Shown here one piece after another: positions 1 to 64,000 of a stretch of DNA of 64,000 nucleotides. Source of the DNA: Streptomyces sp. WAC 04229. Lineage in GTDB: Bacteria > Actinomycetota > Actinomycetes > Streptomycetales > Streptomycetaceae. Every line of letters starts with the position of its first letter. The stretch's first letter is position 1. The stretch spans positions 1 to 64,000 of the forward strand of contig NZ_QHJH01000008.1 of NCBI RefSeq assembly GCF_003947455.1, given 5' to 3'. Below the pieces are notes generated by a model that saw only the letters and a list, made by a program, of their open reading frames with translations, was not told the DNA's origin and ran no database searches. A program made the translations under genes and the position numbers.

Positions 1-1197
1 GCCCCTCTCGATTCCGCCGCCTGGGACACCGACCCGGAACCCCTCCCCGTCGACTCCGCCCCCGTACCCGAGTACGGCAGGGGCTCCCTCGCCGACCTGC
101 TGCCCACCCTGGCCGCCGGACTCGGCGTCCCCGGCATGACCGCGGGCATCACCGAACTGACGCCGGCCGACCGGAACTGCGTCTTCCTGATCGACGGCCT
201 CGGCTGGGAGCAACTGCGGGCCCACCCGGACGAAGCCCCCTTCCTGTGCTCGCTCCTCGGCACCTCGCGCGGCGGCACCGGACGTCCGATCACCGCCGGC
301 TACCCGGCGACCACGGCGACCTCGCTCGCCTCCGTCGGCACCGGCCTGCCGCCGGGCGCCCACGGCCTGCCCGGATACACCGTGCGCGACCCGGCCACCG
401 GCGCGCTGATGAACCAGCTGCGCTGGCAGCCGTGGACCGCGCCGGCCGTCTGGCAGCCGTACCCCACCGTCTTCCAACTCGCCCAGCAGGCGGGTGTGCA
501 CGCGGCGCAGGTCTCCTCCCCGACCTTCGCGAACACCCCGCTGACCAAGGTCGCGCTCAGCGGCGGCACCTTCGTGGGACAGCTGTCCGGCGAGGACCGG
601 ATGGACAGCGCCGCCGCGCAGCTGGCCGGAGCCGACCGCGCCCTCGTGTACACGTACTACTCCGAGGTCGACGGCGCCGGCCACCGCTTCGGCGTCGACT
701 CCGACACCTGGCGCGGCCAGCTCGGGCACGTCGACCGGCTCGTCCAGCGCCTCGCCGAGCAGCTGCCACCGCGCAGCGCCCTCTACGTCACCGCCGACCA
801 CGGCATGGTCGACGTGCCCTTCGACGAGGACCACCGCATCGACTTCGACGAGGACTGGGAGCTGAAGGCGGGCGTCGCCCTCCTCGGCGGCGAGGGCCGC
901 GCCCGGCACGTGTACGCCGTCCCGGGCGCCCGGGACGACGTCCTGGCCTGCTGGCGCGAGGTGCTGGGCGAGCAGTTCTGGGTGGCGTCCCGGGAGGAGG
1001 CGATCGAGGCGGGCTGGTTCGGCCCCCGGATCGACGACCGGGTGTACGACCGCATCGGCGACGTGGTCGCCGCCGCGCGGGACGACGTCCTGCTCATCGC
1101 CTCCGAGCGCGAGCCGAAGGAGTCGGCGATGGTCGGCAACCACGGTTCGATGACCCCTGCCGAGCAGCTCGTCCCCCTGCTCGAAGTACGCTCCTGA
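1..1197 (+). CDS. Alkaline phosphatase/nucleotide pyrophosphatase family protein (5' end cut by window)
   Basis: The frame is open from base 1, so the true start lies upstream; the ATG at 136 is internal, because the preceding codons read like conserved N-terminus (a PVPEYGRGSLADLLP stretch). The protein belongs to the phosphodiesterase/nucleotide pyrophosphatase branch of the alkaline phosphatase superfamily. Visible metal-site features are FLIDGLGW near the start (first Asp), a TATS stretch that probably carries the nucleophilic Thr, TADHGMVDVP (Asp-His) and a late GNHGS. No signal peptide is visible in the part present. It is followed 48 bp later by thymidine kinase in the same direction. 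The natural substrate cannot be told from sequence. Family call is firm, function loose. Confidence 0.85.
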   Translation, partial: APLDSAAWDTDPEPLPVDSAPVPEYGRGSLADLLPTLAAGLGVPGMTAGITELTPADRNCVFLIDGLGWEQLRAHPDEAPFLCSLLGTSRGGTGRPITAGYPATTATSLASVGTGLPPGAHGLPGYTVRDPATGALMNQLRWQPWTAPAVWQPYPTVFQLAQQAGVHAAQVSSPTFANTPLTKVALSGGTFVGQLSGEDRMDSAAAQLAGADRALVYTYYSEVDGAGHRFGVDSDTWRGQLGHVDRLVQRLAEQLPPRSALYVTADHGMVDVPFDEDHRIDFDEDWELKAGVALLGGEGRARHVYAVPGARDDVLACWREVLGEQFWVASREEAIEAGWFGPRIDDRVYDRIGDVVAAARDDVLLIASEREPKESAMVGNHGSMTPAEQLVPLLEVRS

Positions 1198-1245
1198 CGC
1201 CCCGCCGCACACCCGACCCCGTTGCCGAAAGGTGCCCGACCCCTC

Positions 1246-1896
1246 ATGCCCGAGCTGGTGTTCTTCTCCGGAACGATGGACTGCGGGAAGTCGACACTGG
1301 CTCTCCAGATCGAGCACAACCGCTCGGCGCGCGGACTCGCCGGGATGATATTCACCCGCGACGACCGCGCGGGCGAGGGCAAGCTCTCCTCGCGCCTCGG
1401 CCTGGTCACCGACGCGGCGGAGGTCAAGGACGGGCAGGACCTGTACGCCCACGTCGTCGACCACCTCTCGCAGGGCGGGCGCGTGGACTACGTGATCGCG
1501 GACGAGGCGCAGTTCCTCGCGCCGGACCAGATCGACCAGCTCGCGCGCGTGGTCGACGATCTCGACATCGACGTGTACGCCTTCGGCATCACCACCGACT
1601 TCCGCTCCAAGCTCTTCCCCGGCTCCCAGCGCCTGGTCGAACTCGCCGACCGGGTCGAGGTGCTCCAGGTCGAGGCCCTGTGCTGGTGTGGCGCCCGCGC
1701 CACGCACAACGCCCGCACCGTGGGCGGCGTCATGGTCGTCGAGGGCGCCCAGGTGGTCGTCGGCGATGTCGCCCAGTCCCCCGACGAGATCGGCTACGAG
1801 GTGCTGTGCCGACGCCACCACCGTCGCCGTACGACCGCTGCGACGGCCCACGCGGCGGCGCTCTCGCCCGACGTGCTGCCGGTCACCTCGGGCTGA
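1246..1896 (+). CDS. tdk: Thymidine kinase
   Basis: Cytosolic salvage enzyme that phosphorylates thymidine with ATP; 216 aa, as expected for the type II (TK1-like) family. The P-loop GTMDCGKST is at residues 9-17 and the Walker B-like DEAQF at 86-90. Cys146, Cys148 and Cys188 fit the structural zinc lasso. I chose ATG 1246 rather than an upstream TTG (1222) because a GAAAGGTG Shine-Dalgarno lies about 11 bases before it and the family begins just ahead of the P-loop. It ends 18 bp from the convergent glycosyltransferase gene and marks the left border of the phosphoglycolipid cluster. The C-terminal tail is Ala/Thr-rich and probably disordered. Confidence 0.95.
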   Translation: MPELVFFSGTMDCGKSTLALQIEHNRSARGLAGMIFTRDDRAGEGKLSSRLGLVTDAAEVKDGQDLYAHVVDHLSQGGRVDYVIADEAQFLAPDQIDQLARVVDDLDIDVYAFGITTDFRSKLFPGSQRLVELADRVEVLQVEALCWCGARATHNARTVGGVMVVEGAQVVVGDVAQSPDEIGYEVLCRRHHRRRTTAATAHAAALSPDVLPVTSG

Positions 1897-1914
1897 CCGT
1901 CTGCCCCGGCGCCG

Positions 1915-3372
1915 TCAGAGATACCTGACCCCCTGTTCCGCGCTGCCGGCCAGGAAGCCGGAGAGACGGGCTCCGTAGCGGATCCAGCGCCGGCGCAGGG
2001 TCGGGGAGCGGGCCAGGTCGGGGGCGTGCAGCACCAGCCAGGACCAGTTCATCAGCACCGTCCGGCTGTCACGGCGCTCGAAGCCGGCGTGGCGGTAGGC
2101 GGCGTACAGGCGCGCGCCGGAGCGGCCGTAGTTCCACTTCTGCCGGGCCAGGGAGGAGAGTTCGGCGCGCAGCCGGTAGTGCATGCGGGCCTCGGGGGCG
2201 TAACCGACCCGGTACCCGCACAGATGGGCCCGCCAGGACAGGTCCATGTCCTCGCCGCCGCCCCGGTAGTGCTCGTCCCAGCCGCCGATCGTCACCAGCA
2301 CCTCCTTCCAGGCGGCGCAGTTCGCGCCGCGTGCGAAGGGCAGGAAGTCCGTCTGCTCGGTCATCGGCATCGGCTGCTCGTCGGCGTAGGCGGGGCTGAG
2401 CACACTGCTGTCGAGGCCGCCGCCGACGACGTCGGCCTCCGGCGCCGCCTCGGCCAGCGCGGCGAGCCAGCCGGGGTCCGCGACGTCGTCGGCGTCGCAG
2501 AAGGCGATGAAGTCACCGCGGGCGGCGGCGACCCCGAGGTTGCGGGCATAGCTCTCCCCGGCCCGCTCGGTGGCCCGGACGACGCGCAGGCCGGGAAGAC
2601 CGCAGCGGTGCTTCTCGGCGACCTCGCGGGTCGCGTCGGCGGAGCCGTTGTCGACGACCAGCACCTCCCAGCCGCCGGCGTACGTCTGGGCGGCGAGGGC
2701 ACGCAGCTGGGCCGGGAGCGTCAGTGCCCCGTCGCGGACGGGGATGACGACCGAGACGAAATCCGGCACCCGCCCGCGTCCGGCCGCTGCCGCAGGGGAC
2801 CGGCCGACCGAGGAGGTGAGGTGGTTGTCCCGCAGGACTGCGGTTCCCGCGGCCCGGGCGGCGCTCCCGGTGGCGGCCGTGTCGTCGGCCCGGCGCCGCA
2901 CCAGCAGCCGCGGCACGGTGACTCGCGCGGCCGTACGGCCTTCCGCGCCCAGCAGTCCACGTCGCACGGCATAGGCGGCGCCGTCGAGGGCGGGGGTCAG
3001 GGTGATGCCGTCGACCAGGTCGTCCGTCCGCAGCCGGAGGGTGCCGCACTGGACCAGACCGGCACCGCCGTGGGCGGCCCGGGCCAGGTCGGCCAGCCAG
3101 CCGGGGAGTGCTTCGTCGCGGCCGTGCAGGAACGCCACGTAGGGGACCGGTGCGGCGCGCGCGGCCCCGACGCAGGCTTCGGCGGCCGTCCCGGGGGTGC
3201 AGGGCGCGTGGCGCAGGTCCGGGGCCGGCGGCGGGCCGGTCGGCGCTACCACGGTGATCGAGGCGGCCGGCAGGGACTGGTTCCGCAGACTGCGCACCGC
3301 GGGCTCCCAGTCGCCGTCGGGGGCCGCGACGACGACACCGAATGCGGGCGGGCGCGGTGCCACCTCCGTCAT
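1915..3372 (-). CDS. moeGT3: Two-domain family 2 glycosyltransferase, MoeGT3-like
   Basis: 485 aa built from two GT-A units. The second unit (about residues 204-430) is a full GT2 fold: FVSVVIPVRDG start, DNGSAD, a DADD metal motif at 293-296 and a GGGEDMDLSWR acceptor-side motif. The first unit (about 11-150) starts like a GT2 (FGVVVAAPDG) but has HGRD at 83-86 where a D-x-D should be, so it probably does not catalyse. In the moenomycin pathway MoeGT3 adds the branching D-ring hexose; the symbol rests on position at the end of the GT5-GT2-GT3 operon and on family, not on a search. Its ATG overlaps the stop of the upstream GT gene (ATGA at 3369-3372), so translation is coupled. Last gene of the leftward operon. 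Confidence 0.75.
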   Translation of the reverse strand: MTEVAPRPPAFGVVVAAPDGDWEPAVRSLRNQSLPAASITVVAPTGPPPAPDLRHAPCTPGTAAEACVGAARAAPVPYVAFLHGRDEALPGWLADLARAAHGGAGLVQCGTLRLRTDDLVDGITLTPALDGAAYAVRRGLLGAEGRTAARVTVPRLLVRRRADDTAATGSAARAAGTAVLRDNHLTSSVGRSPAAAAGRGRVPDFVSVVIPVRDGALTLPAQLRALAAQTYAGGWEVLVVDNGSADATREVAEKHRCGLPGLRVVRATERAGESYARNLGVAAARGDFIAFCDADDVADPGWLAALAEAAPEADVVGGGLDSSVLSPAYADEQPMPMTEQTDFLPFARGANCAAWKEVLVTIGGWDEHYRGGGEDMDLSWRAHLCGYRVGYAPEARMHYRLRAELSSLARQKWNYGRSGARLYAAYRHAGFERRDSRTVLMNWSWLVLHAPDLARSPTLRRRWIRYGARLSGFLAGSAEQGVRYL

Positions 3373-4190
3373 CCGCCCACCGCTACCGGTTCCAGGCGGA
3401 AGTCGATGTCGTTGGGCGGTGCGACCAGCAGAGGCAGCAGCTCCTCACGGGTCCTCGCCTCGCGGCGTTGACGTTCACGGGTGTTCATGGCCCGGGTGTA
3501 GGAGAGCCGCTCGGCGGAACCGAAGCCCGTCTCGGGCGCCTGGGTCAGCGACCGCGGCCAGATCCGGTACCGGTAGAGAACTCGGCGCACACTGCGCAGC
3601 CGGTACAACCGGGCCGCCCTGAGATGGAAGTCGGTGTCGGCGCCCAGCCGGACCGTGCCGTCGAAGCCTCCGAGCCGCTGCAGCACCTCGCGGCGCACCA
3701 CCGACGACGGATGCAGGACCACCGTCGAACGGCCCAGTCGCATCCACAGGTTGCCGTTGCGTGGCATCCGGCGGCGGCCGGTGCCTTGCCCCGCGGCGTC
3801 GATGAACTCGTAGGCACAGCCCACGAGGTCGGCCTTGTCCCGCTCCAGCAGGGCCAGTTGATGACGCAGCCGTCCCGGCATGCTGATGTCGTCCGCGTCC
3901 TGGAAGGCGACGTACGTGGTGTCCACGCGCTCCAGGACTTTGTTCTTGATGCGCAGATGCCCGACGTTCTCGGAGGTGCGCAGCACGGTCAGGCGCGGAT
4001 CTCCGGCCAGCGGACGCAGCGCGGCGGTCCAGTCGTCGTCGGGGGAGCAGTCGTCGACCACGATCAACCGCAGGTCGGTCCGGTCCTGGGCGAGGACCGA
4101 GGCGGCCGCGGTGCCCAGGTAGTCCGCGCAGTCGTAGTGCGGCAGGACGACGGTGACCGCCGCTCCCGTGCCGTGTGCCGGTGTCCGCAC
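3369..4190 (-). CDS. moeGT2: Family 2 glycosyltransferase, MoeGT2-like
   Basis: 273-aa single-domain GT-A enzyme. AVTVVLPHYDC opens the nucleotide-binding fold, VVDDCSPD is the second strand motif and FQDADD is the metal-binding D-x-D region; LGADTDFHLRA fits the catalytic base region. GTG 4190 was chosen because AAGGGAG lies about 5 bases upstream and the fold begins within 15 residues; the longer open frame upstream is a shadow of the next gene. In S. ghanaensis MoeGT2 attaches the B-ring uronic sugar; this assignment is by order and family. It lies 83 bp downstream of the GT5-like gene and overlaps the GT3-like gene by 4 bp. Confidence 0.75.
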   Translation of the reverse strand: MRTPAHGTGAAVTVVLPHYDCADYLGTAAASVLAQDRTDLRLIVVDDCSPDDDWTAALRPLAGDPRLTVLRTSENVGHLRIKNKVLERVDTTYVAFQDADDISMPGRLRHQLALLERDKADLVGCAYEFIDAAGQGTGRRRMPRNGNLWMRLGRSTVVLHPSSVVRREVLQRLGGFDGTVRLGADTDFHLRAARLYRLRSVRRVLYRYRIWPRSLTQAPETGFGSAERLSYTRAMNTRERQRREARTREELLPLLVAPPNDIDFRLEPVAVGG

Positions 4191-4273
4191 GGCGTCTCCC
4201 TTCCGTGGCCGCCGCGGCGGGCGGCGCCCGATGTCGGTCCGGACGGCCGTCGTGCCGGACGGCCGCCGTCCTG

Positions 4274-5428
4274 TCAGCGTCCGGTGCGCGCCGTCCGCCG
4301 CCCCTCGGCGGCCGGGCTGCGGAAGTCGCCGTCGTCGCCCCACGACACGTGCCGCAGCGGCCGGCCGGCCGCGCCGCGTGCGGCGAGACCCGCGGCGACC
4401 GCGCAGAACCAGGTGAGGTGCACGGCCTTGACGGTCCAGCGCTTCAGTCCCCGGACCGGCCCGCCGCTGCCGTCCCAGGCGGCGAGCGGCCACAGTCCGT
4501 GGAACAGCGTGCCCGAGAGGTAGGTCCGCGCGGTCGGCCACGGGTAGTCGGCCGTGCAGGTCACATGGCTGTAGAGCGAGCGGCGCAGCCGGTTCAGGGT
4601 GTCGTGGGCCCGGCCGACCCGGTAGAAGCTGCCCTGGGCGTCGGGCAGGACCTCCAGGTCGTGCAGCGGGTCGGCCGCGTGGGGATCGAGCAGTTCGAAG
4701 AGCACGTGGCCGTCGTCGGCCAGCCGGCGCGCCGGAATGCCGTCGGCGATGACGTCGGCGGCGACGAGCATGCAGGCCGCCGCCGGACAGGCGCCCGGCG
4801 GCACGGTGACGCCCGAGACGCGGGCCATCATCCGCGAGGCGGCCGACGGACGGGGCAGGGCGACGAGGTGCGCGCCGACCGCGCCCGTGCGGCCGCGTTC
4901 GTGGAAGCGGTCGACGAGCCGGGCCAGGCAGCCCGGGGCGAACTCCACGTCGTCGTCGGTCCACAGCCAGCCGACATGCCCCAGCGGGCGGGAGAGCCGC
5001 AGCGCCGTGTTGACGGTCCGGAGTTTTCCCCGGCCCGGCAGCGCGAATCCGACGACGGGCACGGAGGAGGCGGCCCGGGTGAGCCCGCGCAGCCGGTCGA
5101 GTGCCTCCGCCCGCTCGCCGGGGCCGTACTGCATGCCCAGCCAGAGAGTCAGGGGCAGGCCGGGACGGGCGGCGCGGACGTCGGCGAGAGCGTCGAGGAG
5201 GTGACGGAGCGCGGTCTCGTGGGCCGTCGGGCCGCAGCGCGCCACATAGGTCGGAAGCAGCACCCCGAGACCTCCGGAGGGCAGACCGGTCTCCTGGTCC
5301 GCCGGGTCCCCCCGGACCTCTCCCGACCTGACCAGCGTCACCGGGGCGGCAGGCGGCGGCAGGGGGTCGAAGCCGCGGGCCACCGCGCGTTGCCACCACA
5401 TGCGTTCGCCGTCGGTGCCCCCGCGCAT
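4274..5428 (-). CDS. moeGT5: Glycosyltransferase, MoeGT5-like
   Basis: 384-aa GT-A type glycosyltransferase with LLPTYVAR at the fold start, LPGRGKLRTVNTAL, a WTDDDVEF metal motif, LADDGHVLFELLD and a hydrophobic stretch near the C-terminus that may bind membrane. It is a clear paralogue of the gene at 11807-13072 (same block order and very similar motifs). The ATG at 5428 has GAAGGGA about 6 bases upstream; longer upstream codons lack coding character. In moenomycin synthesis GT4 and GT5 add GlcNAc-type sugars (E and C rings) to the lipid-linked chain at the inner membrane face. The symbol follows position next to the GT2/GT3-like genes. First gene of the leftward GT operon. Confidence 0.75.
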   Translation of the reverse strand: MRGGTDGERMWWQRAVARGFDPLPPPAAPVTLVRSGEVRGDPADQETGLPSGGLGVLLPTYVARCGPTAHETALRHLLDALADVRAARPGLPLTLWLGMQYGPGERAEALDRLRGLTRAASSVPVVGFALPGRGKLRTVNTALRLSRPLGHVGWLWTDDDVEFAPGCLARLVDRFHERGRTGAVGAHLVALPRPSAASRMMARVSGVTVPPGACPAAACMLVAADVIADGIPARRLADDGHVLFELLDPHAADPLHDLEVLPDAQGSFYRVGRAHDTLNRLRRSLYSHVTCTADYPWPTARTYLSGTLFHGLWPLAAWDGSGGPVRGLKRWTVKAVHLTWFCAVAAGLAARGAAGRPLRHVSWGDDGDFRSPAAEGRRTARTGR

Positions 5429-5905
5429 CCGCGTCCCTTCGTCGGCCGACCCGTGCACCACCCGTCCCGGCCCTCCGTCGGAAATTCGTGGACGAAGGGG
5501 AATTCGCCGTTGATCAACCTGCCGCGCAATGCGTGGAAGCACGCTGATTTGGGCGGGCCGCACTCTAACCGGCGCTCGGAAGTGATCACAAGACCGACAG
5601 CCTGTTTCCAGAGACGGGCCGCCCCGTTTCCAGGAATGGCTGAAACGCCAGGGTTCCGTTTGCACTGGTTCGGTGAATGCCCCGGGCAGCGGCGTGTGAT
5701 TCGGTGGGTGGCCTGGCCGAATTCAGGCGCTGCCGCTCACAGTTCTCCCCGGATGGCATCCGAGGGCGACCGGATACGGTCGGCCGGATTCATCCGCCCG
5801 CCGCGCGCGGAGGTGGTGTGTTCGGTGCGCTCGCCCGTCTGTGGCAGGCTATCGGCACGGTTTTCCACGCCATTCGTCGCGGGCGGCGGAAGGAAGGTGT
5901 CGCAC
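5429..5905. other. Divergent intergenic region between GT operon and ABC exporter
   Basis: 477 bp separate the leftward GT operon from the rightward exporter/lipid operon. No convincing open frame is present. It must hold promoters for both operons, but I could not pick a convincing -35/-10 pair by eye. A TGATCA-containing stretch near 5583 is the only short palindrome I noticed. The composition is less GC-rich than the genes on either side. Confidence 0.5.
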
Positions 5906-6580
5906 ATGAGGTTTTCCGCACACGCGGAACAGCAGGTGGGCGGGGTGTCCGGGCCGCCGTCCGGGCAGGACGTCCGGCTGAACGCGCACGGGATCGTGAA
6001 GAGCTACGGCCGCCGCCGCGTCCTGGACGGAGTCGATCTCGTCGTGCGCGCCGGTGAGGTCGCGGCGATCGTGGGCAGCAACGGCGCCGGCAAGTCCAGC
6101 ATGATCAAGATCTGTGCCGGGCTGCTCGCGCCGGACGCGGGCCGGGTGTCCGTCACCGGACGCCTCGGCTACTGCCCGCAGAACGCCGGCGTCATGGGCT
6201 TCCTGACGCCGCGCGAGCACTTCACGCTGTTCGGCGCCGGCCGTGGCATGGGGGGCCGCGACGCCGACCGCCGGGGCCGCGAACTCGCCTCCGCGCTGGA
6301 CTGGTCCGTCGCGCGCCGCACCCTGGCCAAGGACCTCTCGGGCGGCACCCGGCAGAAGCTGAACGTGGTCCTCTCCGCCCTCGGCGACCCTGACGTCCTG
6401 CTGCTCGACGAGCCCTACCAGGGCTTCGACCGGGGCTCCTACGTGGACTTCTGGCAGAACGTCTGGGGCTGGCGCGAAGAGGGCAAGGCGGTCGTCGTCG
6501 TGACCCACATGCTGAACGAGCTCGACCGGGTCGACCACGTGCTCGACCTCAGCCCCCGCACGCAGGGGGCCGGCCGATGA
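5906..6580 (+). CDS. ABC transporter ATP-binding protein (moe exporter pair)
   Basis: 224-aa ABC ATPase. The Walker A is GSNGAGKSS, the Q-loop YCPQNAG, the signature LSGGTRQKLN (a departure from LSGGQ), Walker B VLLLDEPYQGFD and the switch His VVTHM. ATG 5906 follows a GGAAGGAAGG ribosome site. The stop overlaps the permease start (ATGA at 6577-6580), so the two form one drug-export type ABC system. In S. ghanaensis the moeX5/moeP5 transporter pair occupies the same place between the MoeO5/N5 and GT genes; I cannot say which symbol belongs to which subunit. Probable role: export of the finished phosphoglycolipid or self-protection. Confidence 0.85.
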   Translation: MRFSAHAEQQVGGVSGPPSGQDVRLNAHGIVKSYGRRRVLDGVDLVVRAGEVAAIVGSNGAGKSSMIKICAGLLAPDAGRVSVTGRLGYCPQNAGVMGFLTPREHFTLFGAGRGMGGRDADRRGRELASALDWSVARRTLAKDLSGGTRQKLNVVLSALGDPDVLLLDEPYQGFDRGSYVDFWQNVWGWREEGKAVVVVTHMLNELDRVDHVLDLSPRTQGAGR

Positions 6581-7257
6581 TCCGCACCCTGCGCATGGCC
6601 GAGATGACCCTGCGCGAACTGCTGCGCCGGCGCGGTGTGCTGAGCCTGCTCCTGCTCGTGCCGCTGGTCTTCTACCTCGGCCGGCACGACCAGGCGGGCC
6701 AGGCCATCCGGTTCGCGAGCCTGGGCGTCGGCTTCGCGGTGAGCACCGCCGCCCTCTTCTCGGCCGTCGGCGGCCGCGAGATCGAGCCCCGCCTGACCCT
6801 GTCCGGCTTCCGGCCCCGGCACCTGTACCTGGGCCGCATGCTCGCCCTGCTCACCGCCGGGCTGCTGATCTCCGCGCTGTACGCCGTGGTCGTGATCGTG
6901 GACCAGGAGGTGGCCGACCCGCGGGCGGTCGCACTGGAACTGGCGCTGACCACCCTGGTGGCCGTCCCGCTCGGGCTGCTGCTCGGCCTCGCCGTGTCCC
7001 GGGACCTGGAGGGCACGCTGCTGCTCATCTCCGTCATCGGCGCCCAGATGGTGATCGACCCGGCCAACGACGCTGCCAAGGCGCTGCCCTTCTGGTCCAC
7101 CCGCGAGATCATCACCTACGCCGTCGACGGTGCCGGAAGCGGTTCCCTCACCTCGGGCGTGACGCATGCCCTCGTGGCGACCGGGCTGCTGGTCCTGGCG
7201 AGCGGCGGCGTGATGTCGGTGCGATTGCGACGGCGTGCCCACATGCAATTCGTGTGA
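6577..7257 (+). CDS. ABC-2 type permease (moe exporter pair)
   Basis: 226-aa integral membrane protein with about six hydrophobic segments, starting with a basic RRRG stretch and a first helix around residues 21-33, and ending with VRLRRRAHMQFV. No ATPase motifs. It is translationally coupled to the preceding ATPase and forms the membrane half of that exporter. A strong hairpin (7279-7313) follows, so this pair appears to be its own transcript separate from the lipid genes behind it. The substrate is inferred from cluster context only. Confidence 0.8.
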   Translation: MIRTLRMAEMTLRELLRRRGVLSLLLLVPLVFYLGRHDQAGQAIRFASLGVGFAVSTAALFSAVGGREIEPRLTLSGFRPRHLYLGRMLALLTAGLLISALYAVVVIVDQEVADPRAVALELALTTLVAVPLGLLLGLAVSRDLEGTLLLISVIGAQMVIDPANDAAKALPFWSTREIITYAVDGAGSGSLTSGVTHALVATGLLVLASGGVMSVRLRRRAHMQFV

Positions 7258-7278
7258 ATCCACCGCGATTCCGCGGTA

Positions 7279-7313
7279 CGTCGGGGGGCCGGATTGATCT
7301 CGGCCCCCCGACG
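7279..7313 (+). terminator. Hairpin terminator after the ABC permease
   Basis: A perfect 13-bp inverted repeat (7279-7291 with 7301-7313) encloses a 9-nt loop, 21 bp after the permease stop. There is no U-tract, as usual for Streptomyces terminators. It would separate exporter transcription from the cyclase-like/moeO5/moeN5 operon. Confidence 0.75.
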
Positions 7314-7454
7314 CGTGATCCACCCGTCGAGAGAAAAGTGACTCTGTCTCGTCGATACGAACGCGTGTAGGGTTGAGTAATCGTCCTGCCGACGCGCCGT
7401 TCGCGTGCCGGTGTGGTGTCCCGGCTCGTCGTCTCTCCCCAGAAAGGAGAGTTC

Positions 7455-8534
7455 GTGAACGGTGCGCAGCGATTACCACTCGATGAATCCGCCGGACAAG
7501 CCCTCTCGAAGGCGACGGAATTCCTCCTCACCGCCCGCGACGCGGACGGCTGGTGGAACGACTACGAGGTGCGCGGCCCGGGCCAGTTCTGGGTCACCGC
7601 GTATGTCGGCGCCTCGCTCGCGGAATTGCCCGGGGGCCCGGGGCGCGCGGCGGCGACGTCCGCCTGGGAAGTGCTGAGAAAGGCCCGCGGCCCCTCCGAC
7701 GGCTGGGGCTACTGCCCCCAGGTCCCCGGTGACGCCGACATCACCTCCTGGGCGCTCCGCCTGGCCGAGGCGCTGGGCGTCGAACACGACCCCCGTGCCG
7801 ACGAGGGCTACCGGTTCGTGGCGGGCCACCTGCAACCGGACGGCGGCATCTCCAGCTATCTGCCCCACATCGCAGGGCCCTTCCTGGACCGGGTCGCCCC
7901 CCGCTGGGACGCCTGGTACGCGAGTCACGCGTGCGTGACCACGGCCGCGGCCGGACTGCTCCGACTCCCCGTACGCGACAGGCTGTTGGGCAGGCTCCGG
8001 GAGATCCAGCGGGCTGACGGGGCGTGGCCGGCGTACTGGTGGCCGGACCGCGAGTACTCCACGGCACTGGCGGCGGAGGCGCTGACCGCCGGCCGCGCCG
8101 GAACGGACCTCCCCGAGGCGCGGGCGGCCGCCGACTGGGCAACCGCCAGGATCGGCGCCGACGGTGCCGTGCGCACCGAGTGGGAGCAGGACGGCTCCGC
8201 CTTCGCCACCGCCTTCGCCCTGAGGGCCGTCGTGGCGGCCGACCTGCCGGACGGCCGGCACGCCGACGCCGTCCGCCGGGCCGTCTCCTGTCTGATCGAC
8301 TCCCAGGAGCGGGACGGCAGTTGGCGGCCGTCCGCGTGGTGCCGGGTGCCCGGCCCCATGGAGTTCGATCCCGACGCACGCGAGGACTGGGAACGGGGGC
8401 GGCGCGGAAAGGCCGCGTTGGGCTCCGTCGTCCTGGACACGAAAGCGCTCTACACCACCGCGTCCGTCGTCGCCGCACTGGCCAGGTCGGGCACCGCGGC
8501 AGCGGCCGAGCAGCGCCGCGCGGACCTCGTATGA
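7455..8534 (+). CDS. Class II terpene cyclase-like protein (prenyltransferase/squalene-oxidase repeats)
   Basis: 359-aa soluble protein made of alpha/alpha-barrel repeats of the squalene-hopene cyclase/copalyl diphosphate synthase type. D-G-x-W-like repeat marks occur at residues 31-34 (DGWW), 82-86, 129-133, 188-191 (DGAW) and 287-290 (DGSW). A DADIT motif at 93-97 lies where class II cyclases carry DxDD(T), the Asp that protonates an alkene; the last Asp of DxDD is Ile here. It is only about half the size of a two-domain cyclase. GTG 7455 follows an AGAAAGGAGAG ribosome site. moeO5 and moeN5 follow at once (43-bp gap, then a 4-bp overlap), so it is co-expressed with lipid assembly. I do not recall a counterpart in the described moenomycin clusters. 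It may cyclise the C25 chain; a non-catalytic or chaperone role cannot be excluded. Confidence 0.8.
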   Translation: MNGAQRLPLDESAGQALSKATEFLLTARDADGWWNDYEVRGPGQFWVTAYVGASLAELPGGPGRAAATSAWEVLRKARGPSDGWGYCPQVPGDADITSWALRLAEALGVEHDPRADEGYRFVAGHLQPDGGISSYLPHIAGPFLDRVAPRWDAWYASHACVTTAAAGLLRLPVRDRLLGRLREIQRADGAWPAYWWPDREYSTALAAEALTAGRAGTDLPEARAAADWATARIGADGAVRTEWEQDGSAFATAFALRAVVAADLPDGRHADAVRRAVSCLIDSQERDGSWRPSAWCRVPGPMEFDPDAREDWERGRRGKAALGSVVLDTKALYTTASVVAALARSGTAAAAEQRRADLV

Positions 8535-8577
8535 CGGCGCGCGACGCGCCACGACCGGACAACCAGGGGGAACGCTG

Positions 8578-9384
8578 GTGAACACCTCACCGCAGTTGGT
8601 CCAGCGCACGGAAGTCCCGGCACCGAACCTGCTGGACCCGGGAGCCGTCCTCACCCGGCTCCGGAGCCACCCGCGGGGGCCGGTCCACATCATCGACCCG
8701 TTCAAGGTGCCGCTCGACGAGGCCGTGGAGAAGGCGAAGGTCCTCAGCGATCTCGGCTGTCCCGCCCTCATCCTCGCCAGTACCGACTACGAGTCCTTCG
8801 AGTCCCACATGGACCCTTACGTGGCCGCGATCAAGGAGGTCAGCCCGCTGCCGGTGCTGTTGCACTTCCCGCCGCGCAGGGGCTCCGGCTTCCCTCTGGC
8901 CCGGGGCGCCGACGCCGTCATGCTGCCCGCGCTGCTCGGCTCCCGCGACGACTACTACGTGTGGAAGAGCTACCTGGAGACCCTGGTGAACCTGCCCGGC
9001 CGGGACGACGCCTGGCCGGAACTCCTGCTCACCGTCGCCCTCACCTTCGGCGAGGACCACAAGACCGGCGATCTGCTCAGGACCGTGCCCGTGGCCACCA
9101 CGACCACCGAGCAGATGGACCGGTACATCGCGGTCACCCGCAGCTTCGGCTTCCACATGGTCTACCTGTACTCCCGCTACGCACAGGTTCCCCCCGACGT
9201 GGTCCGCCACTTCCGCCGCCGGCTCGACCCCGACCAGATCCTGTTCGTGAGCGGCAACGTCCGGCGGCGGGAGCACGTCGCGGCGTACCTGGAGGCGGGC
9301 GCCGACTACGTGGGCTTCGCCGGCGCACTGGAACAGGGCGACTGGCGCTCGACGCTGGCCGAGATGACGGCGGCCCGCCCGTGA
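8578..9384 (+). CDS. moeO5: Prenyl-3-phosphoglycerate synthase, MoeO5-like
   Basis: 268-aa TIM barrel of the PcrB/geranylgeranylglyceryl phosphate synthase family. Visible marks are HIIDPFK at 37-43, PVLLHFPP, LTVALTFGEDH, the YLYSRYAQVP segment that replaces the usual YLE(A/G)-rich loop, and a late FVSGNVRR plus AGADYVGFAGALE phosphate-binding region. In the moenomycin pathway MoeO5 couples a C15 prenyl diphosphate to 3-phosphoglycerate, the first committed step, rather than making archaeal lipid. GTG 8578 has AGGGGG about 7 bases upstream. Its stop overlaps the start of the moeN5-like gene (GTGA). Cluster context, not the fold alone, supports the moe assignment. Confidence 0.88.
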   Translation: MNTSPQLVQRTEVPAPNLLDPGAVLTRLRSHPRGPVHIIDPFKVPLDEAVEKAKVLSDLGCPALILASTDYESFESHMDPYVAAIKEVSPLPVLLHFPPRRGSGFPLARGADAVMLPALLGSRDDYYVWKSYLETLVNLPGRDDAWPELLLTVALTFGEDHKTGDLLRTVPVATTTTEQMDRYIAVTRSFGFHMVYLYSRYAQVPPDVVRHFRRRLDPDQILFVSGNVRRREHVAAYLEAGADYVGFAGALEQGDWRSTLAEMTAARP

Positions 9385-10199
9385 CCGCGGCACTGCCCGC
9401 GGACTACACCGCCTCGATGCTGGTCACCGAGTCCGCCAACCGCGATCACGTCACCGCGTTCGTCGCCCGGGGCGGCGGCTCACCCGACCTCGTGGCGCAC
9501 ACCGCGGCGTTGCGCCTCTACCTGCGGGTGCCGCACTTCCTCACCGAGTGGATCACCGACCCGGAGCGGCGCGCCGAAGTGGCCCGCGCCCTGGCCATGG
9601 ACATCGTGGCCATGAAGCTGCTCGACGACCTCATGGACGACGACACCGGCCTCAACCGCATCGAACTCGCCTGTCTCTGCCTCCACCTGCACCTGACCGC
9701 GCTGAAGCAGATGTGCGCGCTGGCCGAGGACGCCCGCTCCGTGACCGACCTGGTCGAACGCGATTTCACCGAAGTCTGCACCGGACAGATCCGCACCAAG
9801 AGCCATCGGGCGCGGACCCTCGACGAGTGGTGCGCCAACGCCAGCACCTACGGCGCCACCTTCCTGGGCTGCTACGGCTCCCTCGCGGCGCTCTGCGGCC
9901 GCGAGGAGCCCGCCGTCGATCCCGCGCGGCGGTTCGCCGAGGCGTTCGGCACGATCATCACCATCGCCGACGACCTGACCGACTACGACCGCAACGGCGA
10001 GCGGGAGGGGAACCTCGGCCACCTGATGCGCACCGGGGCCGTACCCGCACGGGACGTCGAGGCGCTGCTGGAGCGACTGCGCGCCCAGGCGCTCGGCGCG
10101 GCACGGGAGCAGCCGGCCTCCTCGGGGCTGGTCCCCGTCGTCGACGTGTACACCGACGACGTACTGGACCGGCTGCTGCCGCGGCACCCGGGGCGCTGA
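9381..10199 (+). CDS. moeN5: Prenyltransferase of the isoprenyl diphosphate synthase fold, MoeN5-like
   Basis: 272-aa all-helical class I prenyl-transfer protein. Two Asp-rich Mg-binding motifs are visible: DDLMDDD at residues 82-88 and DDLTDYD at 197-203. The length matches MoeN5 (about 260 aa), which attaches a C10 unit to the C15-phosphoglycerate made by MoeO5 and rearranges it to the C25 moenocinol chain. GTG 9381 overlaps the moeO5 stop by 4 bp, so the two are translationally coupled. A strong hairpin begins 12 bp after the stop and overlaps the end of the convergent moeM5-like gene. Confidence 0.87.
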   Translation: MTAALPADYTASMLVTESANRDHVTAFVARGGGSPDLVAHTAALRLYLRVPHFLTEWITDPERRAEVARALAMDIVAMKLLDDLMDDDTGLNRIELACLCLHLHLTALKQMCALAEDARSVTDLVERDFTEVCTGQIRTKSHRARTLDEWCANASTYGATFLGCYGSLAALCGREEPAVDPARRFAEAFGTIITIADDLTDYDRNGEREGNLGHLMRTGAVPARDVEALLERLRAQALGAAREQPASSGLVPVVDVYTDDVLDRLLPRHPGR

Positions 10200-10211
10200 C
10201 CGACGACCGAC

Positions 10212-10239
10212 GGCCTACCGGGGCTCGCCCCGGTAGGCC
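10212..10239. terminator. Bidirectional terminator overlapping the 3' end of moeM5
   Basis: A perfect 12-bp stem (10212-10223 with 10228-10239) with a CTCG loop lies between the convergent moeN5-like and moeM5-like genes. Its left arm contains the moeM5 stop codon and the rest encodes the last Tyr-Arg-Gly-Glu-Pro-Arg residues, so coding and terminator functions share bases. Confidence 0.75.
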
Positions 10240-11807
10240 ATCAGGTCGTCGAAGACGAACAGGTCGACGTCGCTGTCCGCGAAGTCGTCCAGCACGTGCC
10301 GGGCGGTGTGCGCGATGGCCCGGCCGGGGCCGTTGAGCGAGGTGTTGATCAGGGCCGGAACACCCGTCTCCGCCTCGAAGGAGGCGAGCAGGGAGTGCAG
10401 CAGCGGCTGGTCGGCGCCCAGGGTCTGGATCCGGCAGGTCCCGTTGACGTGCCGGGCCTGCGGGGCGGTGCCCTCCGGCAACTGGTACTCGAAGAGCATG
10501 TACGGGGAGGGCCGGCCGCCCGGATACAGCTCGGCGAAGCGCTCGTCGCGCATCACCGCGCCCAGCGGGCGGTACCACTCCCGCTGCTTGAGCTTCTCGC
10601 TCATCCGCTTGCGCATCCCGGACACGGCCGGGCTGCCCAGCAGCGAGCGGTGCCCCAGCGCGCGCGGCCCGAGCTCGGCGGCGCCCTCGGTGAGGGCCAC
10701 GACACCTCCGTCCGCGAGCAGGCGGGCGACCACCGGGCCGTCGTAGGGAACGGCCTTGAGGCCCGCGGTGTCCAGGGCGGCCAGGACATCGGTGCGGGCC
10801 TCGCCCGTGCCGTTGGCGTACACACTCAGCGGTTCGGGCCGCCTGCCGAGGACGTAGGTGAGGGCGTAGACGCCGGCGCCCGCAAGATGGCCCGCGTCGC
10901 CGCAGGCCGGCGGGACGGCGATCTCCCGGCCGAAGGCCTCGCGCAGCGACGAGTTGGCCACGATGTTCAGCGCGCAGCCGCCACCGAGTGCGATCGGGCC
11001 GACGCCCCCGCCGGTGCGGGTGACGTGCCGGTCGAGAACGGCGTGAACCGCTTCGGTGAACAGCTCCTGGAAGGTGGCGACGACATGGGCCGCCGTCTCG
11101 AACTCGGGGTTGAACTCGGGGCGCCCGGCAAGCTCGGCACGCACCCGCTCGGCCAGCTCCAGGTCGTGCATGACCCGGGGGTCCACCGCCGTCAGCTGCT
11201 CGCGTATCCGGGCGTCGGGCTGTCCGTAGCCGCCGAGGGCCATCACCTTCCCGGCAACGCTGGGGCTCTTGCCGAAGCCCAGCAGGTGGCCGATCGCGGT
11301 CCACCCGAAGCCGTTGCCGTACCAGGGGAGCGGGTCCTTGGCGATCCACTCCAGGCGGTTGTCCTCGACCCGGAACAGGGAGCTGCGGGTGAGCTGTCCG
11401 CGGCCCTCGTTGACGAGGACGAGGGTGCCGTCCTCGTGGTCCGCGTAGTGGGCGGCGAGCGCGGCGTGCGACACCTCGTGGGTGACGACCACGCAGTCCA
11501 CGGTCCGGCCCAGCAGGTCGCAGGTGGTGCGGTGGTGCGGTGCTCCGGCGCCGATCCGTTCCATCGCGTGGTCCAGGTCCGGGATCCGCAGCAGGGCGCT
11601 GCGGACCGGCGTGCTGACCGCCACCAGGTCGATCCCGTCCGCGTCCACGCACTCCTGGGCGAGCACGTGCTCCAGCGCGATGTCGGAGCGGTGGTCGTGC
11701 TTGACGCGGGTGAGGCGCTCGGTCTCGATGGCGAAGACCAGCCGTCCGTCCTCGAAGTAGCCGACTCCGGTGTCGTGGCCGGCGGAGTGGAGAGACAGTA
11801 CCTTCAT
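10215..11807 (-). CDS. moeM5: Carbamoyltransferase, MoeM5-like
   Basis: 530-aa carbamoyltransferase of the NodU/CmcH/TobZ type with an N-terminal kinase-like (YrdC/Kae1-related) lobe and a C-terminal lobe. It begins KVLSLHSAGHDTGVG, with later ALGGGCALN and ELGPRALGHRS, and INTSLNGPGRAI near the end; these are typical family blocks. MoeM5 transfers a carbamoyl group from carbamoyl phosphate to the F-ring hydroxyl of the moenomycin core. ATG 11807 overlaps the GT4-like stop by one base (TGATG). It is last in the leftward tailoring operon that starts at moeE5. Confidence 0.88.
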   Translation of the reverse strand: MKVLSLHSAGHDTGVGYFEDGRLVFAIETERLTRVKHDHRSDIALEHVLAQECVDADGIDLVAVSTPVRSALLRIPDLDHAMERIGAGAPHHRTTCDLLGRTVDCVVVTHEVSHAALAAHYADHEDGTLVLVNEGRGQLTRSSLFRVEDNRLEWIAKDPLPWYGNGFGWTAIGHLLGFGKSPSVAGKVMALGGYGQPDARIREQLTAVDPRVMHDLELAERVRAELAGRPEFNPEFETAAHVVATFQELFTEAVHAVLDRHVTRTGGGVGPIALGGGCALNIVANSSLREAFGREIAVPPACGDAGHLAGAGVYALTYVLGRRPEPLSVYANGTGEARTDVLAALDTAGLKAVPYDGPVVARLLADGGVVALTEGAAELGPRALGHRSLLGSPAVSGMRKRMSEKLKQREWYRPLGAVMRDERFAELYPGGRPSPYMLFEYQLPEGTAPQARHVNGTCRIQTLGADQPLLHSLLASFEAETGVPALINTSLNGPGRAIAHTARHVLDDFADSDVDLFVFDDLMAYRGEPR

Positions 11808-13072
11808 CAGCGCTCCTGGGCAGGGGGTGTGAGGGTCGGAACGGCCGAGTAGGGCGCCCACTCGACGGCACGCAGCGGCCGGCCGGTGAGCCCGCGCAGG
11901 TACAGCTCCGTCCCCACCCCGGCGAACCACGCGAAGTAGAGCCACTTGATCAGCGCCTTCTGGAGCCCGCGGCGCCGCCCGCCGCTCGCGTCGAAGGCGG
12001 TCAGCGGCCAGAGGCCGGCGAAGAGGATGTGGCGGAAGTAGTGGCGGACCACCGGCAGGGGCCAGTCGGCGAGGTCGACGAGATGGTTGAGGAGGATCCG
12101 GCGGATCCTGCGGCGGGTCTCGCCCGCGGGACCGGCGACGTAGTAGTGGCAGCGGGCGTCCGGTACGAGACGCAGCCGGGCCAGCGGATCGGGCAGGCCG
12201 GGGTCGAGGAGCCGGAAGCAGACGTAGCCGTCGTCCGACACGTAGCGGCCGGGCATGCCGCCGGCCAGGACGTCGGTCGCCACCAGGATGCAGCAGCCGT
12301 GCGGGTAGTTGGTCGCGGGTGCCGCGATCGCCTTGGCGCGGGCCAGCAGGTGCGAGGTGGCGAACTCCCTGGTGTGCGGGATCTTCGTGGCGCCCACCGC
12401 GCCCCGGCAGCCGGCCGCCAGGAAGTCCCGCGCCAGGCGCGCCAGGCAGCCGGCATCGAGGTGCACGTCGTCGTCGACCCAGCCGACGCCGAGGCAGCCG
12501 AGCGACTCGGCGATCTCGATGGCGGCGTTGAGCGTACGCGGCTTGCCCGGGCCCGGCAGCGAGAGGCCGCACACCGGTACGTCCGGCAGCCGGGCGCGGG
12601 CCCTTCCCAGCAGCGCCCGCAGCCGCGCCACGGATTCGCCCGCCTCCCGCGCCGACGCCCACTGCATGCCCACCAACAGCACGACGGGGGCCTCCGGACG
12701 CTCCTCGGCCAGCTCGCCGATCCGGTCCAGCAGGGCGTCGAACCGCTCCTGCTGCCCGGCGAGGGGGCCACGGGCGACATAGGTCGGGGCGATCAGGGCG
12801 AGGGCCGGTGAACCGGGGCGCAGAGCGGCGGCGGCGCTCCGGGCGTCGGAGAGCTCGACCGCCTCCCCCGCCGGACCGTCGGGCAGGACGTAGCGCACCG
12901 GCACGGCCCAGGACGGCTGTGGACGGAGTCCCCGCGCCATGGTGCGGCGGACGTGGTGGGTCAGGAAGGGCTCGCCGAGCCGACGCCGGCCGCGGTCCGG
13001 CAGCGGCTCGTTGAGGCGGACGGCGGGGCCCGGCCGCAGGGACGCGGCCGGGCGGGAGGTCTCAGAAGTCAC
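11807..13072 (-). CDS. moeGT4: Glycosyltransferase, MoeGT4-like
   Basis: 421 aa, paralogous to the GT at 4274-5428: LIAPTYVAR, LPGPGKPRTLNAA, WVDDDVHLD (metal motif), VSDDGYVCFRLLD and WLYFAWFAGVG (possible membrane contact near the C-terminus). An extra N-terminal stretch of about 80 residues precedes the fold. GTG 13072 overlaps the radical-SAM gene by 11 bp but has no good ribosome site; an internal ATG at 12940 is an alternative start, giving 377 aa. In the moe pathway this gene, between K5 and M5, transfers the second sugar (E ring). Symbol by order and family. Confidence 0.78.
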   Translation of the reverse strand: MTSETSRPAASLRPGPAVRLNEPLPDRGRRRLGEPFLTHHVRRTMARGLRPQPSWAVPVRYVLPDGPAGEAVELSDARSAAAALRPGSPALALIAPTYVARGPLAGQQERFDALLDRIGELAEERPEAPVVLLVGMQWASAREAGESVARLRALLGRARARLPDVPVCGLSLPGPGKPRTLNAAIEIAESLGCLGVGWVDDDVHLDAGCLARLARDFLAAGCRGAVGATKIPHTREFATSHLLARAKAIAAPATNYPHGCCILVATDVLAGGMPGRYVSDDGYVCFRLLDPGLPDPLARLRLVPDARCHYYVAGPAGETRRRIRRILLNHLVDLADWPLPVVRHYFRHILFAGLWPLTAFDASGGRRRGLQKALIKWLYFAWFAGVGTELYLRGLTGRPLRAVEWAPYSAVPTLTPPAQER

Positions 13073-14579
13073 GGTCGGTGTTGGAGGTCGACCGGGCCAG
13101 GCTGCGCAGGCCGTCCACGGTGTTGCGCCACTGACCGGTCGTCGCCATGTGGGTCAGCAGCGGCTTGGCCATGGAGCGGCGCAGGAAGAACGCACGGTAG
13201 GCGGCCTGCGCGCGGCGCTGGGCGTCGGGCACCAGATAGCCGATCCGCGCGTCGAACTCGCCCCGCACGAACCGGTCCCAGTAGTCGGAGGGTATCCGCC
13301 CGGCGGCCACCGACTCGGTGTGCAGCGGGGTGCCCGGCAGCGGGGTCGCGGTGTAGAAACTCGCGTAGTCCAGCGGGATCCGGCAGGCGAGGTCGACCGT
13401 GGCGCGGAACTGCTCCCGGGTCTCGTTCAGCCAGCCGACGATGAAGTAGCCGAAGCCCTTGATGCCCGCCTCGTGCGCCGAGGTGACGGCCCGTTCGATC
13501 TTCTCGATGTTGCTCTCCTTGCGCATGCGCTCGAGGATCTCCGGCGCGCCGTGCTCGATGCCGAACCGCAGCCGCACGCAGCCCGCCCCGGCCATCGCCT
13601 TCAGCAGCGGTTCCGGCACCAGGTCGACGCGGGTCGGTGCCTCCCAGCGCACCTTCAGGCCCTGTTCGCCGATGAGCGCGCAGATCTCCCGGACCCGGCC
13701 GCGGTGCAGCGTGAACACGTCGTCGTAGAACATGATCTCCTTCACCCCGAACCGCTTCTTCAGCTCCGTCATCTCGCCGACGACGTCCTCGGGGGAGCGG
13801 TACATCGACTTCTTGTCGACGGCCTGCTTGAAGCAGAAGCTGCACTTGAACGGGCAGCCGCGGCTGGAGATCATCGTCGCGAACGGCCGGGGAGCCATGA
13901 TCGAGTAGTAGCTGTTCATCGGCAGCCCGTCGCGGGAGGGCCAGCCGACCTCCTCCAGGTTCACCATCGGCGCGGCCCCACCGTCGTGCTCGCGGGAGAC
14001 CAGACCCCGGATGCCCTCCGGCTTCTCGCCCTGCTCCAGGGCCTCGGCCAGCTCCGGCATGATCGTGATGCCCTCGCCGACACCGACGTAGTCGATGCAG
14101 TCGTGGAAGAGGTTCTCGTGCGCGTAGACCTCGGTGTGTGGCCCGCCGAGGATGACCTTGGCGCCGGTGCTCTTCGCCGCCTGGCAGGCTTCGACGGCAC
14201 CGGGCAGTCCGGGAGTTGTGGTGCTGACGCCGACCAGGTCCGGCTCGAAGTCGGCGAGGAGTTCGCGCAGGCCCTCGCTGTCCAGACCGAGGGCCGGAGT
14301 GTCGACCTGGATGACGTCGTGGAAGCCGGCGGACTTCAGCGCGGTGTGGATGTAGCCGAGACCGAGGTGGGGCAGGACGCCGGCGCGCCGCTGGATCTGG
14401 GTGATCTGGCGGGTGTTGAGGCACAGGTCGTGGTGGCGGACCAGCGCGATGCGCAGTTTCCGCCTGCGCCAGCGCGGCAGGCCGGGGCGGCCCGGTTTCT
14501 CGGCGACGGCGGTCGAGCAACCGCCCGACGCGGCCCCGGCCGCCGTACCGGTACTTATGACGGGCAGTGTCTTCCGCAT
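13062..14579 (-). CDS. moeK5: Cobalamin-dependent radical SAM methyltransferase, MoeK5-like
   Basis: 505 aa with an N-terminal B12-binding Rossmann domain (about residues 41-180, containing VGVSTTTPG and ILGGPHTEVY), then a radical SAM core with the CxxxCxxC cluster site at Cys242, Cys246 and Cys249 (GCPFKCSFC). A C-terminal helical extension follows. Class B radical SAM C-methylases of this layout methylate unactivated sugar carbons; MoeK5 adds the 4-C-methyl group on the F-ring uronamide. ATG 14579 has AAGGAGG about 8 bases upstream. It lies 47 bp after the moeH5-like gene. The protein needs cobalamin and an iron-sulfur cluster, so activity depends on cellular B12. Confidence 0.88.
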   Translation of the reverse strand: MRKTLPVISTGTAAGAASGGCSTAVAEKPGRPGLPRWRRRKLRIALVRHHDLCLNTRQITQIQRRAGVLPHLGLGYIHTALKSAGFHDVIQVDTPALGLDSEGLRELLADFEPDLVGVSTTTPGLPGAVEACQAAKSTGAKVILGGPHTEVYAHENLFHDCIDYVGVGEGITIMPELAEALEQGEKPEGIRGLVSREHDGGAAPMVNLEEVGWPSRDGLPMNSYYSIMAPRPFATMISSRGCPFKCSFCFKQAVDKKSMYRSPEDVVGEMTELKKRFGVKEIMFYDDVFTLHRGRVREICALIGEQGLKVRWEAPTRVDLVPEPLLKAMAGAGCVRLRFGIEHGAPEILERMRKESNIEKIERAVTSAHEAGIKGFGYFIVGWLNETREQFRATVDLACRIPLDYASFYTATPLPGTPLHTESVAAGRIPSDYWDRFVRGEFDARIGYLVPDAQRRAQAAYRAFFLRRSMAKPLLTHMATTGQWRNTVDGLRSLARSTSNTDRDF

Positions 14580-14626
14580 GAGGTCCCCTCCTTCTGGGGT
14601 CGTGCGGGCAGTGGTGTTCTGGGGAC

Positions 14627-16135
14627 TCAGGGGGTTCTTCCGGCAGCGAGGGACTCCAGCTGGAGCAGGTACAGGGCCAGCGGCTGGAGCCGGCTGACGC
14701 GCTGCGGCGCCCCCGGGCCGCGGCCCGCCGCCAGCAGACGTTGCAGGACCCGGTCGCGGCTGTGCCACCAGCCCCGTCCGGAGTGCAGGGTGTGGCCGAG
14801 CAGCCGGGTGAGGTACGCCAGCCGGTGCCCGACCAGGACGAGCCCGTGGCGCTGCGGAACGGCCGCGGCGAATCCCAGGCCCGCGTGCTCGGGGAACGCC
14901 TTGTGCAGCGCCTGGTCGTGGAAGGTGCCGTCGACCAGGAACCGTCCCGGCACGGAGGCGAGGTGGTCGACGAGGGCGTGGTCGAGGTACGGGGTGTGGA
15001 TCAACGCCTGTCCGCCGCCGAGCGTGAAGGGGGCGAGGGCGATGGAGCGACGCGTCCGGTTCCAGAAGAAGAACGAGCCGAGCGGGAGGGGCGCGTCGGC
15101 GTGCCGGGTCAGTTCCCGCACGAGCCGGGCGCGGGCCCTCTCCCGGCTCCACAGGCCGCGGGTGCGGGGGCCGAGGAGATGCTCGACGTGCCCGCCGGTG
15201 CGGCCGGCGGTCAGCAGCCGGTCCGCCAGCCCCGGCGGGTCCGTCGCGTCGTAGGGGTTCTTCCGGATCAGTTCGATGCTGGGGTTCTGGGCCAGCTCGC
15301 CACCCCCGAGCCCGTCGTACCACAGTCCGCTCCGGCGGCGCAGGAAGCTGAGCAGGGGCAGGGCCCAGGCGCCGTCCAGCGTGCCCATGCCCTGTGCCGG
15401 GCCCGCGGCGCGCTCCGCGTGGAACTGCGAGCGCGGCCGGCCGACGGTGCGGTGCGGCAGTCCCAGGTGCCCTGCGAGGAGGGCGGCTACACGCGCGTCG
15501 GCGCCCGGATCGGGCGGGAACTTCGCGCCGCTGACGCACAGTCGCGGCGGGGCGCCCTGGCGGCACAGCTCCAGCAGGATGTGGCGCGAGTCCCGGCCGC
15601 CGCTCAGCGGCAGGTCATACGGCCGGGCGGGCAGCCGGCGGGCCACGGAGGCGCGGAACAGGTCGATGAAGCCGTCCACCGCCTCGCCCCGGGTGAGGTC
15701 GGCGGGGCCGGGCACGGGAAGGGCGGGAGCGTCGAGGCGCGGTCCGTCGCGGGTCCAGGTCAGCGTGGCGGCGGGGGGCAGCGCCCGGATCGCCGCGAAG
15801 GGGGTGTCCTCGGCGAGGAAGAAGCCCAGCCGGACGAAGACGGCCAGCGCGTCGTGGTCGAGGGCGGCGTGCTCACCGGGCCTGAGCAGGGCGAGCGGAT
15901 CGGGGGAGAGCGTCAGCGAGTTGGCGTCCGAGCGGTAGTACAGGGGGTGCATGCCGTACCGGTCGGTGCGGACCAGGAGGCGTTCGCCGTCCCAGTTCCA
16001 GGCGGCGAAGACCCCCTCGGGCGGTGGCCCCCCGGCCAGTGGATCCGCGCCGAGGGCGTGTCCGAGCCGTGCCTGCCCCTCGCCCTCGGCCCGGACCCCG
16101 CCCGGGCCTGCGACGAGCCGGATACGGGGCTTCAC
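14627..16135 (-). CDS. moeH5: Asparagine-synthase-like amidotransferase without glutaminase Cys, MoeH5-like
   Basis: 502 aa. The C-terminal half is an asparagine synthetase adenylation domain with the pyrophosphate motif LPLSGGRDSRH. The N-terminal part keeps the shape of a glutaminase domain (DRYGMHPLYY and LTLSPDPLALL blocks) but lacks the N-terminal nucleophilic Cys, starting instead VKPRIRLV; it probably uses free ammonia or another amine. MoeH5 forms the carboxamide on the B-ring uronic acid, in competition with A-ring attachment. GTG 16135 overlaps the GT1 stop (16132-16135), indicating translational coupling. A second Asn-synthase homologue with an intact Cys is two genes upstream. Confidence 0.85.
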   Translation of the reverse strand: MKPRIRLVAGPGGVRAEGEGQARLGHALGADPLAGGPPPEGVFAAWNWDGERLLVRTDRYGMHPLYYRSDANSLTLSPDPLALLRPGEHAALDHDALAVFVRLGFFLAEDTPFAAIRALPPAATLTWTRDGPRLDAPALPVPGPADLTRGEAVDGFIDLFRASVARRLPARPYDLPLSGGRDSRHILLELCRQGAPPRLCVSGAKFPPDPGADARVAALLAGHLGLPHRTVGRPRSQFHAERAAGPAQGMGTLDGAWALPLLSFLRRRSGLWYDGLGGGELAQNPSIELIRKNPYDATDPPGLADRLLTAGRTGGHVEHLLGPRTRGLWSRERARARLVRELTRHADAPLPLGSFFFWNRTRRSIALAPFTLGGGQALIHTPYLDHALVDHLASVPGRFLVDGTFHDQALHKAFPEHAGLGFAAAVPQRHGLVLVGHRLAYLTRLLGHTLHSGRGWWHSRDRVLQRLLAAGRGPGAPQRVSRLQPLALYLLQLESLAAGRTP

Positions 16136-17343
16136 CGGGCGTCCAGCAGGGGCCGCACGGCGTCCCCGATCCGGTGGGCCACCGCATCCTGGTCGAGCAC
16201 GGACTCGCCGAAGCCGATGGTGGTCTTCTTGTGCTCCTCGATCGTCGACGGCCGTGCCAGCCAGTCGTCGACGGTCCGGAACAGGTCCTCGGGCTCGGCA
16301 CAGGCCCGGCCGAGACCGTGGTCGTGGATGAGCCCCGGCACCCACTGCTCCATCGGCAGCCCCGACTCCAGCATCAGCACGGGGATCCCGAAGTAGGCGG
16401 CCTCCAGGGTGGTGTTGGGGCCCGCCTTCGAGACGAGCAGGCCGTACGGCGACCTGGACGCGCGGTCGATGTAGTCGAAGTACTCGGCCTGCGTGAGCCG
16501 GCTGTGGAACCGCCAGTGCGCGAGCCGCTCGGCATCCGCCGCGGCGCGACGGGCGAGGCCGGGGTCGTCGTAGCCGACGAACACCAGGTCCGTGTCCGGG
16601 TGGCGGGCGGCGATGTGCCGCAGCAGTTCCAGGTAGACGTCACCGCCGCGGTTGCAGAAGATGATCAGACGGGGCCGGCCGGAGTCCTGGGCCCCGCCCC
16701 AGGGCCCGGCCGTCGGAGCGGCGGATTCGCTGGTCATGAAGTCCCGCAGGTCGTGCTGGGCGACGAGCGGCCCCACCACCCGCACCCGGTCGGGATCCCC
16801 GCCCGTGCTCGCCAGGAGACGGTCCCTGGCCCATGCGAAGCCCACCAGGGTCAGATCGGGGTGCGGGCTGCGGTGCAGCGGCAGCTGGAGCAGTCCGGGG
16901 TTGGTGACATGGCTGACCACCCGGGTGCGGACCCCCGCCAGTCCTACGGCCGCCACGCACAGCCGCGCCACGAACCCCTTCGTGCCGACCACCACGTCCG
17001 GGGCGGTGCTGCGCAGGTGCTCGGTCAGCGGGGCGAGAGCGGCCTGCTGAACGGGGGTGGGGCCGACCTCGAAACCGGCGGGGAAGCGTTCCTGGAGGCG
17101 GGCCATCAGGCCCATGTACCGTTCGGTGCGCACTGTCGCGTCGGGGCTCTCCAGGGAGATCGTGCGGATCTCGGCCCCCGCCTCGCCCAGCCAGGGCAGG
17201 ATCGGCTCGGCCTCCAGCAGCGTCACGTCCGCGTCGACGGACCCGCGCAGTACCCGGGAGAACCGGGTGGCGGCGAGGTAGTTGCCGAACTCCCCCCAGG
17301 TCCTCGGTGACAGCACCTGGATGTGTGGACGGTCACGGCGCAT
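16132..17343 (-). CDS. moeGT1: GT-B glycosyltransferase, MoeGT1-like
   Basis: 403 aa of GT-B (MurG/GT28-like) architecture: an N-terminal acceptor domain, then a C-terminal nucleotide-sugar domain with IIFCNRGGDVY and the conserved SKAGPNTTLEAAYFGIPVL donor-binding block. This differs from the other four GT-A enzymes of the cluster. In the moe pathway MoeGT1 transfers the first sugar (uronic acid, F ring) to prenyl-phosphoglycerate, a MurG-like reaction on a lipid acceptor. ATG 17343 overlaps the upstream moeF5-like gene by 11 bp, and its stop overlaps moeH5. Confidence 0.85.
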   Translation of the reverse strand: MRRDRPHIQVLSPRTWGEFGNYLAATRFSRVLRGSVDADVTLLEAEPILPWLGEAGAEIRTISLESPDATVRTERYMGLMARLQERFPAGFEVGPTPVQQAALAPLTEHLRSTAPDVVVGTKGFVARLCVAAVGLAGVRTRVVSHVTNPGLLQLPLHRSPHPDLTLVGFAWARDRLLASTGGDPDRVRVVGPLVAQHDLRDFMTSESAAPTAGPWGGAQDSGRPRLIIFCNRGGDVYLELLRHIAARHPDTDLVFVGYDDPGLARRAAADAERLAHWRFHSRLTQAEYFDYIDRASRSPYGLLVSKAGPNTTLEAAYFGIPVLMLESGLPMEQWVPGLIHDHGLGRACAEPEDLFRTVDDWLARPSTIEEHKKTTIGFGESVLDQDAVAHRIGDAVRPLLDAR

Positions 17344-19282
17344 GGCGGGGCTCCTCGGTGAGGTCGAGGCAGGCTGGGGCGGTAGCGGGCGCGTGCGCGG
17401 GAAGCGCCTGGTACCAGAGCTGGTACGTCAGCAGCGCCCACAGCTTGCGGGACGTGTCACGCCGGCCGCTGACATGGTCGTCGGCCAGCCTCCGCACCGC
17501 ACTCGCGTCGAACAGCCCGCCGCGGTCCAGTGCGGACGCGGAGAGCGTGTCCAGCAGCAGCGGGCGCAGTTCCTCGCGCAGCAGGGCGGCCAGCGGGGCG
17601 CGGAAGCCCAGCTTGGTCCGCCGGACGATGTCCCCCGGCAGCCAGTCGGCCGCGATCCGGCGCAACAGGAACTTGCCGGTGAAGCGGCGCAGCTTGAGCG
17701 CCGTGGGCAGCGCGTTGCCGTACTCGACGAGATCCAGGTCGAGGAAGGGGGAGCGCAGTTCGAGGGCGCTGCGCATGCCGCCGCGGTCGGCCTTGGTGAG
17801 GATCACGTCGCGCAGGAAGTGGGCGACGACACCGAGCTGGCTGCGCTGGACGCCGGTCAGCCCCGACGGGCCGTCGAGGAGCCGGGAGATCTCGGTGAAG
17901 GGGTCGTGACCGGTCAGCGCCGCACGGGCGTCCGGCCGCAGCAGGCCGGGAAGCTCGGCCGGTCCGAAGGGGGCCGTGGACAGGTAGAAGCGGTGCTCCG
18001 GGGCCGCCCGCAGTCCGCGCGCCAGCAGGCTCAGGGCCGCGGCGGCGGGCAGATTGCCGGACCGCGCGGGCAGCCGGCGCACGAGGGTGCGCAGCAGGGC
18101 CTCCAGCCGGGGCGCCGACATCAGCCGCAGCAGGATCTCGATCGCCCGCTCGGCCTGGAAGTAGCGGTAGCCGAGCAGGAGTTCGTCGGCGCCGTCCCCG
18201 GTGAGCACCCCGCGCACGTGCTGCCGTGCCGTCCGGCAGACGATGCGGGTGGGCAGCAGGGAGGGGTCCGCGAGGGGTTCGTCGGCCCGGGCGTACTCCG
18301 ACTCCACCACCTCGGCTAGGTCGCGGCCGCCGATGCGGACCACGTGGTGTTCGGCGCCGATGTGCCGGGCCACCGCGGCGGCGTGCGCGCTCTCGTCGAA
18401 GTCGGACTGCTCGAAGCCCGCGCTGAACGTCAGCACCGGCCGCCCCGACGAGAGCTGCTGGGCCACGGCGGCCACCGCGCTGGAGTCCAGACCCCCGCTC
18501 AGCAGCACCCCGAGCCGGCGCTCCGTGCTCGTCACCCGTCGGGCGACCGCCGTGCGGAACAGTTCCTCGAACCGCGCGGCCGCCTCTCTCCGGCCCGGAC
18601 CCCGTCCGGACGTCTCCAGCCGGGGCCGCCAGAACTCCACTTCGCGCAGTCGCCCTTCGGCGTACTCCAGCCAGTTGCCGGGACGGACCTTGTGCACACC
18701 CGTCACGGCCGACCCGGGTGCGCAGAAGGCCTGGAGGGTCAGATAGCCGGCCAGAGCGCGTACGTCGGGGGTGCGCGGGGCGTCGGGATGGCGCAGCAGC
18801 GCGGTGAGTTCGGAGGCGAAGGCGATCCCGGCGGGCACGCGGGTGTAGTAGAGCGGCTTCTTGCCCATCGGGTCGCGGGCCAGGACGGTCGTCCGCGTAC
18901 GCGCGTCGTGCAGGACGAAGGCGTACATGCCGCGCACCCGGTCCAGCACCTTCATACCGTGCCGCTCGTACAGTTCCACCAGCACCTCGGTGTCGCTCTC
19001 GGTGCGCAGCCGGGCTCCCGCGGCGCGCAGTTCGCGGCGCAGCTCCCGGTGGTTGTAGATCTCCCCGTTGAGCACGAGCGCGACGGCACCGCTCGACGAG
19101 ACGAACGGCTGCCGGCCGGGGCCGACGAAGGTCAGGGCGCAGTGCGCGAAGGTCACGCCGTGGTGGTGGCACCGGCTGCTGCCGTCGGGGCCGCGGTGCG
19201 CCACCGCCGCCAGCATCCGTTCGGCCGTGGCACGTCCGGACTCCGGACCGCCGGGGTCGCTGAACCCCACGAAGCCGCACAT
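17333..19282 (-). CDS. moeF5: Glutamine-dependent asparagine synthase-like amidotransferase, MoeF5-like
   Basis: 649-aa class II glutamine amidotransferase. It begins Met-Cys-Gly-Phe-Val, so Cys2 becomes the N-terminal nucleophile; HRGPDGSS, NGEIYNH and the synthetase motif LLSGGLDSSAV are all present, as are DGADELLLGY and the C-terminal SPFLDLDLVEYG block. It transfers Gln-derived ammonia to a carboxylate; MoeF5 converts the F-ring uronic acid to the uronamide. The start at 19282 is fixed by the requirement for Cys2; the upstream open frame is a shadow. It is separated by 4 bp from the epimerase stop, so E5-F5-GT1-H5-K5-GT4-M5 read as one operon. Confidence 0.9.
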   Translation of the reverse strand: MCGFVGFSDPGGPESGRATAERMLAAVAHRGPDGSSRCHHHGVTFAHCALTFVGPGRQPFVSSSGAVALVLNGEIYNHRELRRELRAAGARLRTESDTEVLVELYERHGMKVLDRVRGMYAFVLHDARTRTTVLARDPMGKKPLYYTRVPAGIAFASELTALLRHPDAPRTPDVRALAGYLTLQAFCAPGSAVTGVHKVRPGNWLEYAEGRLREVEFWRPRLETSGRGPGRREAAARFEELFRTAVARRVTSTERRLGVLLSGGLDSSAVAAVAQQLSSGRPVLTFSAGFEQSDFDESAHAAAVARHIGAEHHVVRIGGRDLAEVVESEYARADEPLADPSLLPTRIVCRTARQHVRGVLTGDGADELLLGYRYFQAERAIEILLRLMSAPRLEALLRTLVRRLPARSGNLPAAAALSLLARGLRAAPEHRFYLSTAPFGPAELPGLLRPDARAALTGHDPFTEISRLLDGPSGLTGVQRSQLGVVAHFLRDVILTKADRGGMRSALELRSPFLDLDLVEYGNALPTALKLRRFTGKFLLRRIAADWLPGDIVRRTKLGFRAPLAALLREELRPLLLDTLSASALDRGGLFDASAVRRLADDHVSGRRDTSRKLWALLTYQLWYQALPAHAPATAPACLDLTEEPRHAP

Positions 19283-19286
19283 ACGG

Positions 19287-20309
19287 CTACGACCGGCGGG
19301 TGGGCGCCATACCGGCCGGCGAGGCGGTTCTGGGCGACGCCGCCCGGGCGAGCGATCGCCTGGCCCACTCGATCTGCGTGGCCAGCCCGGCGCGCAGATC
19401 CTTCCGCGCGGTGAAGCCGAGGCGGCGCCTGGCGCACTCGATGTCGGCCGTGGTGGCCCGGACGTCACCGATGCGTGCGGGGCCGTACCTGGCGTCCGGG
19501 GTCCGGCCGGTCAGCTCGCCGGTCAGGGCAAGGACCTCGTTCATCGACACGGCTTGGCCGGTTCCTATGTTCAGGACACCGGTACCCCGACCCCGGGGCG
19601 CCGCCGCGAGCATCAGCGCGCGCACGACGTCCGACACGTGGACGAAGTCACGGAGCTGGGTGCCGTCGCCGTAGACCTCGATCGGTTTGTTCTCCAGGGC
19701 GGCGCGGATGACCCGGCCGATGAACATGTCCGGGCGCTGGCCGGGGCCGTAGACCGTGAAGAACCTGAGGGCGTTCACCGACAGGGCGGTGTCGAGGCGC
19801 GCCGCGAAGGCGAGGGCGAGCCGTTCCGCGGCGAGCTTGGTGACCCCGTACGGGGACAACGGACGGGGGAGGTCGTTCTCGTGCATCGTGCCCTCCGCGC
19901 CGCCGTAGACGCTGGAGGACGAGGCCATGACCACCTGGGGGACCCCGGCGCGCACACACGCGTCCATGAGGCGCTGGGTGGCCAGGACGTTGCAGTGGAG
20001 ATACTCGGGGAATTGTGTCCAGGACGGACGCACACCAGGCAGCGCGGCTAAGTGGAAGACAGTTTCGGCATTTTCGAGACAGGTCGAAAGATCGGCGGAT
20101 ACGAGATCGGCGCGGATCGCGTGGAGAGATCCCGTATCCGCGGATGGCGCGATTTCACCCGTGGCCCAACTCGATTTACGATCAATGCCCGTCACGTTCG
20201 CGCCCTCGCGTCGCAACGCCTCGACGAGATGGGAACCGATGAAACCCGCGGCACCGGTGACCACGACTTTTCTTGTGTTATCGACACCGTCGTGCGTGTC
20301 ACCCGACAT
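19287..20309 (-). CDS. moeE5: NAD-dependent sugar 4-epimerase, MoeE5-like (contains a TTA codon)
   Basis: 340-aa extended short-chain dehydrogenase. The GxxGxxG NAD motif is GAAGFIGSH near residue 20, SSSSVYGG carries the catalytic Ser, and the YxxxK motif is YGVTK. MoeE5 epimerises UDP-glucuronate to UDP-galacturonate, the donor for MoeGT1. ATG 20309 has AAGGGGG 8 bases upstream. Codon 87 is TTA (plus-strand bases 20049-20051), the rare leucine codon read by the bldA tRNA; it is the only one I found in the cluster. As first gene of the seven-gene operon it would place the whole pathway under bldA control. A divergent promoter region of about 350 bp precedes it. Confidence 0.87.
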   Translation of the reverse strand: MSGDTHDGVDNTRKVVVTGAAGFIGSHLVEALRREGANVTGIDRKSSWATGEIAPSADTGSLHAIRADLVSADLSTCLENAETVFHLAALPGVRPSWTQFPEYLHCNVLATQRLMDACVRAGVPQVVMASSSSVYGGAEGTMHENDLPRPLSPYGVTKLAAERLALAFAARLDTALSVNALRFFTVYGPGQRPDMFIGRVIRAALENKPIEVYGDGTQLRDFVHVSDVVRALMLAAAPRGRGTGVLNIGTGQAVSMNEVLALTGELTGRTPDARYGPARIGDVRATTADIECARRRLGFTARKDLRAGLATQIEWARRSLARAASPRTASPAGMAPTRRS

Positions 20310-20662
20310 TGCGAATCCCCCTTGGTCCGTTGGTATCCGGTCGTTCAAGGCGGTGCTATGTGCTGGTGCTGCCCTCGGGTGCCGGACCCCTGCGAAGCGC
20401 GGGTGCGGAGAATGTGGCCGAGAAGTGCTGGCGCACGACGATGGCGCGCAGGGCGAATTGCCCAGAGGACCCGTGGAGTCTAACAGTGCGAGGAATCCGC
20501 AGCAACGGCTTACCGGTCCCCGTGCTCCGGAACAAGCGGCGGGCCATATTCCGCATGCGGACGTGCCATTTCCGGACTCCCGCACGGACTCCACGCGTCA
20601 TTCCCAACCGTCGGCAAGGACTTTATGCTGAGGCCTTCCGCCGCCTTGGGGGGAGGGACGCG
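20310..20662. other. Divergent promoter region between moeE5 and ABC half-transporters
   Basis: 353 bp without a supported gene. It must contain the start of the seven-gene leftward tailoring operon and of the rightward transporter operon. I see no clear -35/-10 pair or operator by eye. Confidence 0.45.
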
Positions 20663-22390
20663 TTGGCAGGCAGTCCGTTGCGGCAGCTGTCCGTACTCTT
20701 CCGCTATCTGCGCGGCGAACGCCCCTCCGTCCTGCTTCTTTCGGTGCTGGTCCCGCTCGGCATCGGGCTCCAGCTCGTGGCACCGCAGATGATGCGCAGG
20801 TTCATCGACCACACGCTCTCCCGAAGCCCTTCGGACCTGCTGCTCGCGGTCGCCGTCTGGTATCTGGCGGCGGCCCTCGGACTGCTGGTGGTGACCATCG
20901 GCTGCGACGCCGTGGCCGCCCGGCTCGCCTGGCGCACCACCAACCGGCTCCGCGCCGACCTGGTGGCCCACTGTCTGCGCCGCCCCTCCCGCTTCTACCA
21001 GCGCCATCCGCCCGGCGAACTCGTCGACCGCGTCGACGGCGACGTCACCCGGCTCGCCGCGGTGATGTCCGCGCTGGTCCTGGAGGTCCTCGCCCAGATG
21101 CTGCTGGTCGTCGGGATCATCGGCGCCCTCTTCCAGCTCGACTGGCGCCTGGCCCTGGTCTTCGCGCCGTTCGCCGCGGGCACGCTGCTGCTGCTGCGCC
21201 GGCTCGTGGGCCGGGCCATGCCCTTCGTCGCCGCCCGGCAGGCCTCGTCCGCCGACCTCCTGGGCTTCCTGGAAGAACGGCTGGCCGGCGTCGAGGACCT
21301 GAGGACCAACGGGGCCTTCGGCCACACCATGCGCACGCTGGATTCACGGCAGGCCGACCTGTACGGGCGGGCCCGCCGCGCGGCGCGGGTCTCGGCCCGC
21401 TGGCCCGCCACCGTCCAGGGCCTGTCCACCGCCAGCGTGGTCCTCGCCCTGGCGGTCAGCGTATGGCTGCACGACCGCGGACAGCTCTCCATCGGGACCG
21501 CCTTCGCCTGTCTGTCGTACGCCATGCTGCTGCGCCGTCCGCTGCTCGCCCTGACCACCCGATTCCACGACCTGGAGGAGGCCGCGGTCAGTGTGCGGCG
21601 CCTGAAGGAACTGCTCGACCAGGACGACGACGTCGTCCGCACCGGTACCCTGCGCCTGCCCGCCGGGCCGCTGGGTACCCGGCTGGACCACGTGTCCTTC
21701 TCGTACGAGCCGGGCGAGCCCGTGCTGCGGGACGTGTCCTTCCGGCTGCGCCCCGGGGAGCGGCTCGGCATCGTCGGCCGGACCGGAAGCGGCAAGTCGA
21801 CCGTCGTACGGCTGCTGTTCGGGCTGCACCACGCCACGAGCGGCAGTGTCACCGTCGGCGGCCAGGACGTCGCCGGTCTCGACACCAAGGCGCTGCGCGG
21901 CCGCGTCGCCCTGGTCACCCAGGAGGTCCAGGTCTTCCACGCCACCCTCCGGGACAACCTCACCTTCTTCGACCGCCTCGTCGACGACGACCGGGTGCGG
22001 GGCGCACTGGACGAGGCCGGACTCGGCGACTGGTGGCGGGAGCTGCCCGACGGACTGGACACCGTGCTGGGCGGCGGAGCGCGCGGGATGTCGGCGGGCG
22101 AGGAACAACTCCTCGCCCTGGCACGTGTCTTCCTGCGGGACCCGGCCGTGGTCCTGATGGACGAACCGACAGCCCGCCTCGACCCGCACACCGAACGGCA
22201 GCTCATGCCCGCGATGGACCGGCTGCTGGCCGGACGGACCGCCGTCGTGGTCCAGCACCGGCCGCACACCCTGCGCAACGTCGACCGCATCCTCGTCCTC
22301 GACGCGGGGACGGTGGTCGAGCACGGGGAGCAGACGGTGCTGGCGGCCGACCCGACCTCGCGCTTCCACGAACTGCTGCGCGTCGGCTGA
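20663..22390 (+). CDS. ABC half-transporter (membrane plus ATPase domains), moeD5/moeJ5-type
   Basis: 575 aa, type IV ABC exporter half-molecule: six membrane helices in about residues 15-310, then a nucleotide-binding domain with Walker A GRTGSGKST, Q-loop VTQEVQVF, a signature reading MSAGEEQLL (departs from LSGGQ), Walker B VVLMDEPTARLD and the switch His in VVVQHR. TTG 20663 was chosen because GGGGGGAGGG lies about 6 bases upstream; frames further upstream overlap the moeE5 promoter. It pairs with the next gene as a heterodimeric exporter. In S. ghanaensis moeD5 and moeJ5 sit next to moeE5; I cannot tell which is which. Likely exports the antibiotic. Confidence 0.85.
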   Translation: MAGSPLRQLSVLFRYLRGERPSVLLLSVLVPLGIGLQLVAPQMMRRFIDHTLSRSPSDLLLAVAVWYLAAALGLLVVTIGCDAVAARLAWRTTNRLRADLVAHCLRRPSRFYQRHPPGELVDRVDGDVTRLAAVMSALVLEVLAQMLLVVGIIGALFQLDWRLALVFAPFAAGTLLLLRRLVGRAMPFVAARQASSADLLGFLEERLAGVEDLRTNGAFGHTMRTLDSRQADLYGRARRAARVSARWPATVQGLSTASVVLALAVSVWLHDRGQLSIGTAFACLSYAMLLRRPLLALTTRFHDLEEAAVSVRRLKELLDQDDDVVRTGTLRLPAGPLGTRLDHVSFSYEPGEPVLRDVSFRLRPGERLGIVGRTGSGKSTVVRLLFGLHHATSGSVTVGGQDVAGLDTKALRGRVALVTQEVQVFHATLRDNLTFFDRLVDDDRVRGALDEAGLGDWWRELPDGLDTVLGGGARGMSAGEEQLLALARVFLRDPAVVLMDEPTARLDPHTERQLMPAMDRLLAGRTAVVVQHRPHTLRNVDRILVLDAGTVVEHGEQTVLAADPTSRFHELLRVG

Positions 22391-22402
22391 CGGGACACAA
22401 GG

Positions 22403-24208
22403 GTGACCGACATCGACGCAGGGGGCACGCTCGGGCGACTCGGGGCCGTGCTGCGCGGCTCCGCCGGTGCCTACTGGGCGCTGACGGGGTTGTGGGTGCT
22501 GCTGCGGGCCGGAACCCTGGCGGTGGGGCTGCTGTTCCAGCGGCTGTTCGACGAGATCGGGGCCGGCGGCGGGGTCTGGCTGCTCATCGCCTGGGTGGCC
22601 GCGATCGAGGTGGCCCGGCTCTGCCTGCAGTTCGGCGTGATGATCAACCGGCTGGAGCCACGGGTCCAGTACGGCACGACGGCGCGGCTGCGACGGGACC
22701 TGCTGGGCACCGCCCTGCGCGGCCGGGGCGCCATGTCCCGGACGACGCCGGGAGAGGCCCTGCGGGTGGCGGGGGAGGACGTCGAGGAGACGGGATTCTT
22801 CGTGGCCTGGGCGCCGACCAACCTCGCGCACTGGCTGTTCGTCGTCGCCTCGGTCACCGTGATGGTGCGGATCGACGCGGTGGTCACGATCGCGCTGCTG
22901 GCCCTGCTGGTCCTCATCACGGTGGTCACGGCCGCGGTCCACGGCCGGTTCCTGCGCCTGCGCAACGCCACCCGGACCGCGTCCGCCGAGGTCGCCGGCG
23001 CCCTGCGGGAGGCGTTCGGGGCGGTAAAGGCGGTGCAGGCGGCAGCCGCCGAGGACCATGTGGCAGCCCACGTCGTCGAGTTGAACGCCGCCAGGGCCCG
23101 CCTGGCGGTGCGCGAGGAACTCTTCGCCGGGGTGCAGCGGACCGTGATCGGCAACGCGACCCCGCTCGGGATCGGCGTGGTCCTGCTGCTCACGGCGGGG
23201 CAGGCACACAGCGGGGCGTTCAGCGTCGGGGATCTGGCGCTGTTCGCCTTCTACCTGCAGATCCTCGCCGAGGCGCTGGCCTCGATCGGCATCCTCTCGG
23301 TGCGGCTGCAGCGCGTCTCGGTGGCTCTCGGCCGGATCACGGCCTTCCTCGGGAGACGGCCTCTGACACCATCCGTGGAGCCGGCGCCCGAGGCCGGGCC
23401 CGCGCCCACGCCCTCGCCCGACCCGGGCCCCGCGCTGCGGGAGATGACCGTCCACGGGCTGACCGCACGGCACCCCGGCTCGGAGCGCGGCATCGAGGAT
23501 GTCTCCCTCACGGTCGTACGCCGGTCCGTCACCGTGGTCACCGGAGGCGTCGGTTCGGGCAAGTCGACGCTGCTCCGGGCCGTCCTGGGGCTGTTGCCGC
23601 ACGAACGGGGCACCATCGTGTGGAACGGGGAGCCGGTCGCCGACCCCGCGGCCTTCCTGGTGCCGCCGCGCTGCGGCTACACGCCCCAGGAGCCGCGACT
23701 GTTCAGCGGGTCGCTGCGGGAGAACGTCCTGCTGGGGCTCGGCGAGGAGGACGGCGACGGTGAGGGCGGGCCGAGGATCTTCGAGGCCGCCTCTCGCACC
23801 GCGGTCCTGGCCCCCGACGTCGCGGTCATGAAGGACGGCGCCGACACCGTCGTGGGTCCGCGGGGCCTCAGGCTCTCCGGTGGCCAGCTCCAGCGGACGG
23901 CCATCGCCCGGATGCTGGCCCGGCGCCCCGAACTCCTCGTGTTCGACGACGTGTCCAGTGCCCTGGATCCGGCCACCGAACAGGTCCTGTGGGACCGGCT
24001 GCTGGACGGCACGGTAACCGTCCTCGCGGTGTCGCACCGGCCCACGCTGCTGCGCGCGGCGGACCGGGTGGTGGTGCTGAAGGACGGGCGCGTGGACGCG
24101 GTCGGGACACTGCCCGAAGTACTCGACGCCTCCGCCGAGATGCGCCGGATCTGGGCCGATCAGGACCCGGAGCCGAGGCCGGGCCCTTCCGACGGAGCCC
24201 TGCCGTGA
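22403..24208 (+). CDS. ABC half-transporter, partner of the preceding gene
   Basis: 601 aa with the same membrane-plus-ATPase layout: transmembrane region about residues 15-310, then Walker A GGVGSGKST, an LSGGQLQRTAIA signature (canonical), Walker B LLVFDDVSSALDP in which Asp replaces the usual catalytic Glu, and a VSHRP switch. The Glu-to-Asp change at the Walker B end and the degenerate signature in the partner suggest a heterodimer with one degenerate ATPase site. GTG 22403 is 12 bp after the previous stop with only a weak ribosome site, pointing to coupling. It faces the ALAS gene tail to tail. Confidence 0.85.
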   Translation: MTDIDAGGTLGRLGAVLRGSAGAYWALTGLWVLLRAGTLAVGLLFQRLFDEIGAGGGVWLLIAWVAAIEVARLCLQFGVMINRLEPRVQYGTTARLRRDLLGTALRGRGAMSRTTPGEALRVAGEDVEETGFFVAWAPTNLAHWLFVVASVTVMVRIDAVVTIALLALLVLITVVTAAVHGRFLRLRNATRTASAEVAGALREAFGAVKAVQAAAAEDHVAAHVVELNAARARLAVREELFAGVQRTVIGNATPLGIGVVLLLTAGQAHSGAFSVGDLALFAFYLQILAEALASIGILSVRLQRVSVALGRITAFLGRRPLTPSVEPAPEAGPAPTPSPDPGPALREMTVHGLTARHPGSERGIEDVSLTVVRRSVTVVTGGVGSGKSTLLRAVLGLLPHERGTIVWNGEPVADPAAFLVPPRCGYTPQEPRLFSGSLRENVLLGLGEEDGDGEGGPRIFEAASRTAVLAPDVAVMKDGADTVVGPRGLRLSGGQLQRTAIARMLARRPELLVFDDVSSALDPATEQVLWDRLLDGTVTVLAVSHRPTLLRAADRVVVLKDGRVDAVGTLPEVLDASAEMRRIWADQDPEPRPGPSDGALP

Positions 24209-24232
24209 CGCGGCGACCGGGCGGCTCCTCGA

Positions 24233-25441
24233 TCAGGACAGCCGCTCACCCCGCGGCGCGCCCAGCTCGGACCAGATCCCGTCGAGCGCCTCGACGAACC
24301 CGCGGACCTCGGCGGCCTCGTGGACGGCCGAGGGGGCGACCCGCAGGATCTCCTCGCCGGTCGGCACGCTCGGCGCGTTGATCGCCTGCACGTAGGCGCC
24401 GTGCCGCTCCAGCAGCAGCGCCGACAGCCGCTTGCAGAGGCGGTCCTCACCGACCAGCACCGAGACGATGTGGGTCTGGTCGGACAGGAACGGAATGCCC
24501 CGCTCCCGCAACAGGCCGTGCAGGAGGCCGGCGTTGGCGGCCAGCCGCTCGCGTTCCAGCTCGGAACCGCGCAGATGCCGTACGGCGGCCAGCGCGCCGG
24601 CCGCCACGGCGGGCGGCAGGGCCGTGGTGAAGATGAACGACCGGGCGAAGGCCCGCACCGCGTCCATGAGAACGGTGGGCCCGGTGACATAACCGCCGGT
24701 CATCCCGAAGCCCTTGGCCAGCGTCCCCATCATCACGGTGAACGCGGGCGCGAGTCCCTCCCGCGCCGCGATGCCGGCGCCCTCGGGACCGTACATGCCC
24801 ACCGCGTGAACCTCGTCGATGAACGTCTCCGCGCCGTACCGCTTGGCGATGTCGGCGATCTCCGCGAGTGGCGCGATGTCGCCGCGCATCGAATGCACGG
24901 ACTCCGTCACGACGAGTTTCGGCCGCTGCGGATCCACCCCGGACAGCAGTTCCTCCAGATGCGCGCAATCGTTGTGCCGGTAGATGAACTTCTCGGCCCC
25001 GCTGTGCCGCAGGCCGTCGATGATGGACGCGTGGTTCAACTGGTCGGAGAACACGGCGCAGTCGTCGATGTGTCCGGCGAGCACGGAGAGCGCGCCCTCG
25101 TTCGCGGAATAACCGGAGGTGAACAGCACCGCGTCCTCCTTTCCGTGCAGCGCGGCGAGTTCCGCCTCCAGGGCGACGTGATAGTGGTTCGTCCCGCCTA
25201 TATTGCGGGAACCGCCTGACCCGCCCCCGCATTCGTCGACGGCGCGCTTCATCGCCGCCAGCACGTCCGGGTGTTGCCCCATACCCAAATAGTCGTTGCT
25301 GCACCAGATCGATATTTCGCCATGCTGAGCCGTGTCGGCCGCGGGGAAGCGGCCCGCAATGCGGCCGAGCTCCAGAAACTCCCGTTTACGCTCGGATGTT
25401 TCCTGCGCAAGGCGTGCGAAGAAGTCCAGGTACTCCGACAT
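24233..25441 (-). CDS. moeC4: 5-aminolevulinate synthase for the C5N (A-ring) unit, MoeC4-like
   Basis: 402-aa PLP enzyme of the alpha-oxoamine synthase family. [19 protein letters not shown], the Asp in FIDEVHAVG and the PLP lysine at 243 ([10 protein letters not shown]) are all in place. Streptomycetes make haem precursors by the glutamyl-tRNA route, so a classical ALAS signals C5N formation: condensation of glycine with succinyl-CoA and later cyclisation to 2-amino-3-hydroxycyclopentenone, the moenomycin A-ring. Residue 186 is Arg in [12 protein letters not shown] where most ALAS have Asp. Divergent from the acyl-CoA ligase at 25619, with 177 bp between. Confidence 0.87.
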
Positions 25442-25618
25442 GTCTTGTGCTCGCTCTCTGTCGCTTTCCCTTCGACGGGCCTCATCGTAGGATGCGCCGA
25501 GGTCCCTGCACAGTGCGCCTTCGCGTGAAAGCGGAGTATCGATGACCGAATGTGAAATCTCCTTCTCGCGGTTTCACCGTTCCTTTTCCGGTCGTGCCGG
25601 AATGGGCGGGCCGGTCCG

Positions 25619-27241
25619 ATGACCGGCGGTGCCACGCTCTCGGCAGCGGACGTGCTCGCGGACACCGCGCGGCGCACCCCGGGAAGCACGGCGGTGGTGG
25701 CCGGTCCCGAGCGCGTCTCCTACGGCGACCTGTGGCTGGCGGCGCGACGGTACGCGGCGGCGCTGCGCGAGCGAGGCGTCGCCCCCGGCGACCGGGTCGC
25801 GCTGCTGCTCCCCAACACACCCGTGTTTCCCGCGGCGTACTTCGGCGTCCTCGCGCTCGGCGCGACCGTCGTACCGGTGAACGCGCTCCTGAAGGCGGAG
25901 GAGATCGCGTACGTACTCCGGCACTCGGGGGCGCGTGCGGTGCTGTGCTCCGGGTCGCTCCTCGGTGAGGGTGAGCCGGCGGCGAAGCGCGCCGAAGTGC
26001 CGCTGCTGACGGTCGGTTCGGAGGCCGGCGCCACGGGCGGGTCGGCGCTCGACCGGCTCGTGGCACGGGCCGCGCCGATCGAGGCACCGGTGCCCCGTGC
26101 GCCGGACGACATCGCGCTGATCCTGTACACCTCGGGCACCACGGGCCGTGCCAAAGGCGCCATGATCAGCCACCTCAACCTGTTGTCGAACATCGACACG
26201 ACGATGCTCTCGCCCTTCGACATGGGTCCCGACGACGTCCTCCTCGGCTGCCTCCCCCTGTTCCACACCTTCGGCCAGGTCTGCGGCATGGGGACGTGCT
26301 TCCGAGCCGGCGCGACCCTCGTCCTGATGCCCCGCTTCACCCCCGAGGCGGCGCTCGACCTGATGGTGCGCGAACGCTGCACGGTCCTCATGGGCGTGCC
26401 GACCATGTACATCACGCTCCTCGAGGCCGCGGCCCGGGACGCCCGCCGCCCGCCGCTCGCCCGTGCGTACTCCGGCGGTTCGGCGCTCCCGGTCCGGGTG
26501 CTGGAGGACTTCGAGACGACCTTCGGCTGCCCCGTCTACGAGGGTTACGGACTGACCGAGACCTCCCCCTGCGTCGCCTACAACCAGAAGGCGTGGCCCC
26601 GGCGGCCCGGCACCGTCGGCCGGCCGATCAGGGGCGTGGAGGCGGAGATAGCCCGGGCGGACACCGAGGACCGCGTCGTGCTGCTCCCGCCGGGAGAGAT
26701 CGGCGAGATCGTGATTCGCGGCCACAACGTGATGGCCGGCTATCTGGACGACCCCGAGGCCACCGAGGCCGTGTTCGTGGACGGCTGGTTCCGCTCGGGC
26801 GATCTCGGCACGAAGGACGGCGAGGGCTGTCTGACCATCGTCGACCGCAAGAAGGACATGATCGTGCGGGGCGGCTACAACGTGTACCCGCGCGAGGTCG
26901 AAGAGGCGCTGTCCCGCCACCCGTGCGTCGCCCGGGCCGCGGTGATCGGCCTACCGGACGCCCGCTACGGCCAGGAGGTCTGCGCGGTGATCGTCCCCCG
27001 CCCGGACACCGCGCCGGACGCGTCGCTGGCACGGGACGTGATCGCCTGGGCCCGTGAGCGCATGGCCGCCTACAAGTACCCGCGCCGCGTGGAGTTCGTC
27101 GGCGCCCTCCCCTTGGGGCCGAGCGGCAAGGTCCTCAAGCGGGAACTGGCCGCCCTGCTGAGGAAGAGGACCGGCGAAGAAACCGGTACACGAGCCGAGA
27201 CGGGATCCGCCGACGGCGTGCGGACGGACGAGGCACCCTGA
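25619..27241 (+). CDS. Acyl-CoA ligase of the C5N (A-ring) pathway
   Basis: 540-aa ANL-superfamily AMP-forming ligase. A3-type P-loop YTSGTTGRAKGA, YEGYGLTETSP (A5), SGDLGTKD (A7), DRKKDMIVRGGYNVYPREVE (A8 hinge) and the catalytic Lys in PLGPSGKVLKRE (A10) are visible. In C5N pathways such a ligase activates 5-aminolevulinate as its CoA ester before ALAS closes the ring. It corresponds to the ligase among MoeA4/MoeB4; which symbol applies I cannot decide, and the partner amide synthetase is not in this window. ATG 25619 has only a weak ribosome site. A generic fatty-acid ligase is a less likely reading given the divergent ALAS. Right border of the cluster. Confidence 0.82.
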   Translation: MTGGATLSAADVLADTARRTPGSTAVVAGPERVSYGDLWLAARRYAAALRERGVAPGDRVALLLPNTPVFPAAYFGVLALGATVVPVNALLKAEEIAYVLRHSGARAVLCSGSLLGEGEPAAKRAEVPLLTVGSEAGATGGSALDRLVARAAPIEAPVPRAPDDIALILYTSGTTGRAKGAMISHLNLLSNIDTTMLSPFDMGPDDVLLGCLPLFHTFGQVCGMGTCFRAGATLVLMPRFTPEAALDLMVRERCTVLMGVPTMYITLLEAAARDARRPPLARAYSGGSALPVRVLEDFETTFGCPVYEGYGLTETSPCVAYNQKAWPRRPGTVGRPIRGVEAEIARADTEDRVVLLPPGEIGEIVIRGHNVMAGYLDDPEATEAVFVDGWFRSGDLGTKDGEGCLTIVDRKKDMIVRGGYNVYPREVEEALSRHPCVARAAVIGLPDARYGQEVCAVIVPRPDTAPDASLARDVIAWARERMAAYKYPRRVEFVGALPLGPSGKVLKRELAALLRKRTGEETGTRAETGSADGVRTDEAP

Positions 27242-27292
27242 CCGTGCGCCGCGCGGTTGTCGGCCGTGTCGTGCGGGCCGAGGACCGCGACG

Positions 27293-28096
27293 TCACCACT
27301 CGGCCTGGAGCAGCGAGAACCGTGCCCCCTCCGGATCCGCGACCATGGCCGTCCGGCCCCGGGGCGAGTCCTGGACCGGCTCGAGCACATGGCCGCCGAG
27401 GCCGACGAGCCGCTCCAGGGCCGCGTCCGCGTCGGCCACCTCGAAGTACGTCAGCCAGTGCGGCCCCCGGTCCCGGGGGAGCGCGCTGCCCAGGCCGTGG
27501 ATGCCGGCGACCGGGCGGCCGTCGAGGCGCAGGGTCACATGGTCGAAGCCGGCCGAGACCGACGGCGCCGGCTCGAAGCCGAACACCGTTGCGTAGAACT
27601 TGGCGACGTTCGCCGTCTCAAACGTGATCAGTTCGTTCCACGCCGGTGTGCCGGGCACGCCCGTGACGGCGGTGCCGAGGTGTTCCGCCGCCTGCCAGAC
27701 GCCGAAGACGGCACCCGAAGGGTCCGAGGCGATGGCCAGCCGGCCGGCCTCGCCCGCGTCCAGCGGGCCGACGCCGACCGTGCCACCGCACAGCCGCACC
27801 GTCTCGGCGGTGCGGTTCACGTCGTCGGAGGCGAAGTAGGGCGTCCAGGCGATGGGGAGCTGGCGGTCGGGCGGCAGTTGGCCGATTCCCGCCACTTCGT
27901 ACCCGTCGAGCAGGGCCCGCACGTAAGGGCCCAGTTGCTGGGGTCCGGGCCGGAACTCCCAGCCGAACAGGCCCCCGTAGAAGTCGTGGGTCGCGGCCGG
28001 TCCGTGCACCATCAGACTCACCCAGCAGGGTGCGCCGGGTGTGCGCCGGGCGTTCGTCCCACCGTTCCGGCCGACCGACCCCCGTGCGTCCGTCAT
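27293..28096 (-). CDS. VOC (glyoxalase/bleomycin resistance) family protein, two domains
   Basis: 267 aa made of two vicinal-oxygen-chelate units. The first starts about residue 19 (APCWVSLMVHGP, DFYGGLFGWEF) and the second about residue 145 (AWNELITFETANVAKFYATVFGFE), each ending in a DPxGA-like block (SDPSGAVFGVW; ADPEGARFSLLQ). Actinobacteria carry many such proteins; substrates are mostly unknown. ATG 28096 has AGAGAG about 7 bases upstream. It lies just outside the phosphoglycolipid cluster, convergent with the acyl-CoA ligase, and is probably a chromosomal neighbour. Confidence 0.85.
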   Translation of the reverse strand: MTDARGSVGRNGGTNARRTPGAPCWVSLMVHGPAATHDFYGGLFGWEFRPGPQQLGPYVRALLDGYEVAGIGQLPPDRQLPIAWTPYFASDDVNRTAETVRLCGGTVGVGPLDAGEAGRLAIASDPSGAVFGVWQAAEHLGTAVTGVPGTPAWNELITFETANVAKFYATVFGFEPAPSVSAGFDHVTLRLDGRPVAGIHGLGSALPRDRGPHWLTYFEVADADAALERLVGLGGHVLEPVQDSPRGRTAMVADPEGARFSLLQAEW

Positions 28097-28321
28097 CGTC
28101 ACTCTCTTCTCGGCCCTTGCGCGGGCCGTGCGTCCGCTTTCACTCCGACGGACCCCGCGCCGGTCCCGGCGCCGTGCGCCCCGGGTGCGCTCGTGGGGCA
28201 GTCCGGCCGCCCGGGTGGTACAGCATGTGCCCGAACCCGCACGCCTCGTGATCGGTACTGTCCGGCGGGCAGAGTAGCCCGACATCGACGCCTCGGCCAC
28301 TCGGTACGCCAGGATGGGGCC

Positions 28322-29173
28322 ATGAACGCCATCATCTCCGCATCCGAACTCATGAAGGAGCTGGCGGGCTCCAACCCGCCCGTCCTGCTCGACGTCCGCT
28401 GGCAGTTGAGCACGGCCGGGGCGGCGGGCGCCCCGCCCTTCGACGGCCGGGCCGAGTACGCCGCCGGGCACCTTCCCGGCGCCGTCTACGTCGACCTGGA
28501 CCGGGAACTCGCCTCCGCGCCCGGCGGGCGCGGTCGGCATCCCCTGCCGGACGTGGCCGAGTTCGGCGCGGCGATGCGCCGGGCGGGCGTGTCGTCGGGC
28601 CGGCCGGTCGTCGCCTACGACGGTGGGCAGGGGTGGGCGGCGGCCCGCGCGTGGTGGCTCCTGCACTGGACGGGTCACCCGAACGTGCGGGTTCTCGACG
28701 GCGGGTTGCCGTCCTGGGAGGCGCCGCTGTCGACGGACGTCCCGGTCCCCGAGGAGGGCGACTTCGCCCCGTCGCCGGGCGCGTCGGGGCTGCTGGACGC
28801 GGACGGTGCCGCCGCGCTGGCCCGCTCCGGGGTGCTGTTCGACGCCCGTGCGGGGGAGCGTTACCGGGGCGAGGTCGAGCCCATCGATCCCGTCGGCGGT
28901 CACATCCCGGGTGCCGTGTCCGCACCGACGACGGACAACGTGACGGCGGACGGCCGCTTCCTGCCCGCCGGGGAACTCCGGGCGCGTTTCAGGACACTCG
29001 GCGCCACGGAGGGCGACGAGGTCGGCGTCTACTGCGGCTCGGGCGTGTCGGGCGCCCACGAGGTGCTCGCCCTGGCGGTGGCGGGCATCCCGGCGGCGCT
29101 GTACGTGGGTTCGTGGTCGGAGTGGTCCTCGGACCCGTCCCGGCCGGTCGCGGTGGGACCGGATCCGCAGTAG
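28322..29173 (+). CDS. Sulfurtransferase (tandem rhodanese)
   Basis: 283 aa with an inactive N-terminal and an active C-terminal rhodanese domain. The catalytic loop is YCGSGVSG with Cys238; VLLDVRW and FDARAGERYRGE are the domain entry motifs. CGSGVS-type loops are typical of thiosulfate/3-mercaptopyruvate sulfurtransferases. ATG 28322 follows an AGGATGGGG stretch, which could serve as a ribosome site. It is monocistronic, divergent from the VOC gene, and ends ahead of a shared terminator with sepH. Confidence 0.87.
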   Translation: MNAIISASELMKELAGSNPPVLLDVRWQLSTAGAAGAPPFDGRAEYAAGHLPGAVYVDLDRELASAPGGRGRHPLPDVAEFGAAMRRAGVSSGRPVVAYDGGQGWAAARAWWLLHWTGHPNVRVLDGGLPSWEAPLSTDVPVPEEGDFAPSPGASGLLDADGAAALARSGVLFDARAGERYRGEVEPIDPVGGHIPGAVSAPTTDNVTADGRFLPAGELRARFRTLGATEGDEVGVYCGSGVSGAHEVLALAVAGIPAALYVGSWSEWSSDPSRPVAVGPDPQ

Positions 29174-29390
29174 GGGCGCGGAAGGCATGTACGGGGCGGG
29201 TCCGGTCGCCGGGTCTCGGAGCGGGGTGGACGCCGGGCCCCGGTGACGCCTCTCGGTGGTGGCGACCGGAGCGGACGGGCCGTGTGCGCGCTCGGCCGAG
29301 GGAGGCGGGCGCGGGCGGGGCGGCCGGGGCGCACCCGACGGGTGACCGGGCGGCCCCGCGACCGAACAGCACAAGGGTCCCGCGCACGGC

Positions 29391-29424
29391 ACCGGGGCCG
29401 CACCCGCGTGGGTACGGCCCCGGT
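29391..29424. terminator. Bidirectional hairpin terminator between rhodanese and sepH
   Basis: A perfect 10-bp repeat (29391-29400 with 29415-29424) has an inner CCC/GGG pairing, so the hairpin is larger than the outer stem. It lies between two convergent genes, 30 bp after the sepH stop. Confidence 0.65.
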
Positions 29425-29453
29425 CCGGGACGTAAGGGTGCGGTGCCCGGGCC

Positions 29454-30515
29454 CTACTCCTGCTTCTTGCGGCGGGTGCCGAAGACGATCTCGTCCCAGC
29501 TCGGCACCGCCGCGCGGCGGCCCGGCCGGACGCCGTCGGCCTCCGCCTGGCGGTCGGTGGAGCCGGTGAGCCGGTCGCGGTGACTGGCCACCGAGCGCGG
29601 CATCAGCACGTCGGCATAGGCGGAACCGGCCGACGCGGCGGGCGCCGGGGGCTCCTCCACCTCGGGCTCCTCGGCCGGTTCCTCCACCACCGGTTCCGGG
29701 GCGCGCTCGGGCACCACCAGGTCGCCGCGGAAGCTCGGTACGGCTTCCAGGAGGCTGGTGAGCGAGTCCCGTTCGCGTTCGGCGGAGGCGGTGACCGCGG
29801 TCTCCTCGGCGGGTTCGGACGGCGGCGGGGGCAGGCTCGGCCGCTCCCGCTGCTCCCGGTCGAGGGAGCGGTCAAGCGGCCGGTCGCGCGGCAGCCGGGC
29901 GATGCGCGGCACGAACGGGAAGCTGGGCTCGGCCGCGGCGAGGTCGTCGGACTCGCCGATCAGCGCGCGTGCCTCCGAGTCGACGGCCTGGACGAGCCGC
30001 CGGGGCGGGTCGTACGTCCAGCTCGCCGAGTGCGGTTCGCCGGCGACCACGTAGACCAGGAGTACTTCCCAGGTGCCGTCGTCGCGGCGCCAGGAGTCCC
30101 ACTGGACGGTGTCCTTGTCGGCGCCGCGCAGCAGCAGCCGCTCCTGGACCGCCTCGCCGAGGGGCGGCCCGGAGTTCTCGCCGGGGCGGCGGACGGGGGT
30201 CTTGCGGGCCCGCTCCGCCATGAAGGCGCGCTCGGCCAGCACGGGGCCCTCGAAGCGCCGTACGCGGTCGACGGGGATGCCGGCCATCTGGGCGACCTCT
30301 TCCGCGGTCGCGCCGGCACGTATACGCGCCTGGATGTCGCGGGGGCGGAGATGACTCTCCACCTCGATCTCGATCTGGCCGAGGCGGGGACGGTCGCCGC
30401 GCACGGCGACCCGGAGTCGTTCGTCGATCGGAAGCGTGTACTCCGTGCTGTCCGCAGCCTTCAGCACCAGCCGTGTGCCGTCATTCGAGACGGCCACGAC
30501 ACGCAGTTCGGGCAT
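29454..30515 (-). CDS. sepH: Cell division regulator SepH (DUF3071)
   Basis: 353 aa. The N-terminal DUF3071 domain (about residues 1-170) contains a helix-turn-helix-like segment at about 58-88 (DIQARIRAGATAEEV through VDRVRRFEG). The middle and C-terminus are Pro/Glu-rich and disordered, ending in a short conserved block with VPSWDEIVFG and a basic RRKKQE tail. SepH binds FtsZ directly and promotes its assembly during sporulation septation in Streptomyces (known for the family). ATG 30515 was selected because GGAGGT sits 6 bases upstream; the frame extends 30 codons further but without a ribosome site. Monocistronic. Confidence 0.92.
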   Translation of the reverse strand: MPELRVVAVSNDGTRLVLKAADSTEYTLPIDERLRVAVRGDRPRLGQIEIEVESHLRPRDIQARIRAGATAEEVAQMAGIPVDRVRRFEGPVLAERAFMAERARKTPVRRPGENSGPPLGEAVQERLLLRGADKDTVQWDSWRRDDGTWEVLLVYVVAGEPHSASWTYDPPRRLVQAVDSEARALIGESDDLAAAEPSFPFVPRIARLPRDRPLDRSLDREQRERPSLPPPPSEPAEETAVTASAERERDSLTSLLEAVPSFRGDLVVPERAPEPVVEEPAEEPEVEEPPAPAASAGSAYADVLMPRSVASHRDRLTGSTDRQAEADGVRPGRRAAVPSWDEIVFGTRRKKQE

Positions 30516-31023
30516 GGGGACCTCCCGGGTGGTGCCTGCCGACGTCACGTGCGTCGCTGCTTCCGCTCTGTCGAGTGTGGCCTGCCCGGGTGCAGCCTGC
30601 CACAACCTTGCCGAGTTGCCCGGCGTGTCGGGCGCGGGCCCTGGATCGCCGTTATGGCACGGTTACCTGTTCGCAACGCTAAGTGACCAACTCCGTCACC
30701 CTGTGCAACTAGCCCCCTCCCGGCGGTCCTTCAAGGCGCCGAACCCCCTGTCGGGAGACCGGACCCAGGGCTCGCAACAGTACTCCATTCGGGCCACGTG
30801 CGTGGATTGGCACGCCGCCCAACTTCTGACAAGAGGGGGTGCTTGGCCGTCCCCGCCGTGAATTGCGCGATCTTGGACGTGGCGTACTTCACGCAATCAC
30901 CAGAAACGGAACTAATGGTTTCGGCCGCACGTCCCTTTCTCGTGCAGTTGATCGGTCCCGTAGGGGAAAGGCAGGCAAGGTCAGAGGATGCGTGAAAAGT
31001 CCGGTGGCGCCGGGGAGGCGGAC
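30516..31023. other. Divergent intergenic region upstream of sepH
   Basis: About 500 bp with no supported gene and lower GC than its surroundings. It carries the promoters of sepH (leftward) and of the membrane protein at 31024 (rightward). Near-palindromic sequence occurs at about 30858-30899, where a GTGAATTGCG-like arm faces a CGCAATCAC arm; it could be a protein-binding site. Confidence 0.4.
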
Positions 31024-31857
31024 GTGCGTACGGAGGGGGAAACCAGGCGGATCGACCTGAGCGTCGCCCAGGTCGCGGGCAGCGCGCTGGCCGCCGTGGT
31101 GGCCGCCAAACTCGCCTCTTCGTTCGGCGTCTACGGCACGATCCTGGGCGCCGGTGTGATCAGCGTGGTCGCCACGTGCGGGGGCTCGGTCCTCCAGCAC
31201 TTCTTCAAGCGCACCGGGGAGCAGCTCCGGGTGAAGCGCACGGCCGCCGTCGCCCAGGGGGCGGGGCGCGGAGCGGAACCGGCTCCGGCGCCGGGCGAGT
31301 TCTCCGAGGGCACCGTCTACCGCGCGCGGACCACGGGCTGGAAGCGCCCGGTGCTCGCGGCGGCCCTCGTCTTCGGGGTCGCCATGGCCGGGATCACCAC
31401 GTACGAGCTCGCCTCCGGCGAGAACCTGAGCGGAGGCCACCGCACGACGGTCGGCAACGCCCTCTCCGGTCACAACAAGTCCGCTTCGGGCTCGGGAAAC
31501 TCCGATGATTCCGGCGATTCCGGCGATTCCGGGGACTCCGGGAACTCCGGGAACGGCAAGGGCGACCCGGGCGGTTCCGGGAACGCCGGGGACAACGGGT
31601 CGGGGAGCGACACCCCGGCCGCCACGCCGTCGGGAACCCCGAGCGGAACCGGCGACGACACCTTCCCGGGCGGCGACGCCGGGCAGGACGGCGGTACGGC
31701 GACCAGCCCGACGCCCACCCCTGACGCCACCGGGGACGAGGGCTCAGGCGACTCCGCGACCCCCGCCCCCGACGACTCGGCTACGGCCCCAGAACCCGGC
31801 GCAAGTAGTCGTTCAGGAACAGACGGTCAGGGTCAAGGCGGTCCCGCAGCGCAGTGA
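31024..31857 (+). CDS. Membrane protein with low-complexity Gly/Ser/Asp/Pro tail
   Basis: 277 aa; function unknown. Two hydrophobic segments (around residues 16-57) and a third (around 105-130, PVLAAALVFGVAMAGITTYE) anchor it, with a basic loop between. The rest, beyond about residue 150, is a disordered Ser/Gly/Asp then Thr/Pro-rich extension, probably outside the membrane. I chose GTG 31024 because GGGGAGG lies 5 bases upstream; an ATG at 30988 (12 codons earlier) is the alternative. The 3' end overlaps the convergent oxidase gene by 77 bp. Confidence 0.7.
   Translation: MRTEGETRRIDLSVAQVAGSALAAVVAAKLASSFGVYGTILGAGVISVVATCGGSVLQHFFKRTGEQLRVKRTAAVAQGAGRGAEPAPAPGEFSEGTVYRARTTGWKRPVLAAALVFGVAMAGITTYELASGENLSGGHRTTVGNALSGHNKSASGSGNSDDSGDSGDSGDSGNSGNGKGDPGGSGNAGDNGSGSDTPAATPSGTPSGTGDDTFPGGDAGQDGGTATSPTPTPDATGDEGSGDSATPAPDDSATAPEPGASSRSGTDGQGQGGPAAQ
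31507..31551 (+). repeat. Five tandem 9-bp repeats encoding Asp-Ser-Gly
   Basis: Five near-identical 9-mers of the form GAYTCCGGS (the last begins AAC) lie in frame within the membrane protein gene and encode DSG/NSG repeats. Such tracts vary in copy number by slippage. Confidence 0.85.
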
Positions 31858-33106
31858 ACTCGCCGAAGCGCGGGTAGACCCGGGAAAGGTACTCGGCGTC
31901 CCGGGTGTGCACCTTGCCCCAGTGCGGCCGTCCCTCGTGCGCCGTGAAGATGCGCTCGGCCGCGGTGAAGTACGCCTGGTAGGGCGTGCCCCGGAACATG
32001 TGCACGGCGATGTACGCGCTGTCGCGTCCCGAGGCGGTGGACAGCGTGATGTCGTCGGCCGGGGCCGTGCGCACCTCGACCGGGAAGCTGATCCTGAGCC
32101 GTGACCGGTCGACCATCGCCTTGAGTTCGCGCAGCGTCTCGACGACCGCCTCGCGCGGCACGGCGTACTCCATCTCCACGAACCGCACCCGGCGCGGCGA
32201 GGTGAAGACCTTGTGCGGGGTGTCCGTGTACGTCCGCGCGGAGAGCGCCTTGCTGGAGAAGCGGGCGATCGCCGGGATGGCGCCGGGGGCGGCGCGGCCG
32301 ATCCAGTTGGCGGCCTGGAAGGCGCCGTTGGACAGGAACTCGTCCTCGAACCAGCCCCGGATCCGGCCGACCGGCTGCTCCGGTCCGGCGCTGCGGTTGT
32401 TGCGCTTGGTGTTGGTGTTGCCGGTGTGCGGGAACCAGTAGAACTCGAAGTGCTCGTTCTCGGTCCACAGTTCGTCGAAGTCGGCGAGGACCCGCTCGAA
32501 GGGCATCGGTTCCTCACGCGCGGTGAGCAGGAAGAGCGGCTCCACGGCGAAGGTGAGGGCGGTGACGACGCCCAGCGCGCCCAGGCCGACCCGGGCGGCG
32601 GCGAACACCTCGGGGTTCTCCCGCTCGGAACAGGTCAGCACCGAGCCGTCCGCGGTGACCATTTCCAGCCCCCGGATCTGGGCGGCGATCGAGGCCGACT
32701 CGCGGCCCGTGCCATGGGTGCCGGTACTGGTGGCCCCGGAGACGGTCTGCTCCACGATGTCGCCCATGTTGGTCAGCGACAGCCCCTCACGCGCGAGGGC
32801 CAGGTTGAGCCGCTTGAGCGGGGTGCCCGCCTCCACCGTGACCGTCATGGCGGCACGGTCGATGTCGCGGATGCCCGTCAACAGTTGAGGGCGGATCAAC
32901 AGGCCGTCCGTCGCCGCTATGGAGGTGAAGGAGTGCCCGGTGCCGACCGCCTTGACCCGCAGCCCCTCCCCGGCCGCCGCGCGGACCGCGTCGGCCAGCT
33001 CCTCGACGGAGGCGGGAGCGACCTCCCGCGCGGGACGCGCGGAGACGTTGCCGCCCCAGTTACGCCATGTGCCGTTCCGGCCGTTCGCCGTGCGTGTGCT
33101 GCTCAA
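31781..33106 (-). CDS. FAD-linked oxidase of the D-arabinono-1,4-lactone oxidase family
   Basis: 441 aa with an N-terminal PCMH-type FAD domain (WRNWGGNVSARP start, VGTGHSFTSIAATDG, ISLTNMGD-like block followed by GATSTGTHGTG) and a C-terminal ALO substrate domain ending HWGKVHT and LNDYLRRVLGP. Family members oxidise sugar lactones or alditols; the substrate here is not known. TTG 33106 is inferred from GGGGAGG 5-6 bases upstream and from typical homologue starts. It overlaps the MFS gene end by 47 bp upstream and the membrane protein gene by 77 bp downstream. Confidence 0.85.
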   Translation of the reverse strand: MSSTRTANGRNGTWRNWGGNVSARPAREVAPASVEELADAVRAAAGEGLRVKAVGTGHSFTSIAATDGLLIRPQLLTGIRDIDRAAMTVTVEAGTPLKRLNLALAREGLSLTNMGDIVEQTVSGATSTGTHGTGRESASIAAQIRGLEMVTADGSVLTCSERENPEVFAAARVGLGALGVVTALTFAVEPLFLLTAREEPMPFERVLADFDELWTENEHFEFYWFPHTGNTNTKRNNRSAGPEQPVGRIRGWFEDEFLSNGAFQAANWIGRAAPGAIPAIARFSSKALSARTYTDTPHKVFTSPRRVRFVEMEYAVPREAVVETLRELKAMVDRSRLRISFPVEVRTAPADDITLSTASGRDSAYIAVHMFRGTPYQAYFTAAERIFTAHEGRPHWGKVHTRDAEYLSRVYPRFGEFTALRDRLDPDRLFLNDYLRRVLGP

Positions 33107-34304
33107 CGGTGCCTCCCCGACGCGGATCCGGCCGCTTGAGCCGGCGGTACCCGAGGAAACCGACCGCGACCGCGACGGCCCCGGCCACCGCCGGAACCCA
33201 GTACCCCGCACGTGCCCCGGAGGCGTCGATCACCCAGCCGCCGCCGGAGGAGCCGAGCGCGACCCCGACCGCGAGTCCGGTGCTCACCCAGGTCATGCCC
33301 TCGGTGAGCTGCGCGCGTGGTACGTGCTCTTCGATGAGGGACATCGTCGTGATCATCGTCGGAGCGATGGACAGACCCGCAACGAACAGCGCCGCGGCCA
33401 GAAACAGCAGGTTTCCGACCAGTAGCAGGGGGATCATACTCACGGCCATCGCACACACGCCCAGCAACCAGCGACGCTCGGGCGGACCGGCGAAGCGCAG
33501 CAGCCCGAAGATCATGGCCGCCGTGCACGACCCCGCCGCGTACAGGGCGAGGACGAGGCTGGCGGCGGCCTTGTGCCCCTCCTCCTCGGCGAACGCCACG
33601 GTGACGACGTCGATGGCCCCGAAGATCGTCCCCGTGGCCGCGAACGTGCCGACCAGGACCTGGAGGCCGCGCGAGCGCAGCGCGGTGCCGCCACCCTTGT
33701 GCTCACGCGGGTGCGGCACCGGCTCGGTGGCCCGCTGCGCGGTGAGCCAGAAGACGCCGGTCGCCAGGAAGCAGGCGGCGAGCAGCGGCCCGGCCTCCGG
33801 GAACCACGCCGTGGACAGGCCGATGGAGATGATCGGCCCGAAGATGAAGCAGATCTCGTCCACCACGGACTCGAAGGAGTACGCGGTGTGCAGCTGCGGG
33901 GTGCCCCGGTACAGGGCCGCCCAGCGGGCCCGGACCATTGCGCCGAGGCTCGGCACGCAGCCGATGCCGACGCAGGCCGCGAACAGCACCCAGTCCGGCC
34001 ACCCGTAGTGCGCGGCCGGCAGCAGCACCGCCGCCGCGGTCAGCGACACCAGGGTCGCCGGACGCAGCACCCGCCGCTGCCCGTAGCGGTCCACCAGGCG
34101 GGAGACCTGCGGTCCGGCCACGGCGGCGGCGAGCGCGATGGTGGCCGACAGCGCCCCGGCCAGTCCGTACCGCCCGGTGAGCTGCGAGATCATGGTCACC
34201 ACGCCGATGCCCATCATCGACAGCGGCATCCGGCCGAGGAAGCCCGCGGCGGAGAAGCCCTTGCTGCCGGGGGCGGCGAACAGGGCGCGGTAGGGGCTGG
34301 CCAA
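33060..34304 (-). CDS. MFS transporter
   Basis: 414-aa major facilitator with about 12 membrane helices. The loop-2 motif reads GPQVSRLVDRYGQRRVLRP, a recognisable G-x3-D-R-x-G-R-R-x2 signature; the C-terminus is basic and His-rich (EQHTHGERPERHMA). It resembles actinobacterial drug/metabolite exporters. TTG 34304 was picked for a GGAGA ribosome site 5 bases upstream; a GTG at 34415 would add 37 residues with no ribosome site. It ends in TAA, uncommon here. Divergent from ferrochelatase and co-directional with the oxidase. Confidence 0.82.
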   Translation of the reverse strand: MASPYRALFAAPGSKGFSAAGFLGRMPLSMMGIGVVTMISQLTGRYGLAGALSATIALAAAVAGPQVSRLVDRYGQRRVLRPATLVSLTAAAVLLPAAHYGWPDWVLFAACVGIGCVPSLGAMVRARWAALYRGTPQLHTAYSFESVVDEICFIFGPIISIGLSTAWFPEAGPLLAACFLATGVFWLTAQRATEPVPHPREHKGGGTALRSRGLQVLVGTFAATGTIFGAIDVVTVAFAEEEGHKAAASLVLALYAAGSCTAAMIFGLLRFAGPPERRWLLGVCAMAVSMIPLLLVGNLLFLAAALFVAGLSIAPTMITTMSLIEEHVPRAQLTEGMTWVSTGLAVGVALGSSGGGWVIDASGARAGYWVPAVAGAVAVAVGFLGYRRLKRPDPRRGGTVEQHTHGERPERHMA

Positions 34305-34468
34305 CGAGGTCTCCGGAAAAGGCTCGGCAACGCGCTCAGTAAGGTGCGAACACAGTCGATACAGATTACTCGCCGAAACGCCCGGAAACACCCCCGCGGA
34401 CCTGGTGGAACGCACGGTCGGTACCCCGCCGTTTCCTCGCTGTCAGTGCCTGGTGGCAGGATCGAGAC

Positions 34469-35596
34469 ATGCCAGACGTGCTCGATGTCAGTCCGTACGA
34501 CGCCCTGCTCCTGCTCTCGTTCGGCGGCCCGGAGGGCCCGGACGACGTGGTCCCCTTCCTGGAGAACGTGACGCGCGGGCGGGGCATCCCGAAGGAACGC
34601 CTCAAGGAGGTCGGGCAGCACTACTTCCTCTTCGGCGGGGTCAGCCCGATCAACGACCAGAACCGCGCCCTGCTGGACGCCCTCCGCAAGGACTTCGCGG
34701 AGCACGGCCTGGACCTGCCGGTCTACTGGGGCAATCGCAACTGGGCGCCGTACCTGACGGACACCCTGCGCGAGATGGTCCGCGACGGCCGCCGCCGGGT
34801 CCTGGTCCTCGCGACCAGCGCCTACGCCTCGTACTCGGGCTGCCGCCAGTACCGGGAGAACCTCGCGGACGCGCTGGCCGCCCTGGAGTCCGAGGGGCTG
34901 GCGCCGCCCCGGGTCGACAAGCTCCGGCACTACTTCAACCACCCCGGCTTCGTGGAGCCCATGGTCGACGGGGTGGTCCGGTCCCTCGCCGAGCTGCCCG
35001 AGGAGGTCCGCGACGGCGCGCACATCGCGTTCTCGACCCACTCGATCCCCACCTCGGCCGCGGACACCTCCGGTCCGGTCGAGGCCCACGGCGACGGCGG
35101 CGCCTACGTCCGCCAGCACCTCGACGTCGCCCAGGTGATCGCCGACGCCGTCCGCGAGCGCACCGGCGTCGACCACCCCTGGCAGCTCGTCTACCAGTCC
35201 CGCTCCGGCGCCCCGCACATCCCGTGGCTGGAGCCCGACATCTGCGACCACCTGGAGGAGCGCCACGCGGCCGGTGCCCCGGCGGTGGTGATGGCCCCCA
35301 TCGGGTTCGTCTCCGACCACATGGAGGTCCTGTACGACCTCGACACCGAGGCCACCGCCAAGGCCGGTGAGCTGGGGCTGCCGGTGCGGCGCTCCGCGAC
35401 CGTCGGCGCCGACCCGCGGTTCGCCGCTGCGGTCCGCGACCTCGTCGTGGAGCGGGCCGCCGACGAACGCGGCGAGGAGGCCGCCCCGTGCGCGCTCGGC
35501 GCGCTCGGCGCGAGCCACAACCTGTGCCCGGTCGGCTGCTGCCCCGCCCGCGCACCCCGGCCCGCCGCGGCGGGCGCCGACAGCCCCTACGCGTGA
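34469..35596 (+). CDS. hemH: Ferrochelatase (coproporphyrin type)
   Basis: 375 aa; inserts ferrous iron into the porphyrin. In Actinobacteria the substrate is coproporphyrin III (enzyme also called CpfC), followed by decarboxylation to haem. [12 protein letters not shown] opens the fold, [13 protein letters not shown] and the active-site [11 protein letters not shown] are present, and the C-terminal Cys set ([18 protein letters not shown]) fits the [2Fe-2S] cluster of actinobacterial enzymes. ATG 34469; ribosome site is weak, and a CAGGAT box 6 bases upstream leaves a leaderless start possible. The stop overlaps or abuts the next gene. Confidence 0.93.
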
Positions 35597-35604
35597 GGAA
35601 GCCC

Positions 35605-36423
35605 GTGACCGACCTGAGGACCGACCCGCTCCACGCCGAGCTGCTGACGATCGCCCGGGAGGCCGCCCACCGCGCGGGCGCGCTGCTGCGCGACGGCCGG
35701 CCGGCCGACCTCGCGGTCGCCGCGACCAAGTCCAGCCCGATCGACGTGGTCACCGAGATGGACATCGCGGCGGAGAATCTGATCACCGGGCTGATCGCCG
35801 AGCGCCGCCCCGAGGACGGCTTCCTCGGCGAGGAGGGCGCCGCCGCCGAGGGCACGAGCGGCGTCCGCTGGGTCATCGACCCGCTCGACGGCACGGTCAA
35901 CTACCTGTACGGGCTGCCCACCTGGGCGGTCTCCATCGCCGCCGAGCAGGACGGTGAGCGGGTGGCGGCTGCGGTCGTGGCCCCGATGCGGGGCGAGGCC
36001 TACCACGCGGTGCTGGGCGGCGGAGCCTGGGCGACCGGAGCCTGGGAGGGCGAACGCGCGCTCGCCTGCCGGCCCGCGGCCCCGCTGGACCAGGCGCTGG
36101 TCTCCACCGGCTTCAACTACGTCGCCGACGTCCGCGCGGAGCAGGCCGAGATCGCGCGGCGGCTCATCCCGCTGGTGCGGGACATCCGGCGCGGTGGCTC
36201 GGCCGCGATCGACCTGTGCGACGTGGCCGCGGGACGCCTCGACGGCTACTACGAACGCGGGCTGCACCCATGGGACCTCGCGGCGGGCGACCTGATCGCC
36301 CGTGAGGCGGGCGCGGTGACCGGAGGACGCCCGGGTGAGCGCCCCTCCGGCACCCTGACCATCGCGGCCACCCCGTCCGTCTTCGAACCCCTCCAGCGCC
36401 TGCTGACGGACTTCGGGGCGTAG
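35605..36423 (+). CDS. suhB: Inositol monophosphatase family protein
   Basis: 272 aa. The metal-binding motifs of the IMPase family are clear: a Glu in FLGEEG, DPLDGTVNYLYG, and HPWDLAAGDLIAREAGA. It hydrolyses inositol-1-phosphate or a related phosphate. GTG 35605 is preceded by GAGGAA; an in-frame GTG at 35593 overlapping the hemH stop (GTGA) is the alternative. Either way it is coupled to hemH. The homologue in M. tuberculosis (suhB, Rv2701c) also borders a DUF4193/dut block. Terminated by a strong hairpin. Confidence 0.9.
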   Translation: MTDLRTDPLHAELLTIAREAAHRAGALLRDGRPADLAVAATKSSPIDVVTEMDIAAENLITGLIAERRPEDGFLGEEGAAAEGTSGVRWVIDPLDGTVNYLYGLPTWAVSIAAEQDGERVAAAVVAPMRGEAYHAVLGGGAWATGAWEGERALACRPAAPLDQALVSTGFNYVADVRAEQAEIARRLIPLVRDIRRGGSAAIDLCDVAAGRLDGYYERGLHPWDLAAGDLIAREAGAVTGGRPGERPSGTLTIAATPSVFEPLQRLLTDFGA

Positions 36424-36517
36424 GCCTCCGGCGGTGGATCAGGGGTGGCGGTCGGCCCCGGGCCCATCGGCGCGGCAAGGCATGACCCGGGGGCCGCCCG
36501 GCAGCGCACCCGGACAC

Positions 36518-36553
36518 GACGAAGCCCCGGCGCTGGATCGCCGGGGCTTCGTC
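36518..36553. terminator. 15-bp hairpin terminator, bidirectional
   Basis: Perfect inverted repeat of 15 bp (36518-36532 with 36539-36553), six-base loop CTGGAT, between the convergent IMPase gene and the small ORF at 36567. Confidence 0.85.
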
Positions 36554-36566
36554 ATTCCCGGGTCGG

Positions 36567-36740
36567 TCAGGCGTTGGTCGCCCTTACCTCCACGCCGTGC
36601 TCGGCGGCGAGTCGGCGCAGGTCGTCGAGCTCTCCCAGTTCCACGTCGACAAGGAACTCGTCGCCCTCGTCTCGGGCCCGGGACAGGTCGGACTCGGTCG
36701 TCTGTATGCGCTGCAGAAGTCCTGCGGTGAAAGCGTCCAT
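36567..36740 (-). CDS. Small conserved acidic protein, 57 aa
   Basis: 57 aa beginning MDAFTAGLLQRIQTTE, mostly helical and acidic, with an ELDDLRRLAAEHG helix near the end. GAGGGGG lies 7 bases before ATG 36740 and a hairpin terminator follows, both of which support a real gene. It reads like a short coiled-coil or dimerising protein found in many Streptomyces; function unknown. Confidence 0.75.
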   Translation of the reverse strand: MDAFTAGLLQRIQTTESDLSRARDEGDEFLVDVELGELDDLRRLAAEHGVEVRATNA

Positions 36741-37155
36741 GCTGCGCCCCCTCGTCCTGGGTCGTGGGTCGTTGGCACGGGGGTGTGCCGTTCGGAAGGG
36801 GCGATCACGTCTCCGGTGGAGTGCCCAGCGCTGCCCTGCTGGGCGGCGACGGTGCCGGACACCCACGCCCGCTCTGCGGAAGCGGACCGCGGCGTACCGC
36901 GCGGTGACGCGGTACAGGCAGAGCGTGATCGCGGGGTGTAAAGCCGTCCTCCCCCCGCTCCTCTTCGCGGAAACCTCAACCACGCGAGAAAATCCTTCAT
37001 TCCCGCCCGCGGGACTTTCCGCGTCGCCGCCCCGTCTCCCGCCTTACAGCCGACTTATGGCCGAAAAGGGCAGGATGGAGGCAACACACCCACCAGGCCC
37101 CTGCCCTCGTGCGCCGACCGGCGCTACGCGGGTGGACACAGGAAGGACAAGCGAC
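36741..37155. other. Divergent intergenic region upstream of cutR
   Basis: About 415 bp without a supported gene, relatively AT-rich close to cutR. It should contain the cutRS promoter and the promoter of the 57-aa gene. I could not fix a -10/-35 pair by eye. Confidence 0.4.
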
Positions 37156-37809
37156 GTGCGCGTACTCGTCGTCGAGGACGAGCAACTGCTCGCCGATGCG
37201 GTGGCCACCGGACTGCGCCGGGAGGCCATGGCCGTCGACGTCGTGTACGACGGTGCGGCCGCCCTGGAGCGCATCGGCGTCAACGACTACGACGTGGTCG
37301 TCCTCGACCGCGACCTCCCCCTCGTGCACGGCGACGACGTGTGCCGCAAGATCGTCGAACTGGGCATGCCCACGCGCGTGCTGATGCTCACGGCCTCCGG
37401 CGACGTCAGCGACCGCGTCGAGGGCCTGGAGATCGGCGCCGACGACTACCTCCCCAAGCCCTTCGCCTTCAGCGAGCTGATCGCCCGGGTGCGCGCCCTG
37501 GGCCGCCGCACCAGCGTGCCCCTGCCGCCCGTCCTGGAGCGCGCCGGCATCAAGCTCGACCCGAACCGCCGGGAGGTCTTCCGCGACGGCAAGGAGGTCC
37601 AGCTCGCCCCCAAGGAGTTCGCCGTGCTGGAGGTGCTCATGCGCAGCGAGGGCGCCGTGGTCTCCGCGGAGCAGCTCCTGGAGAAGGCCTGGGACGAGAA
37701 CACCGACCCGTTCACCAACGTCGTACGCGTGACCGTCATGACCCTGCGCCGCAAGCTGGGCGAGCCGCCCGTCATCGTCACCGTCCCCGGCTCCGGCTAC
37801 CGGATCTGA
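37156..37809 (+). CDS. cutR: Response regulator CutR
   Basis: 217-aa OmpR/PhoB-type regulator. The receiver domain has the acidic pair in VVEDEQ, phospho-acceptor Asp51 (VVLDRDLP) and the Lys of YLPKPF; the winged-helix domain contains VQLAPKEFAVLEVL and VRVTVMTLRRKLG. CutR represses secondary metabolism and responds to secretion or envelope stress with its partner CutS in Streptomyces. GTG 37156 follows an AGGAAGGAC ribosome site. It is followed 6 bp later by cutS, as in other streptomycetes. Confidence 0.93.
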   Translation: MRVLVVEDEQLLADAVATGLRREAMAVDVVYDGAAALERIGVNDYDVVVLDRDLPLVHGDDVCRKIVELGMPTRVLMLTASGDVSDRVEGLEIGADDYLPKPFAFSELIARVRALGRRTSVPLPPVLERAGIKLDPNRREVFRDGKEVQLAPKEFAVLEVLMRSEGAVVSAEQLLEKAWDENTDPFTNVVRVTVMTLRRKLGEPPVIVTVPGSGYRI

Positions 37810-37815
37810 CCGGCC

Positions 37816-39060
37816 GTGGCGACGACACCCGCGCCCCCCGGGGCGCCCCCCAAGCCCACGTGGGACCCGCGCTCGGCCACGCCCCTGCCGTGGCTGCGCC
37901 CCACCATCCGCATAAGGCTCACGCTGCTCTACGGCGGCATGTTCCTGATCGCCGGCATCCTGCTGCTGTCGATCATCTATCTGCTCGCCGCCCAGGCGGT
38001 GCGCACCGGCAACGAACCCCTGTACAAGATCGTCGACTTCACCGACCTCAGGGTCTCCAGCAGCGACTGTCCGGTCGTGGACAACGGCAACCTGTCGCTG
38101 TCCGCGTTCAACGCCGCGATCAGCGACTGCATAGACCACCAGCGCAAGGTCGCCCTGGACAACCTGCTCAGCCGTTCGCTGCTGGCGCTGCTCGGCCTCG
38201 CCGTGATCGCCTTCGCCTTCGGCTACGCCATGGCCGGGCGCGTCCTGTCGCCGCTGGGCCGGATCACCCGCACCGCCCGTGCGGTGGCGGGCTCCGACCT
38301 CTCCCGCCGGATCGAGCTGGACGGACCGGACGACGAGCTGAAGGAGCTGGCCGACACCTTCGACGACATGCTGGAGCGGCTGCAGCGGGCGTTCACCGCC
38401 CAGCAGCGCTTCGTCGGCAACGCCTCCCACGAGCTGCGCACGCCCCTGGCGATCAACCGCACGCTCCTGGAAGTGCACCTGTCCGATCCGAACGCCCCGG
38501 TGGAGCTCCAGCAGCTCGGCAGGACAATGCTGGCCACCAACGAACGCAGCGAGCAGCTGGTCGAGGGCCTGCTGCTCCTCGCCCGCAGCGACAACCAGAT
38601 CGTCGAGCGCAAACCGGTGGACCTCGCCGAGGTGGCCGGTCAGGCCATCGACCAGGTGCACGCCGAGGCGGAGAGCAAGGGCGTGGAGGTCCGCGGCGCC
38701 CGCGAGGCCGCGGTGGTCCAGGGCAATGGCGTCCTCCTGGAGCGGATCGCCCTGAACCTCGTCCAGAACGCCGTGCGCTACAACGTGCCGGAAGAGGGCT
38801 GGGTCGAGGTCTCCACCGCCGTGGAGGGCGGCCAGGCGGTCCTGGTGGTCACCAACACGGGCCCGGTCGTACCGGCGTACGAGGTGGACAACCTCTTCGA
38901 GCCGTTCCGGCGGCTGCGCACCGAGCGGACGGGCAGCGACAAGGGCGTGGGGCTCGGGCTCTCCATCGCGCGGTCCGTGGCCCGGGCGCACGGCGGGCAC
39001 ATCTACGCGCAGCCGCGCGAGGGCGGGGGACTCGTCATGCGCGTCACGCTGCCCGTCTGA
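37816..39060 (+). CDS. cutS: Sensor histidine kinase CutS
   Basis: 414-aa membrane kinase. Two membrane segments (about residues 34-58 and 122-142) enclose an extracytoplasmic loop of about 60 residues with just two Cys, at 85 and 105, which could form a disulfide. HAMP, then HisKA with phospho-acceptor His205 (NASHELRTPLA) and an HATPase domain (NLVQNAVRYN, GVGLGLSIAR) follow. The start GTG 37816 is close to the cutR stop. The pair senses an extracytoplasmic redox or folding signal in current models. Confidence 0.93.
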   Translation: MATTPAPPGAPPKPTWDPRSATPLPWLRPTIRIRLTLLYGGMFLIAGILLLSIIYLLAAQAVRTGNEPLYKIVDFTDLRVSSSDCPVVDNGNLSLSAFNAAISDCIDHQRKVALDNLLSRSLLALLGLAVIAFAFGYAMAGRVLSPLGRITRTARAVAGSDLSRRIELDGPDDELKELADTFDDMLERLQRAFTAQQRFVGNASHELRTPLAINRTLLEVHLSDPNAPVELQQLGRTMLATNERSEQLVEGLLLLARSDNQIVERKPVDLAEVAGQAIDQVHAEAESKGVEVRGAREAAVVQGNGVLLERIALNLVQNAVRYNVPEEGWVEVSTAVEGGQAVLVVTNTGPVVPAYEVDNLFEPFRRLRTERTGSDKGVGLGLSIARSVARAHGGHIYAQPREGGGLVMRVTLPV

Positions 39061-39206
39061 GATCATGACCCCCGACATCTCACCGAGAACCGAGGATGTT
39101 CGCTTTGAGCGGAATTTCCAGGCCAACGGCCCTGGAGTCGCCTGTGTGATCGATCACAGCAGCGGCTTTCGCGCCATCTACTCTCCGTGATCATGCACCC
39201 TGTCGG

Positions 39207-39229
39207 AAAGCCGGGAAAATCCCGGTTTT
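39207..39229 (+). terminator. U-tract hairpin terminator after cutRS
   Basis: A 6-bp stem (39211-39216 with 39220-39225) extended by AAAG/TTTT pairing, AAA loop, followed by TTTT (39226-39229). It is 150 bp after the cutS stop and is one of the few U-tract terminators in the window. Confidence 0.55.
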
Positions 39230-39283
39230 CAGGGGTCTTGATCACGGGAAGTACACGGTGAGACGCCTTTGAAGTGCGGTATT

Positions 39284-39301
39284 GGGACCGTGTACGGTCC
39301 C
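39284..39301. promoter_or_regulatory. 7-bp inverted repeat upstream of the DUF4193 gene
   Basis: GGGACCG (39284-39290) and CGGTCCC (39295-39301) flank a TGTA centre, 165 bp before the ATG. It could be an operator or a 5'-leader hairpin. The stretch between 39061 and 39466 holds no supported gene. Confidence 0.35.
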
Positions 39302-39466
39302 CATCGCCATCCAAGCCGATCACTCATGAGGGGTCCGGTTGGGTGTCGATTGAGTAACAGACCTTGATGTGAGGCAAAATCTCCGCCTCAGGTCGGGCAC
39401 AAGTCCGGCCTCTCACGCGTTACGTGCGCTGGAGACACCGCAGACACCCAGAGGGGGAGAGCGACC

Positions 39467-39763
39467 ATGGCAACCGATTACGACACTCCACGCAAGACCG
39501 ACGACGACGTCGACTCGGACAGCCTCGAAGAGCTGAAGGCGAGGCGGAACGACAAGTCCGCCTCGGCCGTCGACGTCGACGAGTTCGAGGCCGCGGAAGG
39601 CCTCGAACTTCCCGGCGCCGACCTCTCGAACGAGGAGCTGGCGGTCCGTGTACTGCCGAAGCAGCAGGACGAGTTCACCTGCATGAGCTGCTTCCTGGTG
39701 CACCACCGCAGCCAGCTGGCCCGGGAGAAGAACGGCCAGCCCATCTGCCGCGACTGCGACTGA
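39467..39763 (+). CDS. DUF4193 zinc-ribbon-like protein
   Basis: 98 aa, very acidic over the first 60 residues, ending in a metal-binding pair CMSC...CRDC that looks like a small zinc ribbon. Conserved across Actinobacteria (Rv2699c in M. tuberculosis); function unknown. AGAGGGGGAGAG precedes ATG 39467, a strong ribosome site. A 406-bp leader separates it from cutS, so it has its own promoter. The next gene starts 13 bp after its stop. Confidence 0.9.
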   Translation: MATDYDTPRKTDDDVDSDSLEELKARRNDKSASAVDVDEFEAAEGLELPGADLSNEELAVRVLPKQQDEFTCMSCFLVHHRSQLAREKNGQPICRDCD

Positions 39764-39776
39764 GGCGGGGTCGGCC

Positions 39777-40700
39777 GTGACCGGCTCGACCCCTCCCTGG
39801 AAGCGCCGCTTCCCCCAGCGGGGAGCGGACCAAGGACCGTCCGACGGTCCGCACAGCGCGCGTGACGACGAGCGAGGCACGACCGACACCGGTACGGCCT
39901 CGCTCGAAGCAGTGGCCGGCCGGAGTGACCTCCCGGCGACCACGAACACCCCGGCGCCCGCTGCCCGGCGCCGGGCAGCGGCTTTCCGGGAAAAGGCCGG
40001 ACAGAGCGTCCGCAACGGCGGCACCCGCGCAAGAGCCGCCCTGGGGCACCTCGCCGACCGGATCATCGATCTGGCCCCGCGCGTGCCCGTACGGGACCTC
40101 GCGACGCTGCGCAGACAGTTCCCGGGCCTCGGCCCCGAGGAGCTCGCCGACCGCCTCGTGGCCGGCGCCGCCAAGGGCACCGCGACGGTGGGAGCGGGGA
40201 TCGGCGCTGCGGCGATGATGCCCGTACCGCCCGCGATGCCCACCGAACTGGCCGCCGAGGTCACCGGCGTGGCGGCGATCGAGCTCAAGATGATCGCCGA
40301 ACTCCACGAGGTCTACGGCGTACGCCCGCCCGGTGGCCTCGGGCAGCGCAGCACCGCGTACCTGAACTCCTGGTCGGACGAACGCGGCGTCGACGTGTCC
40401 AAGCCGTCGACCCTCGGCGCGGCGATGAACAGCCACATGAAGCGCCAGCTGCGCCAGCAGATCATGAAGCGGATGGTGCGCAACCTGCCGAACCTGATGC
40501 CCTTCATGGTGGGAGCGGCCGTAGGAGCCGTCATGAACCGCCGTGACACCAGAAAGCTCGCCGACAAGATCCGCAACGACCTGCGCAAGCGCCAGGTCCC
40601 CTGGAGCGCCCTCGGCGACCTCCCGGCCCTGGAACGGCCCAAGGACGCCCTCGAGATGGGCGAGCTGGGCACCGGACCCGTCGGCCGGCCGGACCACTGA
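39777..40700 (+). CDS. Conserved protein of unknown function with hydrophobic Ala/Gly segment
   Basis: 307 aa. The N-terminal 80 residues are disordered; a central hydrophobic stretch (about residues 138-165, GTATVGAGIGAAAMMPVPPAMPTE) may insert in membrane, and the rest is helical and basic (MKRQLRQQIMKRMVRNLPNLMPF). I do not recognise a named family with confidence. GTG 39777 follows a GAGGCGGGG ribosome site and lies 13 bp from the DUF4193 gene, so the two likely share a transcript. Confidence 0.75.
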   Translation: MTGSTPPWKRRFPQRGADQGPSDGPHSARDDERGTTDTGTASLEAVAGRSDLPATTNTPAPAARRRAAAFREKAGQSVRNGGTRARAALGHLADRIIDLAPRVPVRDLATLRRQFPGLGPEELADRLVAGAAKGTATVGAGIGAAAMMPVPPAMPTELAAEVTGVAAIELKMIAELHEVYGVRPPGGLGQRSTAYLNSWSDERGVDVSKPSTLGAAMNSHMKRQLRQQIMKRMVRNLPNLMPFMVGAAVGAVMNRRDTRKLADKIRNDLRKRQVPWSALGDLPALERPKDALEMGELGTGPVGRPDH

Positions 40701-40702
40701 CC

Positions 40703-40722
40703 ACGCGCGCCTGCGCGCGCGT
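40703..40722. terminator. Short GC-rich hairpin between convergent genes
   Basis: ACGCGCGC (40703-40710) and GCGCGCGT (40715-40722) form an 8-bp stem with a 4-nt loop, just after the stop at 40700 and before the convergent DUF3093 gene stop. Confidence 0.5.
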
Positions 40723-40731
40723 GCGATCCGG

Positions 40732-41193
40732 CTACGCGGCCGCCTTCGCCGCCGTGAGGGCCTCGACCAGCCGCTCCGGCTCACGCGTCGACAGATACAG
40801 GTACGGAGTCGGGTCCTGCGGGTCCGTGACGACCACGCGCACGGCCCTCGGGATGTAGGCGCGCAGCAGCAGGAACGCCCGGGTGTCGGCCTTGTACGTG
40901 CGCCAGGCGCGGGCCTCCTCCGGATCGAGGACCTCCGCCTCGCCCAGCGCCGCGAGCGGCACCCGCGCCTCGCCCGCGATCAACGAGTCGCCCACGACAC
41001 GGATACGGACCGCGCCGTACGAGCTGGCCGCCACCGCCGCCACCGCGGTGCCGCCGGCCAGGCCGCCCAGCATCGGCAGCGTGCCGAAGGGCAGCAGGAT
41101 CAGCGCGAACGCGAGCCCCACCAGGAAGGAGACCAGCCACCAGGAGCGGGGCGCGGTGAGGCGTTCTTCGTACGGGGCGGGGGAGGGCTGCAT
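40732..41193 (-). CDS. DUF3093 membrane protein
   Basis: 153 aa with two adjacent membrane helices (about residues 20-58) and a soluble C-terminal half with a beta-rich fold (VRIRVVGDSLIAGEARVPLAALGEAEVLD). Conserved in Actinobacteria next to dut (Rv2698 in M. tuberculosis). ATG 41193 has no ribosome site in front, so the start may be leaderless or a few codons off. Divergent from the thioesterase gene with a 57-bp gap. Confidence 0.85.
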   Translation of the reverse strand: MQPSPAPYEERLTAPRSWWLVSFLVGLAFALILLPFGTLPMLGGLAGGTAVAAVAASSYGAVRIRVVGDSLIAGEARVPLAALGEAEVLDPEEARAWRTYKADTRAFLLLRAYIPRAVRVVVTDPQDPTPYLYLSTREPERLVEALTAAKAAA

Positions 41194-41236
41194 GCAACAA
41201 GCTTGGCACGGTGGCGGTGTTCGGCCGACGCGCGGG

Positions 41237-41242
41237 TAAGGT
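41237..41242 (+). promoter_or_regulatory. Putative -10 box (TAAGGT) of a leaderless thioesterase transcript
   Basis: TAAGGT lies 8 bases before the GTG at 41251 and there is no ribosome site, so transcription probably begins at or next to the start codon. No good -35 is visible. Confidence 0.45.
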
Positions 41243-41250
41243 CTGCGCCT

Positions 41251-41835
41251 GTGAGTGGTATTTCCCCAGGTCTTCAGCCTCCCGCCGACGCCGTGAAACC
41301 CGTACGGCACCCCGACGCGCCCGCCCCCGGCGAGCTGCTCGGCGCCCACTACGGCCAGTGCTTCGGCTGCGGCGGCGACCAGCCCCACGGACTGCACCTC
41401 CAGGCCCGGGCCGGCGAGGGCGTGTCGATCACCGCCGAGTTCCTGGTCCGGCCCGCCCACCAGGGCGCGCCCGGTCTGGCGCACGGCGGCGTGCTCGCCA
41501 CCGCCCTGGACGAGACCCTGGGCTCGCTGAACTGGCTGCTGCGGACGATCGCGGTGACCGGACGGCTGGAGACCGACTTCCGGCGGCCGGTGCCCGTGGA
41601 CACCACGCTGTACCTGGAGGCCGAGGTGACCGCGGTGGCCGGCCGGAAGATCTACTCCACCGCCACCGGCCGGATCGGCGGGCCGGACGGCCCCGTGGCC
41701 GTCCGTGCCGACGCCCTGTTCATCGAGGTCAAGGTCGACCACTTCGTGAACCACGGCCGCGAGGAGGAGATCCGCGCGGCCATGGACGACCCCGACCAGA
41801 TCCGCCGCACCCGTGCCTTCGAGGTGAACCCATGA
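41251..41835 (+). CDS. PaaI-type hotdog thioesterase family protein
   Basis: 194 aa hotdog-fold protein. CFGCGGDQPHGLHL and LAHGGVLATALDETLG are the usual PaaI-like blocks, with the helix after HGG. It probably hydrolyses acyl-CoA thioesters; substrate unknown. GTG 41251 lacks a ribosome site and has TAAGGT 8 bases upstream, suggesting leaderless translation. Its stop overlaps the dut ATG (41832-41835). Confidence 0.85.
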   Translation: MSGISPGLQPPADAVKPVRHPDAPAPGELLGAHYGQCFGCGGDQPHGLHLQARAGEGVSITAEFLVRPAHQGAPGLAHGGVLATALDETLGSLNWLLRTIAVTGRLETDFRRPVPVDTTLYLEAEVTAVAGRKIYSTATGRIGGPDGPVAVRADALFIEVKVDHFVNHGREEEIRAAMDDPDQIRRTRAFEVNP

Positions 41836-42383
41836 CCCGCGCCGAGCTCGAGGTGCTGATCCGCCGCGTCGACCCCGACGTACCGCTTCCGGCGTACGCG
41901 CAGCCCGGTGACGCGGGCGCCGACCTGCGCACCACCGTCGACTGCGCGCTGGCCCCCGGTGAGCGCGCCGTACTGCCCACCGGCGTGTCTGTGGCGCTCC
42001 CGGAGGGGTACGCGGGGTTCGTGCACCCACGTTCCGGACTGGCCGCGCGCTGCGGTGTCGCCCTCGTGAATGCCCCGGGGACGATTGATGCCGGGTACCG
42101 TGGGGAGATCAAGGTGATCGTGGTGAATCTCGACCCGCGCGAGACGGTGCGGTTCGAGCGCTTCGACCGGATTGCCCAACTGGTCGTCCAGCAGGTCGAG
42201 AAGGTCCGCTTCCGGCAGGTCGCGGAGCTTCCCGGCTCGGCGCGGGCCGAGGGGGGCTTCGGGTCCACCGGCGGCCACGCCGGGACGGACCGTGCAAGCG
42301 GCACAAGCGGTCAGGTCGCCGAGGGCGGCCCGACGGGTGGGAATCGATACGCTTCGGTCGTATCCGACCGGGAAGGACAGTGA
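41832..42383 (+). CDS. dut: dUTP diphosphatase
   Basis: 183-aa trimeric dUTPase that hydrolyses dUTP to dUMP, keeping uracil out of DNA. The five family motifs are present: PGDAGADL, HPRSGLAARCG, NAPGTIDAGYRGEI, RIAQLVVQ and, near the C-terminus, RAEGGFGSTG (P-loop-like motif 5). An extra tail of about 35 residues follows motif 5. Coupled by a 4-bp overlap to the thioesterase gene. The DUF3710 gene follows directly. Confidence 0.96.
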   Translation: MTRAELEVLIRRVDPDVPLPAYAQPGDAGADLRTTVDCALAPGERAVLPTGVSVALPEGYAGFVHPRSGLAARCGVALVNAPGTIDAGYRGEIKVIVVNLDPRETVRFERFDRIAQLVVQQVEKVRFRQVAELPGSARAEGGFGSTGGHAGTDRASGTSGQVAEGGPTGGNRYASVVSDREGQ

Positions 42384-42384
42384 C

Positions 42385-43137
42385 GTGTTCGGACGTCGCA
42401 AGAAGAGGGATGCCGCCGAGGACGCGGCCGGCGAGACCGAGCAGGTCGTCGACAGCGTCGACACCGAGGCGGACGAAGAGCGCGAGCGCGTGCGGCTCGA
42501 CCCCGAGCCCCGGCCCGACGGGCCCTGGGACAGCACCGAGGTCCGCGACCCCGCCGAGGGGCGCGTGGACCTGGGCGGCATGTTCATCCCCGGGGTAGAG
42601 GGCATGGAACTGCGGGTGGAGGTCGCCGGAGACGCGATCGTCGCCGCGACCGTCGTGCTGCGCGACAGCGCCATCCAGCTCCAGGGGTTCGCCGCGCCCA
42701 AGCGCGAGGGCATCTGGGGCGAGGTGCGCGAGGAGATCGGCGCCGGCATCACCCAGCAGGGCGGCATCATCGACGAGGTCGAGGGTCCGCTGGGCTGGGA
42801 GCTGCGGGCCCAGGTGCCGGTGCAGCTGCCGGACGGCACGGGCGGCTTCCAGGTCGTGCGGTTCGTCGGCGTGGACGGCCCCCGATGGTTCCTGCGGGGC
42901 GTGATCTCGGGTCAGGGCGCGGTGCAGCCGCAGGCCGCGGGCCTGCTGGAGCAGATCTTCCGGGACACGGTCGTGGTCCGTGGCGACGGCCCCATGGCCC
43001 CCCGCGACCCCATCGTCCTCAAGCTGCCGGATGACGCGCAGATGGTGCCCGAGGGTGTCCAGCAGGAAGAGGGCTCCCGCTTCTCCGGAGGCATGGGCCA
43101 GCTCCAGCGCGGACCGGAGATCACCGAGGTCCGCTAG
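42385..43137 (+). CDS. DUF3710 family protein
   Basis: 250 aa; conserved in Actinobacteria beside dut (Rv2696c). An acidic, disordered N-terminus of about 45 residues precedes a folded beta-rich domain (VDLGGMFIPGVEGMELRVE through FQVVRFVGVDGPRWFLRG). Function unknown. GTG 42385 follows GGAAGGACAG about 6 bases upstream and starts 1 bp after the dut stop, so it is in the same operon. A strong hairpin follows. Confidence 0.9.
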   Translation: MFGRRKKRDAAEDAAGETEQVVDSVDTEADEERERVRLDPEPRPDGPWDSTEVRDPAEGRVDLGGMFIPGVEGMELRVEVAGDAIVAATVVLRDSAIQLQGFAAPKREGIWGEVREEIGAGITQQGGIIDEVEGPLGWELRAQVPVQLPDGTGGFQVVRFVGVDGPRWFLRGVISGQGAVQPQAAGLLEQIFRDTVVVRGDGPMAPRDPIVLKLPDDAQMVPEGVQQEEGSRFSGGMGQLQRGPEITEVR

Positions 43138-43175
43138 GTAAAAACTTCGTGCGGTTTCTCCGTACGCGCGCCACC

Positions 43176-43205
43176 AGGGCCGCTTCCCCAGGGGGACGCG
43201 GCCCT
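43176..43205 (+). terminator. Hairpin terminator after DUF3710
   Basis: Outer arms AGGGCCGC (43176-43183) and GCGGCCCT (43198-43205) with an inner TCCCC/GGGGA stem form a nearly continuous hairpin, 39 bp after the stop. Confidence 0.8.
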
Positions 43206-43307
43206 TCGTGCTGCCGGCCCGCCCGGCGGACCGCGGTGCCGGGCCGTTGAATCCGGCGGCCTCCGCTGGCGATACTGGCGCCCGGTCGTCCGGCGGGGGA
43301 GGGGCTC

Positions 43308-44003
43308 ATGAGCCAGGTGGTGGTCACCGAGACCATGGTGCGGGTCGAGGACGTGCGCAAGTCGTACGCCCAGGGGACCGCCGTCGTGCACGCCCTGCGC
43401 GGCGTCTCCTTCGAGGTGCCGCGGGGCGAGCTGGTCGCCCTCAAGGGGCGGTCGGGGTCGGGGAAGACCACGCTGCTCAACATCGTCGGCGGACTCGACG
43501 TACCGGACGCCGGACGGGTCGAGGTCGACGGCCGCGACCTGGCGGACCTGGACGAGGACGGGCTGCTCGCCCTGCGCCGGGACCGCGTCGGCTTCGTCTT
43601 CCAGTCCTTCGGGCTCATCCCGATCCTCACGGCCGCCGAGAACGTGGGCGTGCCGATGCGGCTGCGCCGGGCCGCGCCCCGCGAGCGCGAGGAGCGCGTC
43701 GCCCTCCTGCTCGCCCTGGTGGGCCTCGCCGACCACGCGGCTCAGCGGCCCGGCGAGCTGTCCGGCGGGCAGCAGCAGCGGGTCGCCGTCGCCCGCGCCC
43801 TCGCCAACGACCCCGCACTGCTGATCGCCGACGAGCCCACCGGCCAGCTGGACGCCGAGACCGGGCACGCCGTGATGGAGCTGCTGCGGGCCGTCGTACG
43901 CAGCGAAGGGGTCACCGCCCTGGTCGCCACCCACGACGCCACCCTCCTCGACCTCGCCGACCGGGTGCTCGAACTGCGGGACGGGGAGATCGTCGGGCAG
44001 TGA
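43308..44003 (+). CDS. Orphan ABC transporter ATP-binding protein, LolD/MacB-like
   Basis: 231-aa ATPase of the LolD/MacB/FtsE type: Walker A GRSGSGKTT, Q-loop VFQSFGLIP, signature LSGGQQQRVAVA, Walker B LLIADEPTGQLD and THDATLL switch. GGGGAGGGG precedes ATG 43308. Such ATPases normally lie next to an FtsX-like permease, but none is in the flanking sequence, so the partner must be elsewhere. Followed by kdpD after 120 bp. Confidence 0.9.
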   Translation: MSQVVVTETMVRVEDVRKSYAQGTAVVHALRGVSFEVPRGELVALKGRSGSGKTTLLNIVGGLDVPDAGRVEVDGRDLADLDEDGLLALRRDRVGFVFQSFGLIPILTAAENVGVPMRLRRAAPREREERVALLLALVGLADHAAQRPGELSGGQQQRVAVARALANDPALLIADEPTGQLDAETGHAVMELLRAVVRSEGVTALVATHDATLLDLADRVLELRDGEIVGQ

Positions 44004-44076
44004 CACCGGGCGTCAGGGTTCCGTCAAAGACGGCCCGCGGCCGCACCCCGCCCCGTTATGTCGCGTTTGTGGGCCG

Positions 44077-44082
44077 TAGGGT
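44077..44082 (+). promoter_or_regulatory. Putative -10 box (TAGGGT) upstream of kdpD
   Basis: TAGGGT matches the streptomycete -10 consensus and is 41 bp before the kdpD ATG; the -35 is not clear. KdpDE transcription could start here. Confidence 0.3.
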
Positions 44083-44123
44083 CGACGCTGCGCAGTCAGC
44101 GGTGACCGGAAGACAATGAGGCC

Positions 44124-46670
44124 ATGGGACGCGGCAAGCTTCGGATCTACCTGGGGGCGGCCCCCGGCGTCGGAAAGACGTACGCCATGCTCGCCGAGGC
44201 GCACCGCCGCGTCGAGCGGGGCACGGACTGCGTGGTCGCCTTCGTCGAGCACCACGGCAGGGCCCGCACCGAGGTGATGCTGCGCGGCCTGGAGCAGGTG
44301 CCGCGCCGCGAGCTGGAGTACCGCGGCGGAACCTTCACGGAGCTGGACCTGGACGCCGTACTGGCCCGGAAACCGCAGGTCGCCCTGGTGGACGAACTGG
44401 CGCACACCAATGTCCCCGGCGTGCGCAACGCCAAGCGCTGGCAGGACGTCGAGGAGCTGCTGGCCGCCGGGATCGACGTGGTCTCGACCGTCAACATCCA
44501 GCACCTGGAGTCACTCGGCGACGTCGTGGAGTCGATCACCGGCGTACGGCAGCGGGAGACCGTGCCGGACGAGGTGGTGCGGCGCGCCGACCAGACCGAA
44601 CTGGTCGACATGTCGCCCCAGGCGCTGCGCAGGCGCATGGCGCACGGCAACATCTACCAGCCCGACAAGGTCGACGCGGCGCTGTCCAACTACTTCCGCC
44701 CCGGCAACCTCACCGCCCTGCGGGAACTGGCCCTGCTCTGGGTGGCCGACCGGGCCGACGAGTACCTCCAGCAGTACCGCAGCGAGCACCGCGTCTCCAA
44801 GATCTGGGGTTCGCGCGAGCGCATCGTGGTCGGCCTGACCGGCGGTCCCGAGGGCCGCACGCTGATCCGCCGGGCCGCGCGCCTCGCGGAGAAGGGCGCC
44901 GGCGGCGAGGTGCTGGCCGTGTACATAGCCCGCAGCGACGGGCTGACCTCGGCGTCCCCGAAGGAGCTGGCACTCCAGCGCACCCTCGTCGAGGACCTCG
45001 GCGGCACCTTCCACCACGTCCTGGGCGACGACATACCCGCCGCCCTCCTCGACTTCGCGCGCGGCGTCAACGCCACCCAGATCGTCCTCGGCTCCTCGCG
45101 CCGCAAGACGTGGCAGTACGTCTTCGGCCCCGGCGTCGGCGCCACGGTCGCCCGCGAGTCCGGCCCCGACCTGGACGTCCACATCGTGACCCACGAGGAG
45201 GTCGCCAAGGGCCGCGGACTCCCGGTGGCCAGGGGCGCACGCCTGGGGCGCTCCCGGAGCGTCTGGGGCTGGTTCGTGGGCCTGGTCGGCCCGGTGCTGC
45301 TGACCCTCCTGCTCAACACCGTCAACCTCGGGCTCGCCAACGACGTCCTGCTCTACCTCGCCCTGACGGTGGCCGCCGCGCTGCTCGGCGGGCTGTACCC
45401 GGCCCTGGCCTCGGCCGCGGTCGGCTCGGTCCTGCTGAACTGGTTCTTCACACCGCCCGTCAACCGGATCACGATCGCCGACCCCAGGAACATCCTTGCG
45501 CTCGCCATATTCGTCGGCGTCGCGCTCTCCGTCGCCTCGGTCGTCGACCTCGCGGCCCGCCGCACCCACCAGGCCGCCCGGCTGCGCGCCGAGTCCGAGA
45601 TCCTCTCCTTCCTGGCCGGCGACGTCCTGCGCGGCGAGACCAGCCTGGAGACGCTCCTGGAACGGGTGCGCGAGACCTTCGGCATGGAGTCGGCCGCGCT
45701 GCTGGAACGGGAGAGCGACGTGGCGCCCTGGACCTGCGCCGGGCGTGCCGGGTCGGGGCCCCCGGTGGAGCGCCCGGAGGACGCGGACGTCGACATGCCG
45801 GTCGGGGACCACATGGCGCTCGCGCTGACCGGCCGCGTGCTGCCCGCCGAGGACCGCCGCGTGCTGGCCGCCTTCGCCTCTCAGGCCGCCGTCGTGCTGG
45901 ACCGGCGCCGGCTGCGCGAGGAGGCCGACCGGTCCAGGGCGCTGGCCGAGGGCAACCGCATCCGCACCGCGCTGCTGGCCGCCGTCAGCCACGACCTGCG
46001 CACCCCGCTGGCCGGCATCAAGGCCGCGGTCACCAGTCTCAGGTCCGACGACGTCGCCTGGTCCCAGGAGGATCAGGCGGAGCTGCTGGAGGGCATCGAG
46101 GCCGGCGCCGACCGCCTCGACCACCTCGTCGGCAACCTGCTCGACATGTCCCGCCTCCAGACCGGCACGGTCACCCCGTTGATCCGCGAGATCGACGTGG
46201 ACGAGGTCGCGCCGATGGCGCTCGGCGGGGTGCCCGAGGGGAGCGCGGAGCTGGACATCCCGGAGACGCTGCCCATGGTGGCCGTGGACGCCGGGCTCCT
46301 GGAGCGGGCGCTGGCCAACCTGGTGGAGAACGCCGTCAAGTACAGCCCCGACGACCGGGGCGTCCTGGTCGCCGCCAGCGCCCTCGCGGACCGCGTCGAG
46401 GTACGAATCGTCGACCGGGGGCCCGGGGTGCCGGACGAGGCGAAGGAGCGCATCTTCGAGCCCTTCCAGCGCTACGGCGACGCCCCGCGCGGAGCGGGCG
46501 TCGGGCTGGGGCTCGCCGTGGCCAGGGGCTTCGCCGAGTCGATGGGCGGCACACTGAACGCGGAGGACACCCCCGGCGGCGGCCTCACCATGGTTCTCAC
46601 CCTCCGCGCGGCGGGCGCCCCCGCGGCGCCCCCGCGCCCCACGCCGGCAGAAAGGCAGGCCGCCCGATGA
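44124..46670 (+). CDS. kdpD: Osmosensitive K+ channel histidine kinase KdpD
   Basis: 848 aa. The N-terminal KdpD domain has P-loop GAAPGVGKTY (residues 11-20) and VDELAHTNVPG; a universal stress-like segment, four membrane helices (about 390-490), a GAF-like region and the kinase core with phospho-acceptor His623 (AVSHDLRTPLAGIK) and HATPase motifs (NLVENAVKY, GVGLGLAVARG) follow. It senses low potassium or osmotic change and phosphorylates KdpE. A GAGG ribosome site precedes ATG 44124. kdpFABC, the usual target operon, is not in this window. Confidence 0.95.
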   Translation: MGRGKLRIYLGAAPGVGKTYAMLAEAHRRVERGTDCVVAFVEHHGRARTEVMLRGLEQVPRRELEYRGGTFTELDLDAVLARKPQVALVDELAHTNVPGVRNAKRWQDVEELLAAGIDVVSTVNIQHLESLGDVVESITGVRQRETVPDEVVRRADQTELVDMSPQALRRRMAHGNIYQPDKVDAALSNYFRPGNLTALRELALLWVADRADEYLQQYRSEHRVSKIWGSRERIVVGLTGGPEGRTLIRRAARLAEKGAGGEVLAVYIARSDGLTSASPKELALQRTLVEDLGGTFHHVLGDDIPAALLDFARGVNATQIVLGSSRRKTWQYVFGPGVGATVARESGPDLDVHIVTHEEVAKGRGLPVARGARLGRSRSVWGWFVGLVGPVLLTLLLNTVNLGLANDVLLYLALTVAAALLGGLYPALASAAVGSVLLNWFFTPPVNRITIADPRNILALAIFVGVALSVASVVDLAARRTHQAARLRAESEILSFLAGDVLRGETSLETLLERVRETFGMESAALLERESDVAPWTCAGRAGSGPPVERPEDADVDMPVGDHMALALTGRVLPAEDRRVLAAFASQAAVVLDRRRLREEADRSRALAEGNRIRTALLAAVSHDLRTPLAGIKAAVTSLRSDDVAWSQEDQAELLEGIEAGADRLDHLVGNLLDMSRLQTGTVTPLIREIDVDEVAPMALGGVPEGSAELDIPETLPMVAVDAGLLERALANLVENAVKYSPDDRGVLVAASALADRVEVRIVDRGPGVPDEAKERIFEPFQRYGDAPRGAGVGLGLAVARGFAESMGGTLNAEDTPGGGLTMVLTLRAAGAPAAPPRPTPAERQAAR

Positions 46671-47350
46671 CCCGGGTGCTCGTGATCGACGACGAACCGC
46701 AGATCGTGCGGGCCCTCGTGATCAACCTCAAGGCGCGCCACTACGAGGTCGACGCCGCCCACGACGGGGCGGGCGCCCTCCAGCTGGCCGCCGCCCGCCA
46801 CCCCGACGTGGTCGTCCTCGACCTCGGCCTGCCCGACATGGACGGCGTCGAGGTGATCAAGGGCCTGCGCGGCTGGACCCGGGTACCGATCCTGGTGCTG
46901 TCCGCCCGGCACTCCTCCGACGAGAAGGTCGAGGCGCTGGACGCGGGCGCCGACGACTACGTCACCAAGCCCTTCGGCATGGACGAGCTGCTGGCCCGGC
47001 TGCGGGCGGCCGTACGCCGCGCCGAACCGGTCCCCGGCGACGGGGACGACGTGCTCGTGGAGACCGAACGGTTCAGCGTCGACCTGGCCGCGAAGAAGGT
47101 CCACCGGGACGGGAGGGACGTACGCCTGACGCCCACCGAGTGGCACCTGCTGGAGGTGCTGGTGCGCAACACGGGGCGCCTGGTCAGCCAGAAACAGCTG
47201 CTCCAGGAGGTGTGGGGGCCGTCGTACGGGACGGAGACCAACTACCTGCGCGTCTACATGGCCCAGCTGCGCCGCAAACTGGAGGCGGACCCCGCGCACC
47301 CGCGGCACTTCATCACCGAGCCCGGCATGGGATACCGCTTCGAGAAGTGA
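46667..47350 (+). CDS. kdpE: Response regulator KdpE
   Basis: 227-aa OmpR-type regulator with phospho-acceptor Asp52 (VVVLDLGLPD), the Lys of YVTKPFG and a winged-helix DNA-binding domain (LTPTEWHLLEVL, NYLRVYMAQLRRKLE). ATG 46667 overlaps the kdpD stop by 4 bp, so the two are translationally coupled. It normally activates the kdpFABC potassium pump operon. Confidence 0.95.
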   Translation: MTRVLVIDDEPQIVRALVINLKARHYEVDAAHDGAGALQLAAARHPDVVVLDLGLPDMDGVEVIKGLRGWTRVPILVLSARHSSDEKVEALDAGADDYVTKPFGMDELLARLRAAVRRAEPVPGDGDDVLVETERFSVDLAAKKVHRDGRDVRLTPTEWHLLEVLVRNTGRLVSQKQLLQEVWGPSYGTETNYLRVYMAQLRRKLEADPAHPRHFITEPGMGYRFEK

Positions 47351-47399
47351 GCCTCGCCATCCCTTCCCCGGAGGGTGCGTGCCTGTCGGCGGGCCCCGG

Positions 47400-47405
47400 T
47401 ACGCT
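47400..47405 (+). promoter_or_regulatory. Putative -10 box (TACGCT) for the leaderless OB-fold gene
   Basis: TACGCT ends 6 bases before the ATG at 47412, with no ribosome site, consistent with a leaderless transcript starting at the ATG. Confidence 0.45.
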
Positions 47406-47411
47406 TCACAT

Positions 47412-47810
47412 ATGAGTGCTGCTCCGCGTTCCGACAAGCCGGTGGGCCGGTTCCGGCGCATGTTCGACCGGCTCTCCTCCTCGCAGGAGGACCTGGAGTC
47501 GGAGGAACTGCGCGAGGACGCCGACACCGCCGGCTGCACCCGCATCGGAGACTGTCAGGACCGGCAGGTCGTGTCGGTTACTGGTACCTTGCGCACGGTC
47601 ACCCTGCGACCGCGCGCGGGCGTTCCGGCCCTTGAGGCCGAGCTGTTCGACGGTTCCGCGGCCCTGGACGTGGTGTGGCTGGGCAGACGCTCCATCGTGG
47701 GCATAGAGCCGGGGCGCAAGCTCATCGCATCGGGCCGGATCTCGATGAGCCGGGGCCGCCGGGTGCTCTTCAACCCGAAATACGAACTGAGACCCCTCGG
47801 ACGGGAGTAG
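47412..47810 (+). CDS. OB-fold nucleic acid-binding protein
   Basis: 132 aa with a compact beta-barrel OB-fold (VSVTGTLRTVTLRP, ELFDGSAALDVVWLGRR, IEPGRKLIASGRI) after a 40-residue helical lead. Conserved in Actinobacteria beside DUF3159 (Rv2694c). ATG 47412 lacks a ribosome site and has TACGCT 6 bases upstream, so leaderless translation is likely. 3-bp gap to the DUF3159 gene. Confidence 0.87.
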   Translation: MSAAPRSDKPVGRFRRMFDRLSSSQEDLESEELREDADTAGCTRIGDCQDRQVVSVTGTLRTVTLRPRAGVPALEAELFDGSAALDVVWLGRRSIVGIEPGRKLIASGRISMSRGRRVLFNPKYELRPLGRE

Positions 47811-47813
47811 CCG

Positions 47814-48608
47814 GTGACGTCGCTCGACAAGCCGACCGAAGAGAAAGAGGCGGACGACTCCCGGGCGGTGACCGAGGCCGCGCTGTTCGAGGCGTTCGGC
47901 GGCGTGCGGGGCATGGTCGAGACGGTGCTGCCGGGCCTCCTCTTCGTCACCATCTTCACGCTCAACAACGACCTGCACATGTCCGCGATCGCGGCGCTCG
48001 CCGTGTCGCTGGTCCTGGTCGTGGTGCGGCTGGTGATGAAGGACACCGTGAAGCACGCCTTCAGCGGCGTCTTCGGCGTCGCCTTCGGTGTGGTCTTCGC
48101 GATGATGACCGACAACGCCAAGAACTTCTATCTGCCGGGCATGCTCTACACCCTCGGCCTGGCCATGGCGTACATCGTCACCTCGCTGGCCGGAGTGCCG
48201 CTGATCGGCCTGATCCTCGGCCCGGTCTTCAAGGAGAACCTCTCCTGGCGCACCCGCAACCCGGGCCGCAAGAAGGCGTACACCAAGGCCAGCTACGCCT
48301 GGGGCCTCATCCTGCTCGCCAAATCCGCGATCCTCTTCCCGCTGTACTGGTGGGCGGACACCGAGCAGCTCGGCTGGGTCCTGGTCACCCTGAAGATCCC
48401 GCCCTTCCTGCTCGCCGTCTGGCTGACCTGGGTCTTCCTGGCCAAGGCGCCCGCCCCGATCGACGTCTTCGCCGAGATGGAGGCCGCCGAGGAGGCGGAG
48501 AAGGCCGAGAAGGAGCGGGCGGAGCGCGAGAAGGCCGCCGTGTGGCAGCCCGCGGAAGCCGGGAGCGACGCCGCCGACACGCACGGCGGCAGACACCGCA
48601 AGAGCTGA
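47814..48608 (+). CDS. DUF3159 membrane protein
   Basis: 264 aa. Five or six membrane helices fill residues 35-210, with a TRNPGRKKAYTKASYAW loop; the C-terminus is a charged coiled-coil-like tail rich in Ala/Glu/Lys. Conserved in Actinobacteria (Rv2693c) next to ceoBC. Function unknown; the position suggests a link to ion homeostasis. GTG 47814 abuts the OB-fold gene, so they share a transcript ending at the large palindrome. Confidence 0.9.
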   Translation: MTSLDKPTEEKEADDSRAVTEAALFEAFGGVRGMVETVLPGLLFVTIFTLNNDLHMSAIAALAVSLVLVVVRLVMKDTVKHAFSGVFGVAFGVVFAMMTDNAKNFYLPGMLYTLGLAMAYIVTSLAGVPLIGLILGPVFKENLSWRTRNPGRKKAYTKASYAWGLILLAKSAILFPLYWWADTEQLGWVLVTLKIPPFLLAVWLTWVFLAKAPAPIDVFAEMEAAEEAEKAEKERAEREKAAVWQPAEAGSDAADTHGGRHRKS

Positions 48609-48631
48609 CGGTCCGGCGCCGTCCAACCTGT

Positions 48632-48689
48632 GGCGGTACGACGGTGGGGGCGCCCGGAGATCTCCGGGCGCCCCCACCGTCGTACCGCC
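48632..48689. terminator. 58-bp perfect palindrome (bidirectional terminator)
   Basis: Two 29-bp arms (48632-48660 and 48661-48689) are perfect complements with no loop, centred on AGATCT, between the convergent DUF3159 and trkA genes. It can form a very stable hairpin on both transcripts. Confidence 0.9.
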
Positions 48690-48696
48690 GTACCCG

Positions 48697-49374
48697 TCAG
48701 CGCGCCGGATCGCCGCGCCGCGCCGACAGCAGGTCCTCCAGCTGCTCCTCGCGGGCCTGAGCCGCGACGAACAGCAGCTCGTCGCCCGCCTCCAGCGAGT
48801 CCTCCCGCGACGGGGTCAGCACCCGGGTGCCGCGGATGATCGTCACCAGCGAGGTGTCCTCGGGCCACTCGACGTCACCGACCTGGATCCCGGCCAGGGC
48901 CGACTCCTCCGGCAGCGTCAGCTCGACCAGGTTGGCGTCGCCGTGGCTGAAGCGCAGCAGCCGGACCAGATCGCCGACGCTCACCGCCTCCTCCACCAGG
49001 GCCGACATCAGCCGCGGGGTGGAGACGGCGACGTCCACGCCCCAGGACTCGTTGAACAGCCACTCGTTCTTCGGGTTGTTGACCCGGGCGACGACGCGCG
49101 GGACGCCGTACTCCGTCTTGGCCAGCAGCGAGACGACCAGGTTGACCTTGTCGTCGCCGGTCGCGGCGATGACGACGTTGCAGCGCTGCAGGGCCGCCTC
49201 GTCCAGGGACGTGATCTCGCACGCGTCGGCGAGCAGCCACTCCGCCATCGGGACGCGCTCGACCGAGATCGCGGTCGGCGCCTTGTCGATGAGCAGGACC
49301 TCGTGGCCGTTCTCCAGCAGCTCGCCCGCGATCGAGCGGCCGACCGCGCCGGCTCCGGCAATGGCGACCCTCAT
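48697..49374 (-). CDS. trkA: TrkA/RCK potassium uptake regulatory protein (CeoC-like)
   Basis: 225-aa RCK protein: an N-terminal NAD(H)-binding Rossmann domain (GAGAVG, DDKVNLVVSLLAK) and a C-terminal TrkA-C domain (about residues 140-220). Paired RCK proteins gate TrkH/KtrB-type K+ channels. ATG 49374 overlaps the stop of the upstream RCK gene by one base, so the two are coupled. The arrangement corresponds to ceoB-ceoC of M. tuberculosis. Confidence 0.93.
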   Translation of the reverse strand: MRVAIAGAGAVGRSIAGELLENGHEVLLIDKAPTAISVERVPMAEWLLADACEITSLDEAALQRCNVVIAATGDDKVNLVVSLLAKTEYGVPRVVARVNNPKNEWLFNESWGVDVAVSTPRLMSALVEEAVSVGDLVRLLRFSHGDANLVELTLPEESALAGIQVGDVEWPEDTSLVTIIRGTRVLTPSREDSLEAGDELLFVAAQAREEQLEDLLSARRGDPAR

Positions 49375-50045
49375 CAGTGACCGCCCCCTTCTTCGGGCCC
49401 CTTGGCGAACGCCGCCTCGACCTTGTCGACCTCGTCGGTGCGCATCATCACGTGCACCAGGTCACCCTCCTGCAACACGGTCTGCGAGGAGGGCAGGATC
49501 GCCTCCCCGAGCCGGGTGAGGAAGGCCACCCGCACACCCGTCTCCTCCTGGAGCCGACTGATCTTGTGGCCGACCCAGGACGGTGACGTGTGCACCTCGG
49601 CGAGCTGGACCCCGCCGGTGGGGTCGCGCCACAGCGGCTCGGCGCCCGAGGGGAGCAGCCGGCGCAGCATCTGGTCGGCCGTCCAGCGGACCGTGGCCAC
49701 CGTGGGGATGCCCAGGCGCTGGTAGACCTCGGCGCGGCGGGGGTCGTAGATGCGGGCGGCGACGTTCTCCACGCCGAACATCTCGCGCGCCACGCGGGCG
49801 GCGATGATGTTCGAGTTGTCGCCGCTGGAGACGGCCGCGAAGGCGCCCGCGTCCTCGATGCCCGCCTCGCGCAGGGTGTCCTGGTCGAAGCCGATGCCGG
49901 TGACCCGGCGGCCGCCGAACGAGGAACCGAGACGTCGGAAGGCGGTGGGGTCCCGGTCGATCACGGCGACCGTGTGCCCCTGCTGTTCCAGGGCCTGGGC
50001 GAGGGCGGAGCCCACCCGCCCGCAGCCCATGATGACAATGTGCAC
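49374..50045 (-). CDS. trkA: TrkA/RCK potassium uptake regulatory protein (CeoB-like)
   Basis: 223-aa RCK protein with GCGRVGSALA Rossmann motif, SSGDNSNIIAARVAREM and a TrkA-C region (LQEGDLVHVMMRTDEVDKVE). It has the same architecture as its downstream partner but only modest similarity. First gene of this leftward pair; a 210-bp leader before it contains the 37-aa small ORF. No TrkH-type membrane partner is adjacent, but the KimA-like transporter lies divergently upstream. Confidence 0.93.
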   Translation of the reverse strand: MHIVIMGCGRVGSALAQALEQQGHTVAVIDRDPTAFRRLGSSFGGRRVTGIGFDQDTLREAGIEDAGAFAAVSSGDNSNIIAARVAREMFGVENVAARIYDPRRAEVYQRLGIPTVATVRWTADQMLRRLLPSGAEPLWRDPTGGVQLAEVHTSPSWVGHKISRLQEETGVRVAFLTRLGEAILPSSQTVLQEGDLVHVMMRTDEVDKVEAAFAKGPEEGGGH

Positions 50046-50255
50046 GGCTCTACACCACTCTTCTTCCGAGCCCTCTGACGTAGGCGTACGTCCCGCTCAT
50101 TTTCCTCTTTCGGCTCGACGGGCAACACGTGCGGCCCCTGTCCGGGGGCGCCGGCCACCATCATGCCGGTCCGGCGGGTCCGGCCCCCGTCCGGGTGGCC
50201 CCCGACGCCCCGTCGACGGCCGAGCCTACTGACGCGGAGGGCCGGGCGTCCCGCC

Positions 50256-50369
50256 TCAGCTCTCCACCGACGACCCCCGGCGCCCGATGCTGCGGATGCT
50301 GGCAAAAGTGAGGATTCCGAGGCCGGCGAGTGAGAGAAGGCCGCCGATCAGCTCCGCGGACAGGTGCAT
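50256..50369 (-). CDS. Small membrane protein, 37 aa
   Basis: 37-aa reading frame, MHLSAELIGGLLSLAGLGIL at the start, one hydrophobic helix (residues 7-23) then a basic, Ser-rich tail ending VES. GGAGG is 5 bases before ATG 50369, an excellent ribosome site. It lies between the trkA pair and the K+ transporter gene and is divergent from the latter by 192 bp. The size and layout suggest a membrane-associated modulator, but nothing known can be named. Short ORFs of this kind are easily missed. Confidence 0.7.
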   Translation of the reverse strand: MHLSAELIGGLLSLAGLGILTFASIRSIGRRGSSVES

Positions 50370-50547
50370 GAGACCTCCAGGGTGGCAACGGCCGGGCATC
50401 GGGCGGTGTTTGCGCGGTGTTCGTCATATAGGCATGCCAGGCCCCGGACCTGCGGAATCCGCAGCCCGACCACCCGTCGAATTCACCCGTAGAGCAGACG
50501 GCGGGTGGATCGGGGGTGGCGGGTGGGCGCGCGCCCGTTCGAACGCT

Positions 50548-50553
50548 TACGAT
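50548..50553 (+). promoter_or_regulatory. Putative -10 box (TACGAT) of a leaderless KimA-like gene
   Basis: TACGAT ends 8 bases before the GTG at 50562, which has no ribosome site in front. Transcription is likely to start at or next to the start codon. No clear -35 match. Confidence 0.5.
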
Positions 50554-50561
50554 CCTCTGTT

Positions 50562-52625
50562 GTGTCCAAACTGACCGACGTGCCCAAGCGGATCCTGATC
50601 GGGCGCGCACTGCGCAGCGACCGGCTGGGCGAAACGCTCCTGCCGAAGCGGATCGCCCTCCCCGTCTTCGCATCCGACCCGCTCTCCTCGGTGGCGTACG
50701 CGCCCGGCGAGGTGCTGCTCGTGCTGTCCATCGCGGGCGTGTCGGCGTACCACTTCAGCCCCTGGATCGCGGTCGCGGTCGTCGTCCTGATGTTCACGGT
50801 CGTCGCCTCCTACCGGCAGAACGTGCACGCCTACCCCAGCGGCGGCGGCGACTACGAGGTGGCCAACACCAACCTGGGACCCAAGGCGGGCCTGACCGTC
50901 GCCAGCGCCCTGCTGGTCGACTACGTGCTGACCGTCGCCGTCTCGATCTCCTCCGGCATCGAGAACCTCGGCTCCGCGGTCCCCTTCGTGGTCGAGCACA
51001 AGGTCCTCTGCGCGGTCGCCGTGATCCTGCTGCTGACCCTGATGAACCTGCGCGGCGTCAAGGAGTCGGGCAAGCTGTTCGCGATCCCGACGTACGTCTT
51101 CGTCGGCGGTGTCTTCATCATGATCGCGTGGGGCGCGTTCCGGTCCCTGGTGCTCGGCGACACCATGCGCGCGCCGACGGCGGACTACGAGATCAAGCCG
51201 GAACACGGCGGTCTCGCCGGATTCGCCCTGATCTTCCTCCTCCTGCGCGCCTTCTCCTCCGGCTGCGCCGCGCTCACCGGTGTCGAGGCGATCTCCAACG
51301 GCGTCCCGGCCTTCCGCAAGCCCAAGTCGAAGAACGCGGGGAACACCCTCGCGATGATGGGCCTGCTCGCCGTCACCATGTTCTGCGGCATCATCGCGCT
51401 CGCGTCCGCGACGGACGTGCGCATGTCGGAGAACCCGGCCACCGACCTCTTCCACAACGGTGTCGCCGTCGGCGCGGACTACGTCCAGCATCCGGTGATC
51501 TCGCAGGTCGCGGAGGCCGTCTTCGGCGAGGGCAGCTTCCTGTTCATCGTGCTGGCCGCGGCCACCGCGCTGGTCCTCTTCCTCGCCGCGAACACCGCCT
51601 ACAACGGCTTCCCGCTGCTCGGCTCGATCCTCGCCCAGGACCGCTACCTGCCGCGCCAGCTGCACACGCGCGGTGACCGCCTGGCGTTCTCCAACGGCAT
51701 CGTCCTGCTGGCCGGCGCCGCCATACTCCTCGTCTTCATCTACGGCGCCGACTCCACGCGCCTGATCCAGCTCTACATCGTCGGCGTCTTCGTCTCCTTC
51801 ACGCTCAGCCAGATCGGCATGGTCCGGCACTGGAACCGCCACCTGGCCACGGAGAAGGACCAGGCCGCGCGCCGCCGCATGATCCGCTCCCGGGCCATCA
51901 ACGCCTTCGGCGCCTTCTTCACCGGACTCGTCCTGGTCGTCGTACTGGCCACGAAGTTCACCCACGGCGCCTGGGTCGCTCTGCTCGGCATGTGCATCTT
52001 CTTCGCCACGATGACGGCGATCCGCAAGCACTACGACCGGGTCTCCGAGGAGATCGCCGCCCCCGAGGACCCGGAGGAGGCGCAGAGCGACGACATGGTG
52101 CGCCCGTCCCGGGTCCACTCGGTGGTGCTCATCTCCAAGATCCACCGGCCCACCCTGCGCGCGCTCGCCTACGCCAAGCTGATGCGCTCCGACTCCCTGG
52201 AGGCGCTCAGCGTCAACGTCGACCCGGCCGAGACCAAGGCCCTGCGCGACGAGTGGGAGCGGCGCGGCATCGCCGTACCGCTGAAGGTCCTGGACTCGCC
52301 CTACCGCGAGATCACGCGGCCGGTCATCGAGTACGTCAAGAGCCTGCGCAAGGAGTCCCCGCGCGACGCGGTCTCGGTCGTCATCCCCGAGTACGTGGTC
52401 GGCCACTGGTACGAGCACCTGCTGCACAACCAGAGCGCCCTGCGCCTCAAGGGCCGCCTCCTGTTCACGCCCGGCGTCATGGTCACGTCCGTCCCGTACC
52501 AGCTCCAGTCCTCGGAGGCCGCGAAGAAGCGGGCCCGCAAGCGGCAGGACTGGAACGCGCCCGGCGCGGTGCGGCGCGGCCCGCTCCACCACGACCGGGC
52601 GAAGGACTCCTCGCCGTCGAAGTAG
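50562..52625 (+). CDS. APC-superfamily K+ transporter, KimA-like
   Basis: 687 aa. A 12-helix APC transporter domain (about residues 30-470) is followed by a cytoplasmic C-terminal domain of about 200 residues. Blocks such as ASDPLSSVAYAPGE, YPSGGGDYEVA, SSGCAALTGVEAISNGVPAF and a late LLHNQSALRLKGRL match by eye Bacillus subtilis KimA (YdaO), a proton-coupled K+ importer. Its M. tuberculosis counterpart (Rv2690c) also lies beside ceoB. GTG 50562 is leaderless by sequence. The transporter sits between the RCK genes and the RNA methyltransferase gene. Confidence 0.85.
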   Translation: MSKLTDVPKRILIGRALRSDRLGETLLPKRIALPVFASDPLSSVAYAPGEVLLVLSIAGVSAYHFSPWIAVAVVVLMFTVVASYRQNVHAYPSGGGDYEVANTNLGPKAGLTVASALLVDYVLTVAVSISSGIENLGSAVPFVVEHKVLCAVAVILLLTLMNLRGVKESGKLFAIPTYVFVGGVFIMIAWGAFRSLVLGDTMRAPTADYEIKPEHGGLAGFALIFLLLRAFSSGCAALTGVEAISNGVPAFRKPKSKNAGNTLAMMGLLAVTMFCGIIALASATDVRMSENPATDLFHNGVAVGADYVQHPVISQVAEAVFGEGSFLFIVLAAATALVLFLAANTAYNGFPLLGSILAQDRYLPRQLHTRGDRLAFSNGIVLLAGAAILLVFIYGADSTRLIQLYIVGVFVSFTLSQIGMVRHWNRHLATEKDQAARRRMIRSRAINAFGAFFTGLVLVVVLATKFTHGAWVALLGMCIFFATMTAIRKHYDRVSEEIAAPEDPEEAQSDDMVRPSRVHSVVLISKIHRPTLRALAYAKLMRSDSLEALSVNVDPAETKALRDEWERRGIAVPLKVLDSPYREITRPVIEYVKSLRKESPRDAVSVVIPEYVVGHWYEHLLHNQSALRLKGRLLFTPGVMVTSVPYQLQSSEAAKKRARKRQDWNAPGAVRRGPLHHDRAKDSSPSK

Positions 52626-52688
52626 AGTGGACGGCTGCGGTCCCTACCCGCCGTCCCTCACACCCCCGTTCTCTGGAGCCACCCCGCC

Positions 52689-54041
52689 ATGCAGGCAGAA
52701 CCGAAGAAATCGCAGGCGGAGTCCGGAGCGGTCTCGCTCGTCGGCGAGGAGTACGAGGTCGAGATCGGCCCCGTCGCGCACGGCGGCCACTGCATCGCCC
52801 GTACGTCCGAGGGGCAGGTGCTGTTCGTCCGGCACGCGCTGCCCGGCGAGCGCGTCGTGGCCCGGGTGACGGAGGGCGAGGAGGGCGCCCGCTTCCTGCG
52901 CGCCGACGCCGTCGAGATCCTGGACGCCTCCAAGGACCGCGTCGAGGCTCCCTGCCCCTTCGCCGGTCCCGGCCGCTGCGGGGGCTGCGACTGGCAGCAC
53001 GCCAAGCCGGGCGCCCAGCGCCGCCTGAAGGGCGAGGTCGTCGCCGAGCAGCTGAAGCGGCTGGCGGGCCTCACTCCGGAGGAGGCCGGCTGGGACGGCA
53101 CGGTGATGCCCGCCGAGGGCGACAAGCTGCCGGCCGGGCAGGTCCCGTCGTGGCGCACCCGCGTGCAGTACGCGGTGGACACCGAGGGCCGTGCCGGCCT
53201 GCGCAAGCACCGCTCGCACGAGGTCGAGCCGATCGACCACTGCATGATCGCCGCGGAGGGCGTCAGCGAGCTGGGCATCGAGGCCCGGGAGTGGCCCGGC
53301 ATGGCGTCGATCGAGGCGATCGCGGCGACCGGCTCCCAGGACCGCCAGGTCATCCTGACCCCGCGGCCGGGCGCACGGCTCCCCATCGTGGAACTCGACC
53401 GCCCGGTCTCGGTCATGCGGGTCGGCGAGAAGGACGGCGGCGTCCACCGCGTCCACGGCCGCCCCTTCGTCCGCGAACGCGCCGACGGCCGCACGTACCG
53501 GGTCGGCTCCGGCGGCTTCTGGCAGGTCCACCCGAAGGCGGCCGACACCCTGGTGACCGCGGTCATGCAGGGCCTCCTCCCGCGCAAGGGCGACATGGCC
53601 CTCGACCTGTACTGCGGCGTGGGCCTCTTCGCCGGCGCCCTCGCCGACCGGGTCGGCGACCAGGGCGCGGTCCTCGGCATCGAGTCCGGCAAGCGCGCGG
53701 TCGAGGACGCCCGGCACAACCTGGCGGCCTTCGACCGGGTGCGGATCGAGCAGGGCAAGGTCGAGGCGGTCCTGCCCCGGACGGGCATCGACGAGGTCGA
53801 CCTCGTCGTCCTGGACCCGCCGCGCGCGGGGGCGGGCAAGAAGACGGTGCAACACCTCGCGTCACTGGGAGCGAGGAGGATCGCCTACGTGGCGTGCGAT
53901 CCGGCTGCGCTGGCCCGGGATCTGGGGTACTTCCGGGATGGGGGGTATCGGGTGCGGATGTTGCGGGTGTTCGACTTGTTTCCGATGACTGCGCACGTGG
54001 AGTGCGTGGCTATCTTGGAGCCTGCTGCAAAGGGTCTCTGA
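52689..54041 (+). CDS. TRAM-domain 23S rRNA/tRNA (uracil-5-)-methyltransferase
   Basis: 450-aa TrmA/RlmD-like enzyme. An N-terminal TRAM beta-barrel is followed by a [4Fe-4S]-type Cys set at 89, 97 and 100 (CPF...CGGC) plus a later HC, then the SAM domain: DLYCGVGLF, DPPRAGAGKK, catalytic Cys in YVACDPAAL and the Glu in HVECVAIL. It methylates uracil C5 in rRNA or tRNA. A GGAG ribosome site precedes ATG 52689. The M. tuberculosis homologue Rv2689c occupies the same place. The gene marks the right end of the conserved chromosomal block; GC content falls over its last 150 bp. Confidence 0.93.
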   Translation: MQAEPKKSQAESGAVSLVGEEYEVEIGPVAHGGHCIARTSEGQVLFVRHALPGERVVARVTEGEEGARFLRADAVEILDASKDRVEAPCPFAGPGRCGGCDWQHAKPGAQRRLKGEVVAEQLKRLAGLTPEEAGWDGTVMPAEGDKLPAGQVPSWRTRVQYAVDTEGRAGLRKHRSHEVEPIDHCMIAAEGVSELGIEAREWPGMASIEAIAATGSQDRQVILTPRPGARLPIVELDRPVSVMRVGEKDGGVHRVHGRPFVRERADGRTYRVGSGGFWQVHPKAADTLVTAVMQGLLPRKGDMALDLYCGVGLFAGALADRVGDQGAVLGIESGKRAVEDARHNLAAFDRVRIEQGKVEAVLPRTGIDEVDLVVLDPPRAGAGKKTVQHLASLGARRIAYVACDPAALARDLGYFRDGGYRVRMLRVFDLFPMTAHVECVAILEPAAKGL

Positions 54042-54316
54042 CCTGCTGTTTTCCTGGGTTTCTCATACGCGGCTGGACATACTCGACCTGTTTTCCGAAG
54101 CGCAGCGGTTCGAGTGGGCGGATCGATCTCTATAACTCGCTGACCTGCAGATTCGTGAGCGAGGTGCGTTGCACCGGCGACGTCTTTGAGGGGCGTTCGG
54201 AGATTCTTGACGCTCGGATGACGCTCGCAGCAGAAGCCTCTGCTGCCCCTCCTGAGGCGCTGTGCGCCGCCTTGGGCCCTAGGTCTTCGGGGATCGCGAC
54301 TCGACCGAGACAGTCG
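54042..54316. other. Non-coding lower-GC stretch
   Basis: 275 bp before the toxin-antitoxin operator. No supported gene and no tRNA cloverleaf or repeat seen. It marks the border of the accessory region. Confidence 0.4.
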
Positions 54317-54335
54317 TGATACCGGTCAGGTATCA
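54317..54335 (+). promoter_or_regulatory. Palindromic operator of the toxin-antitoxin genes
   Basis: TGATACC (54317-54323) and GGTATCA (54329-54335) form a perfect inverted repeat with a 5-bp centre. It overlaps the TATCAT -10 box (54331-54336); a GAGACA -35 at 54307-54312 has an 18-bp spacer. Antitoxin binding here would block transcription. Confidence 0.65.
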
Positions 54336-54342
54336 TGCATGC

Positions 54343-54537
54343 ATGGCGATGACACTCCGACTGCCTGATGACCTTGACGCGAAGCTGTCCGAGCGGGCTC
54401 GTCGGGAAGGCCGTAGCAAGCAGGAGCTTGCTATCGAGGCCATCCGTGATGCCCAGGACCGGGCCGAGCTGAAGGTCGATGACGTTCTGGCCGAGCTGAT
54501 GGACAGTGATGCGGAGATTCTGGACTACCTGAAGTGA
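54343..54537 (+). CDS. Ribbon-helix-helix antitoxin
   Basis: 64 aa. The N-terminal TLRLPDDLDAKLSERARREG is a ribbon-helix-helix DNA-binding motif (beta strand, helix, GRSKQELAIEAI second helix); the acidic C-terminus (DDVLAELMDSDAEILDYL) probably binds the toxin. ATG 54343 follows the TATCAT -10 box by 6 bases with no ribosome site, so translation is leaderless. It is coupled to the toxin gene by a 4-bp overlap (54534-54537) and should repress its own promoter through the palindrome. Confidence 0.85.
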   Translation: MAMTLRLPDDLDAKLSERARREGRSKQELAIEAIRDAQDRAELKVDDVLAELMDSDAEILDYLK

Positions 54538-54926
54538 CGGACGTGCGCTACCTCCAGATCGACGAGATCCTGGCCATCGCCCGCGCGGTCAACGGTACCG
54601 AGCACAGTGTGCGTGACATGGGGCTTCTGGTCTCGGCGATCGAGAGACCACGCACGAATGTGTTCGGGGCCGAGCTGTATCCCACGCTGCACGAGAAGGC
54701 TGCGGCACTGCTGCACTCCGTAGCCCGTAATCACGCGTTGATCGATGGCAACAAGCGGACCGCCTGGCTCGCCATGCGTGTCTTCCTGCGGTTCAACGGC
54801 GTGAGCGCCGGCACCGTCCCGCCGCCCGTCTCCGTTGCCGGCCCGTTCGTCGAGGACGTCGCGCAGGACAACGTCGATATACCGGTCATTGCAAAGCGCT
54901 TGTCGTCCTGGTTTCCCGTCATTTGA
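54534..54926 (+). CDS. Doc-type (Fic fold) toxin
   Basis: 130-aa death-on-curing protein. The Fic/Doc motif HALIDGNKR is at residues 67-75, followed by TAWLAMRVFLRFNG. Doc toxins phosphorylate elongation factor Tu and stop translation. GTG 54534 overlaps the antitoxin stop. It pairs with a ribbon-helix-helix antitoxin rather than a Phd protein, an uncommon but known pairing. GC content is lower than in the flanking chromosome, consistent with transfer. Confidence 0.88.
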   Translation: MTDVRYLQIDEILAIARAVNGTEHSVRDMGLLVSAIERPRTNVFGAELYPTLHEKAAALLHSVARNHALIDGNKRTAWLAMRVFLRFNGVSAGTVPPPVSVAGPFVEDVAQDNVDIPVIAKRLSSWFPVI

Positions 54927-55487
54927 CGTTCGGCTGACGGTTCGTACGCCTGACTAGGGTGGTCTGCTGGGGCAGTTGCGGGTCCGGGGACGACGAGGGC
55001 GACGATCTCATCGACGACGAGCACCGCGACGTGGCGGTCCTACTGCTCGTCACCTCGTCGACCGCCGCCGAGCCCTCGACGGTGGCAACACACCGGGCTC
55101 GAGCAACTCGGGGCTGAGCAACTTTCGATCCATCAGTTTGGACTGCTGCTCGCCGCACTGCAGACGAACGCGTTTGGGGCGAACAGCCCTGGGGCCCCGC
55201 GGCTATGGGCCGCGGACACTGCACGACGATGAGCAGGGACGGGCCTGGCTCGCTGAGCTTCGGAGGCGTCAGCGCTGTGATGCGCCCGGTGTTGCAGTCT
55301 GGGACTCGGGCACTGGAGGGCAGTGTGCGGAGGTAGAGCGTGGTCGGGCCTCACTTGGGCGGAGGGGCGTGATCACCGATGCGATCGTGCGCCCCAACTT
55401 CGGCGGTCCGGTCGTGGGGTGGGTGGCAGGTCGGACAATCTCAAGAGTTCTTCGTGTGCGCCATGAGGCTGCCGTTACTCTCTTCTG
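54927..55487. other. Gene-poor stretch, possible coding remnants
   Basis: 561 bp with no reliable gene. A rightward frame from about 55100 to 55491 (ending LRVRHEAAVTLFW, overlapping the next start by 4 bp) shows some protein-like composition but no recognisable family or ribosome site, and could be a decayed gene. Confidence 0.35.
55476..55481 (+). promoter_or_regulatory. Putative -10 box (TACTCT) of a leaderless lipoprotein gene
   Basis: TACTCT ends 6 bases before the GTG at 55488, and there is no ribosome site. The pattern matches the other leaderless starts in this window. Confidence 0.45.
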
Positions 55488-56345
55488 GTGACAGAGCGAA
55501 AGTCGGTTCGAATAGCGACTCTTATGGCGTTTGTGGCCCTTGTTGTGAGTGCCTGTGCGGGGCCGGGTGCGGAACAGACTGTTCCGGCCGCGGCCTCGGC
55601 GGCGGCAGCAGTCGCGCCGGAATGCGTCGTACCGGAGGTGATCGGACACCGAGGCACCCCAGAGGACGAGAACACCCTGAAGGGGCTTCGGGACGCAGTG
55701 GGCGCCGGCGCTGGGGGCGTTGAGTTCGACGTGTGGTGGACGAGTGACGGTGTGCCGGTCCTCTCCCACGACGCGACGGTCGACCGCACCACGACGGGGC
55801 ACGGGGCGATCTCCGACATGACTGCCGCGCAAGTCAGGCTGTTGCGCACCAAGAGGGGGCAGCCCGTTCCCACGCTTGAGGAGGCGCTGCGTTACGTGGC
55901 GGAGCAGCGGATGACGGGCATGGTCGAGCTGAAGCCGACGCCGACACCCGCGCAGGTGCAGTCGCTCCTGGCGCTCATCCGGAAGACCGGGACTGCTGAG
56001 TACGTCGTAGTGCACAGCTTCAATCGGGCGGCGGTCGATGCCGTACGCCGAGCGGCACCCGAGCTTCGCACTGCCTTGACGCACGAAAAGACGGCCATCA
56101 GTGGTGCGGAGGCGGCCCGGTACGGCACTTCCTTGAACGTGTCTCGTTTCCTGGCCACTCCGGAAGCTGTCGAAGACTGGCACGCGGCGGGGCTGCGCGT
56201 GTACGTGTGGACAGCGAACTGGGAACCGGCCTGGGAGACGGCGAAATCCGCCGGTGTCGACGTGGTCCTCACTGACCGAGTCGCACCCTACAAGCTCTGG
56301 GCTCGAACGGCGTGCGTGGTCGTTCCGACGAGGAACTCTAGGTAG
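55488..56345 (+). CDS. Glycerophosphodiester phosphodiesterase lipoprotein
   Basis: 285 aa. A lipoprotein signal with lipobox LVVSAC (Cys23) targets it outside the cell. The GDPD barrel carries IGHRGTPEDENT, VEFDVWW, HDATVDRTTTG and ELKPTPTP, matching the catalytic His and metal-binding Glu/Asp sites. It would release glycerol-3-phosphate from phospholipid head groups or teichoic-acid-like polymers. GTG 55488 is leaderless by sequence. GC and codon use are lower than those of the core region, so it is probably acquired. Confidence 0.87.
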   Translation: MTERKSVRIATLMAFVALVVSACAGPGAEQTVPAAASAAAAVAPECVVPEVIGHRGTPEDENTLKGLRDAVGAGAGGVEFDVWWTSDGVPVLSHDATVDRTTTGHGAISDMTAAQVRLLRTKRGQPVPTLEEALRYVAEQRMTGMVELKPTPTPAQVQSLLALIRKTGTAEYVVVHSFNRAAVDAVRRAAPELRTALTHEKTAISGAEAARYGTSLNVSRFLATPEAVEDWHAAGLRVYVWTANWEPAWETAKSAGVDVVLTDRVAPYKLWARTACVVVPTRNSR

Positions 56346-56379
56346 TTCGTTGGTATTGCTTGGCGGACCAGAGGGAGGT

Positions 56380-56863
56380 ACCTCTGTCTGCCGCCACGGC
56401 CGCCCCGACGCAGTCGATGGCCACGCCGGCCGGTCGGAACGGGGGTCACCGCTCGGACATCGCGTTCCCGGTGCCTGGACCAGCCCGGTGACGGGTCACG
56501 CAGGCGGTCCGTGACCTTCATGAGGGCGGTGCGTGGCCGACCTGGCCGGCACTGAGCGCCAACGCGAGTAGTCGGCAGAGGCTGTCGGTCTCAAGCGGAA
56601 CTTCGTGGTCAGTTCGCTGCGGGGCCGACACGACCGATGGCATGGTCGTCTGACACTCCGGCAGGAGCCCCGTCCGAGATTCCCTGCCACGTGCTGGTGA
56701 GCCCACGCGCGATCGTGGAGTCGACGGCCGCGGCCTGGGTGCTGAGCGGCTGGCTGCGACCTTCCGCTCCATGACCGAGACCGTATGTGACAACGCCGAC
56801 ATGGACGCGTCTCTGGACCGGGGGTGGCCGGGACCTTTCAGGGATGCCTCCGCTCCTCGTCAT
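56380..56863 (-). pseudogene. Degraded IS5-family transposase
   Basis: Three out-of-register fragments on the minus strand match, in order, the C-terminal half of Streptomyces IS5-type transposases: VDSTIARGLTSTWQ...DDHAIGRVG (near 56740-56640), then a LALALSAGQVGHAP block, then DRLRDPSPG... and RAVTPVPTGRRGHRLRRG. Frameshifts and at least one deletion separate them. No terminal repeats are recognisable. Confidence 0.65.
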
Positions 56864-57252
56864 AGCGAGGACGTGTTCTCCTGACCGCGCAGGAGGACTA
56901 CGCCGTGTCGGGCCGTGGCGTTGATCATTCCTGCTTTGCCGAGGAGAGCCTGTGGGTTCTCCGCCAGCCAGTCCGAGGGGGCGTCGGCCGGTTCGCGCAC
57001 CGCAATCTGCGTCGATGGCGAGTCGTTCGCTGTCACCTTTATCGGGTTTATCGGGTCATCGGGGCCAATGGTCGCCCAGGCGCTGCGAGGCCCGGTCGGC
57101 TACTCGACGCCAGCCTCAGCCCCAAGCGCGTCAAGGCGGTGCTCCCACTCGTCCAGCTCCCGGCGGAATGCCTGTGGGCCGGCTCCTTCATTGAACAAGT
57201 CTCACGCTTCGGTTAGGGCGACAGTCGCGGCCTGGTGCGGAGCAGCCTTCAT
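56860..57252 (-). pseudogene. Protein gene of unknown family with two in-frame stops
   Basis: One minus-strand frame from ATG 57252 to the stop at 56860 (131 codons) keeps protein-like composition throughout but is interrupted by TGA at codon 17 (57202-57204) and TAG at codon 51 (57100-57102). The segments read MKAAPHQAATVALTEA, then DLFNEGAGPQAFRRELDEWE..., then WATIGPDDPINPIKVTANDS... and ATARHGVVLLRG. Restoring both stops to sense codons would give a continuous small protein. I do not recognise the family. It abuts the transposase relic, which fits gene decay. Confidence 0.5.
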
Positions 57253-57433
57253 GCGACCTACGCCGACGGCGACGCGATCCGAATGCCAACGTCCTGGACC
57301 AGCGCAGACCAAAGGCCGAAAAGTGCCCCTGCTGGCTTGAATCGATCTTGTGTGGCACGTGCATGATCATTACGCTCCGGTCAGTTGTGCCTTATGCACT
57401 CGGTGTGACGAGTGCGAAATTTCTGTGAACTTG

Positions 57434-59020
57434 ATGGACTCGGGGTGGGGTGTGCGCGTTTTCGGCAAGGCGGTTGGCGCCTGTGTTGGGATGGCGGTGA
57501 TCGTGGCCGCCGTGCCTGGTGGTGCACACGCCCAACCGGTGGCCGCACCGGCGGCGGCATGTGCGGGAAGCGGCCAGGACTTCAACGGCGATGGCCTTTT
57601 TGATGTGGTCGTCGCGGACCCGCAGGCGACGGTCGACGGGGTGCCTCAGGCGGGGCTGGTCCGCGTGATCTACGGCGGGGGCAAGGGGACGTCGGAGATC
57701 TCGCAAGCCCTGCCCGAAGACGCTGCCGCACCTGAGCGCGGGGACCAGTTCGGCTTCTCGTGGGCGGTGCGCGATGCCGATGGGGACGCCTGCGCGGACC
57801 TGGTCGTGGGGGTGCCCTACGAGGACGTGGTCGTCGACGGCGCGAACCAGCTCGATGCGGGTGCCGTGTACGTGTACCACGGCTCCGCGACCGGCCTGGG
57901 GACTCCAGGCGCGCGCATCGACAACTGGACACAGCACGTGATCAACGCCGGAGCTCTGACCGAGGCCGGCGACCTGTTCGGCTATTCACTGGCGTCCGGG
58001 ACCGCCGCTTCCGGTCAGCCGTGGCTCGCCATCGGCGTGCCGGGCGAAGACCTGACGTCGGACAATGTCGTGCGGCCCGAGGCCGGGGCGGTCGAATACC
58101 TGCAGGGCTCGACCGTGTGCGGCATCACTCAGGACACCCCCAGTGTGCCCGGTGCTGTCGAGGCTTACGACCGCATGGGCAGCTCGCTGACTGGAACCCA
58201 TCGCTACTTCGCTGTGGGCAGTCCGGGTGAGGCGATCGGGACCCAGGAGTTCGCGGGCATGGCGACCGTGTTCAGTCATACGCTGGAGAACGGCTGTCCC
58301 AAGCCGCTGGTTGGCCTGGACCAGGCCGGGGCGAGCGACGGGATGCCCGGCACCGCGGAGGCAGGCGACCAGTTCGCCACGTCGGTCAGCATGGACAACT
58401 ACCGTCCCGCTGACGAGACCTACAACTCGGACGCGATGCTGGCGATCGGTGTTCCGGGGGAGTCCGTCGGCGAGGTCCCCAGCGCCGGCATGGTGTCCGT
58501 GGTGCGCATCCAGCCGACCGGCGCCGTCAGCACCTTGGCGACCATCGACGCGACGGTGGCGGACGTCGAAGGCGATCCGGCCTCCGGTGACTTCTTCGGC
58601 CAGCGGGTGACACTCGCGAACAGGGACGCCTCCGTGGTCACGGGCCCCGCGACGGCGCGCCTGGCAGTGGCCGTCCCCGGCCGGGATGTCGGAGCCGCCA
58701 AGGACGCCGGGGTCGTTCAGGTCTTCAAACCGCTGGACGCTTCGCTCGGCTCAACGGACAAGATTCTGTCCCGCGCGGCCTCGGGGAGCCTGCTTCCCGG
58801 GGTCGCGACGGCACGGGACTACCTGGGTACCAGCCTGCGCTCCGGGGCGAACATGCTGTACGTGGGCGTGCCCTACAGCAAGGAACCGGCGACCAGCAAG
58901 GGCGCCCTCTACTCCTTGACCTGGGCTGCGGTGGACGCCGACCAAGGCACAGCGACTCTCTACCGGCCGGGCGCGGGCGGCATTCCCGATGCCGGCACGT
59001 CCTTCGGCATAGTCGGGTGA
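57434..59020 (+). CDS. Secreted FG-GAP/VCBS repeat protein
   Basis: 528 aa with a signal peptide (hydrophobic stretch about residues 12-30, cleavage after GGAHA). The rest consists of about six FG-GAP (integrin alpha-like beta-propeller) repeats such as DFNGDGLFDVVVADP, DQFGFSWAVRDADGDACADLVVGVP and GDLFGYSLASG...WLAIGVPGE. Such proteins are surface or adhesion modules. The start is uncertain: ATG 57434 lacks a ribosome site and nearby GTGs are possible. Its stop overlaps the next gene (GTGA at 59017-59020), so these genes form one operon. Confidence 0.82.
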   Translation: MDSGWGVRVFGKAVGACVGMAVIVAAVPGGAHAQPVAAPAAACAGSGQDFNGDGLFDVVVADPQATVDGVPQAGLVRVIYGGGKGTSEISQALPEDAAAPERGDQFGFSWAVRDADGDACADLVVGVPYEDVVVDGANQLDAGAVYVYHGSATGLGTPGARIDNWTQHVINAGALTEAGDLFGYSLASGTAASGQPWLAIGVPGEDLTSDNVVRPEAGAVEYLQGSTVCGITQDTPSVPGAVEAYDRMGSSLTGTHRYFAVGSPGEAIGTQEFAGMATVFSHTLENGCPKPLVGLDQAGASDGMPGTAEAGDQFATSVSMDNYRPADETYNSDAMLAIGVPGESVGEVPSAGMVSVVRIQPTGAVSTLATIDATVADVEGDPASGDFFGQRVTLANRDASVVTGPATARLAVAVPGRDVGAAKDAGVVQVFKPLDASLGSTDKILSRAASGSLLPGVATARDYLGTSLRSGANMLYVGVPYSKEPATSKGALYSLTWAAVDADQGTATLYRPGAGGIPDAGTSFGIVG

Positions 59021-62000
59021 ACACGATCATGAAGTCCATACCAAGACCTGGCAGACGCAAACGCAGCCGCTCCCGCCGAGTCGTGACCGTGACGGCGGTC
59101 TCCGCGGTCCTGGCCACCGGACTCGGTGTGGTGCCGATCGGATCCGCGGAGCCGGCCCCCGCCCAAGCAGCCGATCAGAACGGCCCGGCAGCCGCGCCCG
59201 ACACGCATACGGCCCAGCGCGAAGCCGCGTCCAGCGGCGAGAGCGTAGAAGTGCTGGACCTGCGCTCCGAGCGCAGCACCACGGTGGCCAACCCCGACGG
59301 AACGTTCACCCAGACGGAATCCGTGCAGCCGGTGCGCACCCGCAAGAACGGTGCCTGGCAGGCGATCGACACCACACTGGAACGCAGCTCCGACGGCAGC
59401 TGGGGCCCCAAGGCCGCAGTCAGCACGATGTCCTTTTCCGGAGGCGGCGACAGGACCTTCGCGCGGATCGAGAAGGACGGCCGGGAACTGGCCCTGTCCT
59501 GGCCCCAAGACCTGCCTGAACCGCAGGTCGAGGGATCGACGGCCACCTACGCCGACGTGCTGCCCGGCGTGGACCTGCGCCTGCACGCGGACGCCGAAGG
59601 CTTCTCGCACATCCTGGTCGTCAAGGACGCAAAGGCGGCGACCAACCCCGACCTCACGCGTCTCGAACTCCCCGTGCGCGCCCACAACCTGGATCTGACG
59701 GCGACGCAGACCGGTACGGTCGAAGCACGCGACGCCTCGGGCTCCGGCGTGGTCTTCGAGGCACCGAAGCCCTTGATGTGGGACTCGAGCCACCCCGCGG
59801 AAGACACCGACACCGGGGGCGTGCAGACACAGAGCCTCGCAGCCGACGACTCCTCCGACGCGGGTTCAACCCCGCCCGACGGCGCGCAGGTGGCCGACGT
59901 AGCGGTAGACGTGTCCGACGGCGTGCTGGCCCTGGAGCCGGACACCGATCTGCTCACGAGCAGTGAGACGACGTACCCGGTGTACATCGACCCGGTCGTC
60001 AAGACGGCGAACCGCTCCGCATGGACGATGGTGTCGTCCTACCACTCCTCCGCCGAATTCTGGAAGTTCGGCGACGATGAAGGTGTCGGGCGCTGTCCCT
60101 CCAACGTGTCCTATCGGTGCTCTTCGACCAACGACGTCAAACGGCAGTTCTTCGCGCTGCCCACCGGTGCCTTCGAGGACAAGGACATCATCTCGGCGGA
60201 GTTCGCCGTGACGATGGTGCACACCTACAGCGACAGCGGCCGGTCGGTGCAACTGGGCCGGGTCAACTCCAACGGCGCCAGCGCCATCAACTCCGGCACC
60301 AACTGGGGGAACCAGCCCTCCCTGAAGGAGAACCTCGCCTCGCAGTCACCGACCAACCCGGCCGGTTCCTGCACCAGCACCAACCAGAACGTCCGGTTCA
60401 ACGTCAAAAGCACCCTGCAGAAGGCGTCGACCTACGGCTGGGACACCACGACGTTCCGGCTCGCCGCCGGAAGCGAGAGCGACTACTCGTACTGGAAACG
60501 GTTCTGCGGCAACGCCAACCTTGAGGTGAAGTACAACCGGCCGCCCGCGCAGTCACCCATGAGCGATTTGCGCATGGCACCGGGAGGCAACTGCGAGTAC
60601 GGGCGCGCCACGGACCACTACGTCTCCGCCCCGCCGAAGCTGACCGCTGTCATCCGGGACTACGACCACGGCGACGTGGGAGGGAACTCGGAGCGGCTGC
60701 AGGCTCAGTTCCGGGTCTGGTGGACCGTCGGGGGCACCACGTACAACCACTACGCGACCACTGCGGCCAAGAGCACCGTGGACAGTTCCTGGAGTGACCA
60801 GACAGGAGTGGCGACCTTCACCTACACCGTGGGATCCGACCTGGCCGGGGACGGCCAAGCCGGTTTCACCGTCCCGCAGAACGCGGTGATCGGTTGGACG
60901 GTCCGCGGCCACGACGGCACCTCCTATGGCGCCTGGAGCCTGGACGGTGACGCTACCCGCTGCGAGTTCATCTACGACGCGACCGTCCCCAAGGCCCCGG
61001 TCGTGACGTCCGACCGCTACCCCGATGATGAACAGTGGCACGCAGGCGTCGGCGACTACGGCACCTTCACCTTCGACTCGCCCTCATCGGACGTGGCCGC
61101 CTACCGCTACCGGTTCAAGGGTGAGAGCTGGAAGTACGTGAACGCCGCCAGCCTCGGCGGCCCGGCGAAGACCACCTGGATGCCACCGGACGAGGGACCG
61201 ATGTTCGTCGACGTCCTCGCAGTGGACGACGCCGGCAACGCGCAGAAGACGCCGACCACGCACTCGTTCAACGTCGGCGACGGACGCGCTCCTACGGCCG
61301 GATGGAGCCTGGGCGATGCCGCCGGTTCCACGCAGGCGGTCGGCATCGGTGCCTCTCCGGCTGCGGCCGCCGGAAACGGCGTGACCTTCGGACGGACAGG
61401 CCCCCTGGGCGGCGCGGACACCGCTGTGGCCCTTGACGGCTCGGCCGGCGGCTACCTCGATGCCGGAGCCTCGGCCGTGGACACCGGATCGACGTTCTCG
61501 GTGAGTGCCTGGGTCCAACTGGCCGAGCGACCCGACGGCGACGTCACGGTCGTCAGCCAGGACGGTGTCGCCCAGCCGGGCTTCGACCTGGGCTACGACG
61601 CGGACACGCAGTCCTGGACCTTCTCCATCCCCGTCTCCGACATGCAGACCATGGGCAGCTGGACGGTGTCCGGCGCAAAGGCGGTACCCGGAACCTGGAC
61701 CCACCTCATCGGCAGCTACGACGACGTCACAGGCAACATGAGCCTGTTCGTCAACGGCGACCTGATCGAGAAGGCCGTGAAGGCCCGACACACCGTCTGG
61801 AGCGCGGACGGCGCCCTTCAGATCGGACGGAAGATCGCCCTGGACGGCTACACCAACCACCTCAAGGGCGGCGTCGCGGACGTCAAGCTGTACGACCGGG
61901 TGATCACCTTGGCGGAAGGGCTCAGCCTCGGCGGAGTCCCCGTCCGCCAGCTGGCCTACTGGCAGGTTGACAGCGCCGCAGCCGGCGTCTCCCCGGACGC

Positions 62001-62685
62001 ACACGGCGGCCCCGGCCTGACGCTGGGCGGACAGGCCGCGATCTATCTGCCCGACGACTCCTGTGATCCAGCGCTCGACCCCGAGTGCACCCTCCCGGCC
62101 GAACCGCTGTGGGGCGACGGACACCTCCAACTCGACGGCACAACCGGCTATGCAGCGCGCGACGCCGGCTTGCTGGCTGAGCAGGACGGGTTCACGCTCA
62201 CAGGCAGGGCACGGCTCGCCGCCGCCCTGCCCACCCGGGACCAGACGGTTGTCTCCCTTGCCGGTACGGGCAACAGCGCCGTGACCGTCAAGTACCTGGC
62301 CTCGGCCCAACGCTGGGCCATGGTCACCACGGAAGGGACCGGAGCCACCGCCAAGTCCACGACGACCCTGGCGACCGGCACCCTGCCCAGCAGCGAAGGC
62401 AAGGGTGATCACCTGGCCCTGGTCTACTCGGCGGTCTTCGGAGACGTGCGGCTCTACGTCAACGGCACCCTGGCCGCCACGACGGCCTGGGACAACACCT
62501 GGGACTTCACCACCACGTCCCTGCAGGTCGGACGATCCCTCGACGGGACAGTGGCAGGCGGATACTTCGCCGGTGCTCTCGACGAGCTCCGCGTCTTCGC
62601 CGGCGACCTGGACACCAGCGTCGTCGCACAGGTGAGCCGCCTGCCCGCCGGCTCGAGTATCGGGGAGCCGGACGTGGCGACCTGA
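59017..62685 (+). CDS. Large secreted protein with DNRLRE-like and two LamG domains
   Basis: 1222 aa, exported by a basic N-terminus plus hydrophobic segment (about residues 24-48). A region about 50-330 has DNRLRE/wall-associated style blocks (TYADVLPGVDLRLHADAEGFSHILVV; PVYIDPVV), then an Ig-like/beta segment and two LamG/concanavalin-like domains (about 765-970 and 1015-1215, each with WTHLIGSYDD- or DHLALVYSA-like and LFVNG or LYVNGTL motifs). It is typical of the adhesive partners of polymorphic toxins. GTG 59017 overlaps the preceding stop; ATG 59029 is the alternative start. Confidence 0.82.
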   Translation: MNTIMKSIPRPGRRKRSRSRRVVTVTAVSAVLATGLGVVPIGSAEPAPAQAADQNGPAAAPDTHTAQREAASSGESVEVLDLRSERSTTVANPDGTFTQTESVQPVRTRKNGAWQAIDTTLERSSDGSWGPKAAVSTMSFSGGGDRTFARIEKDGRELALSWPQDLPEPQVEGSTATYADVLPGVDLRLHADAEGFSHILVVKDAKAATNPDLTRLELPVRAHNLDLTATQTGTVEARDASGSGVVFEAPKPLMWDSSHPAEDTDTGGVQTQSLAADDSSDAGSTPPDGAQVADVAVDVSDGVLALEPDTDLLTSSETTYPVYIDPVVKTANRSAWTMVSSYHSSAEFWKFGDDEGVGRCPSNVSYRCSSTNDVKRQFFALPTGAFEDKDIISAEFAVTMVHTYSDSGRSVQLGRVNSNGASAINSGTNWGNQPSLKENLASQSPTNPAGSCTSTNQNVRFNVKSTLQKASTYGWDTTTFRLAAGSESDYSYWKRFCGNANLEVKYNRPPAQSPMSDLRMAPGGNCEYGRATDHYVSAPPKLTAVIRDYDHGDVGGNSERLQAQFRVWWTVGGTTYNHYATTAAKSTVDSSWSDQTGVATFTYTVGSDLAGDGQAGFTVPQNAVIGWTVRGHDGTSYGAWSLDGDATRCEFIYDATVPKAPVVTSDRYPDDEQWHAGVGDYGTFTFDSPSSDVAAYRYRFKGESWKYVNAASLGGPAKTTWMPPDEGPMFVDVLAVDDAGNAQKTPTTHSFNVGDGRAPTAGWSLGDAAGSTQAVGIGASPAAAAGNGVTFGRTGPLGGADTAVALDGSAGGYLDAGASAVDTGSTFSVSAWVQLAERPDGDVTVVSQDGVAQPGFDLGYDADTQSWTFSIPVSDMQTMGSWTVSGAKAVPGTWTHLIGSYDDVTGNMSLFVNGDLIEKAVKARHTVWSADGALQIGRKIALDGYTNHLKGGVADVKLYDRVITLAEGLSLGGVPVRQLAYWQVDSAAAGVSPDAHGGPGLTLGGQAAIYLPDDSCDPALDPECTLPAEPLWGDGHLQLDGTTGYAARDAGLLAEQDGFTLTGRARLAAALPTRDQTVVSLAGTGNSAVTVKYLASAQRWAMVTTEGTGATAKSTTTLATGTLPSSEGKGDHLALVYSAVFGDVRLYVNGTLAATTAWDNTWDFTTTSLQVGRSLDGTVAGGYFAGALDELRVFAGDLDTSVVAQVSRLPAGSSIGEPDVAT

Positions 62686-62783
62686 TCGCCCCGGAGCGGG
62701 TGCCCGGCCACGGCCGGGCGCCCCTCTTCGCCGGCCCCCTGACGTCCGCGGCGTGCCCGCGCCCCTGCTCACCTGGAGCTGTC

Positions 62784-64000
62784 ATGCGCTCAACCTCCTG
62801 GAGACTCAGCGCCGCCAGACGCGTCGCCGCCACCCTGGGCCTGGCCCTCGCTGTGTCCCTGCTGCCACAGATCAGCCCTCTGCCCGCCGACGCGCAGGCC
62901 GCAGGGCTGGACCGGCTGCCCACACAGACGGACCTTGACCACCCCGTGGACGGGAAGAACCTCAAGCCCGAGAGGTACAAGAAGCCGGACCCGGCACGCA
63001 AGGCCGCCGTTACGGAGGCGGACAAGCACGCGTGGCCGATTGCGGGCCGAGCCAAGGTCGAGGTGGGCGCCAAGGCCCAACGGGCAGGGAAACTGCCGAT
63101 ACGGATCGCGAAGACAGGCGCTGCGAGCCCCACGGCGGTCGAAGTGGCCGTTGCGGACCACGGCACGGCGGAACGAGCCGGCATCGACGGAACCCTGATG
63201 ACCGTGGCCCGCGCTGACGGCCAGCACAAACCGGGCACGGTGAAGCTGTCCGTGGACTACGCACCGTTCGCTGCAGCCTACGGCGGGGACTACTCCTCCC
63301 GCCTCCGCCTGGTGCAATACCCGGCATGCGTTCTGACCAGCCCGGAAAAGACCGCCTGCACCAAGCCGGTCCCGCTGGAATCGGACAACGACACCAGGAC
63401 TCGCACCCTCACCGCCACCACCCGGGTGACGGCCGGGGCAGCCGGCGCCGGTACCAGCGCGGCGCCCACCGTCCTGGCGGCCACCGCCGGTGACTCCGGC
63501 GCGCAGGGCAGCTACACGGCGACCTCCCTGGCCCCGTCCTCGAAGTGGAGCGTGTCCAACTCGTCGGGTGCCTTCACCTGGTCCTACCCGATCACCACGC
63601 CGCCCGTGCCGGGGGGCCTCGCCCCCGAGGTGGGGCTGAGCTACAACTCCCAGTCGATCGACGGCCAGACGTCTGCCACGAACAACCAGGGTTCCTGGAT
63701 CGGCCAGGGCTTCTCCTACGAGCCGGGCTACATCGAGCGCCGCTACAAGGCGTGCGCCGACGACGGCCACGACGACACCAACGGCGACCAGTGCTGGGGC
63801 ACCGACAACGCCACCATCTCGATCGCCGGGGGCGCCTCCGGAGAGCTGATCAAGGACGACAAGACCGGCGAGTGGCGTATCAGCTCCGACGACTTCTCGA
63901 AGATCGAGAAGCTGACCGGTGCGAGCAACGGTGACGCCGACGGAGAGTACTGGAAGGTCACCGACACCGACGGTACGCAGTTCTTCTTCGGGCTCAACCA
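62784..64000 (+). CDS. RHS-repeat/polymorphic toxin-type secreted protein (3' end cut by window)
   Basis: Open from ATG 62784 to the window edge, 405 codons seen. A GGAG ribosome site lies about 6 bases upstream. The N-terminus is a secretion signal (RRVAATLGLALAVSLLPQ). It then reads like the N-terminal part of Streptomyces RHS-associated proteins: TWSYPITTPPVPGG, LAPEVGLSYNSQSIDGQTSATNNQGSWIGQGF and CADDGHDDTNGDQCWGTDNAT, the entry to the sugar-barrel/RHS shell. The RHS core and the C-terminal toxin domain, with any immunity gene, lie beyond the window. 98 bp after the LamG gene, same strand. Confidence 0.85.
   Translation, partial: MRSTSWRLSAARRVAATLGLALAVSLLPQISPLPADAQAAGLDRLPTQTDLDHPVDGKNLKPERYKKPDPARKAAVTEADKHAWPIAGRAKVEVGAKAQRAGKLPIRIAKTGAASPTAVEVAVADHGTAERAGIDGTLMTVARADGQHKPGTVKLSVDYAPFAAAYGGDYSSRLRLVQYPACVLTSPEKTACTKPVPLESDNDTRTRTLTATTRVTAGAAGAGTSAAPTVLAATAGDSGAQGSYTATSLAPSSKWSVSNSSGAFTWSYPITTPPVPGGLAPEVGLSYNSQSIDGQTSATNNQGSWIGQGFSYEPGYIERRYKACADDGHDDTNGDQCWGTDNATISIAGGASGELIKDDKTGEWRISSDDFSKIEKLTGASNGDADGEYWKVTDTDGTQFFFGLN

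What the first reader, a model, noticed from the sequence alone, without database searches (positions are those of the whole stretch)
57434..64000. Operon of large secreted adhesin/toxin-type proteins
FG-GAP propeller, LamG/DNRLRE protein and an RHS-type protein are on one strand, the first two overlapping by 4 bp. The third should end in a variable toxin domain outside the window. Inference: the first two proteins form a surface scaffold for display or delivery of the RHS toxin in contact-dependent competition.
Basis: partly seen in the sequence, partly recalled or inferred. Interest (0 to 1): 0.6.

Follow-up and report, generated by a model that had tools for sequence, protein, structure and literature searches.

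The report
Three-gene secreted RHS toxin operon
This soil bacterium carries a conserved set of probably secreted genes, a propeller protein, a lectin-like protein and a giant cage protein ending in a swappable, probably RNA-cutting toxin with its own antidote gene, which it may use to poison competing bacteria.

Summary
Gene 1 (57434-59020) is an integrin-like FG-GAP propeller protein. Gene 2 (59017-62685) has two LamG stretches and a DNRLRE-type region. Gene 3 runs from 62784 (or 62700) to contig position 69617: SpvB-like region, YD repeats, Rhs core, PT-HINT and a 109-residue tip. A 137-aa putative immunity gene overlaps its stop by 4 bp. Among listed RHS relatives in 295 congeneric genomes, 38 of 41 at 60% identity or more have the FG-GAP gene upstream; at 49-57%, 0 of 98. 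Across 21 operons scaffold and HINT align in 210 of 210 pairs, tips in 7 of 210. The same tip with its immunity gene also sits on distant RHS scaffolds. The tip matches no Pfam or NCBIfam family; profile and predicted fold point to a CdiA toxin (8EY4) and, weakly, colicin D, hence probably a tRNase. 'Contact-dependent surface scaffold' is not shown: genes 1 and 2 have no convincing anchor. I favour a secreted multi-protein toxin whose propeller and lectin-like parts choose targets, by analogy with Streptomyces umbrella toxins. Association, secretion and toxicity are untested.

The parts
57434..59020 (+). Gene 1: integrin-like FG-GAP beta-propeller protein, 528 aa from ATG 57434 (GTG 57350 is the longest frame); N-terminal hydrophobic signal-type segment, residues 6-32
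   Evidence: (weak integrin alpha matches, best E 2.3e-4)
59017..62685 (+). Gene 2: DNRLRE-type / two-LamG protein, 1222 aa; starts inside the stop of gene 1 (4-bp overlap); hydrophobic segment, residues 21-43
   Evidence: PF13385, 2 stretches; DNRLRE in an orthologue
62784..64000 (+). Gene 3, part inside the window: N-terminal and SpvB-like region of the RHS protein (GTG 62700 is the longest frame). It continues on the same contig to 69617 (YD repeats, Rhs core, PT-HINT, 109-aa tip) and is followed by a 137-aa putative immunity gene at 69614-70027, both outside the window
   Evidence: identity of the fetched stretches with the window checked

Best explanation
The locus is a polymorphic-toxin operon of Streptomyces made of four genes. 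Genes 1-3 are exported, probably by Sec. Gene 3 folds as an RHS shell that encloses its C-terminal tip; the PT-HINT domain cuts the tip free. The tip is a nuclease related to a CdiA toxin, most likely a tRNase. Gene 4 is the cognate immunity protein of the producer. Gene 1 (propeller) and gene 2 (LamG/DNRLRE) are dedicated partners of this RHS clade that bind the RHS protein and/or carbohydrates or proteins of the target wall, so that they set target range. Shown here: gene content, order, domain types, co-occurrence and parallel divergence of the three scaffold genes, exchange of tip plus immunity gene, relationship of the tip to 8EY4. Inferred: secretion, complex formation, receptor binding, HINT cleavage, tRNA cleavage, immunity.
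For: Order and strand of the three genes in 20 of 20 fetched relatives. Reverse test: FG-GAP gene upstream of 38 of 41 listed RHS relatives at 60% identity or more, 2 of 11 at 57-60% and 0 of 98 at 49-57% (on the listed rows). Pairwise identities of genes 1, 2 and 3 rise and fall together (r 0.92-0.94, 0 of 2000 permutations). Scaffold and HINT align in 210 of 210 pairs, tips in 7 of 210; L018 and L019 share a 94.9% identical RHS core with tips that show no similarity. Of 19 other tips in this operon type 4 match a Pfam family above cut-off (Pput2613-type deaminase, Tox-ART-HYD1, HNH, DUF7587). Tip plus immunity gene with the same 4-bp overlap in 7 of 8 GTDB loci; on L065-L068 the RHS scaffolds are 39-61% like ours while the tip is 67% like ours. 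Tip profile to 8EY4 E 1.6e-7; predicted fold to 8EY4 Z 9.0.
Against: No experiment. No evidence that genes 1 and 2 touch gene 3; parallel divergence is also expected from plain vertical inheritance. FG-GAP and LamG folds do not prove sugar binding. The N-terminus of gene 3 did not reach the hydropathy threshold, and its only segment over it is internal (residues 1949-1969 of the 2277-aa form). The tip model is one good model of five (pLDDT 78.4 against 43.5-57.1); Foldseek alone gives 8EY4 E 1.1e-3; colicin D lies at Z 5.0-5.5, a level the tool calls common. No relative of this immunity protein was found beside the tip in 2 of 8 genus relatives (L040, L041) and 1 of 8 GTDB loci (L072). 3 of 41 close RHS relatives lack a listed FG-GAP gene nearby, and in one locus (second RHS of G129) the FG-GAP gene is only 1.0 kb upstream of the matched RHS region, with no gene 2 match between them.
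Confidence: 0.63

Rival explanations
1. One reading: genes 1 and 2 form a surface-fixed scaffold that displays the RHS toxin for killing on contact, as proposed for WapA of Bacillus and Streptococcus suis.
For: DNRLRE domain in gene 2 orthologues; DNRLRE lies in the N-terminal wall-binding part of S. suis WapA, and a fragment with LysM and DNRLRE domains bound SrtB1 (PMC12704120, passages).
Against: Gene 1 has no sortase-like motif; gene 2's only match, LAGTG at residue 1081, has no hydrophobic tail behind it; no second hydrophobic segment in genes 1 or 2; no wall-binding Pfam hit at E<=0.1.
Confidence: 0.2
2. Split Tc-like device: the FG-GAP propeller is the counterpart, in trans, of the propeller that forms part of TcB chains, and gates or docks the RHS shell.
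For: Gene 3 has an SpvB-like region (PF03534, 25.4 bits against 22) but no FG-GAP match, while the propeller is a neighbouring gene. Zhang et al. list SpvB plus integrin-like propeller as the TcdB/TcaC leader (PMC3482391, passages).
Against: The link between gene 1 and TcdB_toxin_midN is negligible (E 0.088 over 22 residues). No TcA-type gene was sought.
Confidence: 0.1
3. Gene 1 and gene 2 are adhesins or matrix proteins that only share an operon with the toxin and act apart from it.
Against: The association changes sharply with RHS sequence (38 of 41 to 0 of 98), and the three genes diverge together.
Confidence: 0.14

Closest known systems
RHS/YD polymorphic toxins with PT-HINT (Zhang et al. 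2012, PMC3482391, passages; WapA of Gram-positives, PMC12704120, passages)
   Same: RHS protein with Rhs core, HINT, exchangeable tip, adjacent immunity gene; DNRLRE domain in the system as in WapA of S. suis
   Different: The DNRLRE/LamG part and the FG-GAP propeller are separate neighbouring genes, not domains found in the RHS chain
Streptomyces umbrella toxins (UmbA/UmbB/UmbC; PMC11062931, PMC13274773, passages)
   Same: Same genus, multi-gene antibacterial toxin; UmbA C-terminal domains include beta-propeller and laminin_G_3 families; the HINT region of gene 3 matches PDB chain 8w20 (E 1.7e-24), which I recall as UmbC1
   Different: RHS shell instead of ALF repeats; no trypsin-like domain in genes 1 or 2 and no ALF repeat in gene 3 among the Pfam hits; the word 'rhs' does not occur in the main text of either paper
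Tc toxin BC module (TcdB/TcaC)
   Same: SpvB-like N-terminal region and RHS repeats; a propeller is present in the system
   Different: Propeller on its own polypeptide; TcA not sought
CdiA toxin of E. coli O32:H37 (8EY4); more distantly colicin D
   Same: Sequence profile and predicted fold of the tip
   Different: Carried by RHS-HINT, not CdiA; the immunity profile finds no PDB relative (best E 0.28)

Membership tests
RHS polymorphic toxin | YD repeats and Rhs-associated core | tested here: met
   TIGR01643 E 3.6e-23, TIGR03696 E 1.8e-16, PF05593 E 3.4e-19
RHS polymorphic toxin | Variable C-terminal tip on a conserved scaffold | tested here: met
   Tips similar in 7 of 210 pairs, scaffold parts in 210 of 210
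RHS polymorphic toxin | Immunity gene downstream, travelling with the tip | tested here: met
   137-aa gene overlapping the stop by 4 bp; same pair in 7 of 8 GTDB tip loci and, at 25-72% identity, in 6 of 8 genus tip loci
RHS polymorphic toxin | The tip is toxic and gene 4 protects | not testable with these tools
   needs an assay
RHS polymorphic toxin | Export signal on the RHS protein | tested here: inconclusive
   signal-like by eye after ATG 62784, below the hydropathy threshold
PT-HINT pretoxin | HINT domain directly before the tip | tested here: met
   PF07591 E 1.2e-18, residues 2057-2195 of the 2305-aa frame
Relatives of CdiA toxin 8EY4 | Sequence and fold similarity over the whole domain | tested here: met
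   profile E 1.6e-7; Z 9.0, 2.4 A over 82 residues of an 88-residue chain; model of a relative 62-67% identical to our tip, one good model of five
Colicin D-type BECR tRNase | Fold | tested here: inconclusive
   5znm Z 5.5 and 1v74 Z 5.0 (colicin D), 1tfo Z 5.2 and 1tfk Z 4.7 (titled ribonuclease from E. coli), all under the tool's caution limit of 8
Colicin D-type BECR tRNase | tRNA cleavage | not testable with these tools
   needs an assay
Umbrella toxin (Umb) | ALF repeats in the large subunit | tested here: not met
   no ALF family among the Pfam hits of gene 3 at E<=0.1
Umbrella toxin (Umb) | Trypsin-like domain fused to the lectin part (UmbA) | tested here: not met
   Pfam at E<=0.1 finds FG-GAP families and a negligible TcdB_toxin_midN match in gene 1 and only LamG in gene 2
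Tc toxin BC module | Propeller in the same chain as SpvB and RHS | tested here: not met
   FG-GAP families only in gene 1; SpvB only in gene 3
Tc toxin BC module | TcA pore-forming partner | not tested
   genome not searched for it
WapA | DNRLRE/wall-binding part in the same chain as RHS | tested here: inconclusive
   NCBIfam finds none in gene 3, but the same scan also missed it in the window's gene 2, whose orthologues have it

The most novel reading that the evidence does not exclude
A second kind of lectin-guided antibacterial particle in Streptomyces, built on an RHS shell: an integrin-like propeller and a DNRLRE/LamG protein, each its own gene, dock onto a secreted RHS-HINT toxin and give it target specificity, while tip and immunity gene are exchanged as a cassette. 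It would be the RHS counterpart of umbrella toxins.
Probability: 0.4. Interest if true: 0.78.

Novelty: new variant of a known kind. Interest (0 to 1): 0.55.

Why it matters
How RHS toxins of Gram-positive bacteria reach and enter a target is not settled. A clade of RHS toxins in which a propeller gene and a lectin-like gene are nearly constant neighbours gives two concrete candidates for that step, in a genus in which lectin-guided protein toxins were described only in 2024. The tip and immunity pair also adds a family absent from the Pfam and NCBIfam copies searched, with a likely RNase fold.

Tried and rejected
Gene 2 structure: the AlphaFold model (5 sequences) is poor (mean pLDDT 51.4), so no fold search was run with it. 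Immunity protein: only sub-cut-off Pfam and NCBIfam hits (best E 0.044 and 0.049) and no PDB relative below E 0.28; its fold stays unknown. Pfam for 8 tip relatives: only one chance-level hit (E 0.056, one member). In one search the rows after 8EY4 and four entries (5znm, 1tfo, 1v74, 1tfk) are at Z 4.0 or less; this is not evidence against other families. Rfam on 53000-57500: one sub-threshold hit, ignored.

A first co-occurrence count used incomplete typed lists and was replaced with all rows listed (119 FG-GAP and 150 RHS places). Limits: the RHS table said that more matches were not listed, and the FG-GAP search scored only 5 candidates per genome, so absences can be misses; G220 has its FG-GAP match on another contig.

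Literature: and 96 of the held PMC library listed no paper that I recognised as about an FG-GAP + LamG + RHS operon. Only part was listed (20 of 195; 15 of 84; 15 of 30), and subscription papers and preprints are not held, so absence from print is not shown. Seen as passages: PMC3482391, PMC12704120, PMC11062931, PMC13274773, PMC12700104, PMC9086364, PMC6117699, PMC9990079; all others as listings only. One search, for 8EY4, listed one unrelated paper, on CdiA tRNases, listed 15 of 54, none with the words O32 H37.

Full report
Observation. The window is positions 1-64000 of a 106,219-bp contig of an 8.17-Mb genome. The genus is taken as Streptomyces: the same-genus genome G256 has a contig of the same length (59,306 bp) with the same tip as the named record L065, S. 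zinciresistens K42. Three + strand genes are present as described. Gene 1 (ATG 57434-59020) carries FG-GAP repeats (PF01839 E 5e-8); by eye there are seven blade-like repeats, four of which a simple pattern finds. Its PDB sequence matches are integrin alpha chains (best E 2.3e-4). Gene 2 (59017-62685) has two LamG stretches; its DNRLRE region is recognised by NCBIfam only in relatives, such as L065. Gene 3 is cut by the window end.

The rest of gene 3. The contig shows a 2305-aa frame (62700-69617; ATG 62784 is my preferred start) with an SpvB-like region (PF03534), YD repeats, the Rhs core (TIGR03696), a PT-HINT domain (PF07591) ending in VLVHN-C, and a 109-residue tip. A 137-aa gene begins at 69614 and overlaps the stop of gene 3 by 4 bp (69614-69617).

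Co-occurrence. In 295 genomes of the genus the FG-GAP protein has 119 listed places at E<=1e-30 in 85 genomes. I fetched the neighbourhoods of the 20 best-ranked genomes other than the own; all 20 hold FG-GAP, LamG and RHS-HINT genes in the same order and strand, with similar frame lengths (gene 1 516-588 aa, gene 2 1203-1331, gene 3 2276-2464). From the RHS side (150 listed places), an FG-GAP gene lies upstream on the same strand within 8 kb in 17 of 17 places at 70% identity or more, 21 of 24 at 60-70%, 2 of 11 at 57-60% and 0 of 98 at 49-57%. So the propeller gene marks a clade of RHS toxins: 40 of 150 listed places, in 38 of 295 genomes by my count. Against a strict three-gene rule, 3 of 41 close relatives lack a listed FG-GAP gene, and the second RHS locus of G129 has the FG-GAP gene close upstream with no gene 2 match between (L034). 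A relative of gene 2 is more widespread: it is adjacent in 8 of 8 loci chosen by their tip that hold an RHS gene of another scaffold type (L037, L038, L040, L041, L066, L067, L068, L072), divergently oriented in three of them (L037, L038, L068). Tip loci without a full RHS gene (L035, L036, L039, L069, L070, L071) were not part of this count. Pairwise identities of genes 1, 2 and 3 correlate at r 0.92-0.94, which shared descent alone could also give.

Polymorphic tip. Among 21 operons all 210 pairs align (blastp E<=1e-3) for gene 1, gene 2, the RHS core and HINT, but only 7 of 210 for the tip. L018 and L019 share a 94.9% identical core with tips that show no similarity. Of the 19 tips other than ours and that of L023, 4 match Pfam above cut-off (Pput2613-type deaminase, Tox-ART-HYD1, HNH, DUF7587), 2 only below cut-off (one of them YwqJ-type deaminase), 13 not at all. 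Conversely, the tip family of this genome occurs in 8 GTDB loci. Five of them hold an RHS gene: L065, of the same operon type (58-61% identical to ours), L066, L067 and L068 (39-44%) and L072 (48-49%); the tips of L066 and L067 are 97% and 96% identical to that of L065. L070 and L071 carry the tip on a protein without RHS; in L069 the contig begins inside the gene. 7 of 8 have the immunity gene with the same 4-bp overlap; L072 has no relative of it. In the genus the tip is found in 9 of 295 genomes including the own; 6 of the other 8 have a relative of the immunity gene next to it, one of them with an internal stop (L036).

What the tip is. It has no Pfam or NCBIfam match (in one search one chance-level hit among 8 relatives). 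A profile of 8 relatives matches 8EY4 (E 1.6e-7), the CDI toxin of E. coli O32:H37 (title). The AlphaFold model of the L065 tip (62-67% identical to ours; pLDDT 78.4, the other four models 43.5-57.1) aligns to 8EY4 at Z 9.0 (82 residues, 2.4 A), then to colicin D at Z 5.0-5.5 and two E. coli ribonuclease entries at 4.7-5.2, values that the tool warns can be common; Foldseek alone ranks 8EY4 first at E 1.1e-3. Invariant positions in the 8-sequence alignment include a histidine in a KH-like motif and the RP of the last strand. A 2022 review says that all characterised BECR-type CdiA tips but one are tRNases (PMC9086364, passages). That 8EY4 itself has the BECR fold, and what it cuts, I did not establish. 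tRNA cleavage is the most likely activity; the substrate is unknown.

How it probably works. Genes 1 and 2 begin with a hydrophobic signal-type segment; gene 3 has a signal-like start by eye that stays below the threshold, and one internal hydrophobic segment (1949-1969 of the 2277-aa form) between core and HINT. Genes 1 and 2 show no convincing anchor. I infer Sec export of all three, an RHS shell holding the tip, HINT cleavage, and target choice by the propeller and LamG/DNRLRE proteins. The nearest functional parallel is the umbrella toxin, whose lectins underlie species-specific binding and whose UmbA C-terminal families include propellers and laminin_G_3 (PMC13274773 and PMC11062931, passages). 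It is not an umbrella toxin: ALF repeats and a trypsin-like domain were looked for by Pfam and not found. It is not a canonical Tc BC module, since the propeller is on a separate chain. Gene 3's best PDB sequence match is the HINT region to chain 8w20 (E 1.7e-24), which I recall as UmbC1.

Genomic setting. The 80 bp at 53973-54052, spanning the end of a predicted RNA methyltransferase gene (52689-54041; name recalled, not scanned), recur at 70599 (90%) and 89034 (79%); at 70599 they are part of a 950-bp direct repeat that flanks the operon (93.8%). The same-species genome G277 is 98% identical from 44310 to 54052 and then has no match in the next 30 kb fetched. Differences are absent from 53962 to 53989, dense to 54052 (14 in 63 bp), then homology ends, as expected if an island entered at the 3' end of this gene and replaced it. 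G277 has no RHS match at E<=1e-60 and only a 41% FG-GAP match. In G092, the closest operon relative, the operon lies about 240 kb from this gene, so the operon is not tied to this site.

Verdict. I rate the locus as a new variant of a known kind.

Noticed in passing
53973-54052 and 53973-54919 (repeated at contig 70599-71548): The 3' end of a predicted RNA methyltransferase gene looks like an integration site: it recurs in a direct repeat flanking the RHS operon, and comparison with the same-species genome G277 suggests a crossover near 53962-53989 followed by an exchanged gene end. None of the 9 proteins scanned is an integrase; the stretch was not searched for one otherwise.
   Followed up: partly
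54316-54926 and contig 70945-71555: The 950-bp repeat carries a ribbon-helix-helix plus Fic/Doc-type gene pair (Pfam on the second copy only), so two similar toxin-antitoxin pairs bracket the RHS operon.
   Followed up: partly
L070:8666-10300, L071:8123-10300, L070:11944-13959: Pretoxin and HINT modules, in two cases with the same tip and immunity gene, are carried by short proteins without RHS whose N-terminal part contains a pilin-like segment (GQGAIEYLGLVLVVVAIVGAL in L070). By eye this resembles a Flp/Tad pilin leader, which would be an unusual toxin carrier.
   Followed up: no
L040 and L041, end of the RHS gene: Two distant relatives of the tip are followed not by the immunity protein found here but by a 140-aa protein with a CPCCGH motif, so one toxin family may have two unrelated immunity types.
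   Followed up: no
55488-56345: A GDPD phosphodiesterase with a lipoprotein-like start by eye lies 1 kb upstream of the operon; no relative was seen in the fetched relative loci, which reach only a few kb upstream of gene 1.
   Followed up: partly
contig 72114-106191, outside the window: Downstream of the second repeat lies a plant-polymer-degrading gene set (GH2, two GH5, GH10 with ricin lectin, GH62 by Pfam; a sugar ABC transporter by eye) on the part that does not match the fetched G277 sequence.
   Followed up: no
contig 68628-68690 approx. (gene 3, residues 1949-1969 of the 2277-aa form): The RHS protein has one internal hydrophobic segment between the Rhs core and HINT, which could serve tip entry into the target cell.
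   Followed up: no
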